64,000 nucleotides of DNA, taken from NCBI GenBank assembly GCA_016744675.1, contig JADGDX010000003.1, positions 1 through 64,000 of the forward strand, given 5' to 3'. How positions within the stretch are numbered: the first letter of the stretch is position 1; each line of letters opens with the position of its first letter. Below are positions 1-64,000 of this stretch, one piece after another. The notes beneath the pieces are model-generated. The model saw only the letters and a program-made list of their open reading frames with translations, had not been told where the DNA came from and searched no databases. A program made the position numbers and the translations under genes. Origin of the DNA: Desulfuromusa sp. (lineage in GTDB: Bacteria; Desulfobacterota; Desulfuromonadia; Desulfuromonadales; Geopsychrobacteraceae).

Positions 1-1
1 A

Positions 2-1174
2 ACGCAGGTCGATTGCTATATCGCTGAGACAAACGAAAAAACGCATCAGATTATACGTGACAACCTAGATCAGTCTCCCTTATTTGCCGGTGTGATAGAG
101 GGGGTTGGGCCACGCTATTGCCCTTCAATAGAGGATAAGGTTGTGCGCTTTCCCGATAAGAAAAGTCACCAGTCTTTCATAGAGCCGGAAGGTATTCGAG
201 GCAGTGAGATGTATCCAAGTGGTTTGTCAACCTCTTTGCCCCCGGATGTTCAGTTGGCTTATTTTCGGTCCATGGTTGGCTTTGAGCGGGTTGAGCTGAT
301 GCGCCCTGGTTATGCGATTGAATATGATTTTGTTGAGCCGATGCAGTTAAAGGCAAGTCTTGAGACTCGGGCGGTCGCAGGGCTATACCACGCTGGACAA
401 ATTAACGGGACGTCAGGATATGAAGAAGCTGCTGGTCAAGGGCTGCTCGCTGGGATCAATGCAGCGAGACATTGCCAAGAGCAAGAACCAATTATTATTG
501 GGCGTGATCAGGGCTATCTCGGTGTGATGGTTGATGATTTGATTACGCAGCCAACGACAGATCCTTATCGGATGTTCACCTCTCGTTCTGAGTATCGTTT
601 ATTGCTAAGAGAAGATAATGCGGATCAGCGACTCACGGAGCTGGGCAGGCGTATTGGTTTGGTAAGTGATGAACGTTGGGACACTTATTTGAAAAAGCAG
701 GAAGAAGTTACTCTGGCGAGTCAGTGTCTCCAGTCGGTCACGGTAACCTCTAGTCATCGGGATGCAGTAGAAAAACTCAGTTTAGGTGAGTTGAAGAGCG
801 GTGTTTCTTTGGAGCAGGTGTTGCGACGACCTGAGTTGAGCATGGAAAAAATTGCGAGTGTTTTTCCTGACCTGCAAGGATTTTCGGAGCAGGCTCTAGA
901 GCAGGTAGAGATAGCTGTTAAGTACGAAGGATACATTAAGCGGCAAGTTGAGCAGGTTGAGAGGTTTCGCGAGTTAGAAGAAATCGTGATTCCGGGTGAT
1001 ATTAATTATGATTTGATTTCTAGTATTTCAACGGAGGTACGTGAGAAATTGAAAATGATAAAACCAAATAGCCTGGGACAGGCTGGAAGAATACAGGGTG
1101 TAACGCCAGCAGCTATAGCAGTGATACATATTTTTTTACGTAAGAGGTCGTCTGGTGTCCGATCAACTAGCTGA
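2..1174 (+). CDS. mnmG: tRNA uridine-5-carboxymethylaminomethyl modification enzyme MnmG, 5'-truncated
   Basis: FAD-dependent partner of MnmE that builds the cmnm5 group on wobble uridine of several tRNAs. The reading frame is open from base 2, before any start codon, so the N-terminal FAD-binding part lies outside the window; the GTG at 92 is an internal valine. Visible family blocks are GVGPRYCPSIEDK near the truncated start, the GYEEAAGQGLLAGINAA stretch, and DPYRMFTSRSEYRLLLREDN, followed by the helical C-terminal MnmE- and tRNA-binding domain. The 3' end overlaps rsmG by 20 bases, so the two are translationally linked. Family assignment is secure. Confidence 0.97.
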   Translation, partial: TQVDCYIAETNEKTHQIIRDNLDQSPLFAGVIEGVGPRYCPSIEDKVVRFPDKKSHQSFIEPEGIRGSEMYPSGLSTSLPPDVQLAYFRSMVGFERVELMRPGYAIEYDFVEPMQLKASLETRAVAGLYHAGQINGTSGYEEAAGQGLLAGINAARHCQEQEPIIIGRDQGYLGVMVDDLITQPTTDPYRMFTSRSEYRLLLREDNADQRLTELGRRIGLVSDERWDTYLKKQEEVTLASQCLQSVTVTSSHRDAVEKLSLGELKSGVSLEQVLRRPELSMEKIASVFPDLQGFSEQALEQVEIAVKYEGYIKRQVEQVERFRELEEIVIPGDINYDLISSISTEVREKLKMIKPNSLGQAGRIQGVTPAAIAVIHIFLRKRSSGVRSTS

Positions 1175-1832
1175 TGGATTATCACTCTTGGGGATAGAAT
1201 TGCCTGAGGAGACGATAGCGCGGGAGTTGGATTTTTTAGATGAATTGTTGCGCTGGAATCAGCGTGTCAATTTAACTTCGATACGAAACCGTAAGGAAGG
1301 CATAGAAAAGCACCTTATTGATTCCTTGTTATTGTTGCCGCATTTAAAGGGAGACGGGACTCTTTTAGATATGGGGTCTGGTGGGGGCCTCCCCGGGCTT
1401 CCCCTTGCAATTGCTTGTTCAGGTCTTGATGTTGTGTCGATTGATAGTATTGGTAAGAAGGTAAATTTTCAAAAACATGCAAAACGCAAATATTTATTGA
1501 ATAACCTCTTAGTGTTGCAATCGAGAGTTGAGGATTTAGCTAAAACTAGCATTGCTCAGAAGCGTTTTGATATTGTGGTAAGCCGAGCCTTCTCATCGCT
1601 GGAAGACTTTCTTCGTTATGCTGCGCCGTGGGTTAGGCCGGGTGGGCGTTTAATCGCCATGAAGGGGCCTGAAGGGGCGACTGAGTTGGCTGATGCGAAA
1701 GAACTAATGCGGACCCTTGCTTTTGGGGAAGCTGAGATCTGCTCCTACCCATTACCGTTTTCTCGTGCGGAAAGACAACTTATCATTATTGAAAGGTCGG
1801 TAGAGGGGACGATTGTTGACAATAGTGGCTGA
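1155..1832 (+). CDS. rsmG: 16S rRNA (guanine-527-N7)-methyltransferase RsmG
   Basis: SAM-dependent methyltransferase that modifies G527 of 16S rRNA. The protein has 225 residues, normal for the family. The Rossmann SAM-binding motif LLDMGSGGGLPGLPLAI lies near residues 70-86, and the SRAFSSLEDFL and MKGPEG blocks follow. The start is a GTG preceded by the Shine-Dalgarno-like AAGAGG inside the end of mnmG. The mnmG-rsmG-parA-parB order is conserved in many bacteria. Confidence 0.96.
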   Translation: MSDQLADGLSLLGIELPEETIARELDFLDELLRWNQRVNLTSIRNRKEGIEKHLIDSLLLLPHLKGDGTLLDMGSGGGLPGLPLAIACSGLDVVSIDSIGKKVNFQKHAKRKYLLNNLLVLQSRVEDLAKTSIAQKRFDIVVSRAFSSLEDFLRYAAPWVRPGGRLIAMKGPEGATELADAKELMRTLAFGEAEICSYPLPFSRAERQLIIIERSVEGTIVDNSG

Positions 1833-1872
1833 AATCGGGAGATACATATGCTATTCTCCGCACTTGTGTCGT

Positions 1873-1908
1873 GATATTGAAGGAAATAGATCCCTATTTG
1901 GTAATATC
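1873..1908 (+). promoter_or_regulatory. imperfect hairpin in the leader of parA
   Basis: Nested inverted repeats occur between rsmG and parA: the outer arms are GATATT (1873-1878) and AATATC (1903-1908), the inner arms AAATAG (1884-1889) and CTATTT (1894-1899), with loop ATCC. The structure ends just before the AAAGGAG ribosome binding site of parA, so it could influence parA translation or mark a processing site. There is no T-tract, so it is not a classical terminator. Confidence 0.4.
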
Positions 1909-1927
1909 GCTTAAAGGAGCTACTTAA

Positions 1928-2698
1928 ATGGCAAAGATTATCGCCATTGCAAACCAGAAAGGTGGTGTCGGTAAAACAACGACAGCCGTCAATCTGGCTG
2001 CATCATTAGCGGCGGCAGAAAAAAAAACCCTGTTAATAGATATGGACCCTCAGGCAAATGCTTGTAGTGGCCTCGGTGTTGATAAAACTGAAGTGATATC
2101 AACTGTTTACAATGTTCTTCTTGGTGAAGAGGGTGCGCGGGATGTGATTCAGAAGACTGAATTGGCCTGTTTGGATGTCATTCCCTCCAATACCAACCTG
2201 ATTGGTGCTGAAATCGAACTAATCAATAAAAGCGAACGCGAGAAACAGCTTAAGTTCGCAATCGTTGAGTTGGTCCAAGAGTATGATTATGTCATCATCG
2301 ACTGTCCCCCGTCGCTCAGTCTACTTACGGTCAACGCTTTATCAGCCGCCGATTCTGTCCTTGTGCCACTGCAGTGCGAATTTTATGCAATGGAGGGGCT
2401 CGGTCAGTTAATGCAAACAATTCGCTTGGTTCAACAGGATCTAAACCCAGAACTTGTTCTTAGCGGCATTTTGCTGACAATGTTTGATGGACGAAATAAT
2501 TTATGCCATCAGGTCAGTGATGAAATCAGAGCTCATTTTGGAGACAAGGTTTTTCGGTCGGTCGTTCCGCGCAACGTCAGGTTGTCGGAGGCTCCAAGTT
2601 ACGGTCAACCTGTCTTGATGTATGATATTGCTTCCCGAGGTGCTCAGGCCTATATGGATCTGGCCCAGGAAATTTTAACTGGAGAGAGGCATGGCTAA
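1928..2698 (+). CDS. parA: chromosome partitioning ATPase ParA (Soj)
   Basis: Deviant Walker-type ATPase that forms the nucleoid-bound gradient segregating ParB-parS complexes. The sequence shows the deviant Walker [15 protein letters not shown] at about residues 11-24, switch I DMDPQANA near 38-45, and the [13 protein letters not shown] Walker B region near residue 121. At 256 residues it is a short chromosomal Soj without an N-terminal HTH extension. An AAAGGAG Shine-Dalgarno precedes the ATG. It overlaps parB by 8 bases. Confidence 0.97.
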
Positions 2699-3551
2699 AG
2701 TAAAACGACCAGCATTGGGAAAAGGAATTGGTGCATTATTAAATTCAGCTGCTCAAGAAGGGGGAAAAAAATATTTCTCTTGCCCTATTGAGGAATTGAA
2801 ACCACATAAGCAGCAGCCACGTAAAACATTTAATGATGACAAGATGGATGAACTGGTTGCTTCGATTAAAGAAAAGGGGGTTATCCAGCCCCTCGTCGTT
2901 CGTCGGCAAGGTGATTATTATCAGATTATTGCTGGTGAAAGACGTTGGCGCGCAGCGCAGCGTGCAGGGTTGGATCGTTTACCGGTTGTCATACAGGATG
3001 TATCTGAAGATTGGGCGTTGGAAATAGCCTTAATTGAAAATATCCAGAGAGAAGATTTGAACCCCCTTGAAGAAGCCGAGGCGTATCGCTATTTGATGGA
3101 TAGTTTTGATCTGCTTCAGGAAGAAGTTGCTAAGCGGGTTGGTAAAGACCGTTCGACGGTAGCAAATGCGTTAAGGTTGCTACGGTTACCAGCACAGGTT
3201 AAGGAGGACGTTGCGGAAGGTCGGCTGAGTATGGGGCATGCTCGTACCTTACTCGCCTTAGATCATGATGAAGATATAATCGAGGCGAGTTTAGAGATTA
3301 TCAGAAAAAAACTCTCTGTACGTGAAACAGAAAAACTGATCAAAAAAATCAAAAGCGTTTTCGGTGCAAAAAATAAACAGACGAAAACTAAGCCACCCGT
3401 AGATCCTAATATGATAGAGCTTGAAAACAATCTGAGGCAGCAGTTTGGCACTCAGGTTAAGCTAACGGCTAAAGACAAGGGTGGGAAGATTGAAATAAGC
3501 TATCATGACCAAGATGAGCTAACGCGAATTTTGGATTTACTGGGTATCTAG
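2691..3551 (+). CDS. parB: chromosome partitioning protein ParB
   Basis: CTP-dependent DNA clamp that loads at parS and partners ParA. Domain order: N-terminal ParA-contact peptide ending at KGIGALL, the CTPase/ParB domain with the conserved [13 protein letters not shown] motif near residues 82-94, the HTH that reads parS ([16 protein letters not shown]), and a C-terminal dimerisation domain. The length of 286 residues is typical. No parS-like TGTTNCACGTGNAACA palindrome was seen near the gene. Translation is coupled to parA through an 8-base overlap. Confidence 0.96.
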
Positions 3552-3585
3552 CAAAAGAGTTTTTAAATGGAAAGTGGTGACATAA

Positions 3586-4014
3586 ATGTTTGGTGGAAAA
3601 AAACAGGAGCAAAATCAAATGAAAAAACCCATCGCAATTGACAAAGCAGATATAAAAGCTTTTCTTGGCCCCGGAAGTCGCTTTGAAGGGAAACTGAGTT
3701 TCGATGAGATGGTGCGTCTCGATGGAACTTTCTCTGGAGAAATTGAATCGAGTGATACTCTTATCGTTGGAGAAACTGCTGAAATTGAGGGAAACATCAA
3801 GGTTGGAGCAATAATACTTAGCGGAAAATTTAACGGTGATATTGCGGCAACGACGATGGTTGAATTGCGAGCTCCGGCTCAAGTTGAGGGAACAATTACG
3901 ACTCCATCTATAAAGATTGATGAAAAAGTTATCTTCAATGGAACGATCAAAATGACGGACCCTGGCAAGCGGACTGAGAATGGACCGTCTGGCGAAGGAA
4001 AAAAGAAAACATAG
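3586..4014 (+). CDS. bactofilin family cytoskeletal protein
   Basis: Polymer-forming beta-helical protein (bactofilin, DUF583) used as a scaffold for cell shape, pole or envelope processes. Residues 25-120 show the repetitive short beta-strand pattern of the family (F-G-S-F-G-K-L, L-D-G-T-F-S-G-E-I, AEIEGNIKV, GKFNGDI, AQVEGTI), flanked by a charged N-terminal tail and a polar C-terminal tail. It follows parB by 34 bases; linkage of bactofilins to ParAB is known in other proteobacteria, for example the myxobacterial bactofilins. Confidence 0.92.
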   Translation: MFGGKKQEQNQMKKPIAIDKADIKAFLGPGSRFEGKLSFDEMVRLDGTFSGEIESSDTLIVGETAEIEGNIKVGAIILSGKFNGDIAATTMVELRAPAQVEGTITTPSIKIDEKVIFNGTIKMTDPGKRTENGPSGEGKKKT

Positions 4015-4145
4015 CAAAATAGTTGTTTTGTCCAAACTTACTTGTTGACACGAAACAGATGTTGACATGGCTCTCCGAATTATGATAGCTATTCGGTTTC
4101 TTGACCAAAATCCCTTTTTTATTAAGTCGTTATAACCCGGTATTC

Positions 4146-4158
4146 GTATACAGTATAC
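4146..4158. promoter_or_regulatory. 13-bp palindrome GTATACAGTATAC upstream of the atp operon
   Basis: A perfect odd-centred palindrome lies 33 bases before the atpX start codon. The same 13 bases recur in the promoter of the GntR/FCD regulator at 21361, where they sit between the -35 and -10 boxes. A possible -10 (TATAAC, 4131-4136) would place transcription start just ahead of or within this site. Operator function is inferred from the recurrence only. Confidence 0.45.
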
Positions 4159-4191
4159 CGTAAACACTGTCCTTCATAAGAGGTAAGCTAG

Positions 4192-4620
4192 GTGATAAGC
4201 GTTGACTGGACCTTGGGTCTACAGTTTCTTAACTTCATTATACTTCTGATAGTTTTGAATAAACTTCTTTATCGGCCACTTAAAAAAGTGATCGATGAAA
4301 GAAACGAAACCATAACAGGTTCACATGCCAAGGCGAAGAGTCTGCAAGCTGATATTGATAAAAAGATGGAGATCTATCAGCAGCAACTGAATGAAGCTAA
4401 AGTTCAGGCGAATGAAGAGCGGAATAAGTTGAAAAAAGCTGCTAACGAAAAAGAAGCAGCTATCCTCTCGGAAGCCCACGGAAAAGCATCAGTTCGTTTG
4501 CAGGCTATTAAGAGTCAGGTCAAAAAAGAGGCAGATGATGCCAGTAAGACTTTAAAAAGTGAAGCAAAGTCGTTGGCCGGTGAGATTACGACCAAGATTC
4601 TTGGCCGCGAATTAGCGTAA
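4192..4620 (+). CDS. atpX: ATP synthase F0 subunit b' (second b-type subunit)
   Basis: Peripheral-stalk subunit with 142 residues: one N-terminal membrane helix (about residues 8-26, LGLQFLNFIILLIVLNKLLY) followed by a long charged coiled coil. It pairs with the b subunit encoded next, as in organisms with heterodimeric b/b' stalks, including Geobacter. The start is GTG with AAGAGG about seven bases upstream. It is the first gene of atpX-F-H-A-G-D-C. Confidence 0.93.
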   Translation: MISVDWTLGLQFLNFIILLIVLNKLLYRPLKKVIDERNETITGSHAKAKSLQADIDKKMEIYQQQLNEAKVQANEERNKLKKAANEKEAAILSEAHGKASVRLQAIKSQVKKEADDASKTLKSEAKSLAGEITTKILGRELA

Positions 4621-4641
4621 GGCAGGGAAGGTTTAGGAAAT

Positions 4642-5226
4642 ATGCACAATCAAACTAAAACTATTCTTTTATCACTGCTCCTGGTTGTCTCTATGTGTGG
4701 GGTTTCTTTAGCCTCTGGAGGCGGTGGCCACGAGGTTGAGAGTGGTGTGTTGATGAAAGATTTCCTTTATCGGGTCTTCAATTTTGCGATTGTTGTAGCG
4801 ATATTGGTTTACTTCTTAACAAAACCAATCAAAAACGGACTTACGGGACGCCGAGAAGAGATCGAAAAAGCTCTTGCTGAAGCAAAGCGTACCAAAGAAG
4901 AAGCTGAAGCCAAGTTTGCTGAATACGACCGCAAGTTGGCTCGGGCTACGGAAGAAATTGCTGAAATAAGTGATTCGATTCGTCGTGAAGGGGAAATGGA
5001 AAAAATAAAGATTATTGAAAGTGCTAAAGAGATGGCCGTAAAAATCGAGCAAGACGCTGAGAAAGCGGCTGAACTTGAGGTGGCTAAAGCACGGACAGAG
5101 CTTCAAAGAGAAGCAGTTCGGTTGGCAGTTGAAGTGGCCGAGGACCTGTTGAAGAAGAACTTCACCAAGGAAGATGATGCTCGTCTCATAGATGAGTATA
5201 TGCAGAAGGTGGGAGAGCTACATTGA
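4642..5226 (+). CDS. atpF: ATP synthase F0 subunit b
   Basis: Peripheral-stalk subunit of 194 residues. It starts with an apparent cleavable signal-like helix (residues 7-25, ending SLASGGGG), then a membrane helix near residues 45-61 (FNFAIVVAILVYFLT) and a long coiled coil rich in E, K and A. The extra N-terminal hydrophobic segment is longer than in E. coli AtpF and is common in delta-proteobacterial b subunits. The stop codon overlaps the TTG start of atpH. Confidence 0.94.
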   Translation: MHNQTKTILLSLLLVVSMCGVSLASGGGGHEVESGVLMKDFLYRVFNFAIVVAILVYFLTKPIKNGLTGRREEIEKALAEAKRTKEEAEAKFAEYDRKLARATEEIAEISDSIRREGEMEKIKIIESAKEMAVKIEQDAEKAAELEVAKARTELQREAVRLAVEVAEDLLKKNFTKEDDARLIDEYMQKVGELH

Positions 5227-5765
5227 GTAACAGTGCGATTTCTATAAGATACGCCAAGGCGCTATTAAACATTGCTTCTGAAGAGAAGCAGGTTGAACAG
5301 TATGCTGAGGAATTGGCAGGAGTTGCGACGGTCTTAAAGGGTGAAGATCTGTTGCGGTTATTACTTGATAGCCCGACTTTTCCATTGGAAAAGAAATCAG
5401 CAATAATGCATGACATTGCCGAGCACCTTAAGTTGAGTGGCGGAATGGGTAAATTTCTCGATTTAGTTCTTGAGAAAGGTCGAATTGCCTATTTGCCACA
5501 AATCAGCATTAATTTTCGTATGTTTGCTGATGAATTATCTGGGGTGGTCAGGGCAAAAATTAAAGCTGCAAATAAATTAGGTAAAAAACGTACTGAAGAC
5601 ATCCAGAGTGGTTTGGAAAAGCAGACCGGAAAGAAGGTTGTTTTGAGTGTGGAAACAGATAAGTCGCTGATCGGTGGATTACAAGCCGAAATGGGCGGTA
5701 AACTATTTGATGGTAGTGTGAAAACCCAGCTGAAACGGATAGCAGATACCTTAGCAAAGGGGTAA
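5223..5765 (+). CDS. atpH: ATP synthase F1 subunit delta
   Basis: OSCP/delta subunit linking the top of F1 to the b/b' stalk. It has 180 residues with the N-terminal helical SNSAISIRYAKALLNIA motif and the C-terminal LIGGLQAEMGGKLFDGSVKTQLKRI motif typical of the family. It begins at a TTG overlapping the atpF stop codon by four bases, with GGGAG just upstream. Confidence 0.95.
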   Translation: MSNSAISIRYAKALLNIASEEKQVEQYAEELAGVATVLKGEDLLRLLLDSPTFPLEKKSAIMHDIAEHLKLSGGMGKFLDLVLEKGRIAYLPQISINFRMFADELSGVVRAKIKAANKLGKKRTEDIQSGLEKQTGKKVVLSVETDKSLIGGLQAEMGGKLFDGSVKTQLKRIADTLAKG

Positions 5766-7283
<1,518 letters not shown>

Positions 7284-7303
7284 TTCGATAAAGGTTTGGA
7301 CAG

Positions 7304-8173
7304 ATGGCAAGTCTGAAGGACATAAAAAAACGGATCGTCTCGGTAAAAAATACCCAGCAGATCACTAAAGCGATGAAAATGGTCGCCGCAGCAAAATTAC
7401 GCCGGGCTCAAGATGCCGCCGTGTCTGCTCGTCCCTATGCGGAAAAGCTACAATCGGTGATGTCTAACCTTGCACAACGCGAAGATGGCGATGGTCATGC
7501 TCTGTTAAATCAGCGTGGTACCGGTCGTGCTCTTATCGTATTGATGACGGCAGATCGTGGTCTTTGTGGTGGCTTTAACGCGAATGTTTCGAAAGAAGCC
7601 GAACGCTTTATTCTCAACAATGAACATGGTTTTGATGATATCGATTTGATGATCATCGGTCGCAGAGGACGTGATTTCCTCAAAAATCGCGTTGGTGAGC
7701 ATATCACCAAGGTTCATGAGGATATAACAAGTGGAGCGACCTACAAAACAGCTCAGTTGATTGGCCAAGAAGTTGTTGATGCATACAGCGATGAGAAATA
7801 CGATGCTGTTTATGTCATCTACAATGCCTTTAAGAGTGCCATTGAACAAATTGTCACTGTCGAGCCGGTTTTACCAATTCAGCCTCAAGAAGCTGAAGAA
7901 GTCATCGAAGATAGTGTTGATTACATTTATGAGCCAAATCGGGGTGAAGTGCTGTCCCAGTTGTTACCAAAAATGGTCGAAGTCCAAATTTTTCGGGCAC
8001 TATTGGAATCAAACGCGTCAGAGCAGGGTGCGAGAATGTCATCCATGGATAGCGCAAGTCGCAATGCTGCCGATATGATCAATAAGTTAACGCTCCAATA
8101 CAACCGGGCACGTCAAGCTGCGATAACTAAAGAGTTGATGGAAATCATCTCTGGTGCAGAATCTATAAAATAA
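7304..8173 (+). CDS. atpG: ATP synthase F1 subunit gamma
   Basis: Central rotor shaft of F1, 289 residues. The conserved N-terminal helix ([33 protein letters not shown] region) and the C-terminal helix ending in the [15 protein letters not shown] motif are both present, separated by the alpha/beta domain that begins [14 protein letters not shown]. Confidence 0.97.
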
Positions 8174-9637
<1,464 letters not shown>

Positions 9638-9679
9638 TCGCTCTGAAAGATTAAGATTTAAACGTAAAGGACAGTCGAA

Positions 9680-10090
9680 ATGGCTGAGAAGCTAAAACTT
9701 GAAATGGTCACCCCGTATAAGCGGGTACTTTCGGAAGAGGTCGATGAATTGACCGCTCCGGGATTTGTCGGCGAGCTCGGTTTGTTGCCTGGTCACACTC
9801 CTTTATTAACAACTTTGAAAGTTGGAGAATTGACCTATAAAAATGGCAATGAAGTTTTTCATATTGCTGTGAATTGGGGTTATCTTGAGGTTGAAGATAA
9901 TACTGTTACCGTTCTGGTTGATACTGCTGAAACAGCAGATGAAATTGACTTAGCACGTGCGAAGGCAGCATTGGGGCGTGCAGAAGACGCTTTGAAAACA
10001 TTATCTCACGAAGATAAGAAATATGTTGTTATGGAGGCCGCCTTACAACGTGCCTTGATTCGTATTCAAGTGGCTGGCAAAAGCCACTAA
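9680..10090 (+). CDS. atpC: ATP synthase F1 subunit epsilon
   Basis: Regulatory and rotor subunit of F1, 136 residues: N-terminal beta sandwich (LKLEMVTPYKRVLSEEVDELTAPG, GELGLLPGHTPLLT) followed by a two-helix C-terminal domain. It is the last gene of the operon and is followed by a strong intrinsic terminator. Subunits a and c (atpB, atpE) are absent here. Confidence 0.96.
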   Translation: MAEKLKLEMVTPYKRVLSEEVDELTAPGFVGELGLLPGHTPLLTTLKVGELTYKNGNEVFHIAVNWGYLEVEDNTVTVLVDTAETADEIDLARAKAALGRAEDALKTLSHEDKKYVVMEAALQRALIRIQVAGKSH

Positions 10091-10120
10091 ATACTAAATA
10101 CTAAATAGAGAATAAAACAA

Positions 10121-10152
10121 AAAAAGGTATCTCAGTTGAGATACCTTTTTTT
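10121..10152 (+). terminator. intrinsic terminator of the atp operon
   Basis: GGTATCTC and GAGATACC arms (10126-10145) with an AGTT loop and a run of seven T. The A-run on the left makes it usable in both directions. Before it, the heptamer CTAAATA is repeated head to tail across the atpC stop codon (about 10086-10108). From here to the next start codon at 10448 nothing else was found except a possible sigma-70 promoter at 10361. Confidence 0.93.
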
Positions 10153-10360
10153 GTTTCCTAATCAGATTACGAACAAGTTAAGATAATTTCTTCTTCATCC
10201 CATCTCTATAGCACGCGAAGTGAACATTATTTACTTTCGCCATTTCTTGGTAAGAGTCCGCTCTTTAGACATAATACGTTTTGATCATATTTCTATAATA
10301 GTATTTGAAGGACGGTTCCCCGTATGTGTTGTATCGGAATGCAGATATCTGTAATTTAAG

Positions 10361-10389
10361 TTGACTTTGAGTTTATTTGGGGATTATTT
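10361..10389 (+). promoter_or_regulatory. possible sigma-70 promoter of the sensor kinase gene
   Basis: TTGACT at 10361-10366, a 17-base spacer, then TTATTT at 10384-10389, about 60 bases ahead of the kinase start codon. Both boxes are near consensus, but the region is AT-rich, so chance matches are likely. Confidence 0.35.
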
Positions 10390-10447
10390 AACAGATTGGG
10401 TTTAAAGTAGCAGAATTTGTGTGTTTATTTGTACGGAGCAAACGAAC

Positions 10448-12757
10448 ATGGAAAACAGTATAAAAACGACGAAATACACCTGCCTCACAATTGCCCTAAG
10501 CTATTTTGCATTTAGTGGACTATGGGCGTTTTACTCTAATAAATTGTTCTCTGTGTTGTTAAATCAGCCAGAATTAATGGAATTATCAACGGGCCCTGGG
10601 CACTGGTTCTTTATCGCCTTATCGACAGGGATGCTCTATTGGTTATTGCATTACTGGCAGGTTGCTATATCTGAATCTCAAATGTCTTTACAAAAAGTTA
10701 ATCGTTCCTTGCGAAGCTTTAGTGAGTGTACTAAAGCGATAACTCGCATTGACGATGAATATGAATTGATGGAAGGCATTTGTCGAATTTGTGTTGAAGT
10801 CGGTGGTCATCGGATGGCGTGGGTCGCCTTTGGTGAAGACAACCCTGACAAAGATATCCATCCAGTTGCCCATTGGGGTGCAGAAGGTTGCTTTTTAGAA
10901 ACCCTCAACGCAAGTTGGGCAGATACGGAACGTGGATGGGGCCCTGCAGGGACAAGTATTAGAACAGGTAAAATCACAGTTTTTCATAATATATTGACGA
11001 ATCCACTGTATCGGCCTTGGCTTGATGAAGTTGAAAAGTGCGGCTACACCTCATGCATTGCTCTCCCTTTAATAGAGGATGGGAAGGTCTTTGGTAGTTT
11101 GGTCATCTTTGACGAAAGGTCTCATGCTTTCGACGTTGAAGAAGCGCAATTACTTGAGGAACTGGCAGGTGATCTGTCTTATGGAATTAAAACATTACGT
11201 TTAAAAGCAGAGAGCAAAAGAGAAGTTAATGAGCGTTTAATGCTTGCAACGGTCATGGATCAGACCTCTGATGGGGTCATCACTTTTGATGCTGATGGGG
11301 TGATTCAATATATCAATCCAAGCTTTGTGGGTCTTTGTGGGGTACCAGCGAAAGAAAGTATTGGCGTCAGTATTCATGATTTTGAGTGTGCGAAGCGGAA
11401 CCCACTATTTTATCAAGCCGTTCTGAGTGTTTTTTCAAGTAACGAAGTTCTCAGTGGCCATTTTGTTAATAAAAAAAGAAATGGCAGCGAATACGATATT
11501 GATGCATACATTTCACCTGTATTTGGCGATTCAGGACAAGTTGTTCGTTATGTAGCGACGATTCGTGATGTTAGCAAGTCAATTCAGTTACAAGAACAGT
11601 TACGTAGAGCTCAAAAAATGGAGGCTTTAGCGACCCTGTCTGGAGGAATTGCACACGACTTTAATAATATTCTGGCTATCATCATTACGAATATGGAAAT
11701 GAGTCTTGAAGATATCCCCTCAGAGAGTCAGCTCTATCATTCTATGGAATTGGTTCTTAAGGCGGGCCTAAGAGGGAAGAGTCTAGTTAAGCAGTTTTTG
11801 ACAATTAGTCGGCAGAATGAACAACCCGAAACAATTGTCCATATCGAAGAGATAATAGAAGAATGTTACTCCTTATTGCGTTCTACGTTACCTTCAACAA
11901 TAGAATTGCGTAAGCAGATTGATACCGAGTCGGGTAGAATAGCTGCGGATCCAACGCAGATCAATCAGGTTGTTATGAACCTATGCACAAATGCTGGCGA
12001 TGCCATGCGTGATAAAGGTGGGATTTTAGATATTCATCTGAGCGAAGTTGTTTTGTCAGATGAGGATATTGTCCGTTACCCAGGGTTGAAATCTGGTGAA
12101 TTTATCAAATTAATTGTCGCGGACACCGGACAAGGAATGACACGTGAAGTTCTCGACCGAATATTTGATCCATTCTATACGACAAAAAATCAGGCAAAGG
12201 GAACTGGTCTAGGGCTTTCAATTGTTCATGGAATTATAAAAAGTCACCGGGGCTATATTTCTGTTAACAGTATTTTGGATGTCGGGACAACATTTGTTAT
12301 TCTGTTCCCAAAGGTTGACGGAAAAGATGCGATCAATGAAGAGGTCCCGGTACAGAAGAAAATCGAAGGGAAAGGACGTATTCTCTTTGTCGATGATGAA
12401 GTTGACTACGTTTTGGGGATGAAAATGGCTCTTGAAAGGCTAGGATACATTGTCACAGCTGAAACAGATTGTCGTAAAACGATCGACCTGTTCCGACGTC
12501 ACCCTGATGACTTTGATCTTCTGATAACAGATCAGACAATGCCACATATGACGGGAGTGGTGTTAGCGCAGGAAGTATTGAAGGTTAACCCAGATTTTCC
12601 GATCATTCTTTGCTCAGGGTCTTCACCCGAGACCGACACAGCTGTCAATCCCGAGAAAGCAAAAGCTCTGGGGATTAGCCAGGTTTTGATGAAACCCGTT
12701 GAAAGAGGTGAGCTTCATCAAGTGATTCAGCAGTTATTAAATGCTGGTACTGATTAG
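10448..12757 (+). CDS. membrane hybrid histidine kinase (GAF-PAS-HisKA-HATPase-REC)
   Basis: Sensor kinase of about 769 residues. Two N-terminal membrane helices (CLTIALSYFAFSGLWAFY and WFFIALSTGMLYWLLHYW) flank a short periplasmic loop, followed by a GAF domain, a PAS domain starting VMDQTSDGVITFDADG, a dimerisation helix with phospho-acceptor histidine in GGIAHDFNNIL, an ATPase domain (N box CTNAGDAM, G boxes DTGQGM and GTGLGLS) and a C-terminal receiver (LLITDQTMP). I chose the ATG at 10448 because GGAG lies nine bases upstream; an in-frame GTG at 10421 has no such site. It precedes a sigma-54 response regulator by 17 bases, so they are the likely cognate pair controlling the cytochrome genes downstream. 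Confidence 0.93.
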   Translation: MENSIKTTKYTCLTIALSYFAFSGLWAFYSNKLFSVLLNQPELMELSTGPGHWFFIALSTGMLYWLLHYWQVAISESQMSLQKVNRSLRSFSECTKAITRIDDEYELMEGICRICVEVGGHRMAWVAFGEDNPDKDIHPVAHWGAEGCFLETLNASWADTERGWGPAGTSIRTGKITVFHNILTNPLYRPWLDEVEKCGYTSCIALPLIEDGKVFGSLVIFDERSHAFDVEEAQLLEELAGDLSYGIKTLRLKAESKREVNERLMLATVMDQTSDGVITFDADGVIQYINPSFVGLCGVPAKESIGVSIHDFECAKRNPLFYQAVLSVFSSNEVLSGHFVNKKRNGSEYDIDAYISPVFGDSGQVVRYVATIRDVSKSIQLQEQLRRAQKMEALATLSGGIAHDFNNILAIIITNMEMSLEDIPSESQLYHSMELVLKAGLRGKSLVKQFLTISRQNEQPETIVHIEEIIEECYSLLRSTLPSTIELRKQIDTESGRIAADPTQINQVVMNLCTNAGDAMRDKGGILDIHLSEVVLSDEDIVRYPGLKSGEFIKLIVADTGQGMTREVLDRIFDPFYTTKNQAKGTGLGLSIVHGIIKSHRGYISVNSILDVGTTFVILFPKVDGKDAINEEVPVQKKIEGKGRILFVDDEVDYVLGMKMALERLGYIVTAETDCRKTIDLFRRHPDDFDLLITDQTMPHMTGVVLAQEVLKVNPDFPIILCSGSSPETDTAVNPEKAKALGISQVLMKPVERGELHQVIQQLLNAGTD

Positions 12758-12774
12758 TTCTCTGTGAGGGACAA

Positions 12775-14187
12775 ATGGCAAAAATTCTAATTATCGATGA
12801 TGAAGAGATGATGTGTGAAACGTTATCAACACTTGTCGAGCGTAAAAAGCATAAAGCAACGAGTGCGGTGACCTTAGGCAAAGGGATTGATCTTGCCGAT
12901 AGGGGGGATTTTGATATTGTTTTTCTTGATGTCAAAATGCCTGATGGAAATGGACTTGATGCTCTTCCTAAAATACAAGCAAGCAAGTCAAACCCGGAAG
13001 TCATTATCATGACCGGCTTTGGTGACCCTAACGGTGCAGAGTTGGCGATTAAATGCGGTGCTTGGGATTATGTCGAAAAGGGTTTTTCAATTAAAGAAAT
13101 TACCCTTTCTCTGGAAAGAGCACTTCAGTATAGGAAAGAAAAGCAAGAAGCTCAGGATAAGCGTAAGCCAGTACAACTCAAACGTGATCATATTATTGGG
13201 AGTAGTCCAGCATTAAATAGTTGCTTAGATTTGGTGGCTCAAGCTGCTGAAAGTGATGCAAATATTTTTATTACAGGAGAAACCGGGACGGGTAAAGAAT
13301 TATTTGCCCGAGCTGTTTATGAAAATAGTTTGCGCAATGAACATGACTTTGTTGTCGTTGATTGCACTTCTTTGCCTGAAACATTAGTTGAAAGCCTTTT
13401 ATTTGGTCATGAAAAAGGGTCGTTTACGGGGGCAGATAAGGCGCAAAATGGGTTAGTTCGTCAGGCTCACAAGGGGACTCTTTTCCTCGACGAAATTGGT
13501 GAATTACCGATGTCGCTGCAAAAATCCTTTTTGCGTGTTTTGCAGGAGCATAAGTTTCGCCCGGTTGGTGGGAATAAAGAAGTTGAAAGTAATTTTCGTC
13601 TCATTGCGGCAACGAACCGTGATTTGGATGCGATGGTAGAGAGTGGAGAATTTCGCAGTGACTTGTTGTTTCGTCTGCGAACTTTCATTATTGAGCTTCC
13701 ACCGTTGCGTGAAAGACGAGAGGATATTAAAGAGTTAGCCAGATACCATATTGATAAGTTCTGTACACAATATAAATTGGCAACCAAAGGGTTTTCACCC
13801 GAATTTATGGAAACGCTTGTCAGTTATCCCTGGCCTGGAAATGTACGAGAGTTTGTTAATACTCTCGAGCGCAGTTTGACGACGGCACGTTTTGATCAGA
13901 CCCTCTACCCAAAACACCTCCCCCATCACATCCGTGTCCATGTGCGCCGGGCCGAAATGGAAAAGGGTTCAAGTTCATCTCCTGTCGATCCTAAACAAGC
14001 TGTCCGTAACCTTCCAAAGCTCCAGGAATATCGTGATAGTGTTTATGCGCAGGCAGAGAAAGATTATCTGCAAGAATTAATGGAGATGACAGCAGATAAT
14101 ATTTCAGAAGCATGTCGTATCTCCGGATTATCCCAATCGAGGTTGTACGCTCTCCTGAAAAAAAGTGGTATTTCTCGAAGCGAATAG
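12775..14187 (+). CDS. sigma-54-dependent response regulator (NtrC type)
   Basis: 470 residues: receiver domain with phospho-Asp near residue 52 (VFLDVKMPDG), AAA+ sigma-54 activation domain with Walker A GETGTGKE, the sigma-54-contacting loop as GSFTGA, Walker B LFLDEIGEL and LPPLRERREDI, and a C-terminal Fis-type HTH (NISEACRISGLSQSRLYALLKKSG). The usual K-P pair at the end of the receiver is K-G (YVEKGF). In Geobacter the cbcBA genes need the sigma-54 regulator BccR; this neighbour of a CbcBA-like pair is a plausible functional equivalent. The three candidate sigma-54 promoters downstream are its likely targets. Confidence 0.95.
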   Translation: MAKILIIDDEEMMCETLSTLVERKKHKATSAVTLGKGIDLADRGDFDIVFLDVKMPDGNGLDALPKIQASKSNPEVIIMTGFGDPNGAELAIKCGAWDYVEKGFSIKEITLSLERALQYRKEKQEAQDKRKPVQLKRDHIIGSSPALNSCLDLVAQAAESDANIFITGETGTGKELFARAVYENSLRNEHDFVVVDCTSLPETLVESLLFGHEKGSFTGADKAQNGLVRQAHKGTLFLDEIGELPMSLQKSFLRVLQEHKFRPVGGNKEVESNFRLIAATNRDLDAMVESGEFRSDLLFRLRTFIIELPPLRERREDIKELARYHIDKFCTQYKLATKGFSPEFMETLVSYPWPGNVREFVNTLERSLTTARFDQTLYPKHLPHHIRVHVRRAEMEKGSSSSPVDPKQAVRNLPKLQEYRDSVYAQAEKDYLQELMEMTADNISEACRISGLSQSRLYALLKKSGISRSE

Positions 14188-14393
14188 CTCAGGATCGAAC
14201 TTCTCGCTTCCCGTTTTATAGTAAAATTCCTGTTAAGTAGGAAATTGTGCTATTGAGTTTCTCTCTACCTACCCCTTCAGTCAGATAGTCATTTTATAAT
14301 CTTCCTCCCTTTTTACAGCTTAAGCATAGCTAAAATCAGTTGAATTCATCTGAATTGATCTTCAGACTCTAAATCCTCTTGCCCGCAATAATA

Positions 14394-14411
14394 TTGGCAT
14401 ATTCAATGCTT
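14394..14411 (+). promoter_or_regulatory. candidate sigma-54 (-24/-12) promoter ahead of the degenerate AAA gene
   Basis: TTGGCATATTCAATGCTT: the invariant GG (14396-14397) and GC (14408-14409) are separated by exactly ten bases, as sigma-54 requires. The start codon of the next gene is about 54 bases downstream. The stretch 14340-14380 upstream holds TGAATT repeats and the dyad CTGAA/TTCAG that could be activator-binding sites. Between 14188 and this promoter nothing else was seen. Confidence 0.6.
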
Positions 14412-14463
14412 AAGTAATGATATCGGCAGAAAAGAGCTGTGATTTCAGAAAGGGTAACCAGAG

Positions 14464-15414
14464 ATGATGTTTACACAAAAAATGAAACTTTCAGAATTAG
14501 AGTCATTTCAGTCATGTTTAATGGAAGGAGAGGGGTCACCTGCTGAACTCTCAAGATTGTTGCAGAACTTAAAGATAGTAGTGAACTTTCCGGGAATTGA
14601 TGAGACAGATTTGAGCCTCAGTTTTTCAGAAAATACGTTAAGACTCGATAAAATCGAAAAAAATCAGGAAGATGATAGCCAGGAAGATGGGGAGAGTCTC
14701 GTTGCTGTTAGTGCCAAAATGAAAGTAGCAACAGGTCTTGTGCAGAGAATGGCTCAAACGGATGATCCCGTGGTTATTTGTGGTGAGAATGGAACAGGGA
14801 AAGGGTTATTTGCGAGGACGATTCATCAACGCAGTGCAAGAAAGGGACAACCTTTTGTTTCCATTCCATGTGGTGCATTGAGTGAGAATGATGCAAAAGA
14901 GGAAATGATTGAGTATCTCGTCGCTGTAGGGAACGGGACTTTACTGCTTGATGGTGTTCAGGATCTTGATCTTGATAGACAAAGAATATTACAGAAAATC
15001 ATCCGAAACCCTGTTGAGCAGGGCTATTTTCGACTGATAAGCACGACCAGTTCTGATTTAGATGATTTGATACAACGTGGAGAATTTTCAGTTGAGATGA
15101 GGGAGCTGTTACAGGATTGTCATATTGAACTTCCACCACTGCATGAACGCACTGATGAGATAAATGCTCTTGCAACATATTTTGTTGATAAAGCGTGTCA
15201 GTGCCATGGGGTGAAAAGTAAGGTGTTGTCATCCGAATTACTTAGAATCCTTCAGAGCTACCCTTGGCCAGGAAATATTCGTGAGTTACAGAACACCGTT
15301 GAGCAATTGATTATTATGACACAAGATAAGAAAACGCTCTTTACCAAAGACCTTCCTGCCCATATTCGTATTCAGACAATCAGGTCTTCGGCAGAACAAA
15401 AAAAAGGTCTTTAG
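14464..15414 (+). CDS. degenerate sigma-54-activator-like AAA+ protein without GAFTGA loop or HTH
   Basis: 316 residues clearly related to NtrC-type AAA+ domains: Walker A GENGTGKG at 107-114, IELPPLHERTDEI near 221-233, and YPWPGNIRELQNTVEQL near 266-282. Key features are missing. The segment carrying the GAFTGA loop is deleted (CGALSENDAKEEMIEYL runs straight to Walker B), Walker B reads LLLDG so the catalytic Glu is gone, the RER of the R-box is HER, and no receiver or C-terminal HTH exists. It can hardly activate sigma-54 itself. A role as an antagonist or partner of the upstream activator is inference; a decaying paralogue is the alternative. The ATG has AGAG upstream. Confidence 0.85.
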   Translation: MMFTQKMKLSELESFQSCLMEGEGSPAELSRLLQNLKIVVNFPGIDETDLSLSFSENTLRLDKIEKNQEDDSQEDGESLVAVSAKMKVATGLVQRMAQTDDPVVICGENGTGKGLFARTIHQRSARKGQPFVSIPCGALSENDAKEEMIEYLVAVGNGTLLLDGVQDLDLDRQRILQKIIRNPVEQGYFRLISTTSSDLDDLIQRGEFSVEMRELLQDCHIELPPLHERTDEINALATYFVDKACQCHGVKSKVLSSELLRILQSYPWPGNIRELQNTVEQLIIMTQDKKTLFTKDLPAHIRIQTIRSSAEQKKGL

Positions 15415-15769
15415 TTGATACATCCATATAAGACGGAACGATAGAAGGACTTTTATCTTAAAAATAGGTCCTCTACCGTGCGGGTTTGTCTCAGACTCTT
15501 CCTTAATAGCCATTCCGATGATATCGTTCCCACTCTTGGACAGAAGCGGATTGTCACTTCCAGCTAATACCCTCCCCGTTTACTCAAATTCATCAGAGAA
15601 CTTTCTATATATAAGAGTTTCTTTCTAAAAGTTGAAAATGAAGAATCCATTCTAATTTTTCAAGAATATTCTTGTGTGACAGGAATAAACAAATAGAAAC
15701 AAAACGGTTATCCCTAGTGGCGATGATCTAACCCACTAATATTATAGGATTTGTTGATTTGTTGAAAAG
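15415..15769. other. intergenic region before a sigma-54 promoter
   Basis: No convincing gene. A widely spaced dyad (GGAACGATA near 15436 and TATCGTTCC near 15522) is present but is probably too far apart for a simple hairpin. Activator-binding sites for the promoter at 15770 would be expected here; none can be named with confidence. Confidence 0.4.
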
Positions 15770-15787
15770 TTGGCATGGGTGCTGCTA
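15770..15787 (+). promoter_or_regulatory. candidate sigma-54 promoter of the small four-helix membrane protein
   Basis: TTGGCATGGGTGCTGCTA: GG (15772-15773) and GC (15784-15785) are ten bases apart and the flanks match the TGGCA-N-TGCT consensus. The predicted start site near 15796 lies downstream of the first in-frame start codons of the following frame, which helps to place the real start at 15822 or 15834. Confidence 0.65.
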
Positions 15788-15833
15788 TATAGAAAAACAA
15801 CAGACAAGAGAAAACTTGATAATGGAGGAAATG

Positions 15834-16301
15834 ATGGGATACTTTCAAACTGAAGCGGCAAACAAAATACAATCGAATAACGAATCAAAAATTCAACATC
15901 AAAGCTTATTGAGTTTAGTCAGCTTTTTGTTGATTAGCATCTGTGCTTATACTTTCCGAGACTTTAATTTGTTTTTAGCTGCTTCTGAGCCACTTCGCCA
16001 GATTCTTGGTTGCCCACCACCTGCATACCTTATCAGTATTGCTCTGGCTGTCTACTGTTTCTCTTCGGGAATTCTGACATTGACTGCCATTGCTAACGAC
16101 TCACAGCCGGTCAAAAAATGGAACCACCTCGGCTACCGATCTGCTTTTTTTGCCTTTTACTGTTTCTCAGGTGCTATTGCCGCTAACTTTATCCCTGTTC
16201 TGCTCGTTGGTTTGGCTCTCTATGTTTTGGACCAATGTCATATTTGGATTTATAACTCCAGAGAAGATCATCAGGGTAAGGGATTGTTAGGTAAATCATA
16301 A
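15834..16301 (+). CDS. small polytopic membrane protein of the cytochrome locus, unknown function
   Basis: About 155 residues, not recognised as a named family. After a polar N-terminus it shows four hydrophobic segments (LLSLVSFLLISICAYTF, YLISIALAVYCFSSGILTLTAI, SAFFAFYCFSGAIAANFI and PVLLVGLALYVLDQCHIWIY). I chose ATG 15834 because GGAGG sits five bases ahead; ATG 15822 is also possible. A start further upstream would place the sigma-54 promoter inside the coding region. It is bracketed by its own promoter and a terminator, and its position suggests a membrane component or accessory of the quinol oxidoreductase downstream. Confidence 0.7.
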   Translation: MGYFQTEAANKIQSNNESKIQHQSLLSLVSFLLISICAYTFRDFNLFLAASEPLRQILGCPPPAYLISIALAVYCFSSGILTLTAIANDSQPVKKWNHLGYRSAFFAFYCFSGAIAANFIPVLLVGLALYVLDQCHIWIYNSREDHQGKGLLGKS

Positions 16302-16326
16302 ATTATAAGCGAATCAAACTGTGATC

Positions 16327-16363
16327 AAAAGGCTGTCGTAGAAAATCTACGGCAGCCTTTTTT
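16327..16363 (+). terminator. intrinsic terminator
   Basis: AAAGGCTGTCGTAGA and TCTACGGCAGCCTTT arms form a 15-bp stem with one G-U wobble and a two-base spacer, ending in six T. It separates the small membrane protein from the following cytochrome operon, consistent with separate promoters. Confidence 0.93.
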
Positions 16364-16441
16364 GTTTGGCTAGGACGCCGCCTTATACGTTTTCCCCAGA
16401 GACAATCTATCTCCCCCCATTATTTTTGATTCTTGTGAAAT

Positions 16442-16472
16442 AAGAACATTCCTGCTCGGCAGGAATGTTCTT
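16442..16472. repeat. perfect 14-bp inverted repeat with 3-base loop, no T-tract
   Basis: AAGAACATTCCTGC (16442-16455), loop TCG, GCAGGAATGTTCTT (16459-16472). It lies between the terminator at 16327 and the sigma-54 promoter at 16568 and is not followed by T residues, so it is probably not a terminator. A DNA-binding site, a stable RNA element or a REP-like unit are all possible. The rest of 16364-16567 shows nothing clear. Confidence 0.8.
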
Positions 16473-16567
16473 GCAAGGATGAAGACACTTTCTTATGGGT
16501 GAGAGAATGGTAGATGCATAACTAGCCGATAATAAAGGGTTAAAAAAAATATCAAAATATATGAAAG

Positions 16568-16585
16568 TTGGTATACAGGCTGCAA
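16568..16585 (+). promoter_or_regulatory. candidate sigma-54 promoter of the cytochrome b/c operon
   Basis: TTGGTATACAGGCTGCAA: GG (16570-16571) and GC (16582-16583) are ten bases apart, followed by AA as in the TTGCA-like -12 box. Predicted start near 16595 leaves a leader of about 34 bases before the AAGGAG-ATG of the first gene. Confidence 0.65.
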
Positions 16586-16628
16586 TACTTAAACGTAAAA
16601 GAAATAATGAAAGCGAAGGAGATCTGTT

Positions 16629-17267
16629 ATGCAAAGAAAAAGTATTTATAAAGGAATCGCAATTTTCATGGCTGTAACAGTCGCAGTTCTTTTTATGGTT
16701 TGTGACTTTGGTTCAAACCTATCCCAGATGAGCAAATTTTTTGTGGTTTTCTTTGGCGGGATTATCGGATTGAAAAGTGGTCCTGCGGCATTGTTTTTCA
16801 TTGGCATGATTAAAAAAGTGTCGCCAAGCGGATCTTCGTTAAGCAATCAACCACTAACCAGAAATGGAGTAAATCATATGAAAGCAAGAAAACTATTGAT
16901 CGCTGACGGTGATGGAAAAGCACGGAAGCAGATGGCTAATTTCTTTGAAAATTCACACTTCGAAGTTGAGTCTACAGCATCCGCCGCCTATGCTATCGCA
17001 AAGATTGTACAGAAGCATGAGCCACTGGTTATCCTGGGTGATTCGTTTGAAGAGAAAATTGCTTCTGTTGATGTCATTGCATTGATGCGCAAATGTAATA
17101 AAAACCTTCGCATCATTCTCGTTTCAGATGACAGCTCACTGGAAACACTGCGTCGGATTCGTGAAGATGGAATTTTCTATCATGCCCTGAAGCCACATAG
17201 TCTCGAAGATAATGAAGAATTACGTTCTGTTGTTGAATGTGCAGTTGAAGGGTTTCAACCTGCATAA
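16629..17267 (+). CDS. membrane-anchored degenerate receiver-domain protein
   Basis: 212 residues. The N-terminal 60 residues hold two hydrophobic helices (GIAIFMAVTVAVLFMVC and MSKFFVVFFGGIIGLKSGPAALFFIGM); residues 84-210 resemble a CheY-like receiver (KLLIADGDGKARKQM, and LKP near the end). The usual phospho-acceptor context (LVLLDxxMP) reads LVILGDSF, so normal phosphorylation is doubtful. AAGGAG precedes the ATG at 16629; a second ATG at 16878 has its own TGGAG, so a soluble receiver could also be made. It is the first gene of the operon with the cytochromes and may be a phosphorylation-independent assembly or regulatory protein (inference). Confidence 0.75.
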   Translation: MQRKSIYKGIAIFMAVTVAVLFMVCDFGSNLSQMSKFFVVFFGGIIGLKSGPAALFFIGMIKKVSPSGSSLSNQPLTRNGVNHMKARKLLIADGDGKARKQMANFFENSHFEVESTASAAYAIAKIVQKHEPLVILGDSFEEKIASVDVIALMRKCNKNLRIILVSDDSSLETLRRIREDGIFYHALKPHSLEDNEELRSVVECAVEGFQPA

Positions 17268-17313
17268 GATTCTTTAAAACCAATTAGGTTTAATCATATA
17301 AAGGGAGTTCATC

Positions 17314-17556
17314 ATGAAAAAAATAGCCAAATATAGTCTTCCCGTAATCATGTTCTTATCCACAATCGTTCCTGCCTTAGCTGAAGTGAGCGGCAGAGAA
17401 GATAGCAGTATGACATTGGTTTATCTGTTTCTCGGCGTCTGTGGATTGATTATCTTTTTGCAACTTATTCCAGTTTTTGCTTTAGGGTTTGGCATTGTTA
17501 AGGGTTTGTTCAGCCGCAAAGAAGAAGCGAAAGAAGTTCCTGTACGGCATCGTTAA
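17314..17556 (+). CDS. small membrane protein of the cytochrome operon
   Basis: 80 residues with an N-terminal signal-like helix (KYSLPVIMFLSTIVPALAE), a short polar loop and one strong membrane helix (MTLVYLFLGVCGLIIFLQLIPVFALGFGIVKGLF), ending in a basic tail. AAGGGAG precedes the ATG. No family is recognised. Small membrane subunits next to bc-type quinol oxidoreductases suggest a structural subunit. Confidence 0.75.
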   Translation: MKKIAKYSLPVIMFLSTIVPALAEVSGREDSSMTLVYLFLGVCGLIIFLQLIPVFALGFGIVKGLFSRKEEAKEVPVRHR

Positions 17557-17594
17557 TTTCCCGGCTCCTTTTAACCCTGAACAAAGGCAAGAAT

Positions 17595-18632
17595 ATGAAC
17601 AGGAATTTTAAATACAATAGATTGTGGCTTCCCCTGCTGATCGTCGCCCTTTGGCTTCCGCTGTCAGCGAGTGCCATGGAGATGGATGATTGTCTTGGGT
17701 GTCACAGTGACAGTGATATGGTTGGGGATGAGCTTGTCATTGATGAAGGTAAGTTTACCGAGACTGTTCATGCTGAAATGGGTTGTGTCACCTGTCATGA
17801 GTCCGTTACAGAAGAGCATCCTGATGATGGTGAGGCGGTCTCAAATTCCTCATGCCTTGATTGTCATGAAGAGCTTGGCGACGAGTATATGGCGACGTCC
17901 CACGCTGACAACGCAACTTGCAGTGATTGTCATAATCCTCATCAGGTCCATGGCCTCAATACTGTTTCTGGCCCTGATATGAACGCGCAGTGTTTTCAGT
18001 GCCACGAAGGGCCCGATGTCATGGATAGCCACGCAGAATGGCTACCACAGGCAAGCCTACATATTACCAAGGTCCCTTGTATTACCTGTCATACCGCGGC
18101 AGAGGGTTACGATATCGTCTTAAATATTACCCAGAAACAGGATAAGTTAAAGGGGTACCGTTTTTCAAGTCATGCCGATTTGAAAGAATACAGTGGAGAA
18201 AAAGAGATATCGAGATTGATTGATATTGATGGTGATAGCCACATTTCTTTGACAGAGTTACGTACTTTCAATCTCAATCCTGCCTATAGCGAACTTGAAT
18301 TGGGGGGAACTTTGGTCCCCAACGAAATGTCACATAACCTGAGCACATTGGATAACCGTTACGATTGTACGTTCTGTCATGCTGCTGGGCCAGGAAGTAT
18401 GCAAACCAGTTTCCTCGCATTACCTTCTGAAGATGGATTATATCAGCGACTGACAGTAGAAGAAGGTGCCATTCTCGACACTCTGTATGGAACACCGAAC
18501 TTTTATATGACCGGCAGTACGCGTAGTGCTTCGATGAATATCATTGGCCTGATCATTATCTGCGGTGGATTTATTATGCCGATTGGTCATGGGACATTAC
18601 GTTTCTTAACTCGTAAAAATAGAAAACATTAA
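17595..18632 (+). CDS. heptaheme c-type cytochrome, CbcB-like subunit of quinol oxidoreductase
   Basis: 345 residues with a signal peptide (residues 1-27) and a C-terminal membrane anchor near 313-330, so the heme domain is periplasmic. Seven CxxCH heme sites begin at C33, C64, C87, C109, C133, C162 and C258. Between the sixth and seventh lies DIDGDSHISLTE (210-221), a textbook EF-hand or dockerin-like calcium loop. It is followed at once by a cytochrome b, the arrangement of Geobacter CbcBA, an inner-membrane menaquinol oxidoreductase used for respiration at low redox potential. The CbcB name is by analogy; the multiheme, membrane-tethered nature is seen directly. Confidence 0.9.
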   Translation: MNRNFKYNRLWLPLLIVALWLPLSASAMEMDDCLGCHSDSDMVGDELVIDEGKFTETVHAEMGCVTCHESVTEEHPDDGEAVSNSSCLDCHEELGDEYMATSHADNATCSDCHNPHQVHGLNTVSGPDMNAQCFQCHEGPDVMDSHAEWLPQASLHITKVPCITCHTAAEGYDIVLNITQKQDKLKGYRFSSHADLKEYSGEKEISRLIDIDGDSHISLTELRTFNLNPAYSELELGGTLVPNEMSHNLSTLDNRYDCTFCHAAGPGSMQTSFLALPSEDGLYQRLTVEEGAILDTLYGTPNFYMTGSTRSASMNIIGLIIICGGFIMPIGHGTLRFLTRKNRKH

Positions 18633-18643
18633 GGGGATTCATC

Positions 18644-19342
18644 ATGACTGAAGAGCATAGTGACCAAGAACATCAAGATCAAATCTATCTTCAACCGATA
18701 CCTGTACGCATCTGGCACTGGTTGAATGCTTTCGGGATAGTGACCCTAGCCGTTTCTGGAGCACAAATTCGTTTTCCCGAATATATCTCATTATTGGGAA
18801 GCTATAAGTCTGCAATCTATCTCCACAACACCGCAGGTTTTGTCGTAGCGATCTCTTTCTCATTGTGGTTTTTCTACTATACTTTTGTCGCACGAACGAT
18901 GGCAAACTTGTATGTCCCAAGGGTTGATGATCTCAAGAGTGGTATTTTGCGCCAAGCAAAGTTTTACTTTCTAACCTATTTTCTTGGATGGGAGAATCCA
19001 CATCACCCGACTCCTGACAGTAAATTTAATCCGATGCAGAAATCTGTCTATTTGGCGATTATGTTTGTCATGATGCCTCTGGTGAGTTTGTCGGGGATCT
19101 TCTTGACCAACGTTGATCCACTGCGTGGATTGATCGTTATGGTTGGCGGCCTTAAGCTTCTTGCTGGGCTTCACTTTCTCTTAGCATGCTCTCTCATTGC
19201 TTTTCTTCCGACCCATATATATCTGGCGACTCTGGGACGGACTCCAACTGAACATATCAAAACGATGTGGACCGGTTGGGAAGATGAGGAAGAAGGTCAT
19301 GGTGAAGAATCAACAAATGCGGATCTTGTCACAAGCCGCTAG
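18644..19342 (+). CDS. b-type cytochrome, CbcA-like quinol-oxidising membrane subunit
   Basis: 232 residues with four or five membrane helices and candidate heme-b histidines in PVRIWHWLNA, YLHNTAGF, GLHFLLA and PTHIYLA, the pattern of the Ni/Fe-hydrogenase and formate-dehydrogenase cytochrome b family. The acidic C-terminal tail (WEDEEEGHGEESTN) is cytoplasmic by prediction. It starts 11 bases after the heptaheme cytochrome, with AAGGGG upstream. It would pass electrons from menaquinol to the periplasmic cytochrome. The operon ends in a strong terminator. Confidence 0.9.
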   Translation: MTEEHSDQEHQDQIYLQPIPVRIWHWLNAFGIVTLAVSGAQIRFPEYISLLGSYKSAIYLHNTAGFVVAISFSLWFFYYTFVARTMANLYVPRVDDLKSGILRQAKFYFLTYFLGWENPHHPTPDSKFNPMQKSVYLAIMFVMMPLVSLSGIFLTNVDPLRGLIVMVGGLKLLAGLHFLLACSLIAFLPTHIYLATLGRTPTEHIKTMWTGWEDEEEGHGEESTNADLVTSR

Positions 19343-19374
19343 ATTTTCTTGAACTGAGACAATGCTGATATCAT

Positions 19375-19412
19375 AAAAGCGGGCCATTCCAAAAAGGATG
19401 GCCCGCTTTTTA
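19375..19412. terminator. bidirectional terminator between convergent genes
   Basis: GCGGGCCAT and ATGGCCCGC arms with A-run on the left and T-run on the right. It serves the cytochrome operon on the plus strand and the sugar-isomerase-like gene on the minus strand. Confidence 0.93.
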
Positions 19413-19432
19413 TTGGACTATTTTTCTGTTCT

Positions 19433-20203
19433 TTAAAGGTGCTGCTGAATAATTTTCAGCGATTCCTCGACATCGAGAAGATTATGATTTTCCAGAGTCA
19501 TGGTTGGGGGTGTACGGGAACTTTTCAGCCATGGAAACAGAGTGGAAAAGGGAACACTCCCTTGCCCTAGAGGAAGGTGCTCATCTTTTTCTCCATGGTT
19601 ATCGTGAAGATGGAGATGCCTCAAATAGGGGGCGGTTGTCTCTAACCAATCCGTTAGCTGTGTGTTTGAAAATATATTCCAATGGCCGATATCAAAAACG
19701 TGGCCCATCTGTGGTGAATCGATTGAACTGAGCAATTCGACGAAAATATCAGGGGAGGTTTCATAAATATTTTCGATACAGAGAGTACAGTCAAATTCTG
19801 CGGCTCGAGAAAGAAATTCAGGCCAGAAATCAAGGTTGTTTTTGAGCCAGAGATTCAACACCTTTCCATCGGCACCATAAGGGAGTCCTGGGTGGAAGGT
19901 GATACGTTTGGCCCCAAGTTTTTCAGCGAGGCGCAATGATTGGTCAGCAATTTTCAAAGAGGCAGTGCGGATTTTTCTTTTGTCGCTACCGGGATTGAAA
20001 TTGGTAAAAGGGGCATGCAGGGTTGTGCTAAGCCCTTGAGCTTGTAGCTGAGCTGCACAGTCACCAAGTTGTTCGAAATCGAGCTTCTCCAGCTGCACTT
20101 CCTGACAGGCAACCTCTGGCTGTAATTGACGATTAAGTAAAAATGGAAGTCGCGCTGGAAGAAGGTGCGCCGGGGTATAAATATAGAGAGATGATGACAT
20201 CAT
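19433..20203 (-). CDS. sugar phosphate isomerase/epimerase family protein (AP endonuclease 2 fold)
   Basis: 256 residues with the xylose-isomerase-like TIM-barrel pattern and metal-binding side chains in TLHAPF, ITFHPG, CIENIYET, HVFDIGHWN, HLHLHDNHGEKDEH and LENHN. Such proteins isomerise or epimerise small sugars or inositols; the substrate cannot be read from sequence. The start overlaps the stop codon of the upstream potassium-channel gene by four bases, so the two form one transcript. Confidence 0.88.
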   Translation of the reverse strand: MMSSSLYIYTPAHLLPARLPFLLNRQLQPEVACQEVQLEKLDFEQLGDCAAQLQAQGLSTTLHAPFTNFNPGSDKRKIRTASLKIADQSLRLAEKLGAKRITFHPGLPYGADGKVLNLWLKNNLDFWPEFLSRAAEFDCTLCIENIYETSPDIFVELLSSIDSPQMGHVFDIGHWNIFSNTQLTDWLETTAPYLRHLHLHDNHGEKDEHLPLGQGSVPFSTLFPWLKSSRTPPTMTLENHNLLDVEESLKIIQQHL

Positions 20204-21204
20204 AGGCTCTTATTGGCGGCAATCAGTTCGAGTTTCTGGATATCATGGATCTCGCCTAATGCAATGAGGATGTGACCTGCTCTGATGATTGTCGATGCTA
20301 CCGGATTAAAGATCATCTGGTCATCGTGCTTAATACCGATAATGATGAGGCCCAATTCTTGACGGATCCCGGACTGACTTAAATCTTTATCAATCAAGCG
20401 CGATCCCTGAGCAACAGGAATTTCTTCCATTTGCAGCTCAATATTTTTTCGCCCTGTTGCGATGTCGATAAAATCGACAACTGAAGGGCGTAAAATAGCT
20501 TGAGCCATACGTGATGCGCCAATGGTATAGGGAGAAACAACCTTATTGGCCCCGGCTCGCATCAGTTTGACTTCAGCCCCCTCTTCGCTGGCGCGTGCCA
20601 TAATGAACAAATTCGGATTGATGCCACGAGCAGTGAGGATAATGAAAACGTTTGCTGAATCAGAGGTCACCGCTGTGATCAAACCTTTTGCCTGAAGAAT
20701 TCCTGCACGTTCCAGAACCTCATCTTGAGTTGCATCCCCTTCAATAAAAAGATGGCCATCTTCCTCTAAGCGTTGACATTGTTTCGGGTCATTTTCAACC
20801 ACAATAAAGGGGAGATGGCTCGATGCAAACTCACGGCTGATCAGGCGGCCGATGCGACCATAGCCACAAATAATATGGTGCCCTTGCAGGCGGCTGATCT
20901 TTTTTAACACTTTTTTTCTCCCCAAGAGTTGGTAGAGCTGCCCTTCCACCATAAATTGAATCATTGAACCAATTGTGTAAGCAATGGTCCCGACTCCGAA
21001 GATAATCAGAAAAATCGTAAAAATCTGCCCACTATATGACAAAGTGTGAACTTCACTATAGCCAACTGTCGCCAGAGTAATGATCGTCATGTAGAGCGCT
21101 TCGAAAATGCTCCAATCTTCAATGAGGGCGTAACCAAACGTCCCACCACCGATGAGAATGACTAATGTTGTGAGTGAATATCTGACTTTTTTGACCGGAT
21201 CCAT
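20200..21204 (-). CDS. potassium channel family protein with TrkA-N/TrkA-C (RCK) domains
   Basis: 334 residues: two membrane helices around a pore loop, then a Rossmann RCK domain (HHIICGYGRIGRLISREF near 109-126) and a TrkA-C domain at the C-terminus. The selectivity filter reads TVGYSE (46-51) where TVGYGD is usual; the GYG signature is therefore altered while TVGY is kept. This is the MthK/Kch architecture, a ligand-gated K+ channel, or a related pore of changed selectivity. Confidence 0.92.
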   Translation of the reverse strand: MDPVKKVRYSLTTLVILIGGGTFGYALIEDWSIFEALYMTIITLATVGYSEVHTLSYSGQIFTIFLIIFGVGTIAYTIGSMIQFMVEGQLYQLLGRKKVLKKISRLQGHHIICGYGRIGRLISREFASSHLPFIVVENDPKQCQRLEEDGHLFIEGDATQDEVLERAGILQAKGLITAVTSDSANVFIILTARGINPNLFIMARASEEGAEVKLMRAGANKVVSPYTIGASRMAQAILRPSVVDFIDIATGRKNIELQMEEIPVAQGSRLIDKDLSQSGIRQELGLIIIGIKHDDQMIFNPVASTIIRAGHILIALGEIHDIQKLELIAANKSL

Positions 21205-21302
21205 GCGTGCTCCTGATGGGGAGATCCGATGATATCCATGTCTTGAGAAAAAAACAAGAAATCAACAGCTCAATTGATACTGTTTTGAGTAATAAATAAA
21301 GA

Positions 21303-21330
21303 TTGACAACAAGTGTATACAGTATACAAT
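21303..21330 (+). promoter_or_regulatory. promoter with embedded palindromic operator of the GntR gene
   Basis: TTGACA (21303-21308), 16-base spacer, TACAAT (21325-21330). The spacer and -10 are occupied by TGTATACAGTATACA (21314-21328), a palindrome of the kind bound by FCD-type GntR proteins (GTATAC cores). The layout predicts autorepression of the gene that follows. Confidence 0.7.
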
Positions 21331-21360
21331 TCAGTGAAATATTGATATGGGAGAGTTGCT

Positions 21361-22074
21361 TTGAAAAACAAACAGATTGAGCGACATCAGACGCTGCGGG
21401 AAAAAATTCTTGAAACAATCCGCGAAGCAATTCTGAAGGGGGACCTTAAGCCAGGAGAGAAGGTTGCCGAACCTGAGCTGGCAGAGCGTTTTGGGATTAG
21501 CCGCACTCCCATTCGCGAGGCTTTCCGTCAGTTGGAATCTGAAGGTTTTTTGACAGTTATTCCTCGTAAAGGCGCCGTTGTTGCCGATCTTTCTGAGCGC
21601 GATATACAAGAATATTATGCGGTTAAAAGTATTCTTGAGGGGTATGCTGCAGAATTGGCGGCTCAAAATTTGACCGATAAAGAGCTGGCAAAACTGGAAA
21701 CAATCAATGATCGACTCAAGGCTTTAGCCAGTGATGGAGATGTGAAATCCTTCTATAGAGTCCATCATGAGTTTCATGACACTTTTCTCAAAGCTGCAAA
21801 TAACAGTAAGCTTTATGAGTTGATTAAACAATTGGGAATGAAGTTCAGTCGTTTGCGGATGGCATCGCTTTCGGTCGATGGACGGATGGAAATTTCCGTT
21901 GCTGAGCACGAAAAACTTCTTGCCGCATTCCGTAGTCACGATGGAAAAGCTGCTGAGGCTCTGGTAAAAAAGACTGCTGCTATTGGTGGAAATGTCTTAC
22001 TAGAGAGCTTGGCGCACTCACGGGGTGAACCTACAAGTAAATCGTTGCTTAATGAAGAGCTAGATATTTATTAA
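21361..22074 (+). CDS. GntR-family transcriptional regulator, FadR/FCD subfamily
   Basis: 237 residues: N-terminal winged helix (LREKILETIREAILKGDLKPGEKVAEPELAERF in two parts, then GISRTPIREAFRQLESEGFL) and a helical FCD effector domain with metal-ligand-type residues (VHHEFHDTFLKAANN, EHEKLLAAFRSHD). FCD domains usually bind a carboxylate with a metal. The start is TTG with GGGAG upstream. The palindrome in its own promoter also occurs ahead of the atp operon. The ligand is unknown. Confidence 0.92.
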   Translation: MKNKQIERHQTLREKILETIREAILKGDLKPGEKVAEPELAERFGISRTPIREAFRQLESEGFLTVIPRKGAVVADLSERDIQEYYAVKSILEGYAAELAAQNLTDKELAKLETINDRLKALASDGDVKSFYRVHHEFHDTFLKAANNSKLYELIKQLGMKFSRLRMASLSVDGRMEISVAEHEKLLAAFRSHDGKAAEALVKKTAAIGGNVLLESLAHSRGEPTSKSLLNEELDIY

Positions 22075-22097
22075 AAAGTGCCAAGCCGCGATGTTTT

Positions 22098-22131
22098 ACA
22101 AAGCCCTCCAGAGGATTCTGGGGGGCTTTGT
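22098..22131. terminator. bidirectional terminator between convergent genes
   Basis: ACAAAGCCCTCCAG and CTGGGGGGCTTTGT form a 14-bp stem with one wobble pair around the loop AGGATT. It lies between the GntR gene (plus) and the SDR gene (minus) and touches the stop codon of the latter. Confidence 0.85.
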
Positions 22132-23021
22132 TATGTCTGGGAATCAGTTAAATCCTGCGATAGGTCGTGTTGCTTTATTTTCAGGTCAGATGCCCAGCTA
22201 GGATCATTACACACATTTCCTTCTAAAAGCATTTGGAGTTGATCGCTGGTCATGGGAAAGAGTGGAAGTGTCTGTAGAATTGAAACAATTGGCTTCATTA
22301 ACCAAAGAGGTTGGTGAATTTTTCTCACCCCTGCAACCTGCCCCATTGACTGAGCAATGACGTCGAGCAATTGGTCGTAGCTCAGTATTTGTTTTCCGCA
22401 GCTCGAGTAGGTTTTGCCGCTAGCTTCAGGTGCATTTAGAGCGGTCACAAATCCATCTGCAATATCGATCACGCTGACGGGTTGCAGTTGGTACTGGCCG
22501 TCACCCATGACGGGCATCAGAGGCAAGGTGCGGATCAGCTTAGATAGCATATTAATAAATTGATCATTCTGACCGTAAATCAATGAGGGACGGAAAATGG
22601 TCCAATCCAACTGTGAGTGTCGCACCAAAGATTCTCCCTGCCATTTGGACTGATGGTAGCGTGTGACAGCATTTTCTCGTGTCCCGTTGGCACTCATGTG
22701 GAGATAACGTTTGACCCCCTGTTCTTGAGCCGCCTGCAGGATACTTCGGGTCGATTCTATGTGTAATGTCTCGAAAGTTACCCCTTTTGTCTTAAATTCT
22801 CTAATAATTCCAACGAGATGAATGACCGCATCACAGTCAGAAAGATGGCCACATAAGGTTTCCGGTTGTGTTGTATTACCGACAACAGTTTCAATTGTTT
22901 TGAAGTTTTGAAGATCATCGGGTGAACGCACGAGTGCCCGCACTGTGTGTTGTGAGTCAATAAGATGCTGAATGATGACCCGACCGACGAAACCACTGCC
23001 TCCCGTGATAAAAACTTTCAT
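22131..23021 (-). CDS. NDUFA9-like atypical short-chain dehydrogenase (NAD(P)-binding)
   Basis: 296 residues. N-terminal Rossmann motif ITGGSGFVGRVI at residues 5-16, then DAVIHLVGIIREF, YHQSKWQGE (active-site Y-x-x-x-K) and IFRPSLIYG. This matches the complex-I NDUFA9-like atypical SDR group, bacterial members of which are thought to act in quinone, isoprenoid or sugar-nucleotide metabolism. The gene stands alone with AGGTTT upstream of its ATG. Confidence 0.88.
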   Translation of the reverse strand: MKVFITGGSGFVGRVIIQHLIDSQHTVRALVRSPDDLQNFKTIETVVGNTTQPETLCGHLSDCDAVIHLVGIIREFKTKGVTFETLHIESTRSILQAAQEQGVKRYLHMSANGTRENAVTRYHQSKWQGESLVRHSQLDWTIFRPSLIYGQNDQFINMLSKLIRTLPLMPVMGDGQYQLQPVSVIDIADGFVTALNAPEASGKTYSSCGKQILSYDQLLDVIAQSMGQVAGVRKIHQPLWLMKPIVSILQTLPLFPMTSDQLQMLLEGNVCNDPSWASDLKIKQHDLSQDLTDSQT

Positions 23022-23183
23022 AAAACCTCCATCTATAAGTTTTCTTTTCTTCTCGTCTTAACTATAGCATTTTAAATTGTGTGAAAGGCATTTAGACGCC
23101 CGGCCCGCTATAGTATTAATTATTATTTACCTTGATTTGTTGGCTAGTAAAATTATGTTTTTCTAACTAATGATGGGGGAGAA

Positions 23184-24485
23184 ATGGACGTTTGTGTGTT
23201 GAATAAATCATCAATTGATTCTTCTGAGTATCAACTCTTGTTGGTTGATGATAGCTCTCTGAACTTGGATACCCTTCTTGCCTGTTTGGGAGACACTTAC
23301 GATCTTCGCGTTGCGATAAACGGTGAGTCTGCTCTTGCAGTGATTGCTGAAGGCTATATCCCCGATTTGGTTCTTCTTGATATTATGATGCCAGACATGG
23401 ATGGCTACGAGGTGTGTCTTCGCCTTAAGAGCAATGAGAAAACAGCTGATATCCCAATTATCTTTCTGTCGGCTCTTGGCAGTGACACCGATCAGGCCAA
23501 AGGGTTGGAGCTTGGAGCTGTCGACTATATTTCCAAGCCATGTAATCCAGCAATCGTTAGCCGGAGAGTTCAAACCCACTTGGAGTTGAAAGATCACAAA
23601 GATCGCCTCAGGAAGATGGTTCGCAATAAAACTCTAGAATTGACGGAAGCATATAAAGATTTAAAGCTGGTCCATGATCAAATGTTACAGCAGGAAAAAA
23701 TGGCCTCTATAGGGCAGTTAGCAGCCGGAGTTGCTCACGAAATCAATAACCCCGCTGGATTTATTGGCAGCAACCTGAATTCATTGCAGAAATATGTGGG
23801 TAAGATGAATAAGGGGATAACTGTGATGGAACAGCTTATTGAATCGGTCGGTCAGGCAGATTTAACAAAGCAGCTCAAAGAGATGAAGAGGACATTAAAG
23901 TTTCATTTTATTCAGGAAGATATCGATGATTTAATCGTTGAATCAAAAGATGGAATTGAACGAATTGCAGCTATTGTCCGTAACCTGAAAAACTTTTCCC
24001 GCTCTGAAGACGATACCCTTGTGGAAACGGATTTGCAAAAATGCCTTGAGGGATCCTTAAATATTGCTTGGAATGAAATAAAATATAAAGCAAAAATTGA
24101 GAAAGATTTTCACAAAACACCCCCTATTCTTTGCTTGCCGCAACAGTTAGGACAGGTATTTATTAATCTGCTGGTCAATGCTGCACAAGCCATTGAAGAT
24201 CAGGGGGTGATTATTGTCAGCCTAGAGCAAATAAATGAATGGGTTGTGGTTAAGATTAAGGATAACGGGAGTGGTATTTCAGAAGAGAATCTTCAGCGAG
24301 TTTTTGACGCTTTTTACACAACGAAAAAGGCAGATCATGGTACCGGCCTCGGCTTGAGTATCTGTCACGATATTGTTCAGAAACACGAGGGTGCAATTTC
24401 CGTTGAGAGTACTGTTGGTGAAGGGACTTGTTTTACGATTAAACTGCCTATTTCTGCAAAGTCGTTAGATGCGGAAAGAGTTTGA
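23184..24485 (+). CDS. receiver-histidine kinase (REC-coiled coil-HisKA-HATPase)
   Basis: 433 residues. N-terminal receiver (LLLVDDSSLNLDTLL, phospho-Asp in LVLLDIMMPDMDGYEVC), a coiled-coil linker, HisKA with histidine in LAAGVAHEINNPAGF, and a complete HATPase (NLLVNAAQAI, DNGSGI, GTGLGLSI). It is soluble and complete, unlike its neighbours. The receiver is clearly paralogous to the separate receiver at 25655, suggesting local duplication. ATG start with GGGGGAG upstream. Confidence 0.93.
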   Translation: MDVCVLNKSSIDSSEYQLLLVDDSSLNLDTLLACLGDTYDLRVAINGESALAVIAEGYIPDLVLLDIMMPDMDGYEVCLRLKSNEKTADIPIIFLSALGSDTDQAKGLELGAVDYISKPCNPAIVSRRVQTHLELKDHKDRLRKMVRNKTLELTEAYKDLKLVHDQMLQQEKMASIGQLAAGVAHEINNPAGFIGSNLNSLQKYVGKMNKGITVMEQLIESVGQADLTKQLKEMKRTLKFHFIQEDIDDLIVESKDGIERIAAIVRNLKNFSRSEDDTLVETDLQKCLEGSLNIAWNEIKYKAKIEKDFHKTPPILCLPQQLGQVFINLLVNAAQAIEDQGVIIVSLEQINEWVVVKIKDNGSGISEENLQRVFDAFYTTKKADHGTGLGLSICHDIVQKHEGAISVESTVGEGTCFTIKLPISAKSLDAERV

Positions 24486-24544
24486 ATCGAGATCGGTGGA
24501 TTTCTGGACAAAAGAGGATCTCAGTTTTTCTTGAGAAATAAATA

Positions 24545-25654
24545 ATGACGTTTGATGACCCAAACAATGCATTTGAGCAGAAGAATAAACAGCTTAGAGA
24601 AGCAAATCAATCCCTGCGACGCTTAGAAGAGCGACGTGCCTCCTTTAATGAAATTACCAGAGAATATTTAACCAATGGAGATCTGGTCCAGACCCTTAAT
24701 CAATTGCTGGTTAAGGCTATCGAATACACCGGCGCGCAGGGTGGTCGTTTTTTTCGTTGTGCCAAGGAAAATGGTGAAATAGTTGTTACTGATGTTTCAG
24801 AGGTGTGTTGGGGCGATCTTCAAATTGCAATAGAGAGTCAAAAATATCAGACAGCTTTTGATGAGTACGCCCAGAAATTGTTAAAATCGACGGGGAAATT
24901 GCTGGTCGGGACCCTGGAAGAAAATAAAACGATCATCCTCAGCAAAGACGAGTATCTGGCACAACGAACCATTCCTCTACCAATAGATCATCCTGAGATT
25001 GAATCCCTTATTTTAAGCCCCGTCTCCAGTGCAGGAAAGATTCAGGGTGTTATTATTCTGGCAAACCGTCCCGGAGGCTTTGGCTCTGAAGAAATCGCCG
25101 ATCTTAAGCCTTTTGCTTCAGAGGCAGCCTTGCTGATTCATGCCGATTCACGAGAAGTTGCACGTGCCGCTGCAGAAGAGACAGTGCGCTTGAGGAACGT
25201 TTTTCTCAAGAACATGAGCCATGAATTAAGGACCCCCCTTAATATTATTATCGGAATGAATAATCTTTTGCTGGGGATGGGAAATACCAAAATTCAGAAA
25301 AGCTATTTAGAAAAAATCGGTTTTTCTGCTCAACAATTGCTGGGTTTGGTTGAAGATGTTCTTGACCTAGAAAAGCTCGCAGAGGATGACTTATTGTACA
25401 GCATTTCACAGCTTCTATCATTCAAACAAGAGGAGAGTTCGGTTGAGTTACAAAGAATTCTTGAGCTGTTGATCCTTCCTCTGCAACGCCTCCAGGTTCA
25501 GGATATTAAGCCATTGATTGAGCAGATTCAGGAAAAATCGTGGCCGGAAAATGACCAGGAGCAACTCGCTCAACAGGTAAGCTCTGTCAAAAATTATCAA
25601 TTTAATGATGCGGCAGATCTGACCCTTTCCCTGTTGTCCAAAGAGAAGGTTTAA
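24545..25654 (+). CDS. GAF-HisKA protein lacking the ATPase domain
   Basis: 369 residues: short coiled coil, GAF-type domain (about 40-200), and a dimerisation helix with phospho-acceptor site NMSHELRTPLNIIIGM. Where an ATPase domain should follow DVLDLEKL the protein jumps directly to a C-terminal helical module (LELLILPLQRLQ, EKSWPENDQ, YQFNDAADLTLSLL). A similar module follows the ATPase of the kinase at 26499 (LEEPLTKLQ, KKNWPDE, YRFAEARQVVAQL). This suggests in-frame loss of the catalytic domain. It may still act as a phosphotransfer partner of another kinase. The stop codon abuts the next start codon. Confidence 0.82.
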   Translation: MTFDDPNNAFEQKNKQLREANQSLRRLEERRASFNEITREYLTNGDLVQTLNQLLVKAIEYTGAQGGRFFRCAKENGEIVVTDVSEVCWGDLQIAIESQKYQTAFDEYAQKLLKSTGKLLVGTLEENKTIILSKDEYLAQRTIPLPIDHPEIESLILSPVSSAGKIQGVIILANRPGGFGSEEIADLKPFASEAALLIHADSREVARAAAEETVRLRNVFLKNMSHELRTPLNIIIGMNNLLLGMGNTKIQKSYLEKIGFSAQQLLGLVEDVLDLEKLAEDDLLYSISQLLSFKQEESSVELQRILELLILPLQRLQVQDIKPLIEQIQEKSWPENDQEQLAQQVSSVKNYQFNDAADLTLSLLSKEKV

Positions 25655-26083
25655 ATGCGTAGAGATAAAAAACAGATCATGATCGTTGATGATACAAGCT
25701 CTAATATTGATGCGTTGATTGCGGTCCTTGGGCATCAGTATGAGCTGCGTGTTGCTGTTGATGGTGAAACGGCACTCATGGCGTTGGAGCAGGATGACCT
25801 TCCTGATTTGATTTTACTCGATATTCTGATGCCGGGTTTGGATGGTTACGAAGTTTGTTCACGATTGAAAGGTTCTCCTCGTACAAGAGGAATCAGAATT
25901 ATCTTTTTGACCTCTTTAGCTGAAAATTCTGAACAGGCAAAAGGGTTGAGTTTCGGGGCGGAAGATTACATCACGAAACCTTTTGATCCCGCTATTGTCC
26001 AAGCGCGAGTCAGAACCCAACTTGAATTGAAAAGCTATCGTGACCACCTAGAAGAGGAGATTGCTCTGGCGTTTGCCGACTAG
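25655..26083 (+). CDS. single-domain response regulator
   Basis: 142 residues, a CheY-like receiver with phospho-Asp in DLILLDILMPGLDGYEVC and TKPFDP near the end, followed by a short coiled-coil tail (VRTQLELKSYRDHLEEEIALAFAD). It begins directly after the TAA of the GAF-HisKA gene. The sequence closely parallels the receiver of the kinase at 23184, including the tail, so it may be a truncated copy of that gene type. Confidence 0.9.
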   Translation: MRRDKKQIMIVDDTSSNIDALIAVLGHQYELRVAVDGETALMALEQDDLPDLILLDILMPGLDGYEVCSRLKGSPRTRGIRIIFLTSLAENSEQAKGLSFGAEDYITKPFDPAIVQARVRTQLELKSYRDHLEEEIALAFAD

Positions 26084-26164
26084 TCAGTTGCGATCAACTT
26101 CGTTCTTAGCGGCCTGTTCAAAAGGGGTGAGGAGGGGGCTTGCGCCCCAGTTAAGGGTTTAGAT

Positions 26165-26476
26165 ATGAATGTCCGCACTAAAATCTATCTACTTTTATCC
26201 ATCCTCATTCTTTGCTTGGTTTTTTTCGCTGTAAGCTTTCAGCTTCGCGTTTATTATAAACAATTGCTTTCAGATTTTGAGGAGCGTTCTGAACAGAGAG
26301 CCTATGTCTTTCAGGCAGAGCAGGATGCAACTGAAATACGCATGGTGCAGATTGCGACAGTGATAGGCAACTCCCCAAAAGTAGAGCAATTATTTCTCCT
26401 TGGAAAACATGCGCTCGAATTAGAAGGGGGGCTTTGGAGGAGAGCTTACCGCTCAGGTCAGAGCATCATTATATGA
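26165..26476 (+). pseudogene. N-terminal fragment of a frameshifted Cache-type sensor kinase
   Basis: 103-residue frame with an N-terminal membrane helix (KIYLLLSILILCLVFFAVSF) and the first part of a periplasmic sensor domain (QLRVYYKQLLSDFEERSEQRAYVFQ). Homology-like sense continues to ELEGG and is then lost: the frame ends at a TGA (26474-26476). The matching continuation (GGELTAQVRASLYEQVRQSR...) lies in another frame, joined at the run of six G at 26426-26431. Removing one G restores a single gene of about 720 codons ending at 28322. Confidence 0.8.
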
Positions 26477-26498
26477 GCAGGTCAGACAGAGCCGTTCT

Positions 26499-28322
26499 GT
26501 GTTGGCTGATGAGTTTGGTTTCCGGCAACTCCATTTTCATTTTCCCCCGGGATCGTTGAGCTTTTTACGGGCGCATCAACCGGATAAATTTGGCGACCGC
26601 ATGGATGATGTCCGCTATACCATTGTGGCTACAAATGCTGAAGAAAAAAGGTCCATGGGGTTTGAAACAGGGCGGGTTTTTTCTGGTATTCGTGGTGTTA
26701 TCCCCATGTATGCATTTGATGAGATGGAAAATAAAACGGTGCATGTAGGGGCTCTTGAAGCGGGAACCTCATTTAGCACGATGCTTTCTCTCTTTCATGA
26801 TAGTCGTCCTTGGATTCATGCAGCGGTTTTACTGGAGCAAGATCATTTAGAGCGCTATGTCTGGCCCAATTTTCTCGAAAAGTTGTTAAAGGAGGAGCAA
26901 TTCACCAAAAAATTTTGTCTTGAGGCGACGACTTCACCTGATATCAATCGCTTTCTTGATCGAGATGACTTTGCAAAGATGTTGACGTTACCTGGTCACC
27001 ACCTCTTACAAGATGGAGAATTCCATTATAGCGTGACCTCTCTTCCCTTGAGGGATTTTCGCGGGGAACAAGATCCTGCTATCCCTGATGCTGGGCTGGT
27101 TCTGTTGTGGCAGGACGTCAGTAAAACGATAGCTGCTTACCATTCCCATGTCCGTCATGTGATCTTTTGGGGATTCTTCCTTTTTATAGCGATCGAATTG
27201 ATCATGTCTTTTGCTTTGGATTTCATGACAAAGGGGTTGAAAAAAGAACTGAAAGAGACTCAGGAAAATGAAGCTAAGAGTCTGCAGGCTCGCCAAGCTG
27301 CCGAAGAAGCATCTCGGCTAAAAACAGAGTTTCTCGGAACGGTAAGCCATGAATTAAAGACCCCGCTGAATGCGATTGTCGGCCTCGGTCAGATGTTGAG
27401 TGAAAGTCCTCTGGATAAAAAACAACAGAACTTTATTGATAAAATAAACTTATCTTCTGAGAGTTTACTCGGATCCATCGATAATGTTTTGTTGATTACA
27501 GAGATCGAAGCAACTGAGATTGATATCTTAAAGGCCGAGAAGTTTAATCCAACCCATTTGGCAAATCGATTATTAGAGTCGTTCACTTCTCAGGCAAATG
27601 ATCAGGGGGTGATGATACGCTTCGACAGTTCCGAGTCCGTGCCAAAATGGATAAGTGGGTTCCCGTCACAGTTGGAGAAAATTGTCAGTCAGTTGTTAGA
27701 TAATGCCATCAAGTTTAGTCTTGGCAAGGACGTTGTCTTGTCTTTGAGGTTATGTGAGTCCGTAGCGGATGTCGCTATTCTTGAATTTGCTGTAACTGAT
27801 CATGGAATAGGAATGAGCCAACTACAGCAGGAAGAGATCTTTCTCCCTTTTAAGCAGGGAGATGGCTCAAAAAGCCGTATTTATGGTGGAATGGGGTTGG
27901 GGTTAACAATTGCACGGAAAATCTGTCGGCAGTTAGGTGGGGATATTGCTATTGAAAGCATTCTGGGCCAAGGAAGCCGTTTCAGCTTCTCTCTAAAGTA
28001 TGATGTATTAGACGCTCCTTTGGCAGAACCATCTGACACATCAACTATTTTGCAAAAGACGACGGATCATCTAAAAGGACTTTCTTCTTTGCCTCCGGGC
28101 GGTTTTGCTGAAATTAATAGTCTGCTTGATCAACTTGAGGAACCGTTGACAAAGCTTCAGCCCAGACAGTGTCAAGAGCTCAGCATAGAGATAGATAAGA
28201 AGAACTGGCCCGATGAACTTTCTGATGATATTTGGAAACTGACTCGATTTATTGAGCAATATCGTTTTGCTGAGGCGCGGCAGGTTGTTGCCCAGCTTAA
28301 GGAAAAGATTGCAGGGACATAA
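26499..28322 (+). CDS. C-terminal part of the frameshifted sensor histidine kinase
   Basis: 607 residues from a GTG, but this GTG is an internal valine: the frame is meaningful back to about 26424. It contains the rest of the periplasmic domain (FGFRQLHFHFPPGSLSFLRAHQPDKFGD, typical of Cache-like sensors), a second membrane helix (HVIFWGFFLFIAIELIMSFAL), HisKA (GTVSHELKTPLNAIVGL), HATPase (LDNAIKFS, DHGIGM, GMGLGLTIARK) and a C-terminal helical module. Without the N-terminal helix and start it is unlikely to be made as a functional receptor, unless the G-run slips. Confidence 0.8.
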   Translation: MLADEFGFRQLHFHFPPGSLSFLRAHQPDKFGDRMDDVRYTIVATNAEEKRSMGFETGRVFSGIRGVIPMYAFDEMENKTVHVGALEAGTSFSTMLSLFHDSRPWIHAAVLLEQDHLERYVWPNFLEKLLKEEQFTKKFCLEATTSPDINRFLDRDDFAKMLTLPGHHLLQDGEFHYSVTSLPLRDFRGEQDPAIPDAGLVLLWQDVSKTIAAYHSHVRHVIFWGFFLFIAIELIMSFALDFMTKGLKKELKETQENEAKSLQARQAAEEASRLKTEFLGTVSHELKTPLNAIVGLGQMLSESPLDKKQQNFIDKINLSSESLLGSIDNVLLITEIEATEIDILKAEKFNPTHLANRLLESFTSQANDQGVMIRFDSSESVPKWISGFPSQLEKIVSQLLDNAIKFSLGKDVVLSLRLCESVADVAILEFAVTDHGIGMSQLQQEEIFLPFKQGDGSKSRIYGGMGLGLTIARKICRQLGGDIAIESILGQGSRFSFSLKYDVLDAPLAEPSDTSTILQKTTDHLKGLSSLPPGGFAEINSLLDQLEEPLTKLQPRQCQELSIEIDKKNWPDELSDDIWKLTRFIEQYRFAEARQVVAQLKEKIAGT

Positions 28323-28389
28323 TATCTGGCGAAATCTTTGTTATAATTTAGGCTCTTAAGGAATTTGATATCTCAATAGGATTGACCCT

Positions 28390-28718
28390 GTGAAAGTGAT
28401 AGATTCGATTAAATTTAGTCTCCTCCTCTTTTGCTTGCTTGCTCTTGGCTCTGGACCTGTCTTTGCTGCTAAGAGCGTCGTTTTACAACTCCCCTGGTCT
28501 CATCAGTTTCAGTTTTCTGGGTACTACATGGCCAAAGAGCAGGGGTACTATCAACAAGAGGGTTTAAGTGTTGAGTTTCGTGATGTCACGCTTGGGAGCG
28601 ATCCGATTGAAGAGGTTATTTCGGGGCGGGCAAATTTTGGTATCCATGAAAACGGGGTTGCAACAGAAGTTAACGAGTCACTGCAGTCAGGGATATTACA
28701 AGTCGTAAGCAGGCAGAA
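28390..28718 (+). pseudogene. remnant of a THI5/NMT1-domain sensor kinase N-terminus
   Basis: A signal peptide (residues 1-26, ending PVFAA) and the start of a THI5-like periplasmic binding domain (VVLQLPWSHQFQFSGYYMAKEQGYYQQEGLSVEF..., EEVISGRANFGI). At FGI the sequence jumps to what looks like the tail of a PAS domain (HENGVATEVNESLQ). The PAS tail then continues as DITSRKQAEMEKERL in a different frame. So two lesions are visible: an internal deletion near 28640, and a frameshift near 28685-28692. The original frame runs on to a stop at 28926 as nonsense. Confidence 0.75.
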
Positions 28719-30257
28719 ATGGAGAAGGAGCGGCTTTCTTTGGCGATTGAGCAGAGTAGTGAAACAATTCTTATCACCGATAAAGGTGGACAAATTCGCT
28801 ATGTTAACCCGGCTTTTGAAAAAATCACGGGTTATAAGTGTCATGATGTTTTTGGGAAAAATCCCCGCTTCCTTAAAAGCGGTCAGCAGGATGAGGCTGT
28901 TTATAAAGACATGTGGGGGGCTTTAAGTCGTGGAGAGGTGTGGAGCGGTGAACTGATCAACAAAAAGAAAGACGGCACTTTTTATATTGAAGATGTGACG
29001 ATTTCACCTGTTTTTGATAATGGCGGGGGGATTGTGAATTATATAGCGGTGAAACGCGACATTACCCACGAAGTTGAAATGGAAGATCAGTTACGACAAA
29101 AGTATATAATGGAAGCAGTTGGTTTGATGGCGGGTGGAATTGCCCATAATTTTAACAATAATTTGGCGATTATTCTTGGAAACGTCGAATTGTCTCAGAT
29201 CCGTTTACCAGAAGGAAGTGGTGTTGCCGAATACCTCAATAATGCAAAAATAGCGATTATGCGCTCGCGCGATCTGGTGCAACAGATTTTGACATACAGT
29301 CGCGATGGGGAGGGTGTTAAATTGCCGGTCCAGCTTCCTTTGTTGATTGATGAAACGATCAAGCTGTTGCGATCTACGCTTCCAGCAACAATTGATTTGC
29401 AAAAAGCGATCAGTGCCAGTTGTTATAGTACAACAATTCATGCTGATTCTTCTCGGGTGCAGGAAGCACTGATTAATCTTTGTAACAATGCGGTGTATGC
29501 CATGGATGAACAAGGGATTTTGACAATTGGTCTTGATGCCGTTCAGTTACATGCTCAGGAGATCCCTGCTCAATTTGTTTGCCTCCCTGGTCGTTATGTC
29601 AAGCTTAGCATTCATGATACCGGTTCAGGGATTGCCCCAGAGCATGTGGATAAAGTTTTTGATCCCTTCTTTACCACTAAGGATGTCAATGAGGGGACTG
29701 GCATGGGGTTGGCGACAGTCCATAGCATCATTGCGCAGCACAATGGAATGATAAAAGTTGCCAGTCATCCAGGGGAGGGAACCACCTTTGAACTTTATTT
29801 TCCTATGGTTGAGCAAGGTCAGAGTGAGCAGGTGAGCCCGATTGAAAACGTGTTACCACGCGGGGATGAAAGGATCCTGTTTGTTGACGATGATGAAATG
29901 CTTTCGCAGTTAGGCGAGACGATGTTGTCAGAAATGGGCTACCAGGTGACAGCGATGACCAGTAGTGTCTCTGCTTTGGAGCTGTTTAGATCCAATCCAG
30001 ATAGTTTTGATCTGGTCATTACTGATCAGACGATGCCCGAGCTTTGTGGTAAAGATTTGATTGAAAACATGCTCAAGGTTCGTCCCGACTTAGCGACAAT
30101 TCTCTGCACAGGATTCAGTAGCAAAATTGATAAGGAAGCGGCTGAAGCCCTAGGTTGTAAGGCCTTTTGTATGAAGCCTCTGAACGTGTCAGAATTGGTT
30201 GAGCTGGTTCGAGAAGTTTTGGATTCAGATAAAAAAGGGAGTGGTGAGTCTCAATAG
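28719..30257 (+). CDS. PAS-HisKA-HATPase-REC part of the broken hybrid kinase
   Basis: 512 residues from an ATG that has no good ribosome binding site; coherent sequence extends upstream to about 28690 (DITSRKQAE). Domains: PAS with the motifs QSSETILITDKGGQIRYVN and AVKRDITHEVE, HisKA with GGIAHNFNNNLAI (Asn instead of the more usual Asp or Glu after the His), HATPase (NLCNNAVYAM, DTGSGI, GTGMGLATV) and a C-terminal receiver (LVITDQTMP). It is the remnant of a larger THI5-PAS-kinase and may be untranslated. Confidence 0.82.
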   Translation: MEKERLSLAIEQSSETILITDKGGQIRYVNPAFEKITGYKCHDVFGKNPRFLKSGQQDEAVYKDMWGALSRGEVWSGELINKKKDGTFYIEDVTISPVFDNGGGIVNYIAVKRDITHEVEMEDQLRQKYIMEAVGLMAGGIAHNFNNNLAIILGNVELSQIRLPEGSGVAEYLNNAKIAIMRSRDLVQQILTYSRDGEGVKLPVQLPLLIDETIKLLRSTLPATIDLQKAISASCYSTTIHADSSRVQEALINLCNNAVYAMDEQGILTIGLDAVQLHAQEIPAQFVCLPGRYVKLSIHDTGSGIAPEHVDKVFDPFFTTKDVNEGTGMGLATVHSIIAQHNGMIKVASHPGEGTTFELYFPMVEQGQSEQVSPIENVLPRGDERILFVDDDEMLSQLGETMLSEMGYQVTAMTSSVSALELFRSNPDSFDLVITDQTMPELCGKDLIENMLKVRPDLATILCTGFSSKIDKEAAEALGCKAFCMKPLNVSELVELVREVLDSDKKGSGESQ

Positions 30258-30289
30258 CAAAAAAATGATATTTTTTCACCTGTAAGCAG

Positions 30290-30336
30290 TTGTCTAAAAG
30301 AAATGTTTGAGCTATAGTTCGGCCGTTTAGCGGCCG
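30290..30336 (+). promoter_or_regulatory. promoter of pckA with leader hairpin
   Basis: TTGTCT (30290-30295), exactly 17 bases, TATAGT (30313-30318). Immediately downstream, over the expected start site, CGGCCG (30320-30325) and CGGCCG (30331-30336) form a GC-rich hairpin. The arrangement could stabilise the 5' end of the transcript or serve as a regulator site. Confidence 0.6.
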
Positions 30337-30414
30337 GAGAGGTCGCCCAATTTGAAACATTAAACTTTCTATTTTTCAGATAAAAAAACACCAAACAGAA
30401 ATGGGGAAACGCAG

Positions 30415-31995
30415 ATGAGTGATGTGACTGCAGCGGGACTAGGGCTGAAGAGCGTGGGTACGGTTTATCATAATCTCAGCTATGATGAACTGTTCGAGCA
30501 TGAAACAAAAAACCAAGAGGGAGCACTTTCAGAAAACGGAACAATGATGGTTGATACCGGTAAATTTACCGGCCGTTCCCCTAAGGATAAATATTTTGTG
30601 CAGCAAGATCCTTCTCAGCAGAACATTGCATGGGGCAATATCAATCAGCCCGTTTCAGAAGAAATCTTCGATGAGCTATATGGTGAAGTCATTGAATATC
30701 TCTCCGGCAAAGATGTTTATGTCGCTGATGGTTTTACCGGGGCTAACCCACAGACAACCCGTAAGATTCGCTTTGTCACCGAAATTGCTTGGCAGTCCCA
30801 TTTTATTAAAAATATGTTTATCCGTCCTAGTGAGTCTCAGTTGGAGGACTTTTCTCCTAATTTTACGGTTTATAATGCGGCCAGTATCAGCAATAAGAAC
30901 TGGGAAAAGCATGGTTTGAACTCTGAGGTTTTTGTCATTTTCAATATTGAGAAAAACATCGCAATTATTGGTGGCTCCTGGTACGGCGGTGAGATGAAAA
31001 AAGGGATCTTCACCATGATGAACTACTGGATGCCACTAGAAAAAATTCTTTCCATGCATTGTAGTGCCAATGTTGGAAAAGATGGTGATGTCTGTTTGTT
31101 TTTTGGTCTATCTGGTACCGGTAAGACAACTCTCTCAACTGATGCCGCTCGTAAGCTGATTGGTGATGATGAGCATGGTTGGGATGATGATGGAATCTTC
31201 AACTTTGAAGGGGGCTGCTACGCAAAAACGATTGATTTGTCAGCTGAAAGTGAGCCAGAGATCTTTAATGCGATCAAGCGGGACGCTTTGTTGGAGAACG
31301 TCGTTTATAACGAAGATGGAATCATCGATTATACCGATAGCTCCAAGACAGAAAATACTCGGGTTTCTTATCCTATTGACCATATTGAAAATCATGAACC
31401 AAGCCTGATGGCGGGTCATCCAGAGAATATCATTTTCTTAACCTGTGATGCTTTTGGTGTTCTTCCCCCAGTTTCTAAGTTAACCAAAGAGCAGGCGATG
31501 TATTACTTCCTCTCTGGTTATACCGCCAAGGTTGCCGGTACCGAACGTGGAATCACCGAGCCTCAGGCAGCATTTTCTGCTTGTTTTGGTGAAGCATTTT
31601 TACCATTGCACCCTACTGCTTATGCCAAGCTTCTGGGTGAGAAGATGGATAAGTACAATGTGAATGCTTATCTTGTGAATACTGGCTGGGCTGGTGGTGG
31701 CTATGGTGTAGGACAACGGATGAGTATCAAAGCAACGCGTTCTTGTGTAAACGCTATCCTTGATGGAAGTATCAAGAACTGTGAATTTGAGCAAACCCGT
31801 TTCTTTAAGTTGAACATTCCTAAAGAGTTGGCTGGAGTTGATACTGAGTTGTTGAATCCACGCAACGCATGGCCAGATAAAGAGAGCTTTGATCAAACGG
31901 CGAATAAACTGGCGGGAATGTTTGTGAATAATTTCAAAAAATACATGACCGATAATGATGATTTTGATTTTACTCAGGCCGGACCAAAAGTCTGA
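30415..31995 (+). CDS. pckA: ATP-dependent phosphoenolpyruvate carboxykinase
   Basis: Converts oxaloacetate and ATP to PEP, CO2 and ADP, linking the TCA cycle with gluconeogenesis. 526 residues; Walker A GLSGTGKT at 231-238, the kinase-2 motif [20 protein letters not shown] just after it, and FTGRSPKDK near 51-59, all diagnostic of the ATP type. Own promoter and terminator, so it is monocistronic. In acetate-oxidising Desulfuromonadales this enzyme is central for making C3 compounds from acetate. Confidence 0.98.
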
Positions 31996-32022
31996 TCGTT
32001 TAAAACTTAATCAAAATTGAAT

Positions 32023-32062
32023 AAAAAAGAGCCTTCAACACCTGTTGAAGGCTCTTTTTTTT
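32023..32062 (+). terminator. intrinsic terminator of pckA
   Basis: AGAGCCTTCAACA and TGTTGAAGGCTCT arms (32028-32055) with a CC turn, A-run before and eight T after. Confidence 0.95.
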
Positions 32063-32082
32063 GTTGAGAGGAGGAGCTTTTC

Positions 32083-32110
32083 TTGACATAAAGTGAAAGA
32101 AAAATAATAA
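32083..32110 (+). promoter_or_regulatory. promoter of thiL and probably of the chemotaxis genes
   Basis: TTGACA (32083-32088), 16-base spacer, TAATAA (32105-32110), 32 bases before the thiL start codon. No TPP-riboswitch-like element was recognised in the leader. Confidence 0.5.
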
Positions 32111-32141
32111 TTAACATATAAGAATTCATTTAAGGAGTTTC

Positions 32142-33122
32142 ATGCCGAACAAAAAATCAGGACATATCGAAGAGTTTGCATTGATCAGCTGGATTCAAGA
32201 TAAAGCGGGCCAAGGTGATCATCTGTCCCTAGGGATTGGAGATGATTGTGCTATCCAGCCTCAACAGAGCCATCAGGATCTGTTAACCAGTACTGATTTA
32301 CTCATCGAGGGGATCCATTTTAAGCGCGAGTGGTCCAGCATGTTTGATTTAGGCCGTAAGTCAGCAGCTGTTAATATCAGCGATATTGCTGCTATGGGGG
32401 GAACGCCACAATCATTATTCTTAGGAATTGGACGACCAAAGACAATGACCGATGGAGAGGTTGAAGACTTTATCTCCGGTGTTATCGCAGAGGCAGGTTC
32501 TCACGGGGCTGTTCTCGCGGGGGGTGACAGTTGTGCTGCTCCTGAAGGCTTGATGATTTCTGTTACCGTTCAGGGCGCGATTTCAGCAGGTGATGCTATT
32601 TGTCGTCAGGGGGCAAGCTACGGGGATGCTGTTTATGTCTCTGGTCCTTTGGGTGACAGCGCTCTGGCTCTGTCTTTACTCCAAAATGGCCAACAGCCTG
32701 ATGATTATCTGGCGCAGCGATTTCATACCCCCGCTCCTCAGGTTGCTCTGGGGCAGAAGCTATCATCTCGTCACTTGGCAACGGCGATGCTTGATATCTC
32801 TGATGGTTTATTGGGTGACCTTGGTCATATTCTTGAAGCCTCCAAGGTTGGGGCTGATCTTATGTTAACGAATCTTCCCCTGTCAGACTCATTTCAACGG
32901 GCGTTAAACAAAGATCCGGAGCTGATCGATCTCGCCCTTGCTGGTGGGGAAGACTATGGTTTGGTTTTTACTTCTCCGTTAAAGGACTTAAGCGATCAGA
33001 TCGATGCAGAATTTACTGTGACCAAGGTTGGTGTCATCAGCCCGACTCCGGGATTACGAATCTTCCAGGACAATGGAGATCTTTATTCCTGTAAGAGACG
33101 TGGGTTTGACCATTTTTCCTGA
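32142..33122 (+). CDS. thiL: thiamine-monophosphate kinase
   Basis: Phosphorylates thiamine monophosphate to the active cofactor TPP. 326 residues of the PurM/ThiL fold with the N-terminal SLGIGDDCAI motif (about 27-37), the STDLLIEGIHFKREW block and AGGDSCAAPEGL near 127-138. AAGGAG precedes the ATG. cheR begins just downstream, possibly on the same transcript. Confidence 0.96.
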   Translation: MPNKKSGHIEEFALISWIQDKAGQGDHLSLGIGDDCAIQPQQSHQDLLTSTDLLIEGIHFKREWSSMFDLGRKSAAVNISDIAAMGGTPQSLFLGIGRPKTMTDGEVEDFISGVIAEAGSHGAVLAGGDSCAAPEGLMISVTVQGAISAGDAICRQGASYGDAVYVSGPLGDSALALSLLQNGQQPDDYLAQRFHTPAPQVALGQKLSSRHLATAMLDISDGLLGDLGHILEASKVGADLMLTNLPLSDSFQRALNKDPELIDLALAGGEDYGLVFTSPLKDLSDQIDAEFTVTKVGVISPTPGLRIFQDNGDLYSCKRRGFDHFS

Positions 33123-33165
33123 GAGGCACAAAGAGTTGTGTGATTCTCGTTCAGAGATAACTTCG

Positions 33166-34032
33166 ATGGTTGAACCCTTTGAAGAAGAGCTTGTTGGGAA
33201 TCGTCCCCCATTTTTGGGGAGTGATCTTGATGATGATGTTTATCAGCAGATTGTGACGATTTTGCGAGATCAACAAAACTTTCAGTTGGAAGGTTATAAG
33301 GTTTTATGTATCAAACGTCGTCTGGCATCACGGATCAGGTCGGTTGGGTATAGTGATCCTGTCGCTTATGTTGAGTTGTTGCGACAAGATAGCCGCGAGC
33401 AGGAACAACTTCTAACGGCTTTGAGCATTCATGTGTCCCAGTTCTTTCGCAATGAAAGTGTTTTTAAAGTTCTGGAAAAGACAATTGTGCCAGAACTACT
33501 AGATTTTTCTCGACGCAATAAAAGCAAATTTAGGATTTGGAGCGTGGGATGCGCAAATGGGGAAGAGCCTTATTCTTTAGCTCTTATTTGTCAGGCTCTA
33601 CAACGTCGGGGTGATTTACTCTCTATCGTGGGAACTGACCTCAGCCCAGAGGCTTTGACGCGCGCAAAGCGTGGGATCTTTCCCCCCGAACGCGTTCAGT
33701 GTGTATCGGATGAGATGCTTGACGGTTTTTTTTGTAAAATAAATCAACAATATCAGCTCAATGAACAAGTACGAGGACAGGTGCAGTTTTTTCGCCATGA
33801 TATTTTGTCGGATCAGGCTTTTTATCGGGCCAACTTAATTTTGTGCCGAAACCTGCTGATTTATTTTTCTCGCGAACAACAACAAATGATTATGGAAACC
33901 CTGGCCGATGCGTTATTGCCGGGGGGATATCTGGTGTTGGGGCGAGCAGAAACGATGGCGTTGGCTTGTCGTAAGCTGTTTGTCTGTGTCGATCCGGCAG
34001 AACGGATTTACCGGCGCGTGGGCGTTGCGTAA
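33166..34032 (+). CDS. cheR: chemotaxis protein methyltransferase CheR
   Basis: Methylates glutamates of chemoreceptors using SAM. About 288 residues from ATG 33166: N-terminal helical domain (DDDVYQQIVTILRDQQNFQLEGYK...), then the methyltransferase domain with VSQFFRNE, RIWSVGCANGEEPYSLAL and LILCRNLLIYFS. The frame is open further upstream into thiL; a TTG at 33136 with AGAGG ahead is an alternative start. It heads a cheR-mcp-cheW-cheY-cheA set. Confidence 0.93.
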   Translation: MVEPFEEELVGNRPPFLGSDLDDDVYQQIVTILRDQQNFQLEGYKVLCIKRRLASRIRSVGYSDPVAYVELLRQDSREQEQLLTALSIHVSQFFRNESVFKVLEKTIVPELLDFSRRNKSKFRIWSVGCANGEEPYSLALICQALQRRGDLLSIVGTDLSPEALTRAKRGIFPPERVQCVSDEMLDGFFCKINQQYQLNEQVRGQVQFFRHDILSDQAFYRANLILCRNLLIYFSREQQQMIMETLADALLPGGYLVLGRAETMALACRKLFVCVDPAERIYRRVGVA

Positions 34033-34142
34033 TCTGAAAATGAAAAAGGATGTTTCACTTGTTTTTACAATGTTTCCCCCTCACCCGATCTGGGGTCAGT
34101 TTCTTCTTGTGTGAAGAGTGGATTGAGGGGAAGGAGTAAAAA

Positions 34143-35426
34143 ATGCGTATAGAGATTAGTTATAAGTTTGTCGTTGGGTTTATTGTTGTCGTTGCCTCTG
34201 TGGTTCTGCTGAATTTGCTGGTTCCACAAATGAATACCCCCGAATGGACACATCAGTTGATTACAATTGTTGGTGCGTTATTGGTTGGGCTTATTTTTGG
34301 CTGGATTTTTTCTAAAGCCTTTACCGCAAACTTCAAGATCTTGAATGAAGGGGCAGAACGCTTGAGTACCGGCGATCTTAGTCGCAAGGTTCGGCTTCGC
34401 AAAGGGTTGTTTTCTGACGAAACAGAAGACTTGTCCAATTCTTTGAATCTTGTGGTGGCGAGTCTACGAAATCTTGTCGGGCAGATTCGGACAAGCTCTG
34501 TGAATGTCAATGAACTCTCCTTATCTCAGGCGACAACGGCTGAAGAAATGACTGCAACGGCTCATGAAGTCGCGGGTTCTATCGAGCAGATCAGTCGGGG
34601 GGCAGAAACTCAAGCTGAGATGGTTGAGCGTGCCTCTAAAGTAATCCGTGAGATGGCAGAACAGATCGACCTCGTTGCGACATCGGCAAACACTTTCTCC
34701 TTATCCGCTGAAGAAACAACTCAATCAGCACGTGAGGGTGAAGGGATGACAACGACGGCCTTAGAAAACCTAAAGCACGTTCTCAGTCAGATTGAAGACA
34801 ATGGAGAGATGTTTGTCTCTTTTAGCGAACAGGTTCAGAAAATAGGAACAATCATTGATGTCATTACAGGGATTGCGCAGAAAACAAATTTACTGGCCCT
34901 GAATGCAACAATTGAGGCCGCTCGTGCAGGTGAATATGGTCACGGTTTTGCTGTCGTTGCTGAAGAGGTTAGCAAGTTAGCAGATAGTACAAGTATTTCA
35001 GCAGCTGAAATTACGCGCATGATTGAGACAACGCGAGACCAAAGTCTAAAGGTTCAGGCTTCGATGGCAGAGAGTGTTAAATCGATTGATGCCGGACGGG
35101 AAGCTGTTGATATCACTAACAGCGCTTTTAAGGAAATCATCACCAAGGCGGAATCGGCACAACTTCAATCGGTTAGTATTCGAGATTTGACCGAGAAGCA
35201 AAGTGCTGGGGCTCAGACAATCGTTGCTGCCATTGAAGAAATCGCCCGCGTTGCCGAGGATAATGCCGCTTCAACTGAAGAGGTTTCGGCTGCAACAGAG
35301 GAGCAGACAGCTTCTATGGAAGAGATGACATTTGCATCACAGCGCCTTTCCCGTTTGGCCGATGAACTTTTGACCTCAGTGAGTCGTTTCAACCTCGGTG
35401 TGAGCCCAGAGCAGGATACGCTATGA
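34143..35426 (+). CDS. methyl-accepting chemotaxis protein with minimal periplasmic loop
   Basis: 427 residues. Two membrane helices (about 9-27 and 40-58) enclose only about a dozen residues ([12 protein letters not shown]), so there is no real periplasmic sensor; a HAMP domain and the coiled-coil signalling domain follow, with the hairpin tip [29 protein letters not shown] split around residues 240-280. No CheR-docking pentapeptide is obvious at the C-terminus (SPEQDTL). It may sense membrane or energy state, or act through partners. Its stop overlaps the cheW start by four bases. Confidence 0.95.
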
Positions 35427-35863
35427 CCCAATTGCTGCCGTTTAAGGTGGGCTATGAAACCTATGCACTGAAATTAAATGACGTCCAGGAAGTGGTCGAA
35501 AACCAGACTTTGCATGACTTTCCCACCGCCCCCGATATCGTTGCTGGAGCGATCAGCTTTCATGGCCGGATCGTTCCGGTGGTTGATTTGGCGCGACTGT
35601 TGGGATTTCCTCTGGGGAAGATTGGTCAGAGACTGATTGTGTTGGTTAATCAACGCGGGCCGGTTGCTTTGGGGGTGGATGTGGTTCGGGCTGTGATCAA
35701 TATCGAGATGAATCAGATGAATCAGATGGAGGATTTTGCCGAGCGAAACTACATCAGCAATGTGATTAATTATGGGGGAGAAATGATGAGTTTATTTGAT
35801 CTTGACCATTTGCAAAGAGAATTGGAGCTTATTTGTCTCCAGGCAGGAGGGGAACGTTGTTAA
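35423..35863 (+). CDS. cheW: chemotaxis coupling protein CheW
   Basis: 146-residue SH3-like adaptor linking receptor tips to CheA. The family pattern is visible: [44 protein letters not shown], and [14 protein letters not shown] overlaps the stop of the receptor gene, and its 3' end contains the ribosome binding site and start of cheY. Confidence 0.93.
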
Positions 35864-36222
35864 AGCGCGTATTGATTGTTGATGATGCTCTATTTATGCG
35901 AACTATGCTGCGCGATATCTTTGTCGAAATTGGCTGGCAGGTCGTTGCGGAAGCCGAAAATGGGGAAGAGGCAATAGCGGCATATGAAGAGCATCGTCCC
36001 GATCTGGTGACAATGGATGTTGTGATGCCTGAGATGGGGGGGATTGACGCTTTAAAGGTGATTCTTAGTCAAGACCCTGCTGCGGCAATTGTAGTCTGTA
36101 GTGCATTGGGACAGAAAAATCTGATTTTGGATGCCGTGAGTGCTGGAGCGAAAGATTTTATTGTCAAACCGTTCCAAAGAGATCAGGTGCTGGAAGTGGT
36201 TGAGCGTGTTATTGCATCATAA
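35857..36222 (+). CDS. cheY: CheY-type response regulator
   Basis: About 121 residues, a single receiver domain: VLIVDDALFMRTMLRDI, phospho-Asp in LVTMDVVMPEMGG, and VKPF near the end. I chose TTG 35857, which has AGGAGG seven bases upstream and overlaps the cheW stop; the in-frame TTG at 35833 has no such signal. Confidence 0.92.
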   Translation: MLKRVLIVDDALFMRTMLRDIFVEIGWQVVAEAENGEEAIAAYEEHRPDLVTMDVVMPEMGGIDALKVILSQDPAAAIVVCSALGQKNLILDAVSAGAKDFIVKPFQRDQVLEVVERVIAS

Positions 36223-36298
36223 GAAGATTAATTTGCCGTGTTACAGCTATTTTTCCGAGTCGGAATATGAAAGTCGTTTTTCACGCAGGGCGTAATTG

Positions 36299-38128
36299 AT
36301 GGATGTTTTAAAATTTAGAGAGATGTTTTTGGCTGAAGCCGCTGAACATCTCCAAATGATGGTTGATATTTTAGTTCAGCTTGATTCTGACCCTGAGGAT
36401 CAGGATGGCATTGATGCCTTATTCCGTGAAGCCCACTCCATCAAGGGGATGGCGGCGACAATGGAGTATGCTGAAACCGCACGGTTGGCGCACCATCTGG
36501 AAGATCGTCTTGATATCTGTCGGAAACAGGGACGGATCAGCGGCGTTGAAATTGACTGGCTTCTTGAGGCCAATGATCTGCTGAAGTTATTGCTAGAGGA
36601 TATTCGCAACGATAGCACGGAACGGTCTATTGAGTCTTTTCTGGGGACAATTCCGCAGGAGTCAGAGGCTTGTCCTCCTCTGGAAGGCAAAGCGGATGGC
36701 CCGTTGGAATGTGACCAGGGTCAGCAAATTCAATTACGTTTACGCGACACCGTGGTGGCTCCGGGGGCACGGTTTATGGTGCTTTTAAAGCGATTCTCCG
36801 ATTTTGGGACCGTCCTGGGCTCAACACCATCAGCGGAGGAGCTTCTTCAGGGGGGGGAATCTCTTCATCTCGCGGTGACTCTTAAAAGTGACCTTTTTCA
36901 GCAACAAATCCATGATCAATTGCTGAAATATAGTGAAGTAGAGGAAATTACCTTTGTCGATGAAGCAGAGGTAAAAAAAGAGAAGCAGCCCGAAAAACGT
37001 CCTTCAGGAAAGACGGTGCGAGTGAGCACTGAACTTCTGGATCACTTTATCAACCTGACGGGCGAACTGATTACAAATCGTAATCAGTTGCAAAACGCCT
37101 TGCGTGAGCGTCAGTGGGAAGAGCTCGATGATGGGGTTGGGCAGTTGGTGCGGTTGGTGAAAAATCTTCATCATCAGGTTTTACAAGTTCGAATGGTGTC
37201 TCTTCAGGGATTGACGGGACGTTTATCACGGACAGTCCGTGATCTTGCACGCAATCACAAAAAAGAAATTGAATTTCAGGTGGTCGGGGCAGAGATTGAA
37301 CTGGACCGAGCGATTGTTGAAGAATTGACTGATCCTCTGGTTCACATGATACGTAATGCCATTGACCATGGCATTGAAGAGAAGGGAACAATCACCCTGA
37401 AGGCCTGGCGTGAGCGGGATCAGGTTTTGGTTCAGGTTGCAGATGATGGCTGTGGAATAGATCCTGACAAAATTCGCCAGCGGGCACTCGAAAAAGGGCT
37501 TTTGAATCCATCTCAAGCACAAACAATTCGTGATTATGATCTTTTCCAATTAATCTGTCAGCCGGGTTTTTCTACTGCGGATGAAATTAGTGAAACCTCT
37601 GGGCGTGGTGTCGGGATGGATGTCGTTAAGACGGCGATCGAGCGCGTTGGAGGCCTTTTATTGATTGATTCAAGCCCTGGAGAAGGGGCGCGAATCACGT
37701 TGAAATTACCCATTTCACTAGCAATTATTCGCGTTCTCATTGTTGAATGTGATGGAAGTTGGATGGCTATGCCGATTACCCGGGTGGTTCAGACGGTTGA
37801 AATATCCCCCGATGAAGTCCAAAGCAGCGGAAAGCAACTGATGATCAATTATCAGGATGAATTGCTGCCGATGCTGTCATTGCGCAAAATTTTAAAGCGA
37901 CCTCAAGGGTCTCCTCCCGAAACAATCCCGTTAGTTGTTACAGAGGTTATGGGGCGGAAAGTCGGATTGGTCGTCGATCGGTTGGTTGGGCAACGAGAAG
38001 TCTTTATTCAACGTTTGCCCGCTCCGTTTGATCAAATCCGAGGCTGCAATGGTGGGACGATCTTGGGGGATGGACAGATTGTTTTTCTCCTTGATCTGCA
38101 ATCGTTATTTGAACGGCGGAGAAGTTAA
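36299..38128 (+). CDS. cheA: chemotaxis histidine kinase CheA
   Basis: 609 residues from ATG 36299. P1 Hpt domain with phospho-His at 46 (REAHSIKGMAATM), a short P2-like region, P3 dimerisation (STELLDHFINLTGELITNRNQL), P4 ATPase (VHMIRNAIDHGIE, DDGCGI, GRGVGMDVV) and P5 CheW-like domain to the end. All catalytic blocks are intact. It closes the chemotaxis set; cheB and cheD are not present here. Confidence 0.95.
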   Translation: MDVLKFREMFLAEAAEHLQMMVDILVQLDSDPEDQDGIDALFREAHSIKGMAATMEYAETARLAHHLEDRLDICRKQGRISGVEIDWLLEANDLLKLLLEDIRNDSTERSIESFLGTIPQESEACPPLEGKADGPLECDQGQQIQLRLRDTVVAPGARFMVLLKRFSDFGTVLGSTPSAEELLQGGESLHLAVTLKSDLFQQQIHDQLLKYSEVEEITFVDEAEVKKEKQPEKRPSGKTVRVSTELLDHFINLTGELITNRNQLQNALRERQWEELDDGVGQLVRLVKNLHHQVLQVRMVSLQGLTGRLSRTVRDLARNHKKEIEFQVVGAEIELDRAIVEELTDPLVHMIRNAIDHGIEEKGTITLKAWRERDQVLVQVADDGCGIDPDKIRQRALEKGLLNPSQAQTIRDYDLFQLICQPGFSTADEISETSGRGVGMDVVKTAIERVGGLLLIDSSPGEGARITLKLPISLAIIRVLIVECDGSWMAMPITRVVQTVEISPDEVQSSGKQLMINYQDELLPMLSLRKILKRPQGSPPETIPLVVTEVMGRKVGLVVDRLVGQREVFIQRLPAPFDQIRGCNGGTILGDGQIVFLLDLQSLFERRRS

Positions 38129-38173
38129 TCCCCTCCCTATTGTCACTTTAGATCATCATTGAAAGAGAAAACG

Positions 38174-39097
38174 ATGGCTTCTGGATCAAAAAAAGTTATT
38201 TATGCCGCACTTATTGGAAATACCCTGATTGCGATAACTAAATTTATTGCCGCTTCGATCACCGGAAGCTCAGCGATGCTTTCTGAAGCTATACACTCTC
38301 TGGTTGATACGGGGAATCAGGGGTTGCTTCTCTATGGTATGAAGAGGGCAAAAAAACCTGCCGATAAACAGTTTCCCTTTGGTCATGGTAAAGAGATCTA
38401 TTTCTGGAGTTTTATTGTCGCCATCCTTATTTTTGCTCTCGGCGGTGGAATTTCAATTTATGAAGGAATCCATCATCTCCTTCATCCTCAGCCGACAAAA
38501 AGTCCACTGATAAATTACCTTGTTTTGGGGTTGGCCATCATTTTTGAAGGGGCTGCATGGTTTTTAGCCTTTCGCGAATTCAGAAAACATAAAGGCAGAA
38601 ATGGCTATATTGATGCGATAAATCAGACAAAAGATCCCTCAGTGATCGTTGTTCTTTTTGAAGATTCTGCTGCGATGCTAGGTTTATTTGTCGCTTTGGC
38701 CGGTGTTGCTCTGACCCAGATTACAGGAAATGTTTATTTTGACGGTGGTGCCTCTATCCTGATTGGACTTATCCTGATCGGAACGGCCATTTGGCTTGCA
38801 CGTGAAACAAAGGGGCTGTTGATTGGTGAAAGCGCTGAACCCGAGATTGTCGAGGGGATTCTGGATATGGTGCAGAAGAGCCCGATTATTGAAAGTACCA
38901 ATGAGATCCTGACCATGCATATGGGGCCTGACTTTATTCTTGTGACATTGAGTGCCGATTTTGCCGACAGTGCTTCTGCTGATAACGTTGAAAAAGAAGT
39001 TGGCGCGCTGGATCTCCAGATAAAGACCAAATTCCCTAGAGTTAAACGGGTCTTTATTGAAGCAGAAAAAATGGTGCGTCAGACGACCATCTCTTAA
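38174..39097 (+). CDS. cation diffusion facilitator family transporter
   Basis: About 307 residues with six predicted membrane helices. The CDF signature GSSAMLSEAIHSLVDTGNQGLLLYG in the second helix region (metal site usually HxxxD, here H and D in AIHSLVD) and FEDSAAMLGLF in the fifth are visible, followed by a cytoplasmic domain. Likely a divalent-metal:proton antiporter (Zn, Fe or Mn). ATG 38174 is preferred over TTG 38159; neither has a strong Shine-Dalgarno. Confidence 0.9.
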   Translation: MASGSKKVIYAALIGNTLIAITKFIAASITGSSAMLSEAIHSLVDTGNQGLLLYGMKRAKKPADKQFPFGHGKEIYFWSFIVAILIFALGGGISIYEGIHHLLHPQPTKSPLINYLVLGLAIIFEGAAWFLAFREFRKHKGRNGYIDAINQTKDPSVIVVLFEDSAAMLGLFVALAGVALTQITGNVYFDGGASILIGLILIGTAIWLARETKGLLIGESAEPEIVEGILDMVQKSPIIESTNEILTMHMGPDFILVTLSADFADSASADNVEKEVGALDLQIKTKFPRVKRVFIEAEKMVRQTTIS

Positions 39098-39196
39098 TCA
39101 GCGTCTTGATATCAACTGTCCTCTGCCTTGTCCCAACAGCTTCAGATCTGTTAAGCTTGATCTCTTTTGCCTTCCGACATATTCAGGAGCTTCATT

Positions 39197-39961
39197 ATGC
39201 TTAAAGGGTGGTTTGTTTGCCTACTGTTTTTACTCTCTTTTCCGGGGTTGTCTTTGTCTACGGACACAGATTTAAGTGATGTTATCGATGCACTCGAAAC
39301 ACCATTTAAGGCACAAACAGAAAGCTCAGCTCAGATCCAAGATTTCAGTGCGGATTTTATTCAAAAATCTCATATCGCTTCAATTGGACGGACTCAGCAG
39401 GGGCAGGGGACGGTTCATTTTAAATTTATGACAGCAACCACGAAAGAGACTCCATTGGCCAAGTTTCGCTGGGAGTATCACGAGCCCAGCGTTCAGGAGA
39501 TTATTTCTGATGGGGCAACAATGTGGGTTTACCTTCCTGAAAACCAGCAGGTAATAGAGAGTGATATCAGTCAGCTTAATGACCAGCAGGGTAAAAACCC
39601 CGTGACTTTTCTCAGCGGCCTTGGAAATCTTTCTCGCGATTTCTTAATTGAATGGGGGGCGGAAAAAACCGTTGCAGGGGGTGACTATCTGTTGTTGTTA
39701 GTCCCTCGTGAAGAGTCTCCATTGATCCGGCAGATTGAAGTTGTTGTTAACAAGAAAGTTGTCGATTTGTGGATGAACAAAGGTAAAGCGGGGAAAAACT
39801 TTCCTATTTTGTCAACTCTTGTCACCGATCCGAATGATAATCAGACGACAATCATGTTTCGCCATGTTAGGGTGAATCAAAAACTTGCCGACACATTATT
39901 TTTATTTGAGCGCCCCGAAGGGGTTGAATCAGTTGACCCGGGGATGCAGATGGGTTTTTAA
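39197..39961 (+). CDS. lolA: outer-membrane lipoprotein carrier LolA
   Basis: Periplasmic chaperone that moves lipoproteins from LolCDE to the outer membrane. About 254 residues with a signal peptide (MLKGWFVCLLFLLSFPGLSLS), then LolA-fold motifs IQDFSADFIQKS, FRWEYHEPSVQEIISDGATMWVYLPENQQV and DPNDNQTTIMFRHVRVN. ATG 39197 is chosen because AGGAG is seven bases upstream and because it gives a clean signal peptide. Confidence 0.9.
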   Translation: MLKGWFVCLLFLLSFPGLSLSTDTDLSDVIDALETPFKAQTESSAQIQDFSADFIQKSHIASIGRTQQGQGTVHFKFMTATTKETPLAKFRWEYHEPSVQEIISDGATMWVYLPENQQVIESDISQLNDQQGKNPVTFLSGLGNLSRDFLIEWGAEKTVAGGDYLLLLVPREESPLIRQIEVVVNKKVVDLWMNKGKAGKNFPILSTLVTDPNDNQTTIMFRHVRVNQKLADTLFLFERPEGVESVDPGMQMGF

Positions 39962-39992
39962 GTAGAGTTTTGTTAGATCATTTGACTCAAGG

Positions 39993-40026
39993 GCCGTTCC
40001 GTTGCTTTTACCACGGAGCGGTTTTG
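39993..40026 (+). terminator. probable intrinsic terminator of lolA
   Basis: CCGTTCCG and CGGAGCGG arms (one wobble) with a loop of about ten bases, followed by TTTTGTGTT. Confidence 0.6.
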
Positions 40027-40136
40027 TGTTATAAGTCTTCGTTTCTGTGAGCTTTCTTAATTATCTAACTTGATTAGTGATATTTTTGTCCTTTGCTAAG
40101 ATTTAAACCAATATGATGTGAATAAGGAGAATCTTT

Positions 40137-40622
40137 ATGCCCAGCTTTGATATTGTCTCAAAGGTCGACTTTCAAGAGGTTGATAATGCTGTGAACCAAG
40201 CCGTCAAAGAGATTTCACAGCGCTACGATTTTAAAGGGACAGCAAATGAAGTGACGTTGGACAAAGAAAGTCTCAGCATCCTTGCTGCTGATGACTACAA
40301 GTTACAGGCGATTAAGGATATTCTGATCGCTAAGTTGGTGCGCCGTAAAGTCTCGCCCAAGTGTTTCAATTATGGCACTGAAGAGAGTGCTTCCGCTGGT
40401 GCCGTTCGGGTGAAAGCATCTATTGTTCAAGGAATCAGTAAAGAAAAAGGGAAAGAAATCGTCAAGCTGATCAAAGAGACCAAATTAAAAGTTCAGGCTC
40501 AGATCATGGATGAGCAGGTTCGCGTCACAGGTAAAAAAATCGACGATCTGCAAGATGTCATGCAGTTATTAAAAGGGAAAGATCTTGATATCGAACTTCA
40601 ATTTGAAAATATGAGGTCTTAA
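40137..40622 (+). CDS. yajQ: YajQ family nucleotide-binding protein
   Basis: 161 residues; [22 protein letters not shown] start, RYDFKG, and [27 protein letters not shown] end are diagnostic. Xanthomonas homologues bind cyclic di-GMP and act as transcription co-factors; others are linked to phage and RNA. AAGGAG precedes the ATG. Confidence 0.96.
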
Positions 40623-40684
40623 GAGTTCTTTCACCGGCTGGATTGTCGTTAATCCCTCCTTTTTGTGGAGAGTGATTGATATAG

Positions 40685-42049
40685 ATGTGTGCTAATCAGG
40701 AAAAAAGCGTGGATAAATTAAAAGTAAGTATGGTCAGCCTTGGTTGTCCGAAAAACCTAGTCGATTCAGAGGTTATGCTGGGTCATCTCCCGCTGGATCG
40801 CTACGAAATCATTCTTGACGAAAGTCAGGCTGATATTATTATCGTCAACACCTGTGCCTTTATTAATGACGCCAAGGAAGAGTCGGTTGATACGATTTTG
40901 GAGGTGAGCGATTATAAAGAGCAGGGGCAGTGTCAGTTACTGGTTGTGGCGGGGTGTTTGCCGCAACGTTATCAGGACGTTTTAAAGGAGCAGCTGCCGG
41001 AGGTTGACCTCTTTCTGGGAACGGCTGAAGGTCCTCAAATTGTTGAGTTGATTGAGCAGCAGTTACAAAGCCCTGTTTCGTCTCAAAAAATAGGGACGCC
41101 TGATTATCTCTATGATCATAAAACTCCACGAGTGAACTCATCTCCAACGTATAGTAGTTATGTTAAGATTGCCGAGGGATGCTCTAATCACTGCTCCTAC
41201 TGTATTATTCCCCAACTGCGCGGCAAATTGCGTTCTCGCAGTATCGTATCTGTTGTCGAGGAAGTACAAAATCTGACCGAGCAGGGTGTGACAGAGATCG
41301 TTTTGATTGCGCAGGATATTACAGATTTTGGAGCTGACCGTGACGATGGAGCAACCCTAGAAAAGCTCTTGAAAGAGTTGGTGAAAATAGAAAAAATAGT
41401 CTGGATTCGCCTTCTTTATGCTTATCCTGACGGAGTTTCGGGTGAACTCATCGAGTTGATTGCAACCCAAGAGAAAATTTGTAAATACTTGGATCTTCCC
41501 TTACAGCATATTGATGATCAGATCCTCACCCAGATGAATCGACATCTCAATGAGAGTCAAACTCGCGATCTATTGCAGCGATTACGTGATAGAATTCCCG
41601 ATTTGACCTTAAGAACTTCTTTTATTGTTGGTTTTCCCGGTGAAACACGTGAGCAGTTTGACAAACTCCATAAATTTGTTGAAGAAGGGCACTTTGAGAG
41701 GGTTGGAGTCTTCCACTATTCACGGGAAGAGGGAACGACGGCTGCAAAAATGGCTGATCAAGTTCCGGCCCGGACGAAAAAAAGTCGCTTGAAAAAACTG
41801 ATGAAGGCCCAAGCACGCGTCTCTTTCAACAAGAATCGCTCCTTAATTGGTCAAACTGAGCAGGTTTTAGTTGAAGGTTACAGTGAAGAGACTGATCTGT
41901 TACTTAAGGGGCGTAGTGCGAGGCAAGCTCCTGATATTGACGGACAATTCTTAATTACCTCAGGGGTTGCCGATGTGGGTGAATATGTCGAGTTGAAGGT
42001 TACCGACTCTTCTGAATATGATCTCATTGGTAAAATTATTGAGGATTGA
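40685..42049 (+). CDS. rimO: ribosomal protein S12 methylthiotransferase RimO
   Basis: Radical-SAM methylthiotransferase modifying Asp-89 of ribosomal protein S12. 454 residues: N-terminal UPF0004 domain with Cys ligands ([34 protein letters not shown]), the radical-SAM motif CSNHCSYC, and a C-terminal TRAM domain. The variant motif with PKNLVDSE is typical of RimO rather than MiaB. Confidence 0.97.
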
Positions 42050-42180
42050 TGGCGTTGCAATTTATGCTTAGCCATCGTGTCTTTAAGTTATTGCTGAAAT
42101 ATCCCTTTGAAAGGTTAAGCTGAAGTTTAGAGCGCGGATCAGCTTATTCTTTTGTGGGAGTTCCATATGGTGGTTGATCG

Positions 42181-42576
42181 ATGAAAGCAATTGGTTGGGT
42201 AAAACGGTTGACTCCATTTGATCGTAAGCTGTTGCTTGTTGTGACAGTGATTGTCGTCTTTTCTTTTTTATTACCCCTCAGTCAAAAACGTGGTTCACGC
42301 GTTGTTGTCCGAGCCGATGACCGGATTGTTTTTGTTGCTCCCTTGGCAAAAGAGCAACAGGTCGAATTGGAAGGACCGCTGGGAATCACCGTTTTGAAGG
42401 TTGAAAATGGAGGGGTTCGGGTTAAGAGCTCCCCCTGTTCACAGAAAGTCTGTATCCATATGGGGGAAGCCCGCCATGTTGGCGATTTGCTGGCTTGTGT
42501 CCCTAATCAACTGGTGATAACGATTGAAGGGGAAGACACGGGGGAGGATGCGGAATTTGACTTTATCAGCCGTTGA
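42181..42576 (+). CDS. NusG domain II-containing membrane-anchored protein
   Basis: 131 residues with one N-terminal membrane helix (KLLLVVTVIVVFSFLLPL) and an external NusG-II-like beta domain containing the family hallmark SSPCSQKVCIHMGEA. Homologues are usually next to a Gx transporter gene, as here (the frames overlap). They are thought to be part of quinone or electron-transfer associated membrane functions, but no reaction is established. Confidence 0.85.
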   Translation: MKAIGWVKRLTPFDRKLLLVVTVIVVFSFLLPLSQKRGSRVVVRADDRIVFVAPLAKEQQVELEGPLGITVLKVENGGVRVKSSPCSQKVCIHMGEARHVGDLLACVPNQLVITIEGEDTGEDAEFDFISR

Positions 42577-43150
42577 TTCTCATGAATTAGAACAGGTCCG
42601 AAGACGGGTTTTTCTCGCTTTGTTTGTCGCCCTTGCGGTGGCACTGCATACTGTTGAGGTTCTCCTTCCTAATCCTCTGCCCTGGTTTCGCATTGGTCTG
42701 GCAAATATTCTTGCCCTGACAGCCTTGTTCAGTTATGGCATTCAAGCTCTTTGGATTGTCAGCATCTCAAGAATATTAATCGGTAGCCTCATCTTTGGAA
42801 ATTTGTTCGCCCCGGGGTTTTTACTCTCTCTGGGGGGAGGAATTGCTGCTAATATTCTTATGGGACTTGGCTATAAGGTTTGGTATGGAAAGATTGGCCC
42901 TGTTGGAGTTTCAGTCCTCGGAGCTTTGGGGCATGTGACAGGACAATTATTGATTGCCTGGCTGGTTGTGATTCGTCATCCTTCCATTTGGATGTTACTG
43001 CCGTTCTTTCTTTTATTTGCATTAATCAGTGGTATTGTGAATGGGCTCGCTGCAGATTATCTGCTCGGGTCTTTATATCAACATCCAGCATTTTCTGGGC
43101 TCAAAAGATGGACAGCCCAGACAAAAGATCACCCTGAGGAGGGAATATGA
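42548..43150 (+). CDS. Gx transporter family membrane protein (HepT component I-like)
   Basis: About 200 residues with five or six membrane helices (FLALFVALAVALHTVEVLLPNPLPWFRIGLANI..., FLLSLGGGIAANILMGLGY, LGALGHVTGQLLIAW). This is the family also annotated heptaprenyl diphosphate synthase component I, resembling ECF-type S components. ATG 42548 is used; a TTG at 42524 is alternative. The stop overlaps the next start by four bases, tying it to the nucleotidyltransferase. Confidence 0.82.
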   Translation: MRNLTLSAVDSHELEQVRRRVFLALFVALAVALHTVEVLLPNPLPWFRIGLANILALTALFSYGIQALWIVSISRILIGSLIFGNLFAPGFLLSLGGGIAANILMGLGYKVWYGKIGPVGVSVLGALGHVTGQLLIAWLVVIRHPSIWMLLPFFLLFALISGIVNGLAADYLLGSLYQHPAFSGLKRWTAQTKDHPEEGI

Positions 43151-44142
43151 AAGCAATTTTGCCTGTTGCAGGAAAAGGAACGCGTTTGCGTCCCCATACT
43201 CATACGAAAGCGAAGTCTCTGGTCAATGTTGCCGGAAAAACGGTACTTGAACATATTGTCGAACGTCTGCAATCTATCGATGTGGAGGAATACATTTTTA
43301 TCATCGATGAAAATGGTCAGCAGATTTCTAATTTTATGGGGCAAAAATTTCCCGATTTAAAGTGTAGTTACTATGTGCAGAAGGAACGTCTCGGTCCGGC
43401 TCATGCCGTTGCGCTGGCGGCCCCTTCAGTGCAGCCCGGTGATGATCTCCTTGTTGTTTTTAATGATACGATTTTTGTGACCGATTTGACCCAGATCCCA
43501 GCCCTTTGCGACAATGCTGATGGTCTTATTTACTCAAAAGAGGTCGAAGATTATCAACGCTTTGGAGTCAATGTTCTCGAGGGTGACACCATTGTTGATA
43601 TGGTTGAAAAACCCGATACCCCGATTTCTCGACTTGCACAAGTTGGCCTTTATTATCTAAAAGATGGGGCCGGATTCATCTCTGCCATTGAAGCAACCGT
43701 TGCTGCGGGTGAAACCGTCAAAGGAGAATATTATCTCCCTTCAGTGTTCATGCGCATGATTGGCGATGGTCTTAAATTTAAAGCCCCAGAGATTGATGCC
43801 TGGCTTGATTGTGGTAAGCCCGAAACTTTGCTTGAAACCAATCGCTTTCTCCTTAAGGGAAGACACCATATCCACGGTGACGTTCAAGACAGTGTGTTGA
43901 TTGAGCCGGTCCACATTGGTCATGGTGCGGTGATTCGTAATTCAATTATTGGTCCCAATGTCTCTGTCGCTGCAGAAAGTGTGATAGACAATAGCGTCAT
44001 AAGTGATTCAATTATCAATACGGATAATAAAGTCAGTCATTTGATACTGGATCATTCCTTGTTGGGGGATTCGGTCAACCTGATCGGTTCCCCGCGACGG
44101 ATGAATATCGGTGACCATTCTCATATTGTTATGGATCAGTAA
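43147..44142 (+). CDS. NDP-sugar pyrophosphorylase-type nucleotidyltransferase with left-handed beta helix
   Basis: 331 residues. N-terminal Rossmann-like transferase with the signature ILPVAGKGTRLRPHTHTKAKSLVNVAGK and substrate residues VEKPDTP; C-terminal hexapeptide-repeat region (VLIEPVHIGHGAVIRNSIIGPNVSVAAESVIDNSVI). It resembles glucose-1-phosphate thymidylyl- or uridylyltransferases. The C-terminal repeats could carry an acyltransferase-like or merely structural role. Substrate cannot be fixed from sequence. Confidence 0.88.
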   Translation: MKAILPVAGKGTRLRPHTHTKAKSLVNVAGKTVLEHIVERLQSIDVEEYIFIIDENGQQISNFMGQKFPDLKCSYYVQKERLGPAHAVALAAPSVQPGDDLLVVFNDTIFVTDLTQIPALCDNADGLIYSKEVEDYQRFGVNVLEGDTIVDMVEKPDTPISRLAQVGLYYLKDGAGFISAIEATVAAGETVKGEYYLPSVFMRMIGDGLKFKAPEIDAWLDCGKPETLLETNRFLLKGRHHIHGDVQDSVLIEPVHIGHGAVIRNSIIGPNVSVAAESVIDNSVISDSIINTDNKVSHLILDHSLLGDSVNLIGSPRRMNIGDHSHIVMDQ

Positions 44143-44167
44143 AAAATAGCCACAAAGTCAGCAAGAT

Positions 44168-44220
44168 CACCAAGAGAAAGCTAAAATATGAAAATGCTTT
44201 TGAATTGAGTTCTCTTGGTG
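44168..44220. repeat. long hairpin CACCAAGAGAA / TTCTCTTGGTG
   Basis: Perfect 11-bp arms at 44168-44178 and 44210-44220 separated by 31 bases, preceded by CCACAAAGTCA and followed by GCAAGTGAC. The left part resembles the CACCACA(A/G)AGA elements at 56809 and 58694. It lies in the gap between the nucleotidyltransferase and DUF445 genes and has no T-tract. Confidence 0.6.
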
Positions 44221-44302
44221 GCAAGTGACTCGTATGACCTCGATTTGTTGCTCTGTCCCTCGCTAGTGGAATGATTTGGAAGAAAAAGGGATCATCATCA
44301 TA

Positions 44303-45895
44303 ATGAATTATCAGCAATACCTCCCCTATATTATTCCTCCTCTCCTTGGGGGCATTATTGGCTATGTGACAAACTACATCGCTATTAGGATGTTATTTCG
44401 CCCTTTACGTGCTTGGCGAATTCTAGGAATCAGGGTTCCACTGACTCCCGGTATTATTCCAGCGAAGCGTGGAGAGCTGGCCATCAGGATGGGCGAGATG
44501 GTGGGTGACCATCTGTTAACGGCCGATGACGTTGGACGTGCCTTTGCTAAAGATTCGATTCAAAGAGAACTGCGATTGACAGTGACTGACAAGCTCGGTT
44601 CCATCCTTGATCGTGAACTGGGAACGTTAGAATCGCTTCTTCCTGTACGCTTCCATGCACGCTTTCGTGAGTTAGTCAGCCTTTTTCAGGCGAAAATAGC
44701 CAAATTGATTTATGATTATCTTCAAAGTGAAGAGTTTGAGGAAAAATTACGCCATTCCTTACAAGAGCAAGCAGAGCGCTTTTTGCAACGAGATCTTGCC
44801 AGTTTTTTAACCCCAGAAGGGTATCAGGTGGCTCAAGAACACCTGAGTGACAAGTACAGCAGCTTTTTTCTCTCCCCTAGAACCGCAAGCATGGTAGGTG
44901 ACTACGTCGATCGTAAAACTGGACAAGTTTTGGCCACCGATTTGCCCTTGCGAGATCTGCTGCCTGCCGATCTGGTCGAACTGCTTTTGACTCAGCTTGA
45001 AAAAGAGCTTCCACCGCTTGTCGAAAAGTTTGGTGGGATGCTTTACGATCCGACATTTCGCGAGCGAATGATTAAAAAAGGGAAGCAGTCGATCGATTCT
45101 TTCCTTGATTCTCTCGGTGGCTTAGCTGGCCTTCTTAGTGGATTTATGGATCTGGATAAAATTTATGATAAAATTCCAGAATTCCTTGATAAGGCAGGAG
45201 ACGAAATTGCCGATTGGCTCAAAGACGAAAAAACCCAACAACAGCTGGCAAAGATGTTGCGCGATCGGGCCGATGGCTTACTTGACCGTTCTTTAGCCAG
45301 TTATGTTGAGAAGATGCCGTATGAAAAAATTGAAGGGGTGCGTCAGTTTTTAAAAGATCAGGTTGTTGGGACGGTTCAATCGCGCAAAACGATCGATACT
45401 GCACTTATTTTGACGGAAAGTGCTGTTGATCGTCTTAAAGATCACTCTTTCTCAGATCTGCTTCAGCGGGTTTTGCCCGAAAATGGTCTAGAGCATGTCC
45501 AAGACCGATTTGCTGACAAATTGTTGGAGATGCTTCGATCTTCTCAAGCGCGCGAGTTTCTTGAAACCATTCTGGTTGAGCAGAGCAATCAATGGCTATA
45601 TCACAAACCCCTTGGGTTATTATCTGCCAGAATGCCTGGTGATTTACGCCAAGAGCTAGAAGGTGTGACGTGCCAACTCATTGAAGATATGTTGAAAAAG
45701 GAAGCTCCCCGATTGGTTGAAACCCTTAATGTCAGGCGGATGGTCGAAGAAAAAGTGAATAGTCTTGATTTGTTGCAGGTCGAAGACCTGCTGATGGGGG
45801 TGATGAAGGAGCAATTTAAATATATTAACCTGTTTGGTGCTCTGTTGGGTTTTTTGATTGGTTTTGTTAATATCCTGGCATTTCAATTGATGTAA
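44303..45895 (+). CDS. DUF445 family membrane protein
   Basis: About 530 residues. N-terminal membrane helix with the family motif PLLGGIIGYVTNYIAIRMLFRPLRAW and TPGIIPAKRGELA, a long charged helical middle, and a C-terminal membrane helix (LFGALLGFLIGFVNILAF). Function unknown in bacteria. ATG 44303 gives the family start (MNYQQYLPYIIPPLLGG); TTG 44276 is alternative. Confidence 0.88.
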   Translation: MNYQQYLPYIIPPLLGGIIGYVTNYIAIRMLFRPLRAWRILGIRVPLTPGIIPAKRGELAIRMGEMVGDHLLTADDVGRAFAKDSIQRELRLTVTDKLGSILDRELGTLESLLPVRFHARFRELVSLFQAKIAKLIYDYLQSEEFEEKLRHSLQEQAERFLQRDLASFLTPEGYQVAQEHLSDKYSSFFLSPRTASMVGDYVDRKTGQVLATDLPLRDLLPADLVELLLTQLEKELPPLVEKFGGMLYDPTFRERMIKKGKQSIDSFLDSLGGLAGLLSGFMDLDKIYDKIPEFLDKAGDEIADWLKDEKTQQQLAKMLRDRADGLLDRSLASYVEKMPYEKIEGVRQFLKDQVVGTVQSRKTIDTALILTESAVDRLKDHSFSDLLQRVLPENGLEHVQDRFADKLLEMLRSSQAREFLETILVEQSNQWLYHKPLGLLSARMPGDLRQELEGVTCQLIEDMLKKEAPRLVETLNVRRMVEEKVNSLDLLQVEDLLMGVMKEQFKYINLFGALLGFLIGFVNILAFQLM

Positions 45896-45956
45896 TCGGT
45901 TTCTGTTTTTAACTGGTTTTTTGGGAATGTGTACACTATTTAGAACGGAGTGAATC

Positions 45957-46424
45957 ATGGCAAGAGCAACCTTTGCTGGCGGTTGTTTCTGGGGAATCGA
46001 AGAATCATTCAGGTCTTTACACGGTGTCCTTGAGACAGCCGTTGGTTACATGGGAGGTCAGTGGGATCATCCGAGCTACGAACAGGTCTGTACTGGTGAG
46101 ACGGGACATGCAGAGGTGGTCGATCTTCAATTTGATCCGGCCGTCATCAGTTACCAGCAGCTGATAGAGCATTTCTGGAGTATTCATAATCCAACCAGTT
46201 TGAACTTTCAAGGCGTGGATAAAGGAACTCAATACCGCACAGCGATTTTTTATCACAGTGAAGAACAGTGTCGACTGGCAGAAGAATCCAAAGCTCGTTT
46301 TGACTCATCAGGTGGATATGCTGCGCCAATTGTGACTGAAATAACCTCTTCAGAGCCATTTTGGAAGGCAGAAGAGTATCACCAGAAATATTTCGCAAAA
46401 CAAAAACCCGGTTTTATGTTGTAG
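45957..46424 (+). CDS. msrA: peptide methionine (S)-S-oxide reductase
   Basis: Repairs methionine-S-sulfoxide. 155 residues with the catalytic motif GGCFWGIEESF near residues 8-18, VGYMGG, TGHAEVV and NPTSLNFQGVDKGTQYRT. ACGGAG lies ahead of the ATG. Confidence 0.96.
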   Translation: MARATFAGGCFWGIEESFRSLHGVLETAVGYMGGQWDHPSYEQVCTGETGHAEVVDLQFDPAVISYQQLIEHFWSIHNPTSLNFQGVDKGTQYRTAIFYHSEEQCRLAEESKARFDSSGGYAAPIVTEITSSEPFWKAEEYHQKYFAKQKPGFML

Positions 46425-46428
46425 TTCA

Positions 46429-47253
46429 TTGGGAGCTAGACTCATTTTTCACCCCTTAAAAAGACAAATACGTTTTTCTCAACTGCTGCAGATTTTAGCT
46501 TTTATGTGCCTTTTGATTGGCTGCTATCTTGGTTTGATGCAAGGGGCTGAAGGTCTTGGTTATCATTGGCAGTGGAACCGGGTTCCGCGTTATATCATCA
46601 AAAAAACAGCGGAAGGGTGGCAGGTTGGACCATTGCTGCATGGATTGTGGCTGACGCTGGGGATAACGCTGACCAGTCTTTTGCTCTCACTGGGCATTGG
46701 TCTCATTTCAGCATTGATGCGTTTATCAAGCAGTCCTATGTCACGAGGGATCGCATCGGTTTACCTTGAGCTTGTTCGCAATACGCCCCTTTTGATTCAA
46801 ATTTTTATTATCTATTTTGTCTTCGCTCCAATCTTTGACCTTGGACGTTTTTCATCGGCAATATGGGCTCTGAGTTTTTTTGAGGGGGCTTATGCCTCTG
46901 AAATTATCAGGGCCGGGATTCTAGGCATCCCTGTGGGACAATGGGAGGCTTCGGCATCTCTGGGAATGAATAACCATCAAAACTATCGCTTTATTATTCT
47001 TCCTCAGGCTTTGCAGCAAATGATTCCGCCCTTGACGAGTCAGGGAATTTCTCTGGTCAAGGATTCAGCATTGGTTTCAACGATTGCGATTTATGACTTA
47101 ACGATGCAGGGGCAACAAATTATTGCTGAAACATTTTTAACCTTTGAGATTTGGTTTGTGGTTGCTGCAATTTATCTGGTGGTGACGACATTTTTGTCAA
47201 TTTTGGTAAAATATTTGGATTATCGTCTGTCCGGGTATATTAACGTCAACTGA
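46429..47253 (+). CDS. amino-acid ABC transporter permease (PAAT family)
   Basis: 274 residues with several membrane helices and the polar amino acid permease pattern LELVRNTPLLIQIFIIYF and the coupling loop EASASLGMNNHQNYRFIILPQALQQMIPP. The start is uncertain: TTG 46429 is used, with no clear Shine-Dalgarno, right after msrA. It pairs with a binding protein and a second permease, but no ATPase gene follows. Confidence 0.9.
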   Translation: MGARLIFHPLKRQIRFSQLLQILAFMCLLIGCYLGLMQGAEGLGYHWQWNRVPRYIIKKTAEGWQVGPLLHGLWLTLGITLTSLLLSLGIGLISALMRLSSSPMSRGIASVYLELVRNTPLLIQIFIIYFVFAPIFDLGRFSSAIWALSFFEGAYASEIIRAGILGIPVGQWEASASLGMNNHQNYRFIILPQALQQMIPPLTSQGISLVKDSALVSTIAIYDLTMQGQQIIAETFLTFEIWFVVAAIYLVVTTFLSILVKYLDYRLSGYINVN

Positions 47254-47270
47254 CTCAGTGGGAGGATTCT

Positions 47271-48095
47271 ATGAAACTTCGGATAACTTTAGCATTTTTG
47301 GTGGTATTCGCCATTTTGGTGACCCCGGTATGGGCCAAAAATATTCGTCAGGATTTAATTAATGAAGGAACGCTGGCACAGGTGATCGATCGTAATAAAA
47401 TCCGCATCGGTTTTTCGACATTTGTCCCTTGGGCGATGAAAGATAAAAAAGGTGATTATACGGGTTATGAGATCGAGGTCGCCAGGCAACTCGCTGAGGA
47501 TATGGGTGTTGAAGCCGTTTTTGTTCCGACCAAATGGTCAGGAATCATTCCCGCTCTTCTGACCGGTAAGTTTGATATTATCATCGGTGGGATGGGCATC
47601 ACACCGGGGCGTAATCTTAAAGTTAATTTTAGCGAACCTTATGAATACTCAGGAATGTCGATCGTTGCGAATAGTAAGCTCGCTGCAGGCAATAACAATC
47701 TTGATGCTTTTAATAAAAGCGATGTGACGATTGTCGCTAGAATTGGAACAACAGCAGCAACAGCAGCCAAAAAACATCTCCCTAAAGCCAAATTACGTTT
47801 ATTTGATGATGAGGGCCAGGCTTTGCAGGAGGTGCTCAACAAGCGGGCAGCTGCAATGGTCTCTTCACAGCCCTTTCCCGAATTTCAAACTCTGAAATAC
47901 TCAGGAAAGTTATTTTTACCTTTGGCGGGGAAAACTTTCACCAAAGAACCGATCGGATTTGCAATCCAAAAAGGCGATGTCGATTTTCTTAATTTTCTCA
48001 ATAACTGGATTCGGGTTAAGAATGCGGATGGCTGGTTGCAAGAGCGCTACGAGTATTGGTTTACAACGCAGGACTGGAAAAGTCAGGTCGAGTAG
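47271..48095 (+). CDS. amino-acid ABC transporter substrate-binding protein
   Basis: 274 residues. A signal peptide (residues 1-22, ending PVWA) is followed by a family 3 periplasmic binding fold: KIRIGFSTFVPWAMKDKKGDYTGYEIEVA near 44-72, IIIGGMGITPGRNLKVNFSEPY and RIGTTAATAAKKHLPKAKL. Such proteins deliver polar or acidic amino acids to the flanking permeases. GGGAGG precedes the ATG. Confidence 0.93.
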   Translation: MKLRITLAFLVVFAILVTPVWAKNIRQDLINEGTLAQVIDRNKIRIGFSTFVPWAMKDKKGDYTGYEIEVARQLAEDMGVEAVFVPTKWSGIIPALLTGKFDIIIGGMGITPGRNLKVNFSEPYEYSGMSIVANSKLAAGNNNLDAFNKSDVTIVARIGTTAATAAKKHLPKAKLRLFDDEGQALQEVLNKRAAAMVSSQPFPEFQTLKYSGKLFLPLAGKTFTKEPIGFAIQKGDVDFLNFLNNWIRVKNADGWLQERYEYWFTTQDWKSQVE

Positions 48096-48126
48096 AGCAC
48101 CTTTTCCCAAGTTTGGAGCTTAACTT

Positions 48127-49020
48127 TTGTTGCCATACCGACGACCCCGCTGGGGTCAACTCGATACAATCTTGCTCTTCTTTCTCGTTGGTCTTTTTAT
48201 CTACCTAGGATATCGGATCAATACCGGTTTGGAATATCGGTGGAACTGGCAGGTTATCCCTCAGTATCTGGTCCGCCATGACCCGCAAGATGGGTGGGTG
48301 CCGAATCTCCTTGTTCAAGGGTTACTGACGACTATCCGTTTGAGCTTCTGGAGCCTCTTGTTGGCGCTGCCCATGGGTTTATTCGCCGGATTGATGCGAA
48401 CCAGCTTGCACTTACTCAATCAGTTGATCGGTGGTACTTACGTCATTTTACTCCGCAATTTGCCACCGCTGGTTTTGATTTTTATATTTTACTTTTTTAT
48501 CAGTGATCAAATTCTTCCTCTGCTCAATATTGCTGAGAAAATTGCACTGGCTCCTGAGTGGGTTCAGAAATTATCTCTTTGGATGGTTGCTCCCCCCGAT
48601 CAACTCGAAGCATTCATTGCAGCGGTGATGACGCTGGCTTTGTTTGAAGGGGCGTATATTGGTGAAATTGTTCGTGCTGGAATTAATAGTATCGAAACCG
48701 GTCAGTGGGAAGCCGGTCGGGCTTTGGGGATGCGGCGTTGGCAGTTGCTTCAGGAGATTATTCTGCCACAGGCTTTTCAACGCATGATTCCCCCATTGGC
48801 TGGACAGGCGATTTCAACGATTAAAGATTCGGCGATCGTTTCAGTTATTTCGATCCAAGAATTGACCTTTCAGGGGATGGAGTTGATGGCGGCGACTTAT
48901 TTGACGTTTGAGGTTTGGATAACGGTCACACTCCTCTACTTTGTCCTGACTTACAGCTGCTCGTGGCTAGCCGGACGGTTGGAGGTGCGGTTGAGCAGGG
49001 CTTACCTGAAAACATGTTGA
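48127..49020 (+). CDS. amino-acid ABC transporter permease (PAAT family), second subunit
   Basis: 297 residues, about six membrane helices, with LLRNLPPLVLIFIFYFF and the coupling loop EAGRALGMRRWQLLQEIILPQAFQRMIPP. It starts at TTG codons 48127 or 48130. Related to the permease upstream, so the two probably form a heterodimer. No ATP-binding gene is adjacent. Confidence 0.9.
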   Translation: MLPYRRPRWGQLDTILLFFLVGLFIYLGYRINTGLEYRWNWQVIPQYLVRHDPQDGWVPNLLVQGLLTTIRLSFWSLLLALPMGLFAGLMRTSLHLLNQLIGGTYVILLRNLPPLVLIFIFYFFISDQILPLLNIAEKIALAPEWVQKLSLWMVAPPDQLEAFIAAVMTLALFEGAYIGEIVRAGINSIETGQWEAGRALGMRRWQLLQEIILPQAFQRMIPPLAGQAISTIKDSAIVSVISIQELTFQGMELMAATYLTFEVWITVTLLYFVLTYSCSWLAGRLEVRLSRAYLKTC

Positions 49021-49484
49021 TAAATAATTGATTTATAGGTCTGTTTTTTTCGATATCCTCTTCAAGAGTTTTTTGTGTTTTAACAGGTAGTTATAGTCAC
49101 CGAAGAGATCCTGCCAAAGCCATAGGGAGCCACAAAAGCATCAAGCTCGTGTTCGTCTAACCTTATTGTTATTGAGTAAGGGGTCAAGTCTGCTGTTGAC
49201 CTACCATGGGGTGGTTAGTAACGTTGACCGTTTCAGGGAGGACTAAAGTCAGAACTTGGTGAATATTTGAGAGTTTTTGTTTGTGATTTTGACAAGAATC
49301 GAGAGCAAATAGTATTAAATCAAAAATAAATAGATTCCTCTAGGTGACCAACATAGTCCTTTTTAACAATTTCGGTCTGGACGGAAGATTGTGAATGATA
49401 CATATTGTCATCGCTATTTAGTCTTTTGATAACCAATAATGCTTGAGCTTTATGAGCTCTGAGAGATTGTTCCGGGAGGTTCTA
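49021..49484. other. non-coding region with a possible REP-type dyad
   Basis: No gene of sense was seen. At about 49181-49202 GGGTCAA, eight bases, TTGACC form a dyad reminiscent of palindromes found beside REP-associated transposase (RAYT) genes, from memory. No transposase is present. The region also contains AT-rich segments before the next gene. Confidence 0.35.
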
Positions 49485-50060
49485 ATGGGGTTGCGTTTTT
49501 TATATCTTTGTCTTTGTTTTCTTTTTAGTGCAACGGTGGTATTTGCCGATACGATAGATATTGGTTTTAATGATGATAGCTTTCAGCTTGCATATGAAAG
49601 AGGTCTCTCTGAAGATACGACCTATGGGGCCACATTTGTGAAAGGTCGTTTTCTCTATAACGATGACAAGGACGCTAAGCTTGGAAGTCTCGGCCTTGAC
49701 TTTGTCGGCCATCCGGGGAATATCGCAGGGCTTGAAATTGGCGTGGGCGTTAAACTCTATGGCGGAAGAGCCGATTCTGAAATAGATTTTGTGAACCTTG
49801 GCGTTGGAGTGAACGGAGATTATGTCATCCCGCAATTCCAAGGTCTGGGCGTTTCTGCTCGGCTCGATTACGCACCCAAGGTCTTTTCTTTCTGCGACTC
49901 TGAACGGTTGTTTGAAGGTGAGGTTCGTTTGACTTACGCGATCATGCCTAAGGTGAAACTATATCTCGGCTACCAGAATGTTCGCCTGGATGTTGAAGGT
50001 CGAAGTGGGAGCATGACACTTGATAATTCTGTGCGAATTGGTTTTGTCGGGTCGTTTTAA
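49485..50060 (+). CDS. YfaZ-like outer membrane beta-barrel protein
   Basis: 191 residues with a signal peptide (MGLRFLYLCLCFLFSATVVFA) and alternating beta-strand pattern (TIDIGFNDDSFQLAYERGL, LEIGVGVKLYGG, GLGVSARLDYAPKVFSF, VRIGFVGSF) ending in Phe, as outer-membrane barrels do. It resembles the YfaZ family, whose role is unknown. ATG 49485 is chosen for GGGAGG six bases upstream and the clean signal peptide. Confidence 0.78.
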   Translation: MGLRFLYLCLCFLFSATVVFADTIDIGFNDDSFQLAYERGLSEDTTYGATFVKGRFLYNDDKDAKLGSLGLDFVGHPGNIAGLEIGVGVKLYGGRADSEIDFVNLGVGVNGDYVIPQFQGLGVSARLDYAPKVFSFCDSERLFEGEVRLTYAIMPKVKLYLGYQNVRLDVEGRSGSMTLDNSVRIGFVGSF

Positions 50061-50072
50061 GAGGGAACAGTC

Positions 50073-50846
50073 CTACAATTTTTTCCCGATATAGAAAACA
50101 TAGCCATAATATTGTTTGTACTTATCGTATAGTTGAGTTTCGTGGCGTTGGTTTGCGATAAATCCTTCGGCCGCCTTATTCCCTCTATTTCTCTCTAGAA
50201 ATACTTTCTGTGCTTTGACTTGAGGGGGGTAAAAATGCTCTGTCCAGCAATTTTCCGGGAGAACAAAGGTGGCAATGGGGATGTACCCAGAATTTTGCAT
50301 TTGCGTGACCTTGTTCGGGATTGTGTCAATCCCAGGATAAGCATCCATCCAAAACGTGTCGATCTCAGCAGGGCGCTCATTCGTAAACCATGATGCTTCA
50401 GATACCGCAATGTACCCGTCTTTTTTGAGAAATTGACGCCATTTCGTGAGCCCTTCTTCAAAACCAATATTGTAGATTGCACCTTCTGACCATATTAGGT
50501 CGAACTCTTCTTTTTGAAAAGGGAGATTGTTCATCGAGCCAACATGACCTTGAACGCGATTCTGAATACTCAGTTTTTGCGCATTCCGGTTGAATAAATC
50601 GATGAACGTCGGAAAAAGGTCTATCCCTGTAATGTTTCCAGGAGTGTGCCGGGCGAGGACCATTGTTTGTCCACCAGATCCACAACCAATGTCAGCAATA
50701 AATGATTTATCGTTAAGATTGTCGATAAAACTCAATGCTTTGATTGTTATTTCAGGACTGCCTGGACCCTGTCGTTCGAGGGCTGCATAGTATTCACAGA
50801 TTAGTTCTAAATCAAAGTCGTGAATGGATTGTGTCTCGTCGCTCAT
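50073..50846 (-). CDS. class I SAM-dependent methyltransferase
   Basis: 257 residues with the SAM motif [54 protein letters not shown] and a C-terminal WTEHFYPP stretch. It is a small-molecule methyltransferase of the UbiE/type 11 kind; substrate unknown. ATG at 50846 is chosen because AGGAG stands just ahead; the frame is open upstream through a hydrophobic leader that is not homologous-looking. It is convergent with the YfaZ-like gene. Confidence 0.88.
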
Positions 50847-51128
50847 AGCTTCTCCTCGTTTTTTCTTAATCATTTTATTTTGTTTTTTCTCTTCTGTTAA
50901 GAATAAGTGCCCCTTCGGTCTGGTTGATTCTTTTATTAGGGCGTAATATTGTTGTGAAATATATACGAGGAGCCCTATCAATACAGTTAGCATACAGTGG
51001 GCTTGGCTCAAAAAAAGAAAGGTTTTATTAAGCAAGAAGCTCAAGATCAAATATAGAAACCCTTGACGTCCTTTAAAACTCTACTCTGGAAAAGTAAATT
51101 TTTGAAATGCCAAAAGAAGGTTATTATA

Positions 51129-51590
51129 ATGAAACATAAAATGATATGGATTGCTGTCCTAGTTTTTCTGAGTTCTTGTTCACCACTTTTGCAGCCTAAC
51201 TTTGAAACACCAATAGTCAGTGTTTCTAGTATCACAATATTACCTAGCGACGACATTGTTCCGACGTTTGAAATTGGGTTGCATGTCGTCAATCCGAATC
51301 GGGTGGCGTTAAAACTACAAGGATTATCCTATCAGGTTGAACTGGAAGGGCATCAAGTTTTGTTTGGGGTGGCTAATCAACTTCCAACGATAGAGGCCTA
51401 TGGCGAGGGTGATGTCGTTCTTGAGGCTCGCCCTGATCTATTCAGTACCCTCAAACTGTTTGGTGAATTGATGAATCATCCACGTGATGCGGTCAATTAT
51501 ACATTTGATGCGTCTTTAGATGTTGGTGTTCTGTTTCCAAAAATTAAAGTGACCAAGAGTGGTGTCATCTCTCTGAATGATTCACCATAA
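51129..51590 (+). CDS. lipoprotein with LEA-type-2 (WHy) domain
   Basis: 153 residues. A lipoprotein signal ends at LSSC (lipobox with Cys 17), followed by a single WHy domain: VSSITILPSDDIVPTFEIGLHVVNPNRVALKLQGLSYQVELEGHQVLFGV. Such domains bind hydrophobic faces under stress in plants; bacterial lipoprotein versions are uncharacterised. ATG 51129 is preferred over the upstream in-frame start. Confidence 0.82.
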   Translation: MKHKMIWIAVLVFLSSCSPLLQPNFETPIVSVSSITILPSDDIVPTFEIGLHVVNPNRVALKLQGLSYQVELEGHQVLFGVANQLPTIEAYGEGDVVLEARPDLFSTLKLFGELMNHPRDAVNYTFDASLDVGVLFPKIKVTKSGVISLNDSP

Positions 51591-51725
51591 CGTCTTTCGT
51601 AGTTTTATCGGTTCTTTGATTTGCATTTTGTTCTGAACGCGCAGACTATTTTTCATTCTATCAACAGGCTTTAGGGGTGGGATAAAATTAGGTATGAGTC
51701 CGTTCGCGTTTGAATAGAGTGGTTG

Positions 51726-52100
51726 TTAGTGGGTGACCCATTCTTGAGCTGCAGGGAGGGAGGAAAAAAACTTAATCAATGGAGACGATTCTTTTTCTAT
51801 TGGATTGGTTAGTTCAGCCGCTAAAGGCTTATTTTTACTTTGAATCACAAAGCCACACTTGCCTCCCCCCAATTTTTCAGAATGAAATTCAACGATTGAT
51901 TGAATCATTTTGACATCTTCAAAAGTCATTTTTTTCAGATCGAGGTAGCGATGGTCAATGATTTGCGGGGTTCCTTTCACCCATTTTGGGGAAGCAAGGA
52001 GGTCTTTTAGGAGCTTGTAAAAGTCTTCGACCACCGCGAACTCGCCCGTTTTGATTAAAACGTAGCTGGGCATATTTGAAAAATCAAAATCATATCTCAT
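51726..52100 (-). CDS. SpoIIAA/STAS-like protein of unknown function
   Basis: 124 residues with an alternating beta-alpha pattern (YVLIKTGEFAVVEDFYKLLKDLLASP, TPQIIDHRYLDLKKMTFEDVKMI, CGFVIQSKNKPLAAEL) like bacterial STAS/SpoIIAA-like proteins. No catalytic residue is recognised. It stands alone on the minus strand between the lipoprotein gene and the binding-protein gene, separated from the latter by a terminator. Confidence 0.65.
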   Translation of the reverse strand: MRYDFDFSNMPSYVLIKTGEFAVVEDFYKLLKDLLASPKWVKGTPQIIDHRYLDLKKMTFEDVKMIQSIVEFHSEKLGGGKCGFVIQSKNKPLAAELTNPIEKESSPLIKFFSSLPAAQEWVTH

Positions 52101-52126
52101 TGAACGTTTCGCTCCAAATCGACAAC

Positions 52127-52160
52127 GAAAAAGAGCCTTTCAAAAGTGAAAGGCTCTTTG
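52127..52160 (-). terminator. intrinsic terminator after the LIV-type binding protein gene
   Basis: AAAGAGCCTTTCA and TGAAAGGCTCTTT arms (52130-52159) with loop AAAG; read on the minus strand it ends in a short T-run. It closes the minus-strand unit starting at 54280. Confidence 0.85.
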
Positions 52161-52186
52161 ATTATAGCAAAATGAAGACAGTTCCT

Positions 52187-53338
52187 CTAGTCAGCCATGA
52201 CAAACTTACCATTTTTAACCTGAACCATGACCATCGAGCTGACATCGAGCCCGTTGTGGTCTTCACTGGTGATATTGTAGGTTCCAGAAATACCAATATA
52301 ATTCTTGGTGTTCTCGATCTCTGTCCGCAGCGCTTCAGCGTCTGTGCCTACTTTTTTAATAGCATTTGCAACAATCATGATGGCGTCCCAAGCATATCCT
52401 GAATGGGTATTGATAGGAAACTGCTTGTCGTAACCTTTTTCTTTGTAAAGATTGATGAACTCTTGAATAACGGGTTTTTGTGGGTCGTTATCGGGTAGCT
52501 CACTGGCAACCATCAGCTTGGTAGCTGGCATACGATCCCCTTCACTGGCAGCGCCTGCCAACTCAATATACTTGGGGTCTGGGAGTCCGTGGCATTGGAA
52601 CAGAGGTAGGTCAATACCAAGTTGTGCTTTGTTTTTTGCAACGATGGAGCCTGCTGGGCCAATTGTCCAGGTAATGATTGCTTGAGGATGGCTATTTTTG
52701 ACTTTTGTCAGTTGTGCAGTCATATCGGTATCACGGGTTCCGAATGACTCTTGGGCGACCAGTTCGATTCCATACTCCGAAGCAAGCTTTGTCATCCAGC
52801 GAGCACCATCTTTGCCAAAGCCATCAGCGGCTGAGAGGAGAGCCACTTTTGTCAGCCCTTTTTCTTTGAGGTAGTTAAAGAGTTGCTTTACAGCGATACT
52901 AGAGCGCTGGGGGGACTTAAAGACCCACTTGTAGGGGCCAAATTTCCCACCCATAATGACAGGGTCTCCACCAACAGTCATAAAGATAGGGACTTGTCCT
53001 TTGTCGACAACTTTTTTGACGTTCATTCCGGTATCGGTCAGGGTGGGTCCAATAATCGCAACGACCTTGTCCTTGTAGATAAATTTTTTGGCAATAGACG
53101 CAGTTTTGGATGGATCTGCCTCGGTATCGGCAATTTCCAATTCGAGCATTTTGCCGTTAATGCCACCTTCTGAGTTGATTTTCTCAACCACCATTTCGGC
53201 CACAAGTTTGGTTGGAGTGCCGATAAAGGCGGCACGACCAGACAGGTCAAAGAATGCACCGAGTTTAATTGTATCACTGGCGATGGCTGATGTTGCTAGG
53301 ATGAGCAAGCAGGCCACAAGTCCTAGAATTTTTTTCAT
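52187..53338 (-). CDS. LIV-type ABC transporter substrate-binding protein
   Basis: 383 residues with a signal peptide (MKKILGLVACLLILATSAIA) and the type I periplasmic binding fold: IKLGAFFDLSGRAAFIGTPTKLVAEMVVEKINSEGGINGKMLEL, and VVAIIGPTLTDTGMNVKKVVDKGQVPIF. It is the binding component expected for LivHMGF encoded 2.5-10 kb upstream. Because that transporter is interleaved with aryl-pyruvate enzymes, an aromatic acid or aromatic amino acid ligand is inferred. ATG 53338 has GGAGA ahead, better than the extended frame from 53365. Confidence 0.92.
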   Translation of the reverse strand: MKKILGLVACLLILATSAIASDTIKLGAFFDLSGRAAFIGTPTKLVAEMVVEKINSEGGINGKMLELEIADTEADPSKTASIAKKFIYKDKVVAIIGPTLTDTGMNVKKVVDKGQVPIFMTVGGDPVIMGGKFGPYKWVFKSPQRSSIAVKQLFNYLKEKGLTKVALLSAADGFGKDGARWMTKLASEYGIELVAQESFGTRDTDMTAQLTKVKNSHPQAIITWTIGPAGSIVAKNKAQLGIDLPLFQCHGLPDPKYIELAGAASEGDRMPATKLMVASELPDNDPQKPVIQEFINLYKEKGYDKQFPINTHSGYAWDAIMIVANAIKKVGTDAEALRTEIENTKNYIGISGTYNITSEDHNGLDVSSMVMVQVKNGKFVMAD

Positions 53339-53368
53339 CAAAGTATCTCCTTCATTGTTTTTCATGAT

Positions 53369-54280
53369 TTAAAAGTGGTGGACAAAGCGTAGTGTGTAAC
53401 GTTCTCCTTCAGAACGATAAGCACTATCTGATTCAAAATAAGAGTTGAAAAAGAGGTGGTTGTCAGGGTTTATATGCCAGATGAAACCAGGGCCTATAGC
53501 AATGACCTTCTCCTTATCTGTTATTCTGGCTCCATTTGCTTCAGAACTGCTGATCTGTTTGAAGAAGTATCCGTTGAGGCCAATCCTAAGCTGCTTCGGG
53601 ATCACTTCATAGGCAAAGGCAAAGTTTCCATGGACGGCTTGGCCAGCTTGAGTGTCATTGGCTCCACTCCCAACAAAAGGGTCATCATTTTTCTCATTCC
53701 ACAGGTAGTGCACGCGCCAGCTGGTGGTTAGTTTTGGTGTGATAAACACTGTTGCAGTCCAATAAGGGTTGAAAGACCAGAAATTACTTCCCGGATTCAA
53801 TGCTTTGTTATCAGCATATTTTCCTGTTGGAATGATCGTTTGTAATTCAATCCGATGCATAAAAAGCGGTCCGTTTTTCCCCATGATGGGGTCCCACTGA
53901 ATGTAAGGGCCAACTAACAGATCTCCCAGACCCGTTCCATTGTTAGGAAGTGTATCGCTCTCCAATTTGACGAGAGGGACAATAATATCAAGACCCCACT
54001 TACCACCAAGAAAGAGCGGAGTGTCTGATTGATAGATAAGCTGGTTAAGGCTGATAAACGCATCAATATCTGCTTCTGGCGCAGCAAAGTCCTTAAAGTC
54101 ATCAGAGCTGTAATATTGGAGGTATTCGGTGAAATAGAATCCTGGCCCCGCAGGAGGTCCTCCATCAAGAAAACTGGTAAAACCTAAATTGATCGAGGGC
54201 TGATTATATGAAGCTGCTGGTGTTCCCCATATCAAGATACTAATAACTGCCATGCTGAGAATGAAACGAATTTTATGCAT
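53369..54280 (-). CDS. outer-membrane beta-barrel protein, phenol_MetA_deg family-like
   Basis: 303 residues, signal peptide (RFILSMAVISILIWGTPAAS), then beta-barrel strands with the MetA-pathway pattern GGPPAGPGFYFTEYLQYYSSDD, GTGLGDLLVGPYIQWDP, TGKYADNKALNPGSNFWSFNPYWTAT and a C-terminal Phe (YTLRFVHHF). Members often accompany aromatic-compound catabolic genes and are proposed as channels for aromatic substrates. It precedes the binding protein by 30 bases, one transcription unit. Its 5' end faces trpR, with the trp-like operator in between. Confidence 0.8.
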   Translation of the reverse strand: MHKIRFILSMAVISILIWGTPAASYNQPSINLGFTSFLDGGPPAGPGFYFTEYLQYYSSDDFKDFAAPEADIDAFISLNQLIYQSDTPLFLGGKWGLDIIVPLVKLESDTLPNNGTGLGDLLVGPYIQWDPIMGKNGPLFMHRIELQTIIPTGKYADNKALNPGSNFWSFNPYWTATVFITPKLTTSWRVHYLWNEKNDDPFVGSGANDTQAGQAVHGNFAFAYEVIPKQLRIGLNGYFFKQISSSEANGARITDKEKVIAIGPGFIWHINPDNHLFFNSYFESDSAYRSEGERYTLRFVHHF

Positions 54281-54378
54281 AACAAATCCTTTAGCGGTTA
54301 ATCGTTTATAGAAGAGTGAAGTTGCTTATTTTATTAAGAAAAAAGATAACGTAAGGCTGATCAAAAAAAGGTTGTACT

Positions 54379-54412
54379 TATGATTCCCATGTACTACTGT
54401 ACTAGTACATGG
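54379..54412. promoter_or_regulatory. trp-operator-like palindrome overlapping the trpR start
   Basis: CCATGTACTA (54387-54396) and TAGTACATGG (54403-54412) are perfect 10-bp inverted arms around CTGTAC. The 20-base core (54390-54409) reads TGTACTACTGTACTAGTACA and is strikingly close to the E. coli aroH trp operator TGTACTAGAGAACTAGTGCA. A -10-like TATGAT (54379-54384) would start transcription inside the palindrome. The last bases overlap the trpR ATG. Bound TrpR would block this promoter and possibly the divergent outer-membrane protein gene. Confidence 0.75.
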
Positions 54413-54660
54413 ATGCAAACATAAAGGACATAGACAATTTAGTCAATCATTTGCTTGAGCAGACGACCCCACAAGAGATGGAGAAGGCTTTGAGTGAACT
54501 GTTGACGGGTGGTGAGTTGGATGACGTGGCAAAGCGGCTGCAGATTTTTAAAATGTTGGCAGAGGGGGTTTCTCAGCGGCAAATTGCGGAAAATCTCGGT
54601 GTCGGAATTGCGACCGTTTCTCGTGGCTCAAATGTTTTGAAGCAGCGGAACAGAAGTTAG
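54409..54660 (+). CDS. trpR: Trp repressor TrpR
   Basis: 83 residues, shorter than the 108 of E. coli but covering the core: LLTGGELDDVAKRLQIFKMLAEGVSQRQIAENLGVGIATVSRGSNVLKQ aligns, in parts, with the E. coli segments [23 protein letters not shown] and GAGIATITRGSNSLK, including the recognition helix. The R and G residues of the tryptophan pocket (RLQIF, RGSN) are kept. There is no Shine-Dalgarno and an in-frame stop lies just upstream, so translation starts at 54409 on a very short leader. The only trpR in a catabolic/transport island here; no trp biosynthetic genes are in the window. Confidence 0.9.
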   Translation: MDANIKDIDNLVNHLLEQTTPQEMEKALSELLTGGELDDVAKRLQIFKMLAEGVSQRQIAENLGVGIATVSRGSNVLKQRNRS

Positions 54661-54716
54661 ATCCGCTGTTGAATATTTATATTGTTTGATTCTCTACCGT
54701 TTTTTGGGTTCTGTTC

Positions 54717-56804
54717 CTAGACAATTTCATCTTCAATTCGATTATCAAAAACACGCTGACTCTTTTTTTCTGATCGTGGCAAACTGGCGTATTCAATAAG
54801 ATCCAAATCAACCGTGACCATTAATTGCTTTTTGATCTGATGACTGACTTCATGATTGAGTTCAGGGTTCCGTTTGGCATCAACCTTTTCGGCACGTTCA
54901 ACCTTCAAACGCATGTGATCACGGCCAGCATTATCTCGGGTCAGGTGGATCTGGTATTCGGAGCCTATTCCGGGAACGGTCGATAAAATGGTATCGATGC
55001 TGCTGGGATAGATATTGACCCCACGGAACTTGATGGTGTCATCGCTACGCCCTTTGATTCGGGAATGGCGTGGCAGGACACTGCCGCAAGCACATTGACC
55101 GGGGATTCTTCTGGTGATATCGCGGGTTCGATAGCGGATCAGTGGGGAGCCTTCCTTACAGAGAGTTGTGACGACCATTTCACCCCATTCACCCTCAGGG
55201 ACAGGCTGTAAAGTTTCTGGATCAAGAATTTCGAGCAGGTAGTAATCACCCCAGTAATGGATGCAATCGTGCTCGCTACACTCTATTCCTGTTCCTGGCC
55301 CATAGAGTTCGGTCAAGCCCGTAATATCAAATAATTCTGCACCCCCAAAGAGTTCGGAAATCTTTTTTCTCATGGAACGGCTGGAGCGCTCGGATCCATA
55401 AATAATTTTTTTAATCGTAATTTGGTCTGCAACTCCACGTTTGTGGATCTCTTCTGCCATGAGCAACGCCATTGACGCTGTTGAACAAAAAACTGTTGAT
55501 TGAAAATCGAGTAAAAACTGGATTTGCATATCGATATTTCCTGGGCCAACAGGAACAGCCATCGCGCCGACTTTTTCACATCCCAGCTGAAACCCCATTC
55601 CTGCAGTCCAGACCCCATACCCAACCGCAATCTGAACCCTGTCAAGGGAGGTGACCCCCGCCATTTGGTAGGAGCGAGCAAAAAAATCAGTCCAGTCATC
55701 AAGGTCTTTCTGGGTGTAGCAAAGAACTTTGCGTTTCCCTGTTGTCCCTGAAGAGGCATGGATACGAACGATCTGCTCAAAAGGGACCGATCGAAGAGGA
55801 AACGGATATCCTTGGCGAAGGTCATCTGCCGTGGTAAAGGGGAGTTTCTGCAAATCTTCAAGGGATTGAATTGACTCAGGAGTAATATTGAGTTGATCAA
55901 ACTTTTCCCGGTATTCGGCAGATCCTTCATAAGTGTGACGAACCGTCCATTGTAGACCGGCTAATTGATGTGCTTTTAACGCTGCTTCATTCTCAAAATG
56001 AGGGATAAAGTTTTGCTGTTGCATGTTCGGTTTCTCCAGACGAATATTAGTCAGGCCAGCCGCTCCAAGACGGCTAGCTGCAGGGTCAGAATCGCTTGCG
56101 GCTCCAAGAAAGGCTGAGCGCAAAATGGGGTCATTTAAAAGGGCGCTACTTTGCCCTTGTTCGATCACTTCCCCATTGGCGAGCAGGTAAGCTTTATCGG
56201 ATGCAGATAGAGCGCGAGCTGCATTTTGTTCAACAAGTAAAATAGTCGTTCCCGTGCGGGACAATTGATGGATGATCGAAAAAATTTCATCAGTTATCAG
56301 AGGGGCCAATCCAAGACTTGGCTCATCCAGCAGCAATAAGGTTGGTTTTGCCATAAGTGCACGCCCCATTGCTAACATTTGTTGTTCGCCACCAGAAAGT
56401 GTCCCTGATAGTTGTTGCTGACGTTCTTTGAGTTTTGGGAAACGTCTGAAGACGTCTTCGATACGATGTGTTGATTCTGTTTTTGAGAGTTTTAGAGGAA
56501 TTGCTCCTAGTTGAAGATTTTCCAGAACAGACAGGTGGCCAAAGACTTCACGCCCTTCGGGAGAAAGTGCCAACCCCAAACGAACCATCTGTGCTGGATT
56601 TGTATGGGTTACATTCTTTCCGTTAAGACTGATATGGCCTCCTGAGGGCTTAATCAGACCCATGAGGCATTTTAAAAGGGTGCTTTTTCCTGCCCCGTTA
56701 GCCCCAACGAGGGCCACAGTTTCACCTTGGCCAATTTCAAGATCAACACCGAAAAGGGCTTGGGCGGCACCGTAGTGGGCTGTCAGGTTATTAATTTTGA
56801 GCAT
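54717..56804 (-). CDS. fusion of LivF-type ABC ATPase and phenylacetate-CoA-ligase-like enzyme
   Basis: 695 residues. Residues 1-235 are a full LivF ATPase: Walker A GANGAGKS (34-41), signature LSGGE (136-140), Walker B LLLLDEPSLG (156-165), LLVEQN (189-194). After a 25-residue linker, residues 261-695 are a complete AMP-forming arylacetate-CoA ligase (PaaK family): HASSGTTGKRK (349-359), ITGLTELYGPG (494-504), YRTRDIT, CACG zinc-like pair and the lid GRSDDTIKFRGVNIYPS. Met-261 (56024) is preceded by GGAG nine bases upstream, so the ligase could also be made alone. No frameshift is needed. The gene is the last of the liv-ior unit. Confidence 0.9.
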   Translation of the reverse strand: MLKINNLTAHYGAAQALFGVDLEIGQGETVALVGANGAGKSTLLKCLMGLIKPSGGHISLNGKNVTHTNPAQMVRLGLALSPEGREVFGHLSVLENLQLGAIPLKLSKTESTHRIEDVFRRFPKLKERQQQLSGTLSGGEQQMLAMGRALMAKPTLLLLDEPSLGLAPLITDEIFSIIHQLSRTGTTILLVEQNAARALSASDKAYLLANGEVIEQGQSSALLNDPILRSAFLGAASDSDPAASRLGAAGLTNIRLEKPNMQQQNFIPHFENEAALKAHQLAGLQWTVRHTYEGSAEYREKFDQLNITPESIQSLEDLQKLPFTTADDLRQGYPFPLRSVPFEQIVRIHASSGTTGKRKVLCYTQKDLDDWTDFFARSYQMAGVTSLDRVQIAVGYGVWTAGMGFQLGCEKVGAMAVPVGPGNIDMQIQFLLDFQSTVFCSTASMALLMAEEIHKRGVADQITIKKIIYGSERSSRSMRKKISELFGGAELFDITGLTELYGPGTGIECSEHDCIHYWGDYYLLEILDPETLQPVPEGEWGEMVVTTLCKEGSPLIRYRTRDITRRIPGQCACGSVLPRHSRIKGRSDDTIKFRGVNIYPSSIDTILSTVPGIGSEYQIHLTRDNAGRDHMRLKVERAEKVDAKRNPELNHEVSHQIKKQLMVTVDLDLIEYASLPRSEKKSQRVFDNRIEDEIV

Positions 56805-56808
56805 ACTT

Positions 56809-56827
56809 ATTCACCACAGAGATATAG
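56809..56827. repeat. short dispersed element used as ribosome binding region of livF
   Basis: ATTCACCACAGAGATATAG on the plus strand; on the minus strand it reads ...CTCTGTGGTGAAT directly before the livF-paaK start codon and supplies GGTGA complementary to the 16S rRNA tail. A close copy precedes livM at 58694. Confidence 0.5.
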
Positions 56828-56937
56828 AAGGTTCAAAATATCAAGACCCTAGCGTAACGATATTATTGATTCTATTTTGTAAAAAGCATATGTCGCAATG
56901 TCATCTTGACACTTTTTCTGAATACAGCCGCACTGCA

Positions 56938-57702
56938 TCAAGCTGTTGCATCCATTCGGCCCAAATAGGCTTCAAGGACGAGAGGATTCTGTCGAACTTC
57001 CCCCGGGGTTCCGGTAGCGATACATTTTCCACTATCCAGAACAACGACTTGATCAGCTATATCCATAACTAATGCCATGTCGTGTTCAACTAAGAGCATG
57101 GTATGTCCGGAACTTCGAAGCAAACGCAGTTGTTCTCCGACTGTCGCTGTTTCTTCTGCATTGAGCCCGGCTACGGGTTCATCGAGCAAAATCAATTGTG
57201 GTCGAGAAACAGTCGCACGTGCTAGTTCAACACGCTTTTTGTCACCATAAGCAAGAATTCCAGCTGGCCAGTTAGCTTTATCCGTCAGCCCAAAGCGATC
57301 CAAGGCTTCCATGGCACGTAATTTTAACTGCCGCTCTCGGTGGCGTAAATGGGGGAGGCGCAGCATGGCCATTATCATTGAGTCCCCCCCTTCGCAGGTG
57401 AGACCAGTAAGAATATTTTCAAGAACGGTTAATCGGGAGAAAACTTTTAAATTTTGAAATGTACGAGATATTCCCTGACGACTGATCTGATGAGCGGGAA
57501 GGGCCGCAATCTCTCGTTCTTGAAACCTAATATTTCCGGAACTAGGCTGGAGGACGCCGGTAATGCAGTTGATAAGGGTACTTTTTCCCGCACCGTTTGG
57601 CCCGATCAGTGCGGTCAGTTGTCCTTTTGGGACACCAAAGGTCACTTCACTTAAAGCGGGAAGGCCCCCAAAATTTTTACTGACATGCTTAAGTTGAAGC
57701 AT
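56938..57702 (-). CDS. livG: LIV-type ABC transporter ATP-binding protein LivG
   Basis: 254 residues with Walker A GPNGAGKS, the LivG-type helical insertion (RLPHLRHRERQLKLRAMEAL), signature AYGDKKRVELARA (instead of LSGGQ, normal for LivG) and Walker B LILLDEPVAGLN. Its start overlaps the end of livM by 14 bases. Confidence 0.95.
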   Translation of the reverse strand: MLQLKHVSKNFGGLPALSEVTFGVPKGQLTALIGPNGAGKSTLINCITGVLQPSSGNIRFQEREIAALPAHQISRQGISRTFQNLKVFSRLTVLENILTGLTCEGGDSMIMAMLRLPHLRHRERQLKLRAMEALDRFGLTDKANWPAGILAYGDKKRVELARATVSRPQLILLDEPVAGLNAEETATVGEQLRLLRSSGHTMLLVEHDMALVMDIADQVVVLDSGKCIATGTPGEVRQNPLVLEAYLGRMDATA

Positions 57703-58687
57703 TTTTACGCCTCCGCAAAGCCAGTTTAATTTTTATAGATTCAACCAAACCTGTCACAAGCCCTTGGGGGAGAAACATCAAAACGAGGACAAGGATGCCG
57801 CCATGAATAAAATCTTTATAGGTTTCGAAAAGATCGAGCCACTCAGGGAGGAGGGTTATCAGTGCTGCTCCAAAAAGAGATCCCCAGATTGAGCCCATTC
57901 CTCCAATAACCACCATAATGACCATGTCGGTTGAGGTGAAAATGGTAAAAGAATCGGGGCTAACAAAAGAATAGCAGTGGGCAAAGAGGCTCCCTGCAAG
58001 TGATGCTAGCACCGCTGAAAGGACAAATATTTTAATTTTTGCATTACGTGTATTAACGCCCAGTGCAGCAGCGGCGATTTCGTCACCAGCCAGAGCTGAC
58101 AAACCACGACCGACGCCACTGCGAACCAGATTCAGGCAGAGGAGCAAGCTGAGGAGTGTTACTCCCCAGAGGAGATAATGGAGTCGAACCTCATCATCAA
58201 ATTCAAAGTTCCCAAAAGAGAGGTACGGTATCCCGGAGAACCCACTGGGGCCGCCTGTCACATCATCCCATTGGAGAAGTATGGTGTGAACGACAAAGTT
58301 TAAGCCTAGGGTTGCCATTGCTAGATAATGGCCAGAAAGGCGAAGAATTGGAATTCCAACTAACAGAGCGACCAGAGCAACGATAGCGGCAACAAGGATC
58401 ATAGCGGGCCAAGGCGGGATTTCATAAGTGACGGTTGCAATTGCAGAACCGTACGCCCCAAGCCCAAAAAAGGCGGCGTGACCGAGTGAGATTTGCCCTG
58501 CGTAGCCTATAAAAAGGTTAAGTCCGAGGACGACGATGGCATTGATGGCAATCAGGTTGGTGAGCCCGAGGGTGTAGGGATTATCTTCAAACAGAGGAAG
58601 CAGTAATAGCGCCAGAGACAAGCCAGTCACGGTGAGTCCGGTGCGGTGTAGGTAGATAAAATACAGAAATTTTTGTTTGCTGGTCAT
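57689..58687 (-). CDS. livM: LIV-type ABC transporter permease LivM
   Basis: 332 residues with about eight membrane helices and the LivM patterns GLNLFIGYAGQISLGHAAFFGLGAYGSA and GGMGSIWGSLFGAALITLLPEWL. Membrane partner of LivH. The start codon is preceded by the CACCACAAAGA element on the opposite strand. Confidence 0.95.
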   Translation of the reverse strand: MTSKQKFLYFIYLHRTGLTVTGLSLALLLLPLFEDNPYTLGLTNLIAINAIVVLGLNLFIGYAGQISLGHAAFFGLGAYGSAIATVTYEIPPWPAMILVAAIVALVALLVGIPILRLSGHYLAMATLGLNFVVHTILLQWDDVTGGPSGFSGIPYLSFGNFEFDDEVRLHYLLWGVTLLSLLLCLNLVRSGVGRGLSALAGDEIAAAALGVNTRNAKIKIFVLSAVLASLAGSLFAHCYSFVSPDSFTIFTSTDMVIMVVIGGMGSIWGSLFGAALITLLPEWLDLFETYKDFIHGGILVLVLMFLPQGLVTGLVESIKIKLALRRRKNAST

Positions 58688-58693
58688 ATCATC

Positions 58694-58710
58694 ATATTCA
58701 CCACAAAGAC
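58694..58710. repeat. short dispersed element used as ribosome binding region of livM
   Basis: ATATTCACCACAAAGAC on the plus strand, near-identical to the element at 56809 and placed at the same position relative to a start codon on the minus strand (GTGGTGAATAT before the ATG). Confidence 0.5.
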
Positions 58711-58762
58711 ATTGAGTCAGACAGTTGAGGCCAAAATCACATAAGAGTTTACTCTCATGTGA

Positions 58763-59272
58763 TTAGTCCTCTGTCTTGTTCAGTCCTTTGTGAAATGCTG
58801 CGAGGTTTTGTTCGATAAACTTTTTGGGTGCTAATTGTTTAATCGCTGTTTCACATTCCTCAGCGGTATAAATTAAAGCCTCTTCTCTGATGGCTGCTCC
58901 GAGTAAAACCAGGTTTAATAGCACGGCATTGCCAAGATTTCTGGCAATATTTGCCGCATCGATGCTGATATGGTCACTTTTATTAGGGCTGTTAATAATC
59001 CATTGACCTTGATCTTTTAATAAAGATTGATGGACAGGGAGGTTTTCTTCCCACAGCAGCAGACCTAAATCGGCTTGACCGGTTCGAATTAAGGGGCTGG
59101 AAAAATCTCCAATTTTAATTGTCGAAAGGACCGTTCCACCTCGTTGCGCCATACCATGGGTCTCTGAGGTGAGTACGGCAGTCCTTCGATTAACAGCCAC
59201 TTGAGCAATCACTCGAGTCAGAAACAGCACTCCTTGGCCGCCAATTCCACTGACGATAATTTGCTGTTTCAT
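58763..59272 (-). CDS. iorB: indolepyruvate:ferredoxin oxidoreductase subunit beta
   Basis: 169 residues, the gamma-type domain of 2-oxoacid:ferredoxin oxidoreductases: QIIVSGIGGQGVLFLTRVIAQVA near the start and SETHGMAQRGGTVLSTIKIG. With IorA it interconverts aryl-pyruvate + CoA + oxidised ferredoxin and aryl-acetyl-CoA + CO2 + reduced ferredoxin. ATG 59272 overlaps the iorA stop by four bases. Confidence 0.94.
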   Translation of the reverse strand: MKQQIIVSGIGGQGVLFLTRVIAQVAVNRRTAVLTSETHGMAQRGGTVLSTIKIGDFSSPLIRTGQADLGLLLWEENLPVHQSLLKDQGQWIINSPNKSDHISIDAANIARNLGNAVLLNLVLLGAAIREEALIYTAEECETAIKQLAPKKFIEQNLAAFHKGLNKTED

Positions 59273-61095
59273 GATTTTTTCTCCTTGATAATCGCATTGA
59301 CAGGGCAAACGGGAACGCAGGTCCCACATCCAATACAACGATCTTGATTAATGATGGCCATGTTGTTTTCTTCATCCATAGAAAAGGCCTGACATTCAAA
59401 CTTGTCAGTACAAATGCGACATCCAATACAGCTATCGTTGATCGTGACAAAAAAGGAATCTTGAGCTTTACGTGTTGCTGGGTCCATGATGCAACCATGT
59501 TGAGCAATAAGGACGGCAACGCCTCCTTCCGGGCTACGTATATGGGAATCAGCTTGCTTCAGTAAGGTTTCAAAACGGACATTGTCGTATGGGTCACATG
59601 TTTCGATGAAGCTCACTCCGCTCGCTTTAACCAGAGGTTCGATTGACACTGCCTTGGTCGCTTTCCCTCCAGCTGCGATTCCCATGTGGGGGACGGGCTG
59701 ACCGCCTGTCATAGCGGTTGTAGCGTTATCGAGAATGACAACGATGATACGGGCTTGTTGAATCACGGCATTGATCAATGCTGGAATTCCGGAATGGAAA
59801 AAAGTTGAATCGCCGATGGTGACAACAATTGTTGGGAAGTCTTCTTCATTTTGTTGATAGGCTTGGTAAAACCCGGCCCCCTGACTGATACACGCTCCCA
59901 TACAATGAACAGTGTGGACGGCTCCAAGATTCAACCCGAGCGTGTAGCAGCCGATATCAGAAGGATAAATTCCTTTTGGGAAACATTTCTTAATACTGTA
60001 AAAAGCACTTCGATGAGAACAGCCTGGGCACAGTGATGGCCGTTGGCCGCGGCGTTCTTCTGGTTTTTCTTCTGGAGGAGTTAAATTCAGAAAGTCTGCC
60101 AGCGCTTGGTGAATAACGTCTGGCGTTAACTCGCCTTCTCGAGGGACGGCACCATTTTGTTTGCCGACAATTCCTGAATGGGTCAATTGAAGCTCAATGA
60201 CTGGATAGGTCTCTTCCAAAATCAAAATGTGGTCATACTTTTTGTCTAAGTCACTGGAGAAATTTGGGTTTAAAGGGTAAGGCATTAAAACCTGATAGAG
60301 ATCAATTTTGTCCTTAAGGCCCAGTTCTTCGAGCACATCGACCAAATTACTGTAGGCAATCCCTGCGGCAACCAAAGCTGTTCGTGGCTTGTTTCCATCG
60401 CCAGGGGTCAAGCGTGGCTTCCAGTTGGGCTCAAGCGCAATTTTCTCAAGGTTTGCATTAAGCTTCTTGTGAAGTGCTGGAAGAAAGGCGGGTGTCGCTG
60501 ACCAACGTGGTGTGTCAGGGACGAAATTGGCATCCCTCTTAAGTGTTATTGTGTCAGAAATAGCGACATTTTGTCGGGAGTGACAAATTCTGGTCGTTGG
60601 CCTCAGGACTATATTCGTTTCGTATTTTTCAGATAATTCAAATGCAGGTTCGACGAACTCTTTTGCTTCTGCAGGGCTGGATGGATCAAGAACGGGGACA
60701 CGGGCTTGTAGGCAAAATAAACGCGTATCTTGTTCATTTTGAGAGCTATGTGGGCCAGGGTCATCGGCAACAATGGTCAGCATTCCCCCTTTGACCCCGA
60801 GATATGCTGTTCTCATAAATGGGTCAGCTGCGACATTTAAACCGACCTGTTTCATTACTGCTACGGAACGTTTTCCTGTATAGCTGGCAGCAAGTGCGAC
60901 TTCAAACGCAATTTTTTCGTTGACGGACCATTCGAGGTGAAGAGGCTCGATTGCCTGATCACGGCGGTCAATGACAGCCTGCAGGATTTCAGTCGAAGGA
61001 GTTCCTGGATACGCGACAGCCACCTGGCACCCAGCTTCAATAAGCCCTTGGCCAATCGCTTCATTTCCCATCATCAATTCAATATTATTATTCAT
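59269..61095 (-). CDS. iorA: indolepyruvate:ferredoxin oxidoreductase subunit alpha
   Basis: 608 residues. N-terminal pyruvate-binding domain (AYPGTPSTEILQAV, SVAVMKQVGLNVAADP), TPP domain (PSLCPGCSHRSAFYSIKK, IGDSTFFHSGIPALINAV) and two C-terminal 4Fe-4S clusters (CIGCRICTDKFEC and CIGCGTCVPVCP). In archaea IorAB oxidises aryl-pyruvates in amino acid fermentation, and in some methanogens it runs backwards to make aromatic amino acids from imported aryl acids. The gene lies between livH and iorB in a transport operon. Confidence 0.96.
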   Translation of the reverse strand: MNNNIELMMGNEAIGQGLIEAGCQVAVAYPGTPSTEILQAVIDRRDQAIEPLHLEWSVNEKIAFEVALAASYTGKRSVAVMKQVGLNVAADPFMRTAYLGVKGGMLTIVADDPGPHSSQNEQDTRLFCLQARVPVLDPSSPAEAKEFVEPAFELSEKYETNIVLRPTTRICHSRQNVAISDTITLKRDANFVPDTPRWSATPAFLPALHKKLNANLEKIALEPNWKPRLTPGDGNKPRTALVAAGIAYSNLVDVLEELGLKDKIDLYQVLMPYPLNPNFSSDLDKKYDHILILEETYPVIELQLTHSGIVGKQNGAVPREGELTPDVIHQALADFLNLTPPEEKPEERRGQRPSLCPGCSHRSAFYSIKKCFPKGIYPSDIGCYTLGLNLGAVHTVHCMGACISQGAGFYQAYQQNEEDFPTIVVTIGDSTFFHSGIPALINAVIQQARIIVVILDNATTAMTGGQPVPHMGIAAGGKATKAVSIEPLVKASGVSFIETCDPYDNVRFETLLKQADSHIRSPEGGVAVLIAQHGCIMDPATRKAQDSFFVTINDSCIGCRICTDKFECQAFSMDEENNMAIINQDRCIGCGTCVPVCPVNAIIKEKKS

Positions 61096-61157
61096 GTCTT
61101 TCTAACCTTAAAAGATATAAGTTTTTTGGCGTAACAGTTGAACAATTAAAATACGCA

Positions 61158-62015
61158 TTATTTTCCCAGTAATCCCTTTGGGCGGACAAATAAGACCAAC
61201 AGTAATACAACAAACGCGACAACATCTTTGTAGGCACTTGAAAGGTATCCAGCCGATAGAGATTCGAGTAAACCTAGGCCAACTCCACCCAAAATTGCAC
61301 CCGGAAATGAACCAAATCCACCTAGTATTGCAGCAGCAAACCCTTTGAGGCCGAGAAGAACACCGACATCATAATTCAACGTTGTGATTGGGGTGACAAG
61401 AACACCGGCTAAACCACCTAAAGCACCGGCGATCGCATAACTGGTGAGGCGAATTCTTCCCGCCGGGATACCAACGACAGCAGCAGCAGTAGGATTTGAA
61501 GCAACGGCGCGCATTGAAAGTCCCAGTGGGGTTCGATAAAAGAACCACGTCAACAGAGTTATCGCAACGATGGTTAAAAATATAATCCAGAGTGCTTGGG
61601 GAAGAATACTGGCCCCAAAAATTTTTATAGGGACATCGGGAGTCAAAGGGGGCAAAGCCATGCGATTCTTGCCCCAGATGAGCTTGATAAGCCCACGCAG
61701 GATGATTGATAGGCCTACAGTTAAGAAAATCAATACGAGATGATTGTCAGATCGTGCTGGTCTCAAGCCGAAGCGCTCTACCACCATGGCAACAATTGCG
61801 ACTCCAGAAATGGCTAACAATAGCCCTGGCAACATGGGAAGTCCCATGGCAAAGAGAGCTGAAAACATGATCATCCCACCCAGAGAGACAAAATCAACTT
61901 GAACAAAGTTGACAATTCCCATGGTGTTATTGACGACACAGAACCCAAGAGCAATGAGGGCGTAAATTGCTCCACTGGTTAGGCCTGAAAAGAGATATTG
62001 AAGAAAGTCGGTCAA
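61158..62015 (-). CDS. livH: LIV-type ABC transporter permease LivH
   Basis: 285 residues, about eight membrane helices, with GLTSGAIYALIALGFCVVNNTMGIVNFVQ and LKGFAAAILGGFGSFPGAILGGVGLGLLESL, typical of LivH. It is the first gene of the minus-strand unit livH-iorA-iorB-livM-livG-livF/paaK, facing a divergent AraC-type regulator. Confidence 0.95.
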   Translation of the reverse strand: MTDFLQYLFSGLTSGAIYALIALGFCVVNNTMGIVNFVQVDFVSLGGMIMFSALFAMGLPMLPGLLLAISGVAIVAMVVERFGLRPARSDNHLVLIFLTVGLSIILRGLIKLIWGKNRMALPPLTPDVPIKIFGASILPQALWIIFLTIVAITLLTWFFYRTPLGLSMRAVASNPTAAAVVGIPAGRIRLTSYAIAGALGGLAGVLVTPITTLNYDVGVLLGLKGFAAAILGGFGSFPGAILGGVGLGLLESLSAGYLSSAYKDVVAFVVLLLVLFVRPKGLLGK

Positions 62016-62184
62016 GCGGTGGCTCCGTTGCTGGTTTTAAAGAGCACACAGAGTAGGGCAGAGGCGGGTTAAGGTCAAGATTCACAATGTAAATTTTATT
62101 TTCAGGTGGCGGGGATGAAAATGGGATTGGCATTGTCTCATCTTTTAGTCTATTATCACATAAAAGTGTGAAAGGGGTAATTTT
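62016..62184. promoter_or_regulatory. divergent control region between livH and the AraC-type regulator
   Basis: 169 bases that must hold promoters for both directions. CTTTTA (62142-62147) and TAAAAG (62161-62166) form a small dyad close to the regulator gene. No trp-operator-like GTACTAG was seen here, so TrpR control of the main unit would have to be indirect or is absent. Confidence 0.45.
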
Positions 62185-63156
62185 ATGTTGAACATTACTG
62201 TCGTGGCTTACGATAATTGCCTGCAATCGGGAATTGCAGGAATGCTTGATTTGTTCACGTTGGCGAATTGGGAGCAGAAGCGCTTATCACCGGAGTCAAA
62301 ATCGCTGTTCTGTCACACGAATGTGGTGACTCTTGATGGCGAACCTGTGACTAGTTTTAATCGTCAGCAGGTCGTTGCAAATTGCAGTATCAGAGAATGC
62401 AAAGATATTGATCTGCTGATTGTTCCTGGAGTGATGGGTCGGCCAGATCGCCTTTTGGAAAATACCGAATTAGTGGATTGGATTGGCGATCAGCATAGTA
62501 ATGGTACGATTGTCGCTAGTGCTTGCTCCGGTGCTTTCTTGCTTGCTGAAGCCGGTATTTTAAAGGGTCGGTCAGCAACAACGCATTGGCAACTAGCAGA
62601 TCGTTTCAGACAACGCTATCCAAAAATAGACATGCAGATTGATCGCCTGATTATTGATGGTGTTGACTATCTTTGTGCCGCAGGAACCGGTGCTCATCAT
62701 GATCTTGCCCTGCATTTAATTGAAAAATATGGGTCAAAATCGCTGGCGAAAGTGTGCGCACGCATGATGTTAATTGACGGAAATCGCCGCGATCAGGCTC
62801 CTTTTGTCAGGTTTAGGGGGAGTCGAGAGCATATCGACGAACCGGTTTTAAAAGTTCAGCAATGGTTGGATCAATATTATCGTGAGAAAGTTTCGGTGCG
62901 GGTCATGGCTAAGCGCTCGGGATTAAATGAGCGAACCTTTCTCCGCCGCTTTAAAAAAGCGACCGGCGAAGCACCGTTGGAATATCTGCAAAAAATGCGG
63001 ATTGAAAAAGCAAAACAGTTACTAACTGGAACCGACCAATCTCTGGAGGTTATTACCAACTCAGTTGGTTATGTAGATCTCAGTTCTTTCCGCCGCTTGT
63101 TCCACCAGGTTGTCGGGATTTCACCAAGCGTTTATCGACAGCGATTTGGCAGTTGA
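62185..63156 (+). CDS. AraC-family regulator with DJ-1/PfpI domain (GlxA type)
   Basis: 323 residues. N-terminal glutamine-amidotransferase-like domain (LLIVPGVMGRP and SACSGAFLLAEAGILKGRSATTHW, with the nucleophile-elbow Cys) and a C-terminal double-HTH AraC domain (VRVMAKRSGLNERTFLRRFKKATGEAPLEYLQKMRIEKAKQLL, in parts, then DLSSFRRLFHQVVGISPSVYRQRF). The divergent position makes it the likely direct regulator of livH-ior-liv-paaK. GAAAGGGG precedes the ATG. Its 3' end overlaps the convergent DMT gene by 25 bases. Confidence 0.92.
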   Translation: MLNITVVAYDNCLQSGIAGMLDLFTLANWEQKRLSPESKSLFCHTNVVTLDGEPVTSFNRQQVVANCSIRECKDIDLLIVPGVMGRPDRLLENTELVDWIGDQHSNGTIVASACSGAFLLAEAGILKGRSATTHWQLADRFRQRYPKIDMQIDRLIIDGVDYLCAAGTGAHHDLALHLIEKYGSKSLAKVCARMMLIDGNRRDQAPFVRFRGSREHIDEPVLKVQQWLDQYYREKVSVRVMAKRSGLNERTFLRRFKKATGEAPLEYLQKMRIEKAKQLLTGTDQSLEVITNSVGYVDLSSFRRLFHQVVGISPSVYRQRFGS

Positions 63157-64000
63157 CGCTGGCGCAAAGACAAAAGAGTGTGGATAAATAAAGTCCCAAG
63201 AATCAATGCTCCTGCTATGAGCGTTCTTGAATGGGGCACTTCTTCAAGAACCATCCAAACCCATATTGGACCCAAGATTGTTTCGATGAGCAGAATGAGG
63301 CTGACTTCCGGTGCCTGAAGATAGCGGGGACTGAGGGTGATCATTGCAAAAGAGATTGGTAGGATGATGATCCCTAGAAGTAATAAATAACCGGCGTCTG
63401 TAGGGGCGAGTAATAGTGGTTGTGCCCCGAGAAAATAAACAATGGGGGCGACACTTAGGTTCCCAAGGACATTCGCTGGAATCATATTGACCTTTTTCCC
63501 ACTTCGAATAATCACTATATTTGAGCCCCACATGGCGGTTGCCCCGAGCGCCATTAAATCGCCAAGAAGTAGTCCATTTTGGAGACTTCCAGAAAAAATC
63601 AGCAAAATACCCCCAAAACAGGTGAAAATTGACAACTTAGTTCGTAGCGGGATTTTCTCACGAAGAATCCACCAACTGAGAAGACTGCTGAAAACCGGAG
63701 CAGCTGCCAGAATAACGAGAGTATTCGCTGCGGTTGTTTGTTTCAGGGAGCCAATGAATAGTAGTGATCCAACAATGATCATTAGAGTTGAGATGATGCC
63801 AGTACGACCGATGGCATAAAAACTGTGAAAGAACTGACGTCGGTAGCGTACTGCTAGAAACAAAGCCATCACGATACCGGTAAGGAGGCATCGCCAAAAC
63901 AAAAGGGTCCAGACATCAGCTTGGATCAGACGCACCAATAGGGCATCGGGACTGAGGATCAGCACGGCGGTAAAAGTGAGTAGAATTCCCTTGAGTTGGT
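63132..64000 (-). CDS. EamA/DMT-family transporter, 5'-truncated by the window end
   Basis: At least 289 residues with many membrane helices, in the ten-helix drug/metabolite transporter pattern: LLTFTAVLILSPDALLVRLI at the visible start, TSLMIIVGSLLFIGSLKQTTAANTLVIL-like block, LSWWILREKIPLRTKLSIFTCFGGILLIF, and a second copy near IETILGPIWVWMVLEEVP. The frame stays open to base 64000 with no start required, so the true N-terminus lies beyond. Substrate unknown. Confidence 0.9.
   Translation of the reverse strand, partial: QLKGILLTFTAVLILSPDALLVRLIQADVWTLLFWRCLLTGIVMALFLAVRYRRQFFHSFYAIGRTGIISTLMIIVGSLLFIGSLKQTTAANTLVILAAAPVFSSLLSWWILREKIPLRTKLSIFTCFGGILLIFSGSLQNGLLLGDLMALGATAMWGSNIVIIRSGKKVNMIPANVLGNLSVAPIVYFLGAQPLLLAPTDAGYLLLLGIIILPISFAMITLSPRYLQAPEVSLILLIETILGPIWVWMVLEEVPHSRTLIAGALILGTLFIHTLLSLRQRQLPNRCR

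Follow-up and report, generated by a model that had tools for sequence, protein, structure and literature searches.

An in-frame fusion of a Liv-type transporter ATPase with a PaaK-family CoA ligase, conserved across a bacterial order and probably encoding two proteins

When the ATPase of an importer and a CoA ligase share a single reading frame, is the join genuine, does the gene give rise to one protein or two, and what might the cell gain from it? These questions are raised by a gene in the window, the stretch of 64,000 nucleotides of Desulfuromusa sp. DNA analysed here. The initial annotation had read it as LivF fused in frame to a phenylacetate-CoA ligase, with both halves complete, a 25-residue linker and a Met preceded by its own GGAG at the junction. 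The anatomy and the coordinates given for it are correct, and the linker is free of stop codons:

54717-56804, minus strand: fusion gene, ATG at 56804, stop codon 54717-54719; 695 aa, uninterrupted.
56100-56804, minus strand: LivF-type ABC transporter ATPase half, residues 1-235; PF00005 E=2.9e-31, best named models LivF/UrtE, motifs intact.
56025-56099, minus strand: linker, residues 236-260 (25 residues); contains RLGAAGLTNIRLEK, residues 245-258, at 56031-56072.
56034-56037, minus strand: internal Shine-Dalgarno (SD) core GGAG within codons CTG-GAG-AAA; GAG in 52/52 genomes.
56022-56024, minus strand: internal ATG (Met261), from which a free ligase of 435 aa probably starts; a conserved start codon in the fusions and the start of the stand-alone ligase L166.
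54717-56024, minus strand: PaaK-family AMP-forming acyl/aryl-CoA ligase half, residues 261-695 and stop; PF00501, PF14535, alignment to solved structures.

What are the two halves? In a profile search residues 1-235 match the ABC_tran and LivF models, and the translation contains a Walker A motif (GANGAGKST, 34-42), a signature (LSGGE, 136-140) and a Walker B motif (LLLLDE, 156-161). Together with the livG, livM, livH and livK genes co-encoded in the window and in relatives, these intact motifs place the half among the ATPases of Liv/HAAT importers. Against the equivalog model of the E. coli-type LivF, NF008626, it scores 250.5 of the 441 bits required. On these matches it is a Liv-type ATPase, and membership of a leucine importer does not necessarily follow. 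Residues 274-689 of the second half match AMP-binding (PF00501, 42.8 bits) and AMP-binding_C_2 (PF14535, 96.3 bits), both above cut-off. With the ATP loop SSGTTGK at residues 351-357, these two domains assign the half to the PaaK-family AMP-forming CoA ligases, and it aligns over its length to the solved phenylacetate-CoA ligases 4r1l, 2y27 and 2y4o. The completeness of both halves and the retention of their nucleotide-binding motifs are therefore borne out by profile matches and translation alike. The proposed substrate fared less well. The ligase half reaches 401.6 bits against the PaaK equivalog TIGR02155, whose cut-off is 646.3, and it differs from the solved PaaKs in stretches where those are conserved, for example GYGVWTAGMGFQLGCEK and STASM. 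Because the TIGR02155 cut-off is missed, the label 'phenylacetate-CoA ligase' is, as judged from sequence, too specific, and specificity for phenylacetate is not established.

Could the fusion be an artefact, a stop codon deleted by assembly or sequencing error? A close homologue is found in 56 of the 136 genomes of the order to which the window belongs; these include four stand-alone ligases and some fragments, mostly at contig ends, and the rest are full-length fusions. A stop codon at the junction in close relatives had been named beforehand as the observation that would count against the fusion; it was sought in the approximately 50 order genomes with full-length fusions, which are 70-90% identical, and none was found. 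Since the same frame is open in about 50 independently assembled genomes, some of them single-contig, chance and assembly error are excluded. Nothing was found in favour of an error, and its probability is negligible. The search for proteins with the same domain order that had been proposed found the fusion across the order, in a second family of the same phylum and in a few isolated genomes; named relatives include Desulforhopalus sp. IMCC35007 (81%) and a metagenome-assembled genome labelled Desulfuromonadales (75%). By this comparison of genomes the fusion is stably inherited across dozens of species of sulfate-reducer-like bacteria. A fusion of this kind was not described in the open-access literature searched. 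A second LivF-ligase fusion had been suspected on another contig of the same genome (C122), but the ORF after LivF there is unrelated; by eye it looks universal-stress-like, and it is no ligase.

The fusion gene is the sixth gene of an operon, with livK farther downstream, and the order livH-iorA-iorB-livM-livG-[livF::paaK]-livK is conserved in fused genomes. The other members in the window, among them the iorA and iorB genes that played no part in the initial annotation, are:

61158-62015, minus strand: livH permease, first gene of the operon; PF02653 E=1.6e-39, 64-94% identical in relatives.
59269-61095, minus strand: iorA, indolepyruvate-type ferredoxin oxidoreductase alpha subunit; TIGR03336 E=2.5e-188.
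58763-59272, minus strand: iorB, 2-oxoacid:ferredoxin oxidoreductase beta/gamma subunit; PF01558, NF004916 E=5e-56, conserved position; start set at an internal Met of the listed ORF and approximate.
57689-58687, minus strand: livM permease; PF02653 E=2e-46, conserved position.
56938-57702, minus strand: livG, second ABC ATPase of the importer; profile matches, conserved position.
52187-53365, minus strand: livK periplasmic substrate-binding protein; PF13458 E=1.7e-54, located after the fusion gene in most relatives.

The match of IorA to TIGR03336 (IOR alpha) is a full-length near miss, at 627.1 of the required 650.9 bits. Two further genes of the window were considered as operon members and rejected, their positions not being conserved. 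One is an outer-membrane-channel or porin-like gene (PF13557, Phenol_MetA_deg; 53369-54280, minus strand), which separates the fusion from livK here and was not found adjoining the fusion in the relatives checked. The other is a divergent GlxA-like regulator of the AraC/GlxA type (DJ-1/PfpI and AraC domains by eye; 62185-63156, plus strand) immediately upstream of livH, which occupies that position in only one of 22 relatives. The operon is interrupted in some relatives: approximately 2 kb lie between livG and the fusion gene in L160 and L161, the gap in L160 holding an ORF that resembles A/G-specific adenine glycosylase (MutY) by eye, and in L154 a Fic-domain-like ORF (11179-12402, minus strand; by eye, HPFFDGNGRVAR) is inserted between iorB and livM. 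Elsewhere in the window's own genome, on contig C99, lies another iorAB-paaK cluster, of the canonical kind; its ligases share just 44% and 37% identity with the fused one.

How did two genes become one? In distant members of the phylum, livF and the ligase gene are separate, adjacent genes of the same operon. The unfused genes overlap at stop and start in two cases (ATGA in L178, TGATG in L182), with an SD-like sequence in the end of livF, and in L167 they are separated by TAA-GGAG. A stop/start overlap with an SD sequence in the end of the upstream gene is the classic layout of translational coupling. Because distant relatives have the two genes adjacent, and overlapping in two of them, the fusion probably arose from translationally coupled livF and paaK neighbours. 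The intervening stop would have been lost and the ribosome-binding site of the ligase kept inside what is now the linker.

Has the fusion ever been undone? In a tree of the ligases, a single, well-supported group comprises the fused ones together with seven that stand alone, and the tree favours one fusion followed by several losses of the ATPase half as the best explanation. Since a single fused clade was not rejected by the AU test (p=0.125), these losses rest on moderate tree support and on a relic in L166, one of the seven stand-alone ligases. L166 has lost the ATPase and retains a frame-shifted, 47-nt relic of the linker directly before the ligase ATG. The relic ends in the same CTGGAGAAG-CC (that is, CTGGAGAAGCCGCACATG directly at the ligase start), and its alignment score is 19, compared with a shuffle maximum of 13. 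A full-length LivF relic upstream was rejected: a permissive alignment of 300 nt is no better than shuffles, and only the last 47 nt are significant. In L166, to judge from the relic, the internal SD and ATG evidently became the start of a stand-alone ligase gene.

Is the internal start used while the fusion is intact? Within any one genome the SD sequence is not unusual when compared with synonymous shuffles (p 0.06 to 0.8). Once this outcome had proved non-significant, conservation across genomes was examined instead, the other invariant codons of the gene serving as the control; the case for the internal SD thus rests on that conservation. Codon 257 (Glu) is GAG in 52 of 52 order genomes, while GAG makes up on average 49% at the gene's 23 invariant Glu codons, with 75% as the top value besides codon 257; in the same genomes the flanking codons Leu256 and Lys258 rank first for YTG and AAA, respectively. 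On a tree of 46 fusions no synonymous change is inferred at Glu257, the slowest of 119 two-fold codons, against a mean of 11.9 for invariant Glu codons and a next lowest value of 8. Lys258 has three synonymous changes against a mean of 11.6, and the third base of Leu256 is tied for the lowest of 255. The junction is the top window of synonymous conservation in the gene. A further control, added after the switch of test, rejected Glu-Lys codon context as the cause of GAG, which precedes AAA elsewhere in only 10 of 34 cases (29%).

The start codon is conserved in a similar way. The ATG lies at normal SD spacing from GGAG, and of 64 fusions 60 have ATG as the Met261 codon. Among the four exceptions, three that are close relatives of one another have TTG, which is a valid start codon. 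In 38 of the 46 fusions the RNA around the internal start has slightly less structure than its synonymous shuffles. The SD and the start codon are thus conserved beyond the need of the protein, as expected of a conserved internal translation start, and this pattern indicates that the internal Met with its GGAG is under selection. In the second family the SD sequences are weaker or altered (GAA, GAC, GTG; GGTGA variants).

Might the conserved junction codons serve an internal promoter or an RNA element instead, no free ligase being made? Slow synonymous change is also seen at codons 251-252 (56049-56054; CTG ACT here, mostly CTG ACC), which lie 24 to 30 nt before the internal ATG, too far upstream to belong to an SD, and this favours such an element. 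They also hold a TGA in the +1 frame. However, the codons that change most slowly are precisely those of GGAG-AAA, which sit at normal spacing from a start codon that is itself conserved; where Met is lost, this start codon turns to TTG; local structure around it is reduced in the fusions; and the L166 relic uses the site as a start. We consider a promoter or RNA element improbable. Two proteins most likely come from the gene: one of 77 kDa, in which the ligase is tethered to the transporter, and one of 49 kDa, the ligase by itself. Comparative evidence, namely the conservation of the internal SD and ATG and the L166 relic, gives strong support to the suggestion that the cell also produces free ligase. 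Calculation gives 76.7 kDa for the complete chain and 49.2 kDa for a product begun at the internal Met, slightly above the 75 and 48 kDa foreseen. One distant fusion without the internal start (L163, genome G378) has a locus, at 1658-4426 and 11884-13965, in which the divergent fusion and two tandem stand-alone ligases lie 7-10 kb apart. These extra ligases fit a need for free ligase in this one case.

The linker is conserved as protein as well. RLGAAGLTNIRLEK has a mean majority fraction of 0.989 over 52 genomes and ranks 15th of 681 windows of 14 residues. At residues 245-250 synonymous sites vary freely, so that conservation of this part of RLGAAGLTNIRLEK reflects selection at the protein level. 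The peptide is absent from the unfused LivF C-termini examined. An AlphaFold2 model of the fusion has good domains and leaves the linker unplaced (pLDDT below 50, pTM 0.63); for this reason, RLGAAGLTNIRLEK could be a short motif that binds a partner absent from the model.

What could be gained by joining a ligase to an importer? Tethering of the ligase to the importer, as the initial annotation had it, is real as anatomy, following as it does from the structure of the gene, and vectorial acylation of the transported substrate by the fusion is plausible. Translation from the first ATG would give LivF::ligase, whose ATPase would join the LivFGHM importer and hold the ligase at the cytoplasmic face, and the internal GGAG-ATG would give free ligase from the same mRNA. 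The cargo of LivFGHM and LivK would be an organic acid or some compound related to amino acids; the ligase would trap it as acyl-CoA, and IorAB of the same operon would interconvert acyl-CoA and 2-oxo acid. Because the conserved operon and, in part, a covalent fusion link them, importer, ligase and IorAB most likely handle one acid, through import, CoA activation and acyl-CoA/2-oxo acid exchange. Flux is possible either way: acids could be salvaged into amino acids through reductive carboxylation, or they could be degraded. Prephenate dehydratase, the sole pathway marker checked, is present in the genome, and the cell would therefore not depend on salvaging aromatic acids. Since neither the ligase nor IorA reaches its equivalog cut-off, phenylacetate and indolepyruvate serve only as guides to the substrate.

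As a whole, a stable fusion giving two proteins per mRNA, with importer-tethered and free ligase serving acid import, activation and IorAB, is the best explanation, and we hold it with moderate confidence. What comparison shows is that the two genes are fused, that they belong to a conserved operon, that coupled but unfused genes exist in relatives, and that the internal initiation site is under selection. That free ligase is made and that the fusion docks at the importer is what we infer from these, along with substrate, flux direction and any channelling. A bolder version, which is tentative and rather unlikely, is a one-gene importer metabolon: the ATPase would be covalently the CoA ligase of its own cargo, docked through the linker peptide, free ligase would pair with the tethered form, and transport, trapping and IorAB would form one assembly.

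Alternatively, the fusion may only fix the ratio of operon partners, the ligase working in the cytosol with IorAB and drawing no benefit from the importer. The ligase survives without LivF in several lineages, and free ligase is probably made anyway. In two order relatives it sits with iorA-iorB alone, with no transporter nearby; transport is thus not its only context, its partnership with IorAB can persist alone and tethering is not essential to its chemistry. By contrast, the fusion is kept in most members of the order that have the gene, and the near-invariant linker peptide would be needless for a passive join. We regard a mere fixing of the ratio as doubtful, though worth keeping in mind. 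Could the ligase half instead be a regulatory domain of the importer, sensing acyl-CoA, AMP or substrate and gating ATP hydrolysis? The MetN and MalK importers have regulatory domains at the C terminus of the ATPase, the position of the ligase here, and the high conservation of the linker would also suit such a role. However, the ligase keeps its motifs and is close to stand-alone enzymes, whereas a pure sensor would be expected to drift, and a regulatory role appears very unlikely.

The preferred reading, an importer-tethered and a free ligase from one gene, can be set beside several known systems. Compared with LivF of the branched-chain amino acid (HAAT family) importers, the ATPase half has the same full motifs and the same LivG, LivM, LivH and LivK partners, and differs in the CoA ligase at its C terminus. 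The ligase half is the same two-domain AMP-forming enzyme as PaaK (4r1l, 2y27/2y4n, 2y4o), with a full-length alignment, but here it is fused to an ABC ATPase and scores below the equivalog cut-off. The iorAB-paaK clusters of anaerobes likewise co-encode a 2-oxoacid:ferredoxin oxidoreductase with a PaaK-type ligase; here that pair is merged with a Liv importer, and the ligase is joined to its ATPase. Vectorial acylation is the coupling of uptake to CoA activation, as by FadL/FadD of E. coli. Peroxisomal ABC transporters work with acyl-CoA synthetases (cf. PMC4144768). The comparison with the FadL/FadD and peroxisomal systems is one of working only, as those are separate proteins and the fusion is one chain. 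The case for vectorial acylation has been built mostly on separate proteins, whose contact with one another is uncertain, and the fusion offers a system in which the coupling of uptake and activation is testable by cutting one linker. As for the internal start, infB, cheA and cas8/cas11 each have a conserved in-frame internal start that gives a long and a short product. The arrangement is the same here, with a single frame, an internal SD and ATG, and a predicted C-terminal short form. The retained start is a clear case of how fused, coupled neighbours can keep yielding a separate enzyme, and it warns annotators that such fusion genes probably encode two proteins. Unlike the starts within infB, cheA and cas8/cas11, the one described here most likely began as the start of a gene that once stood apart.
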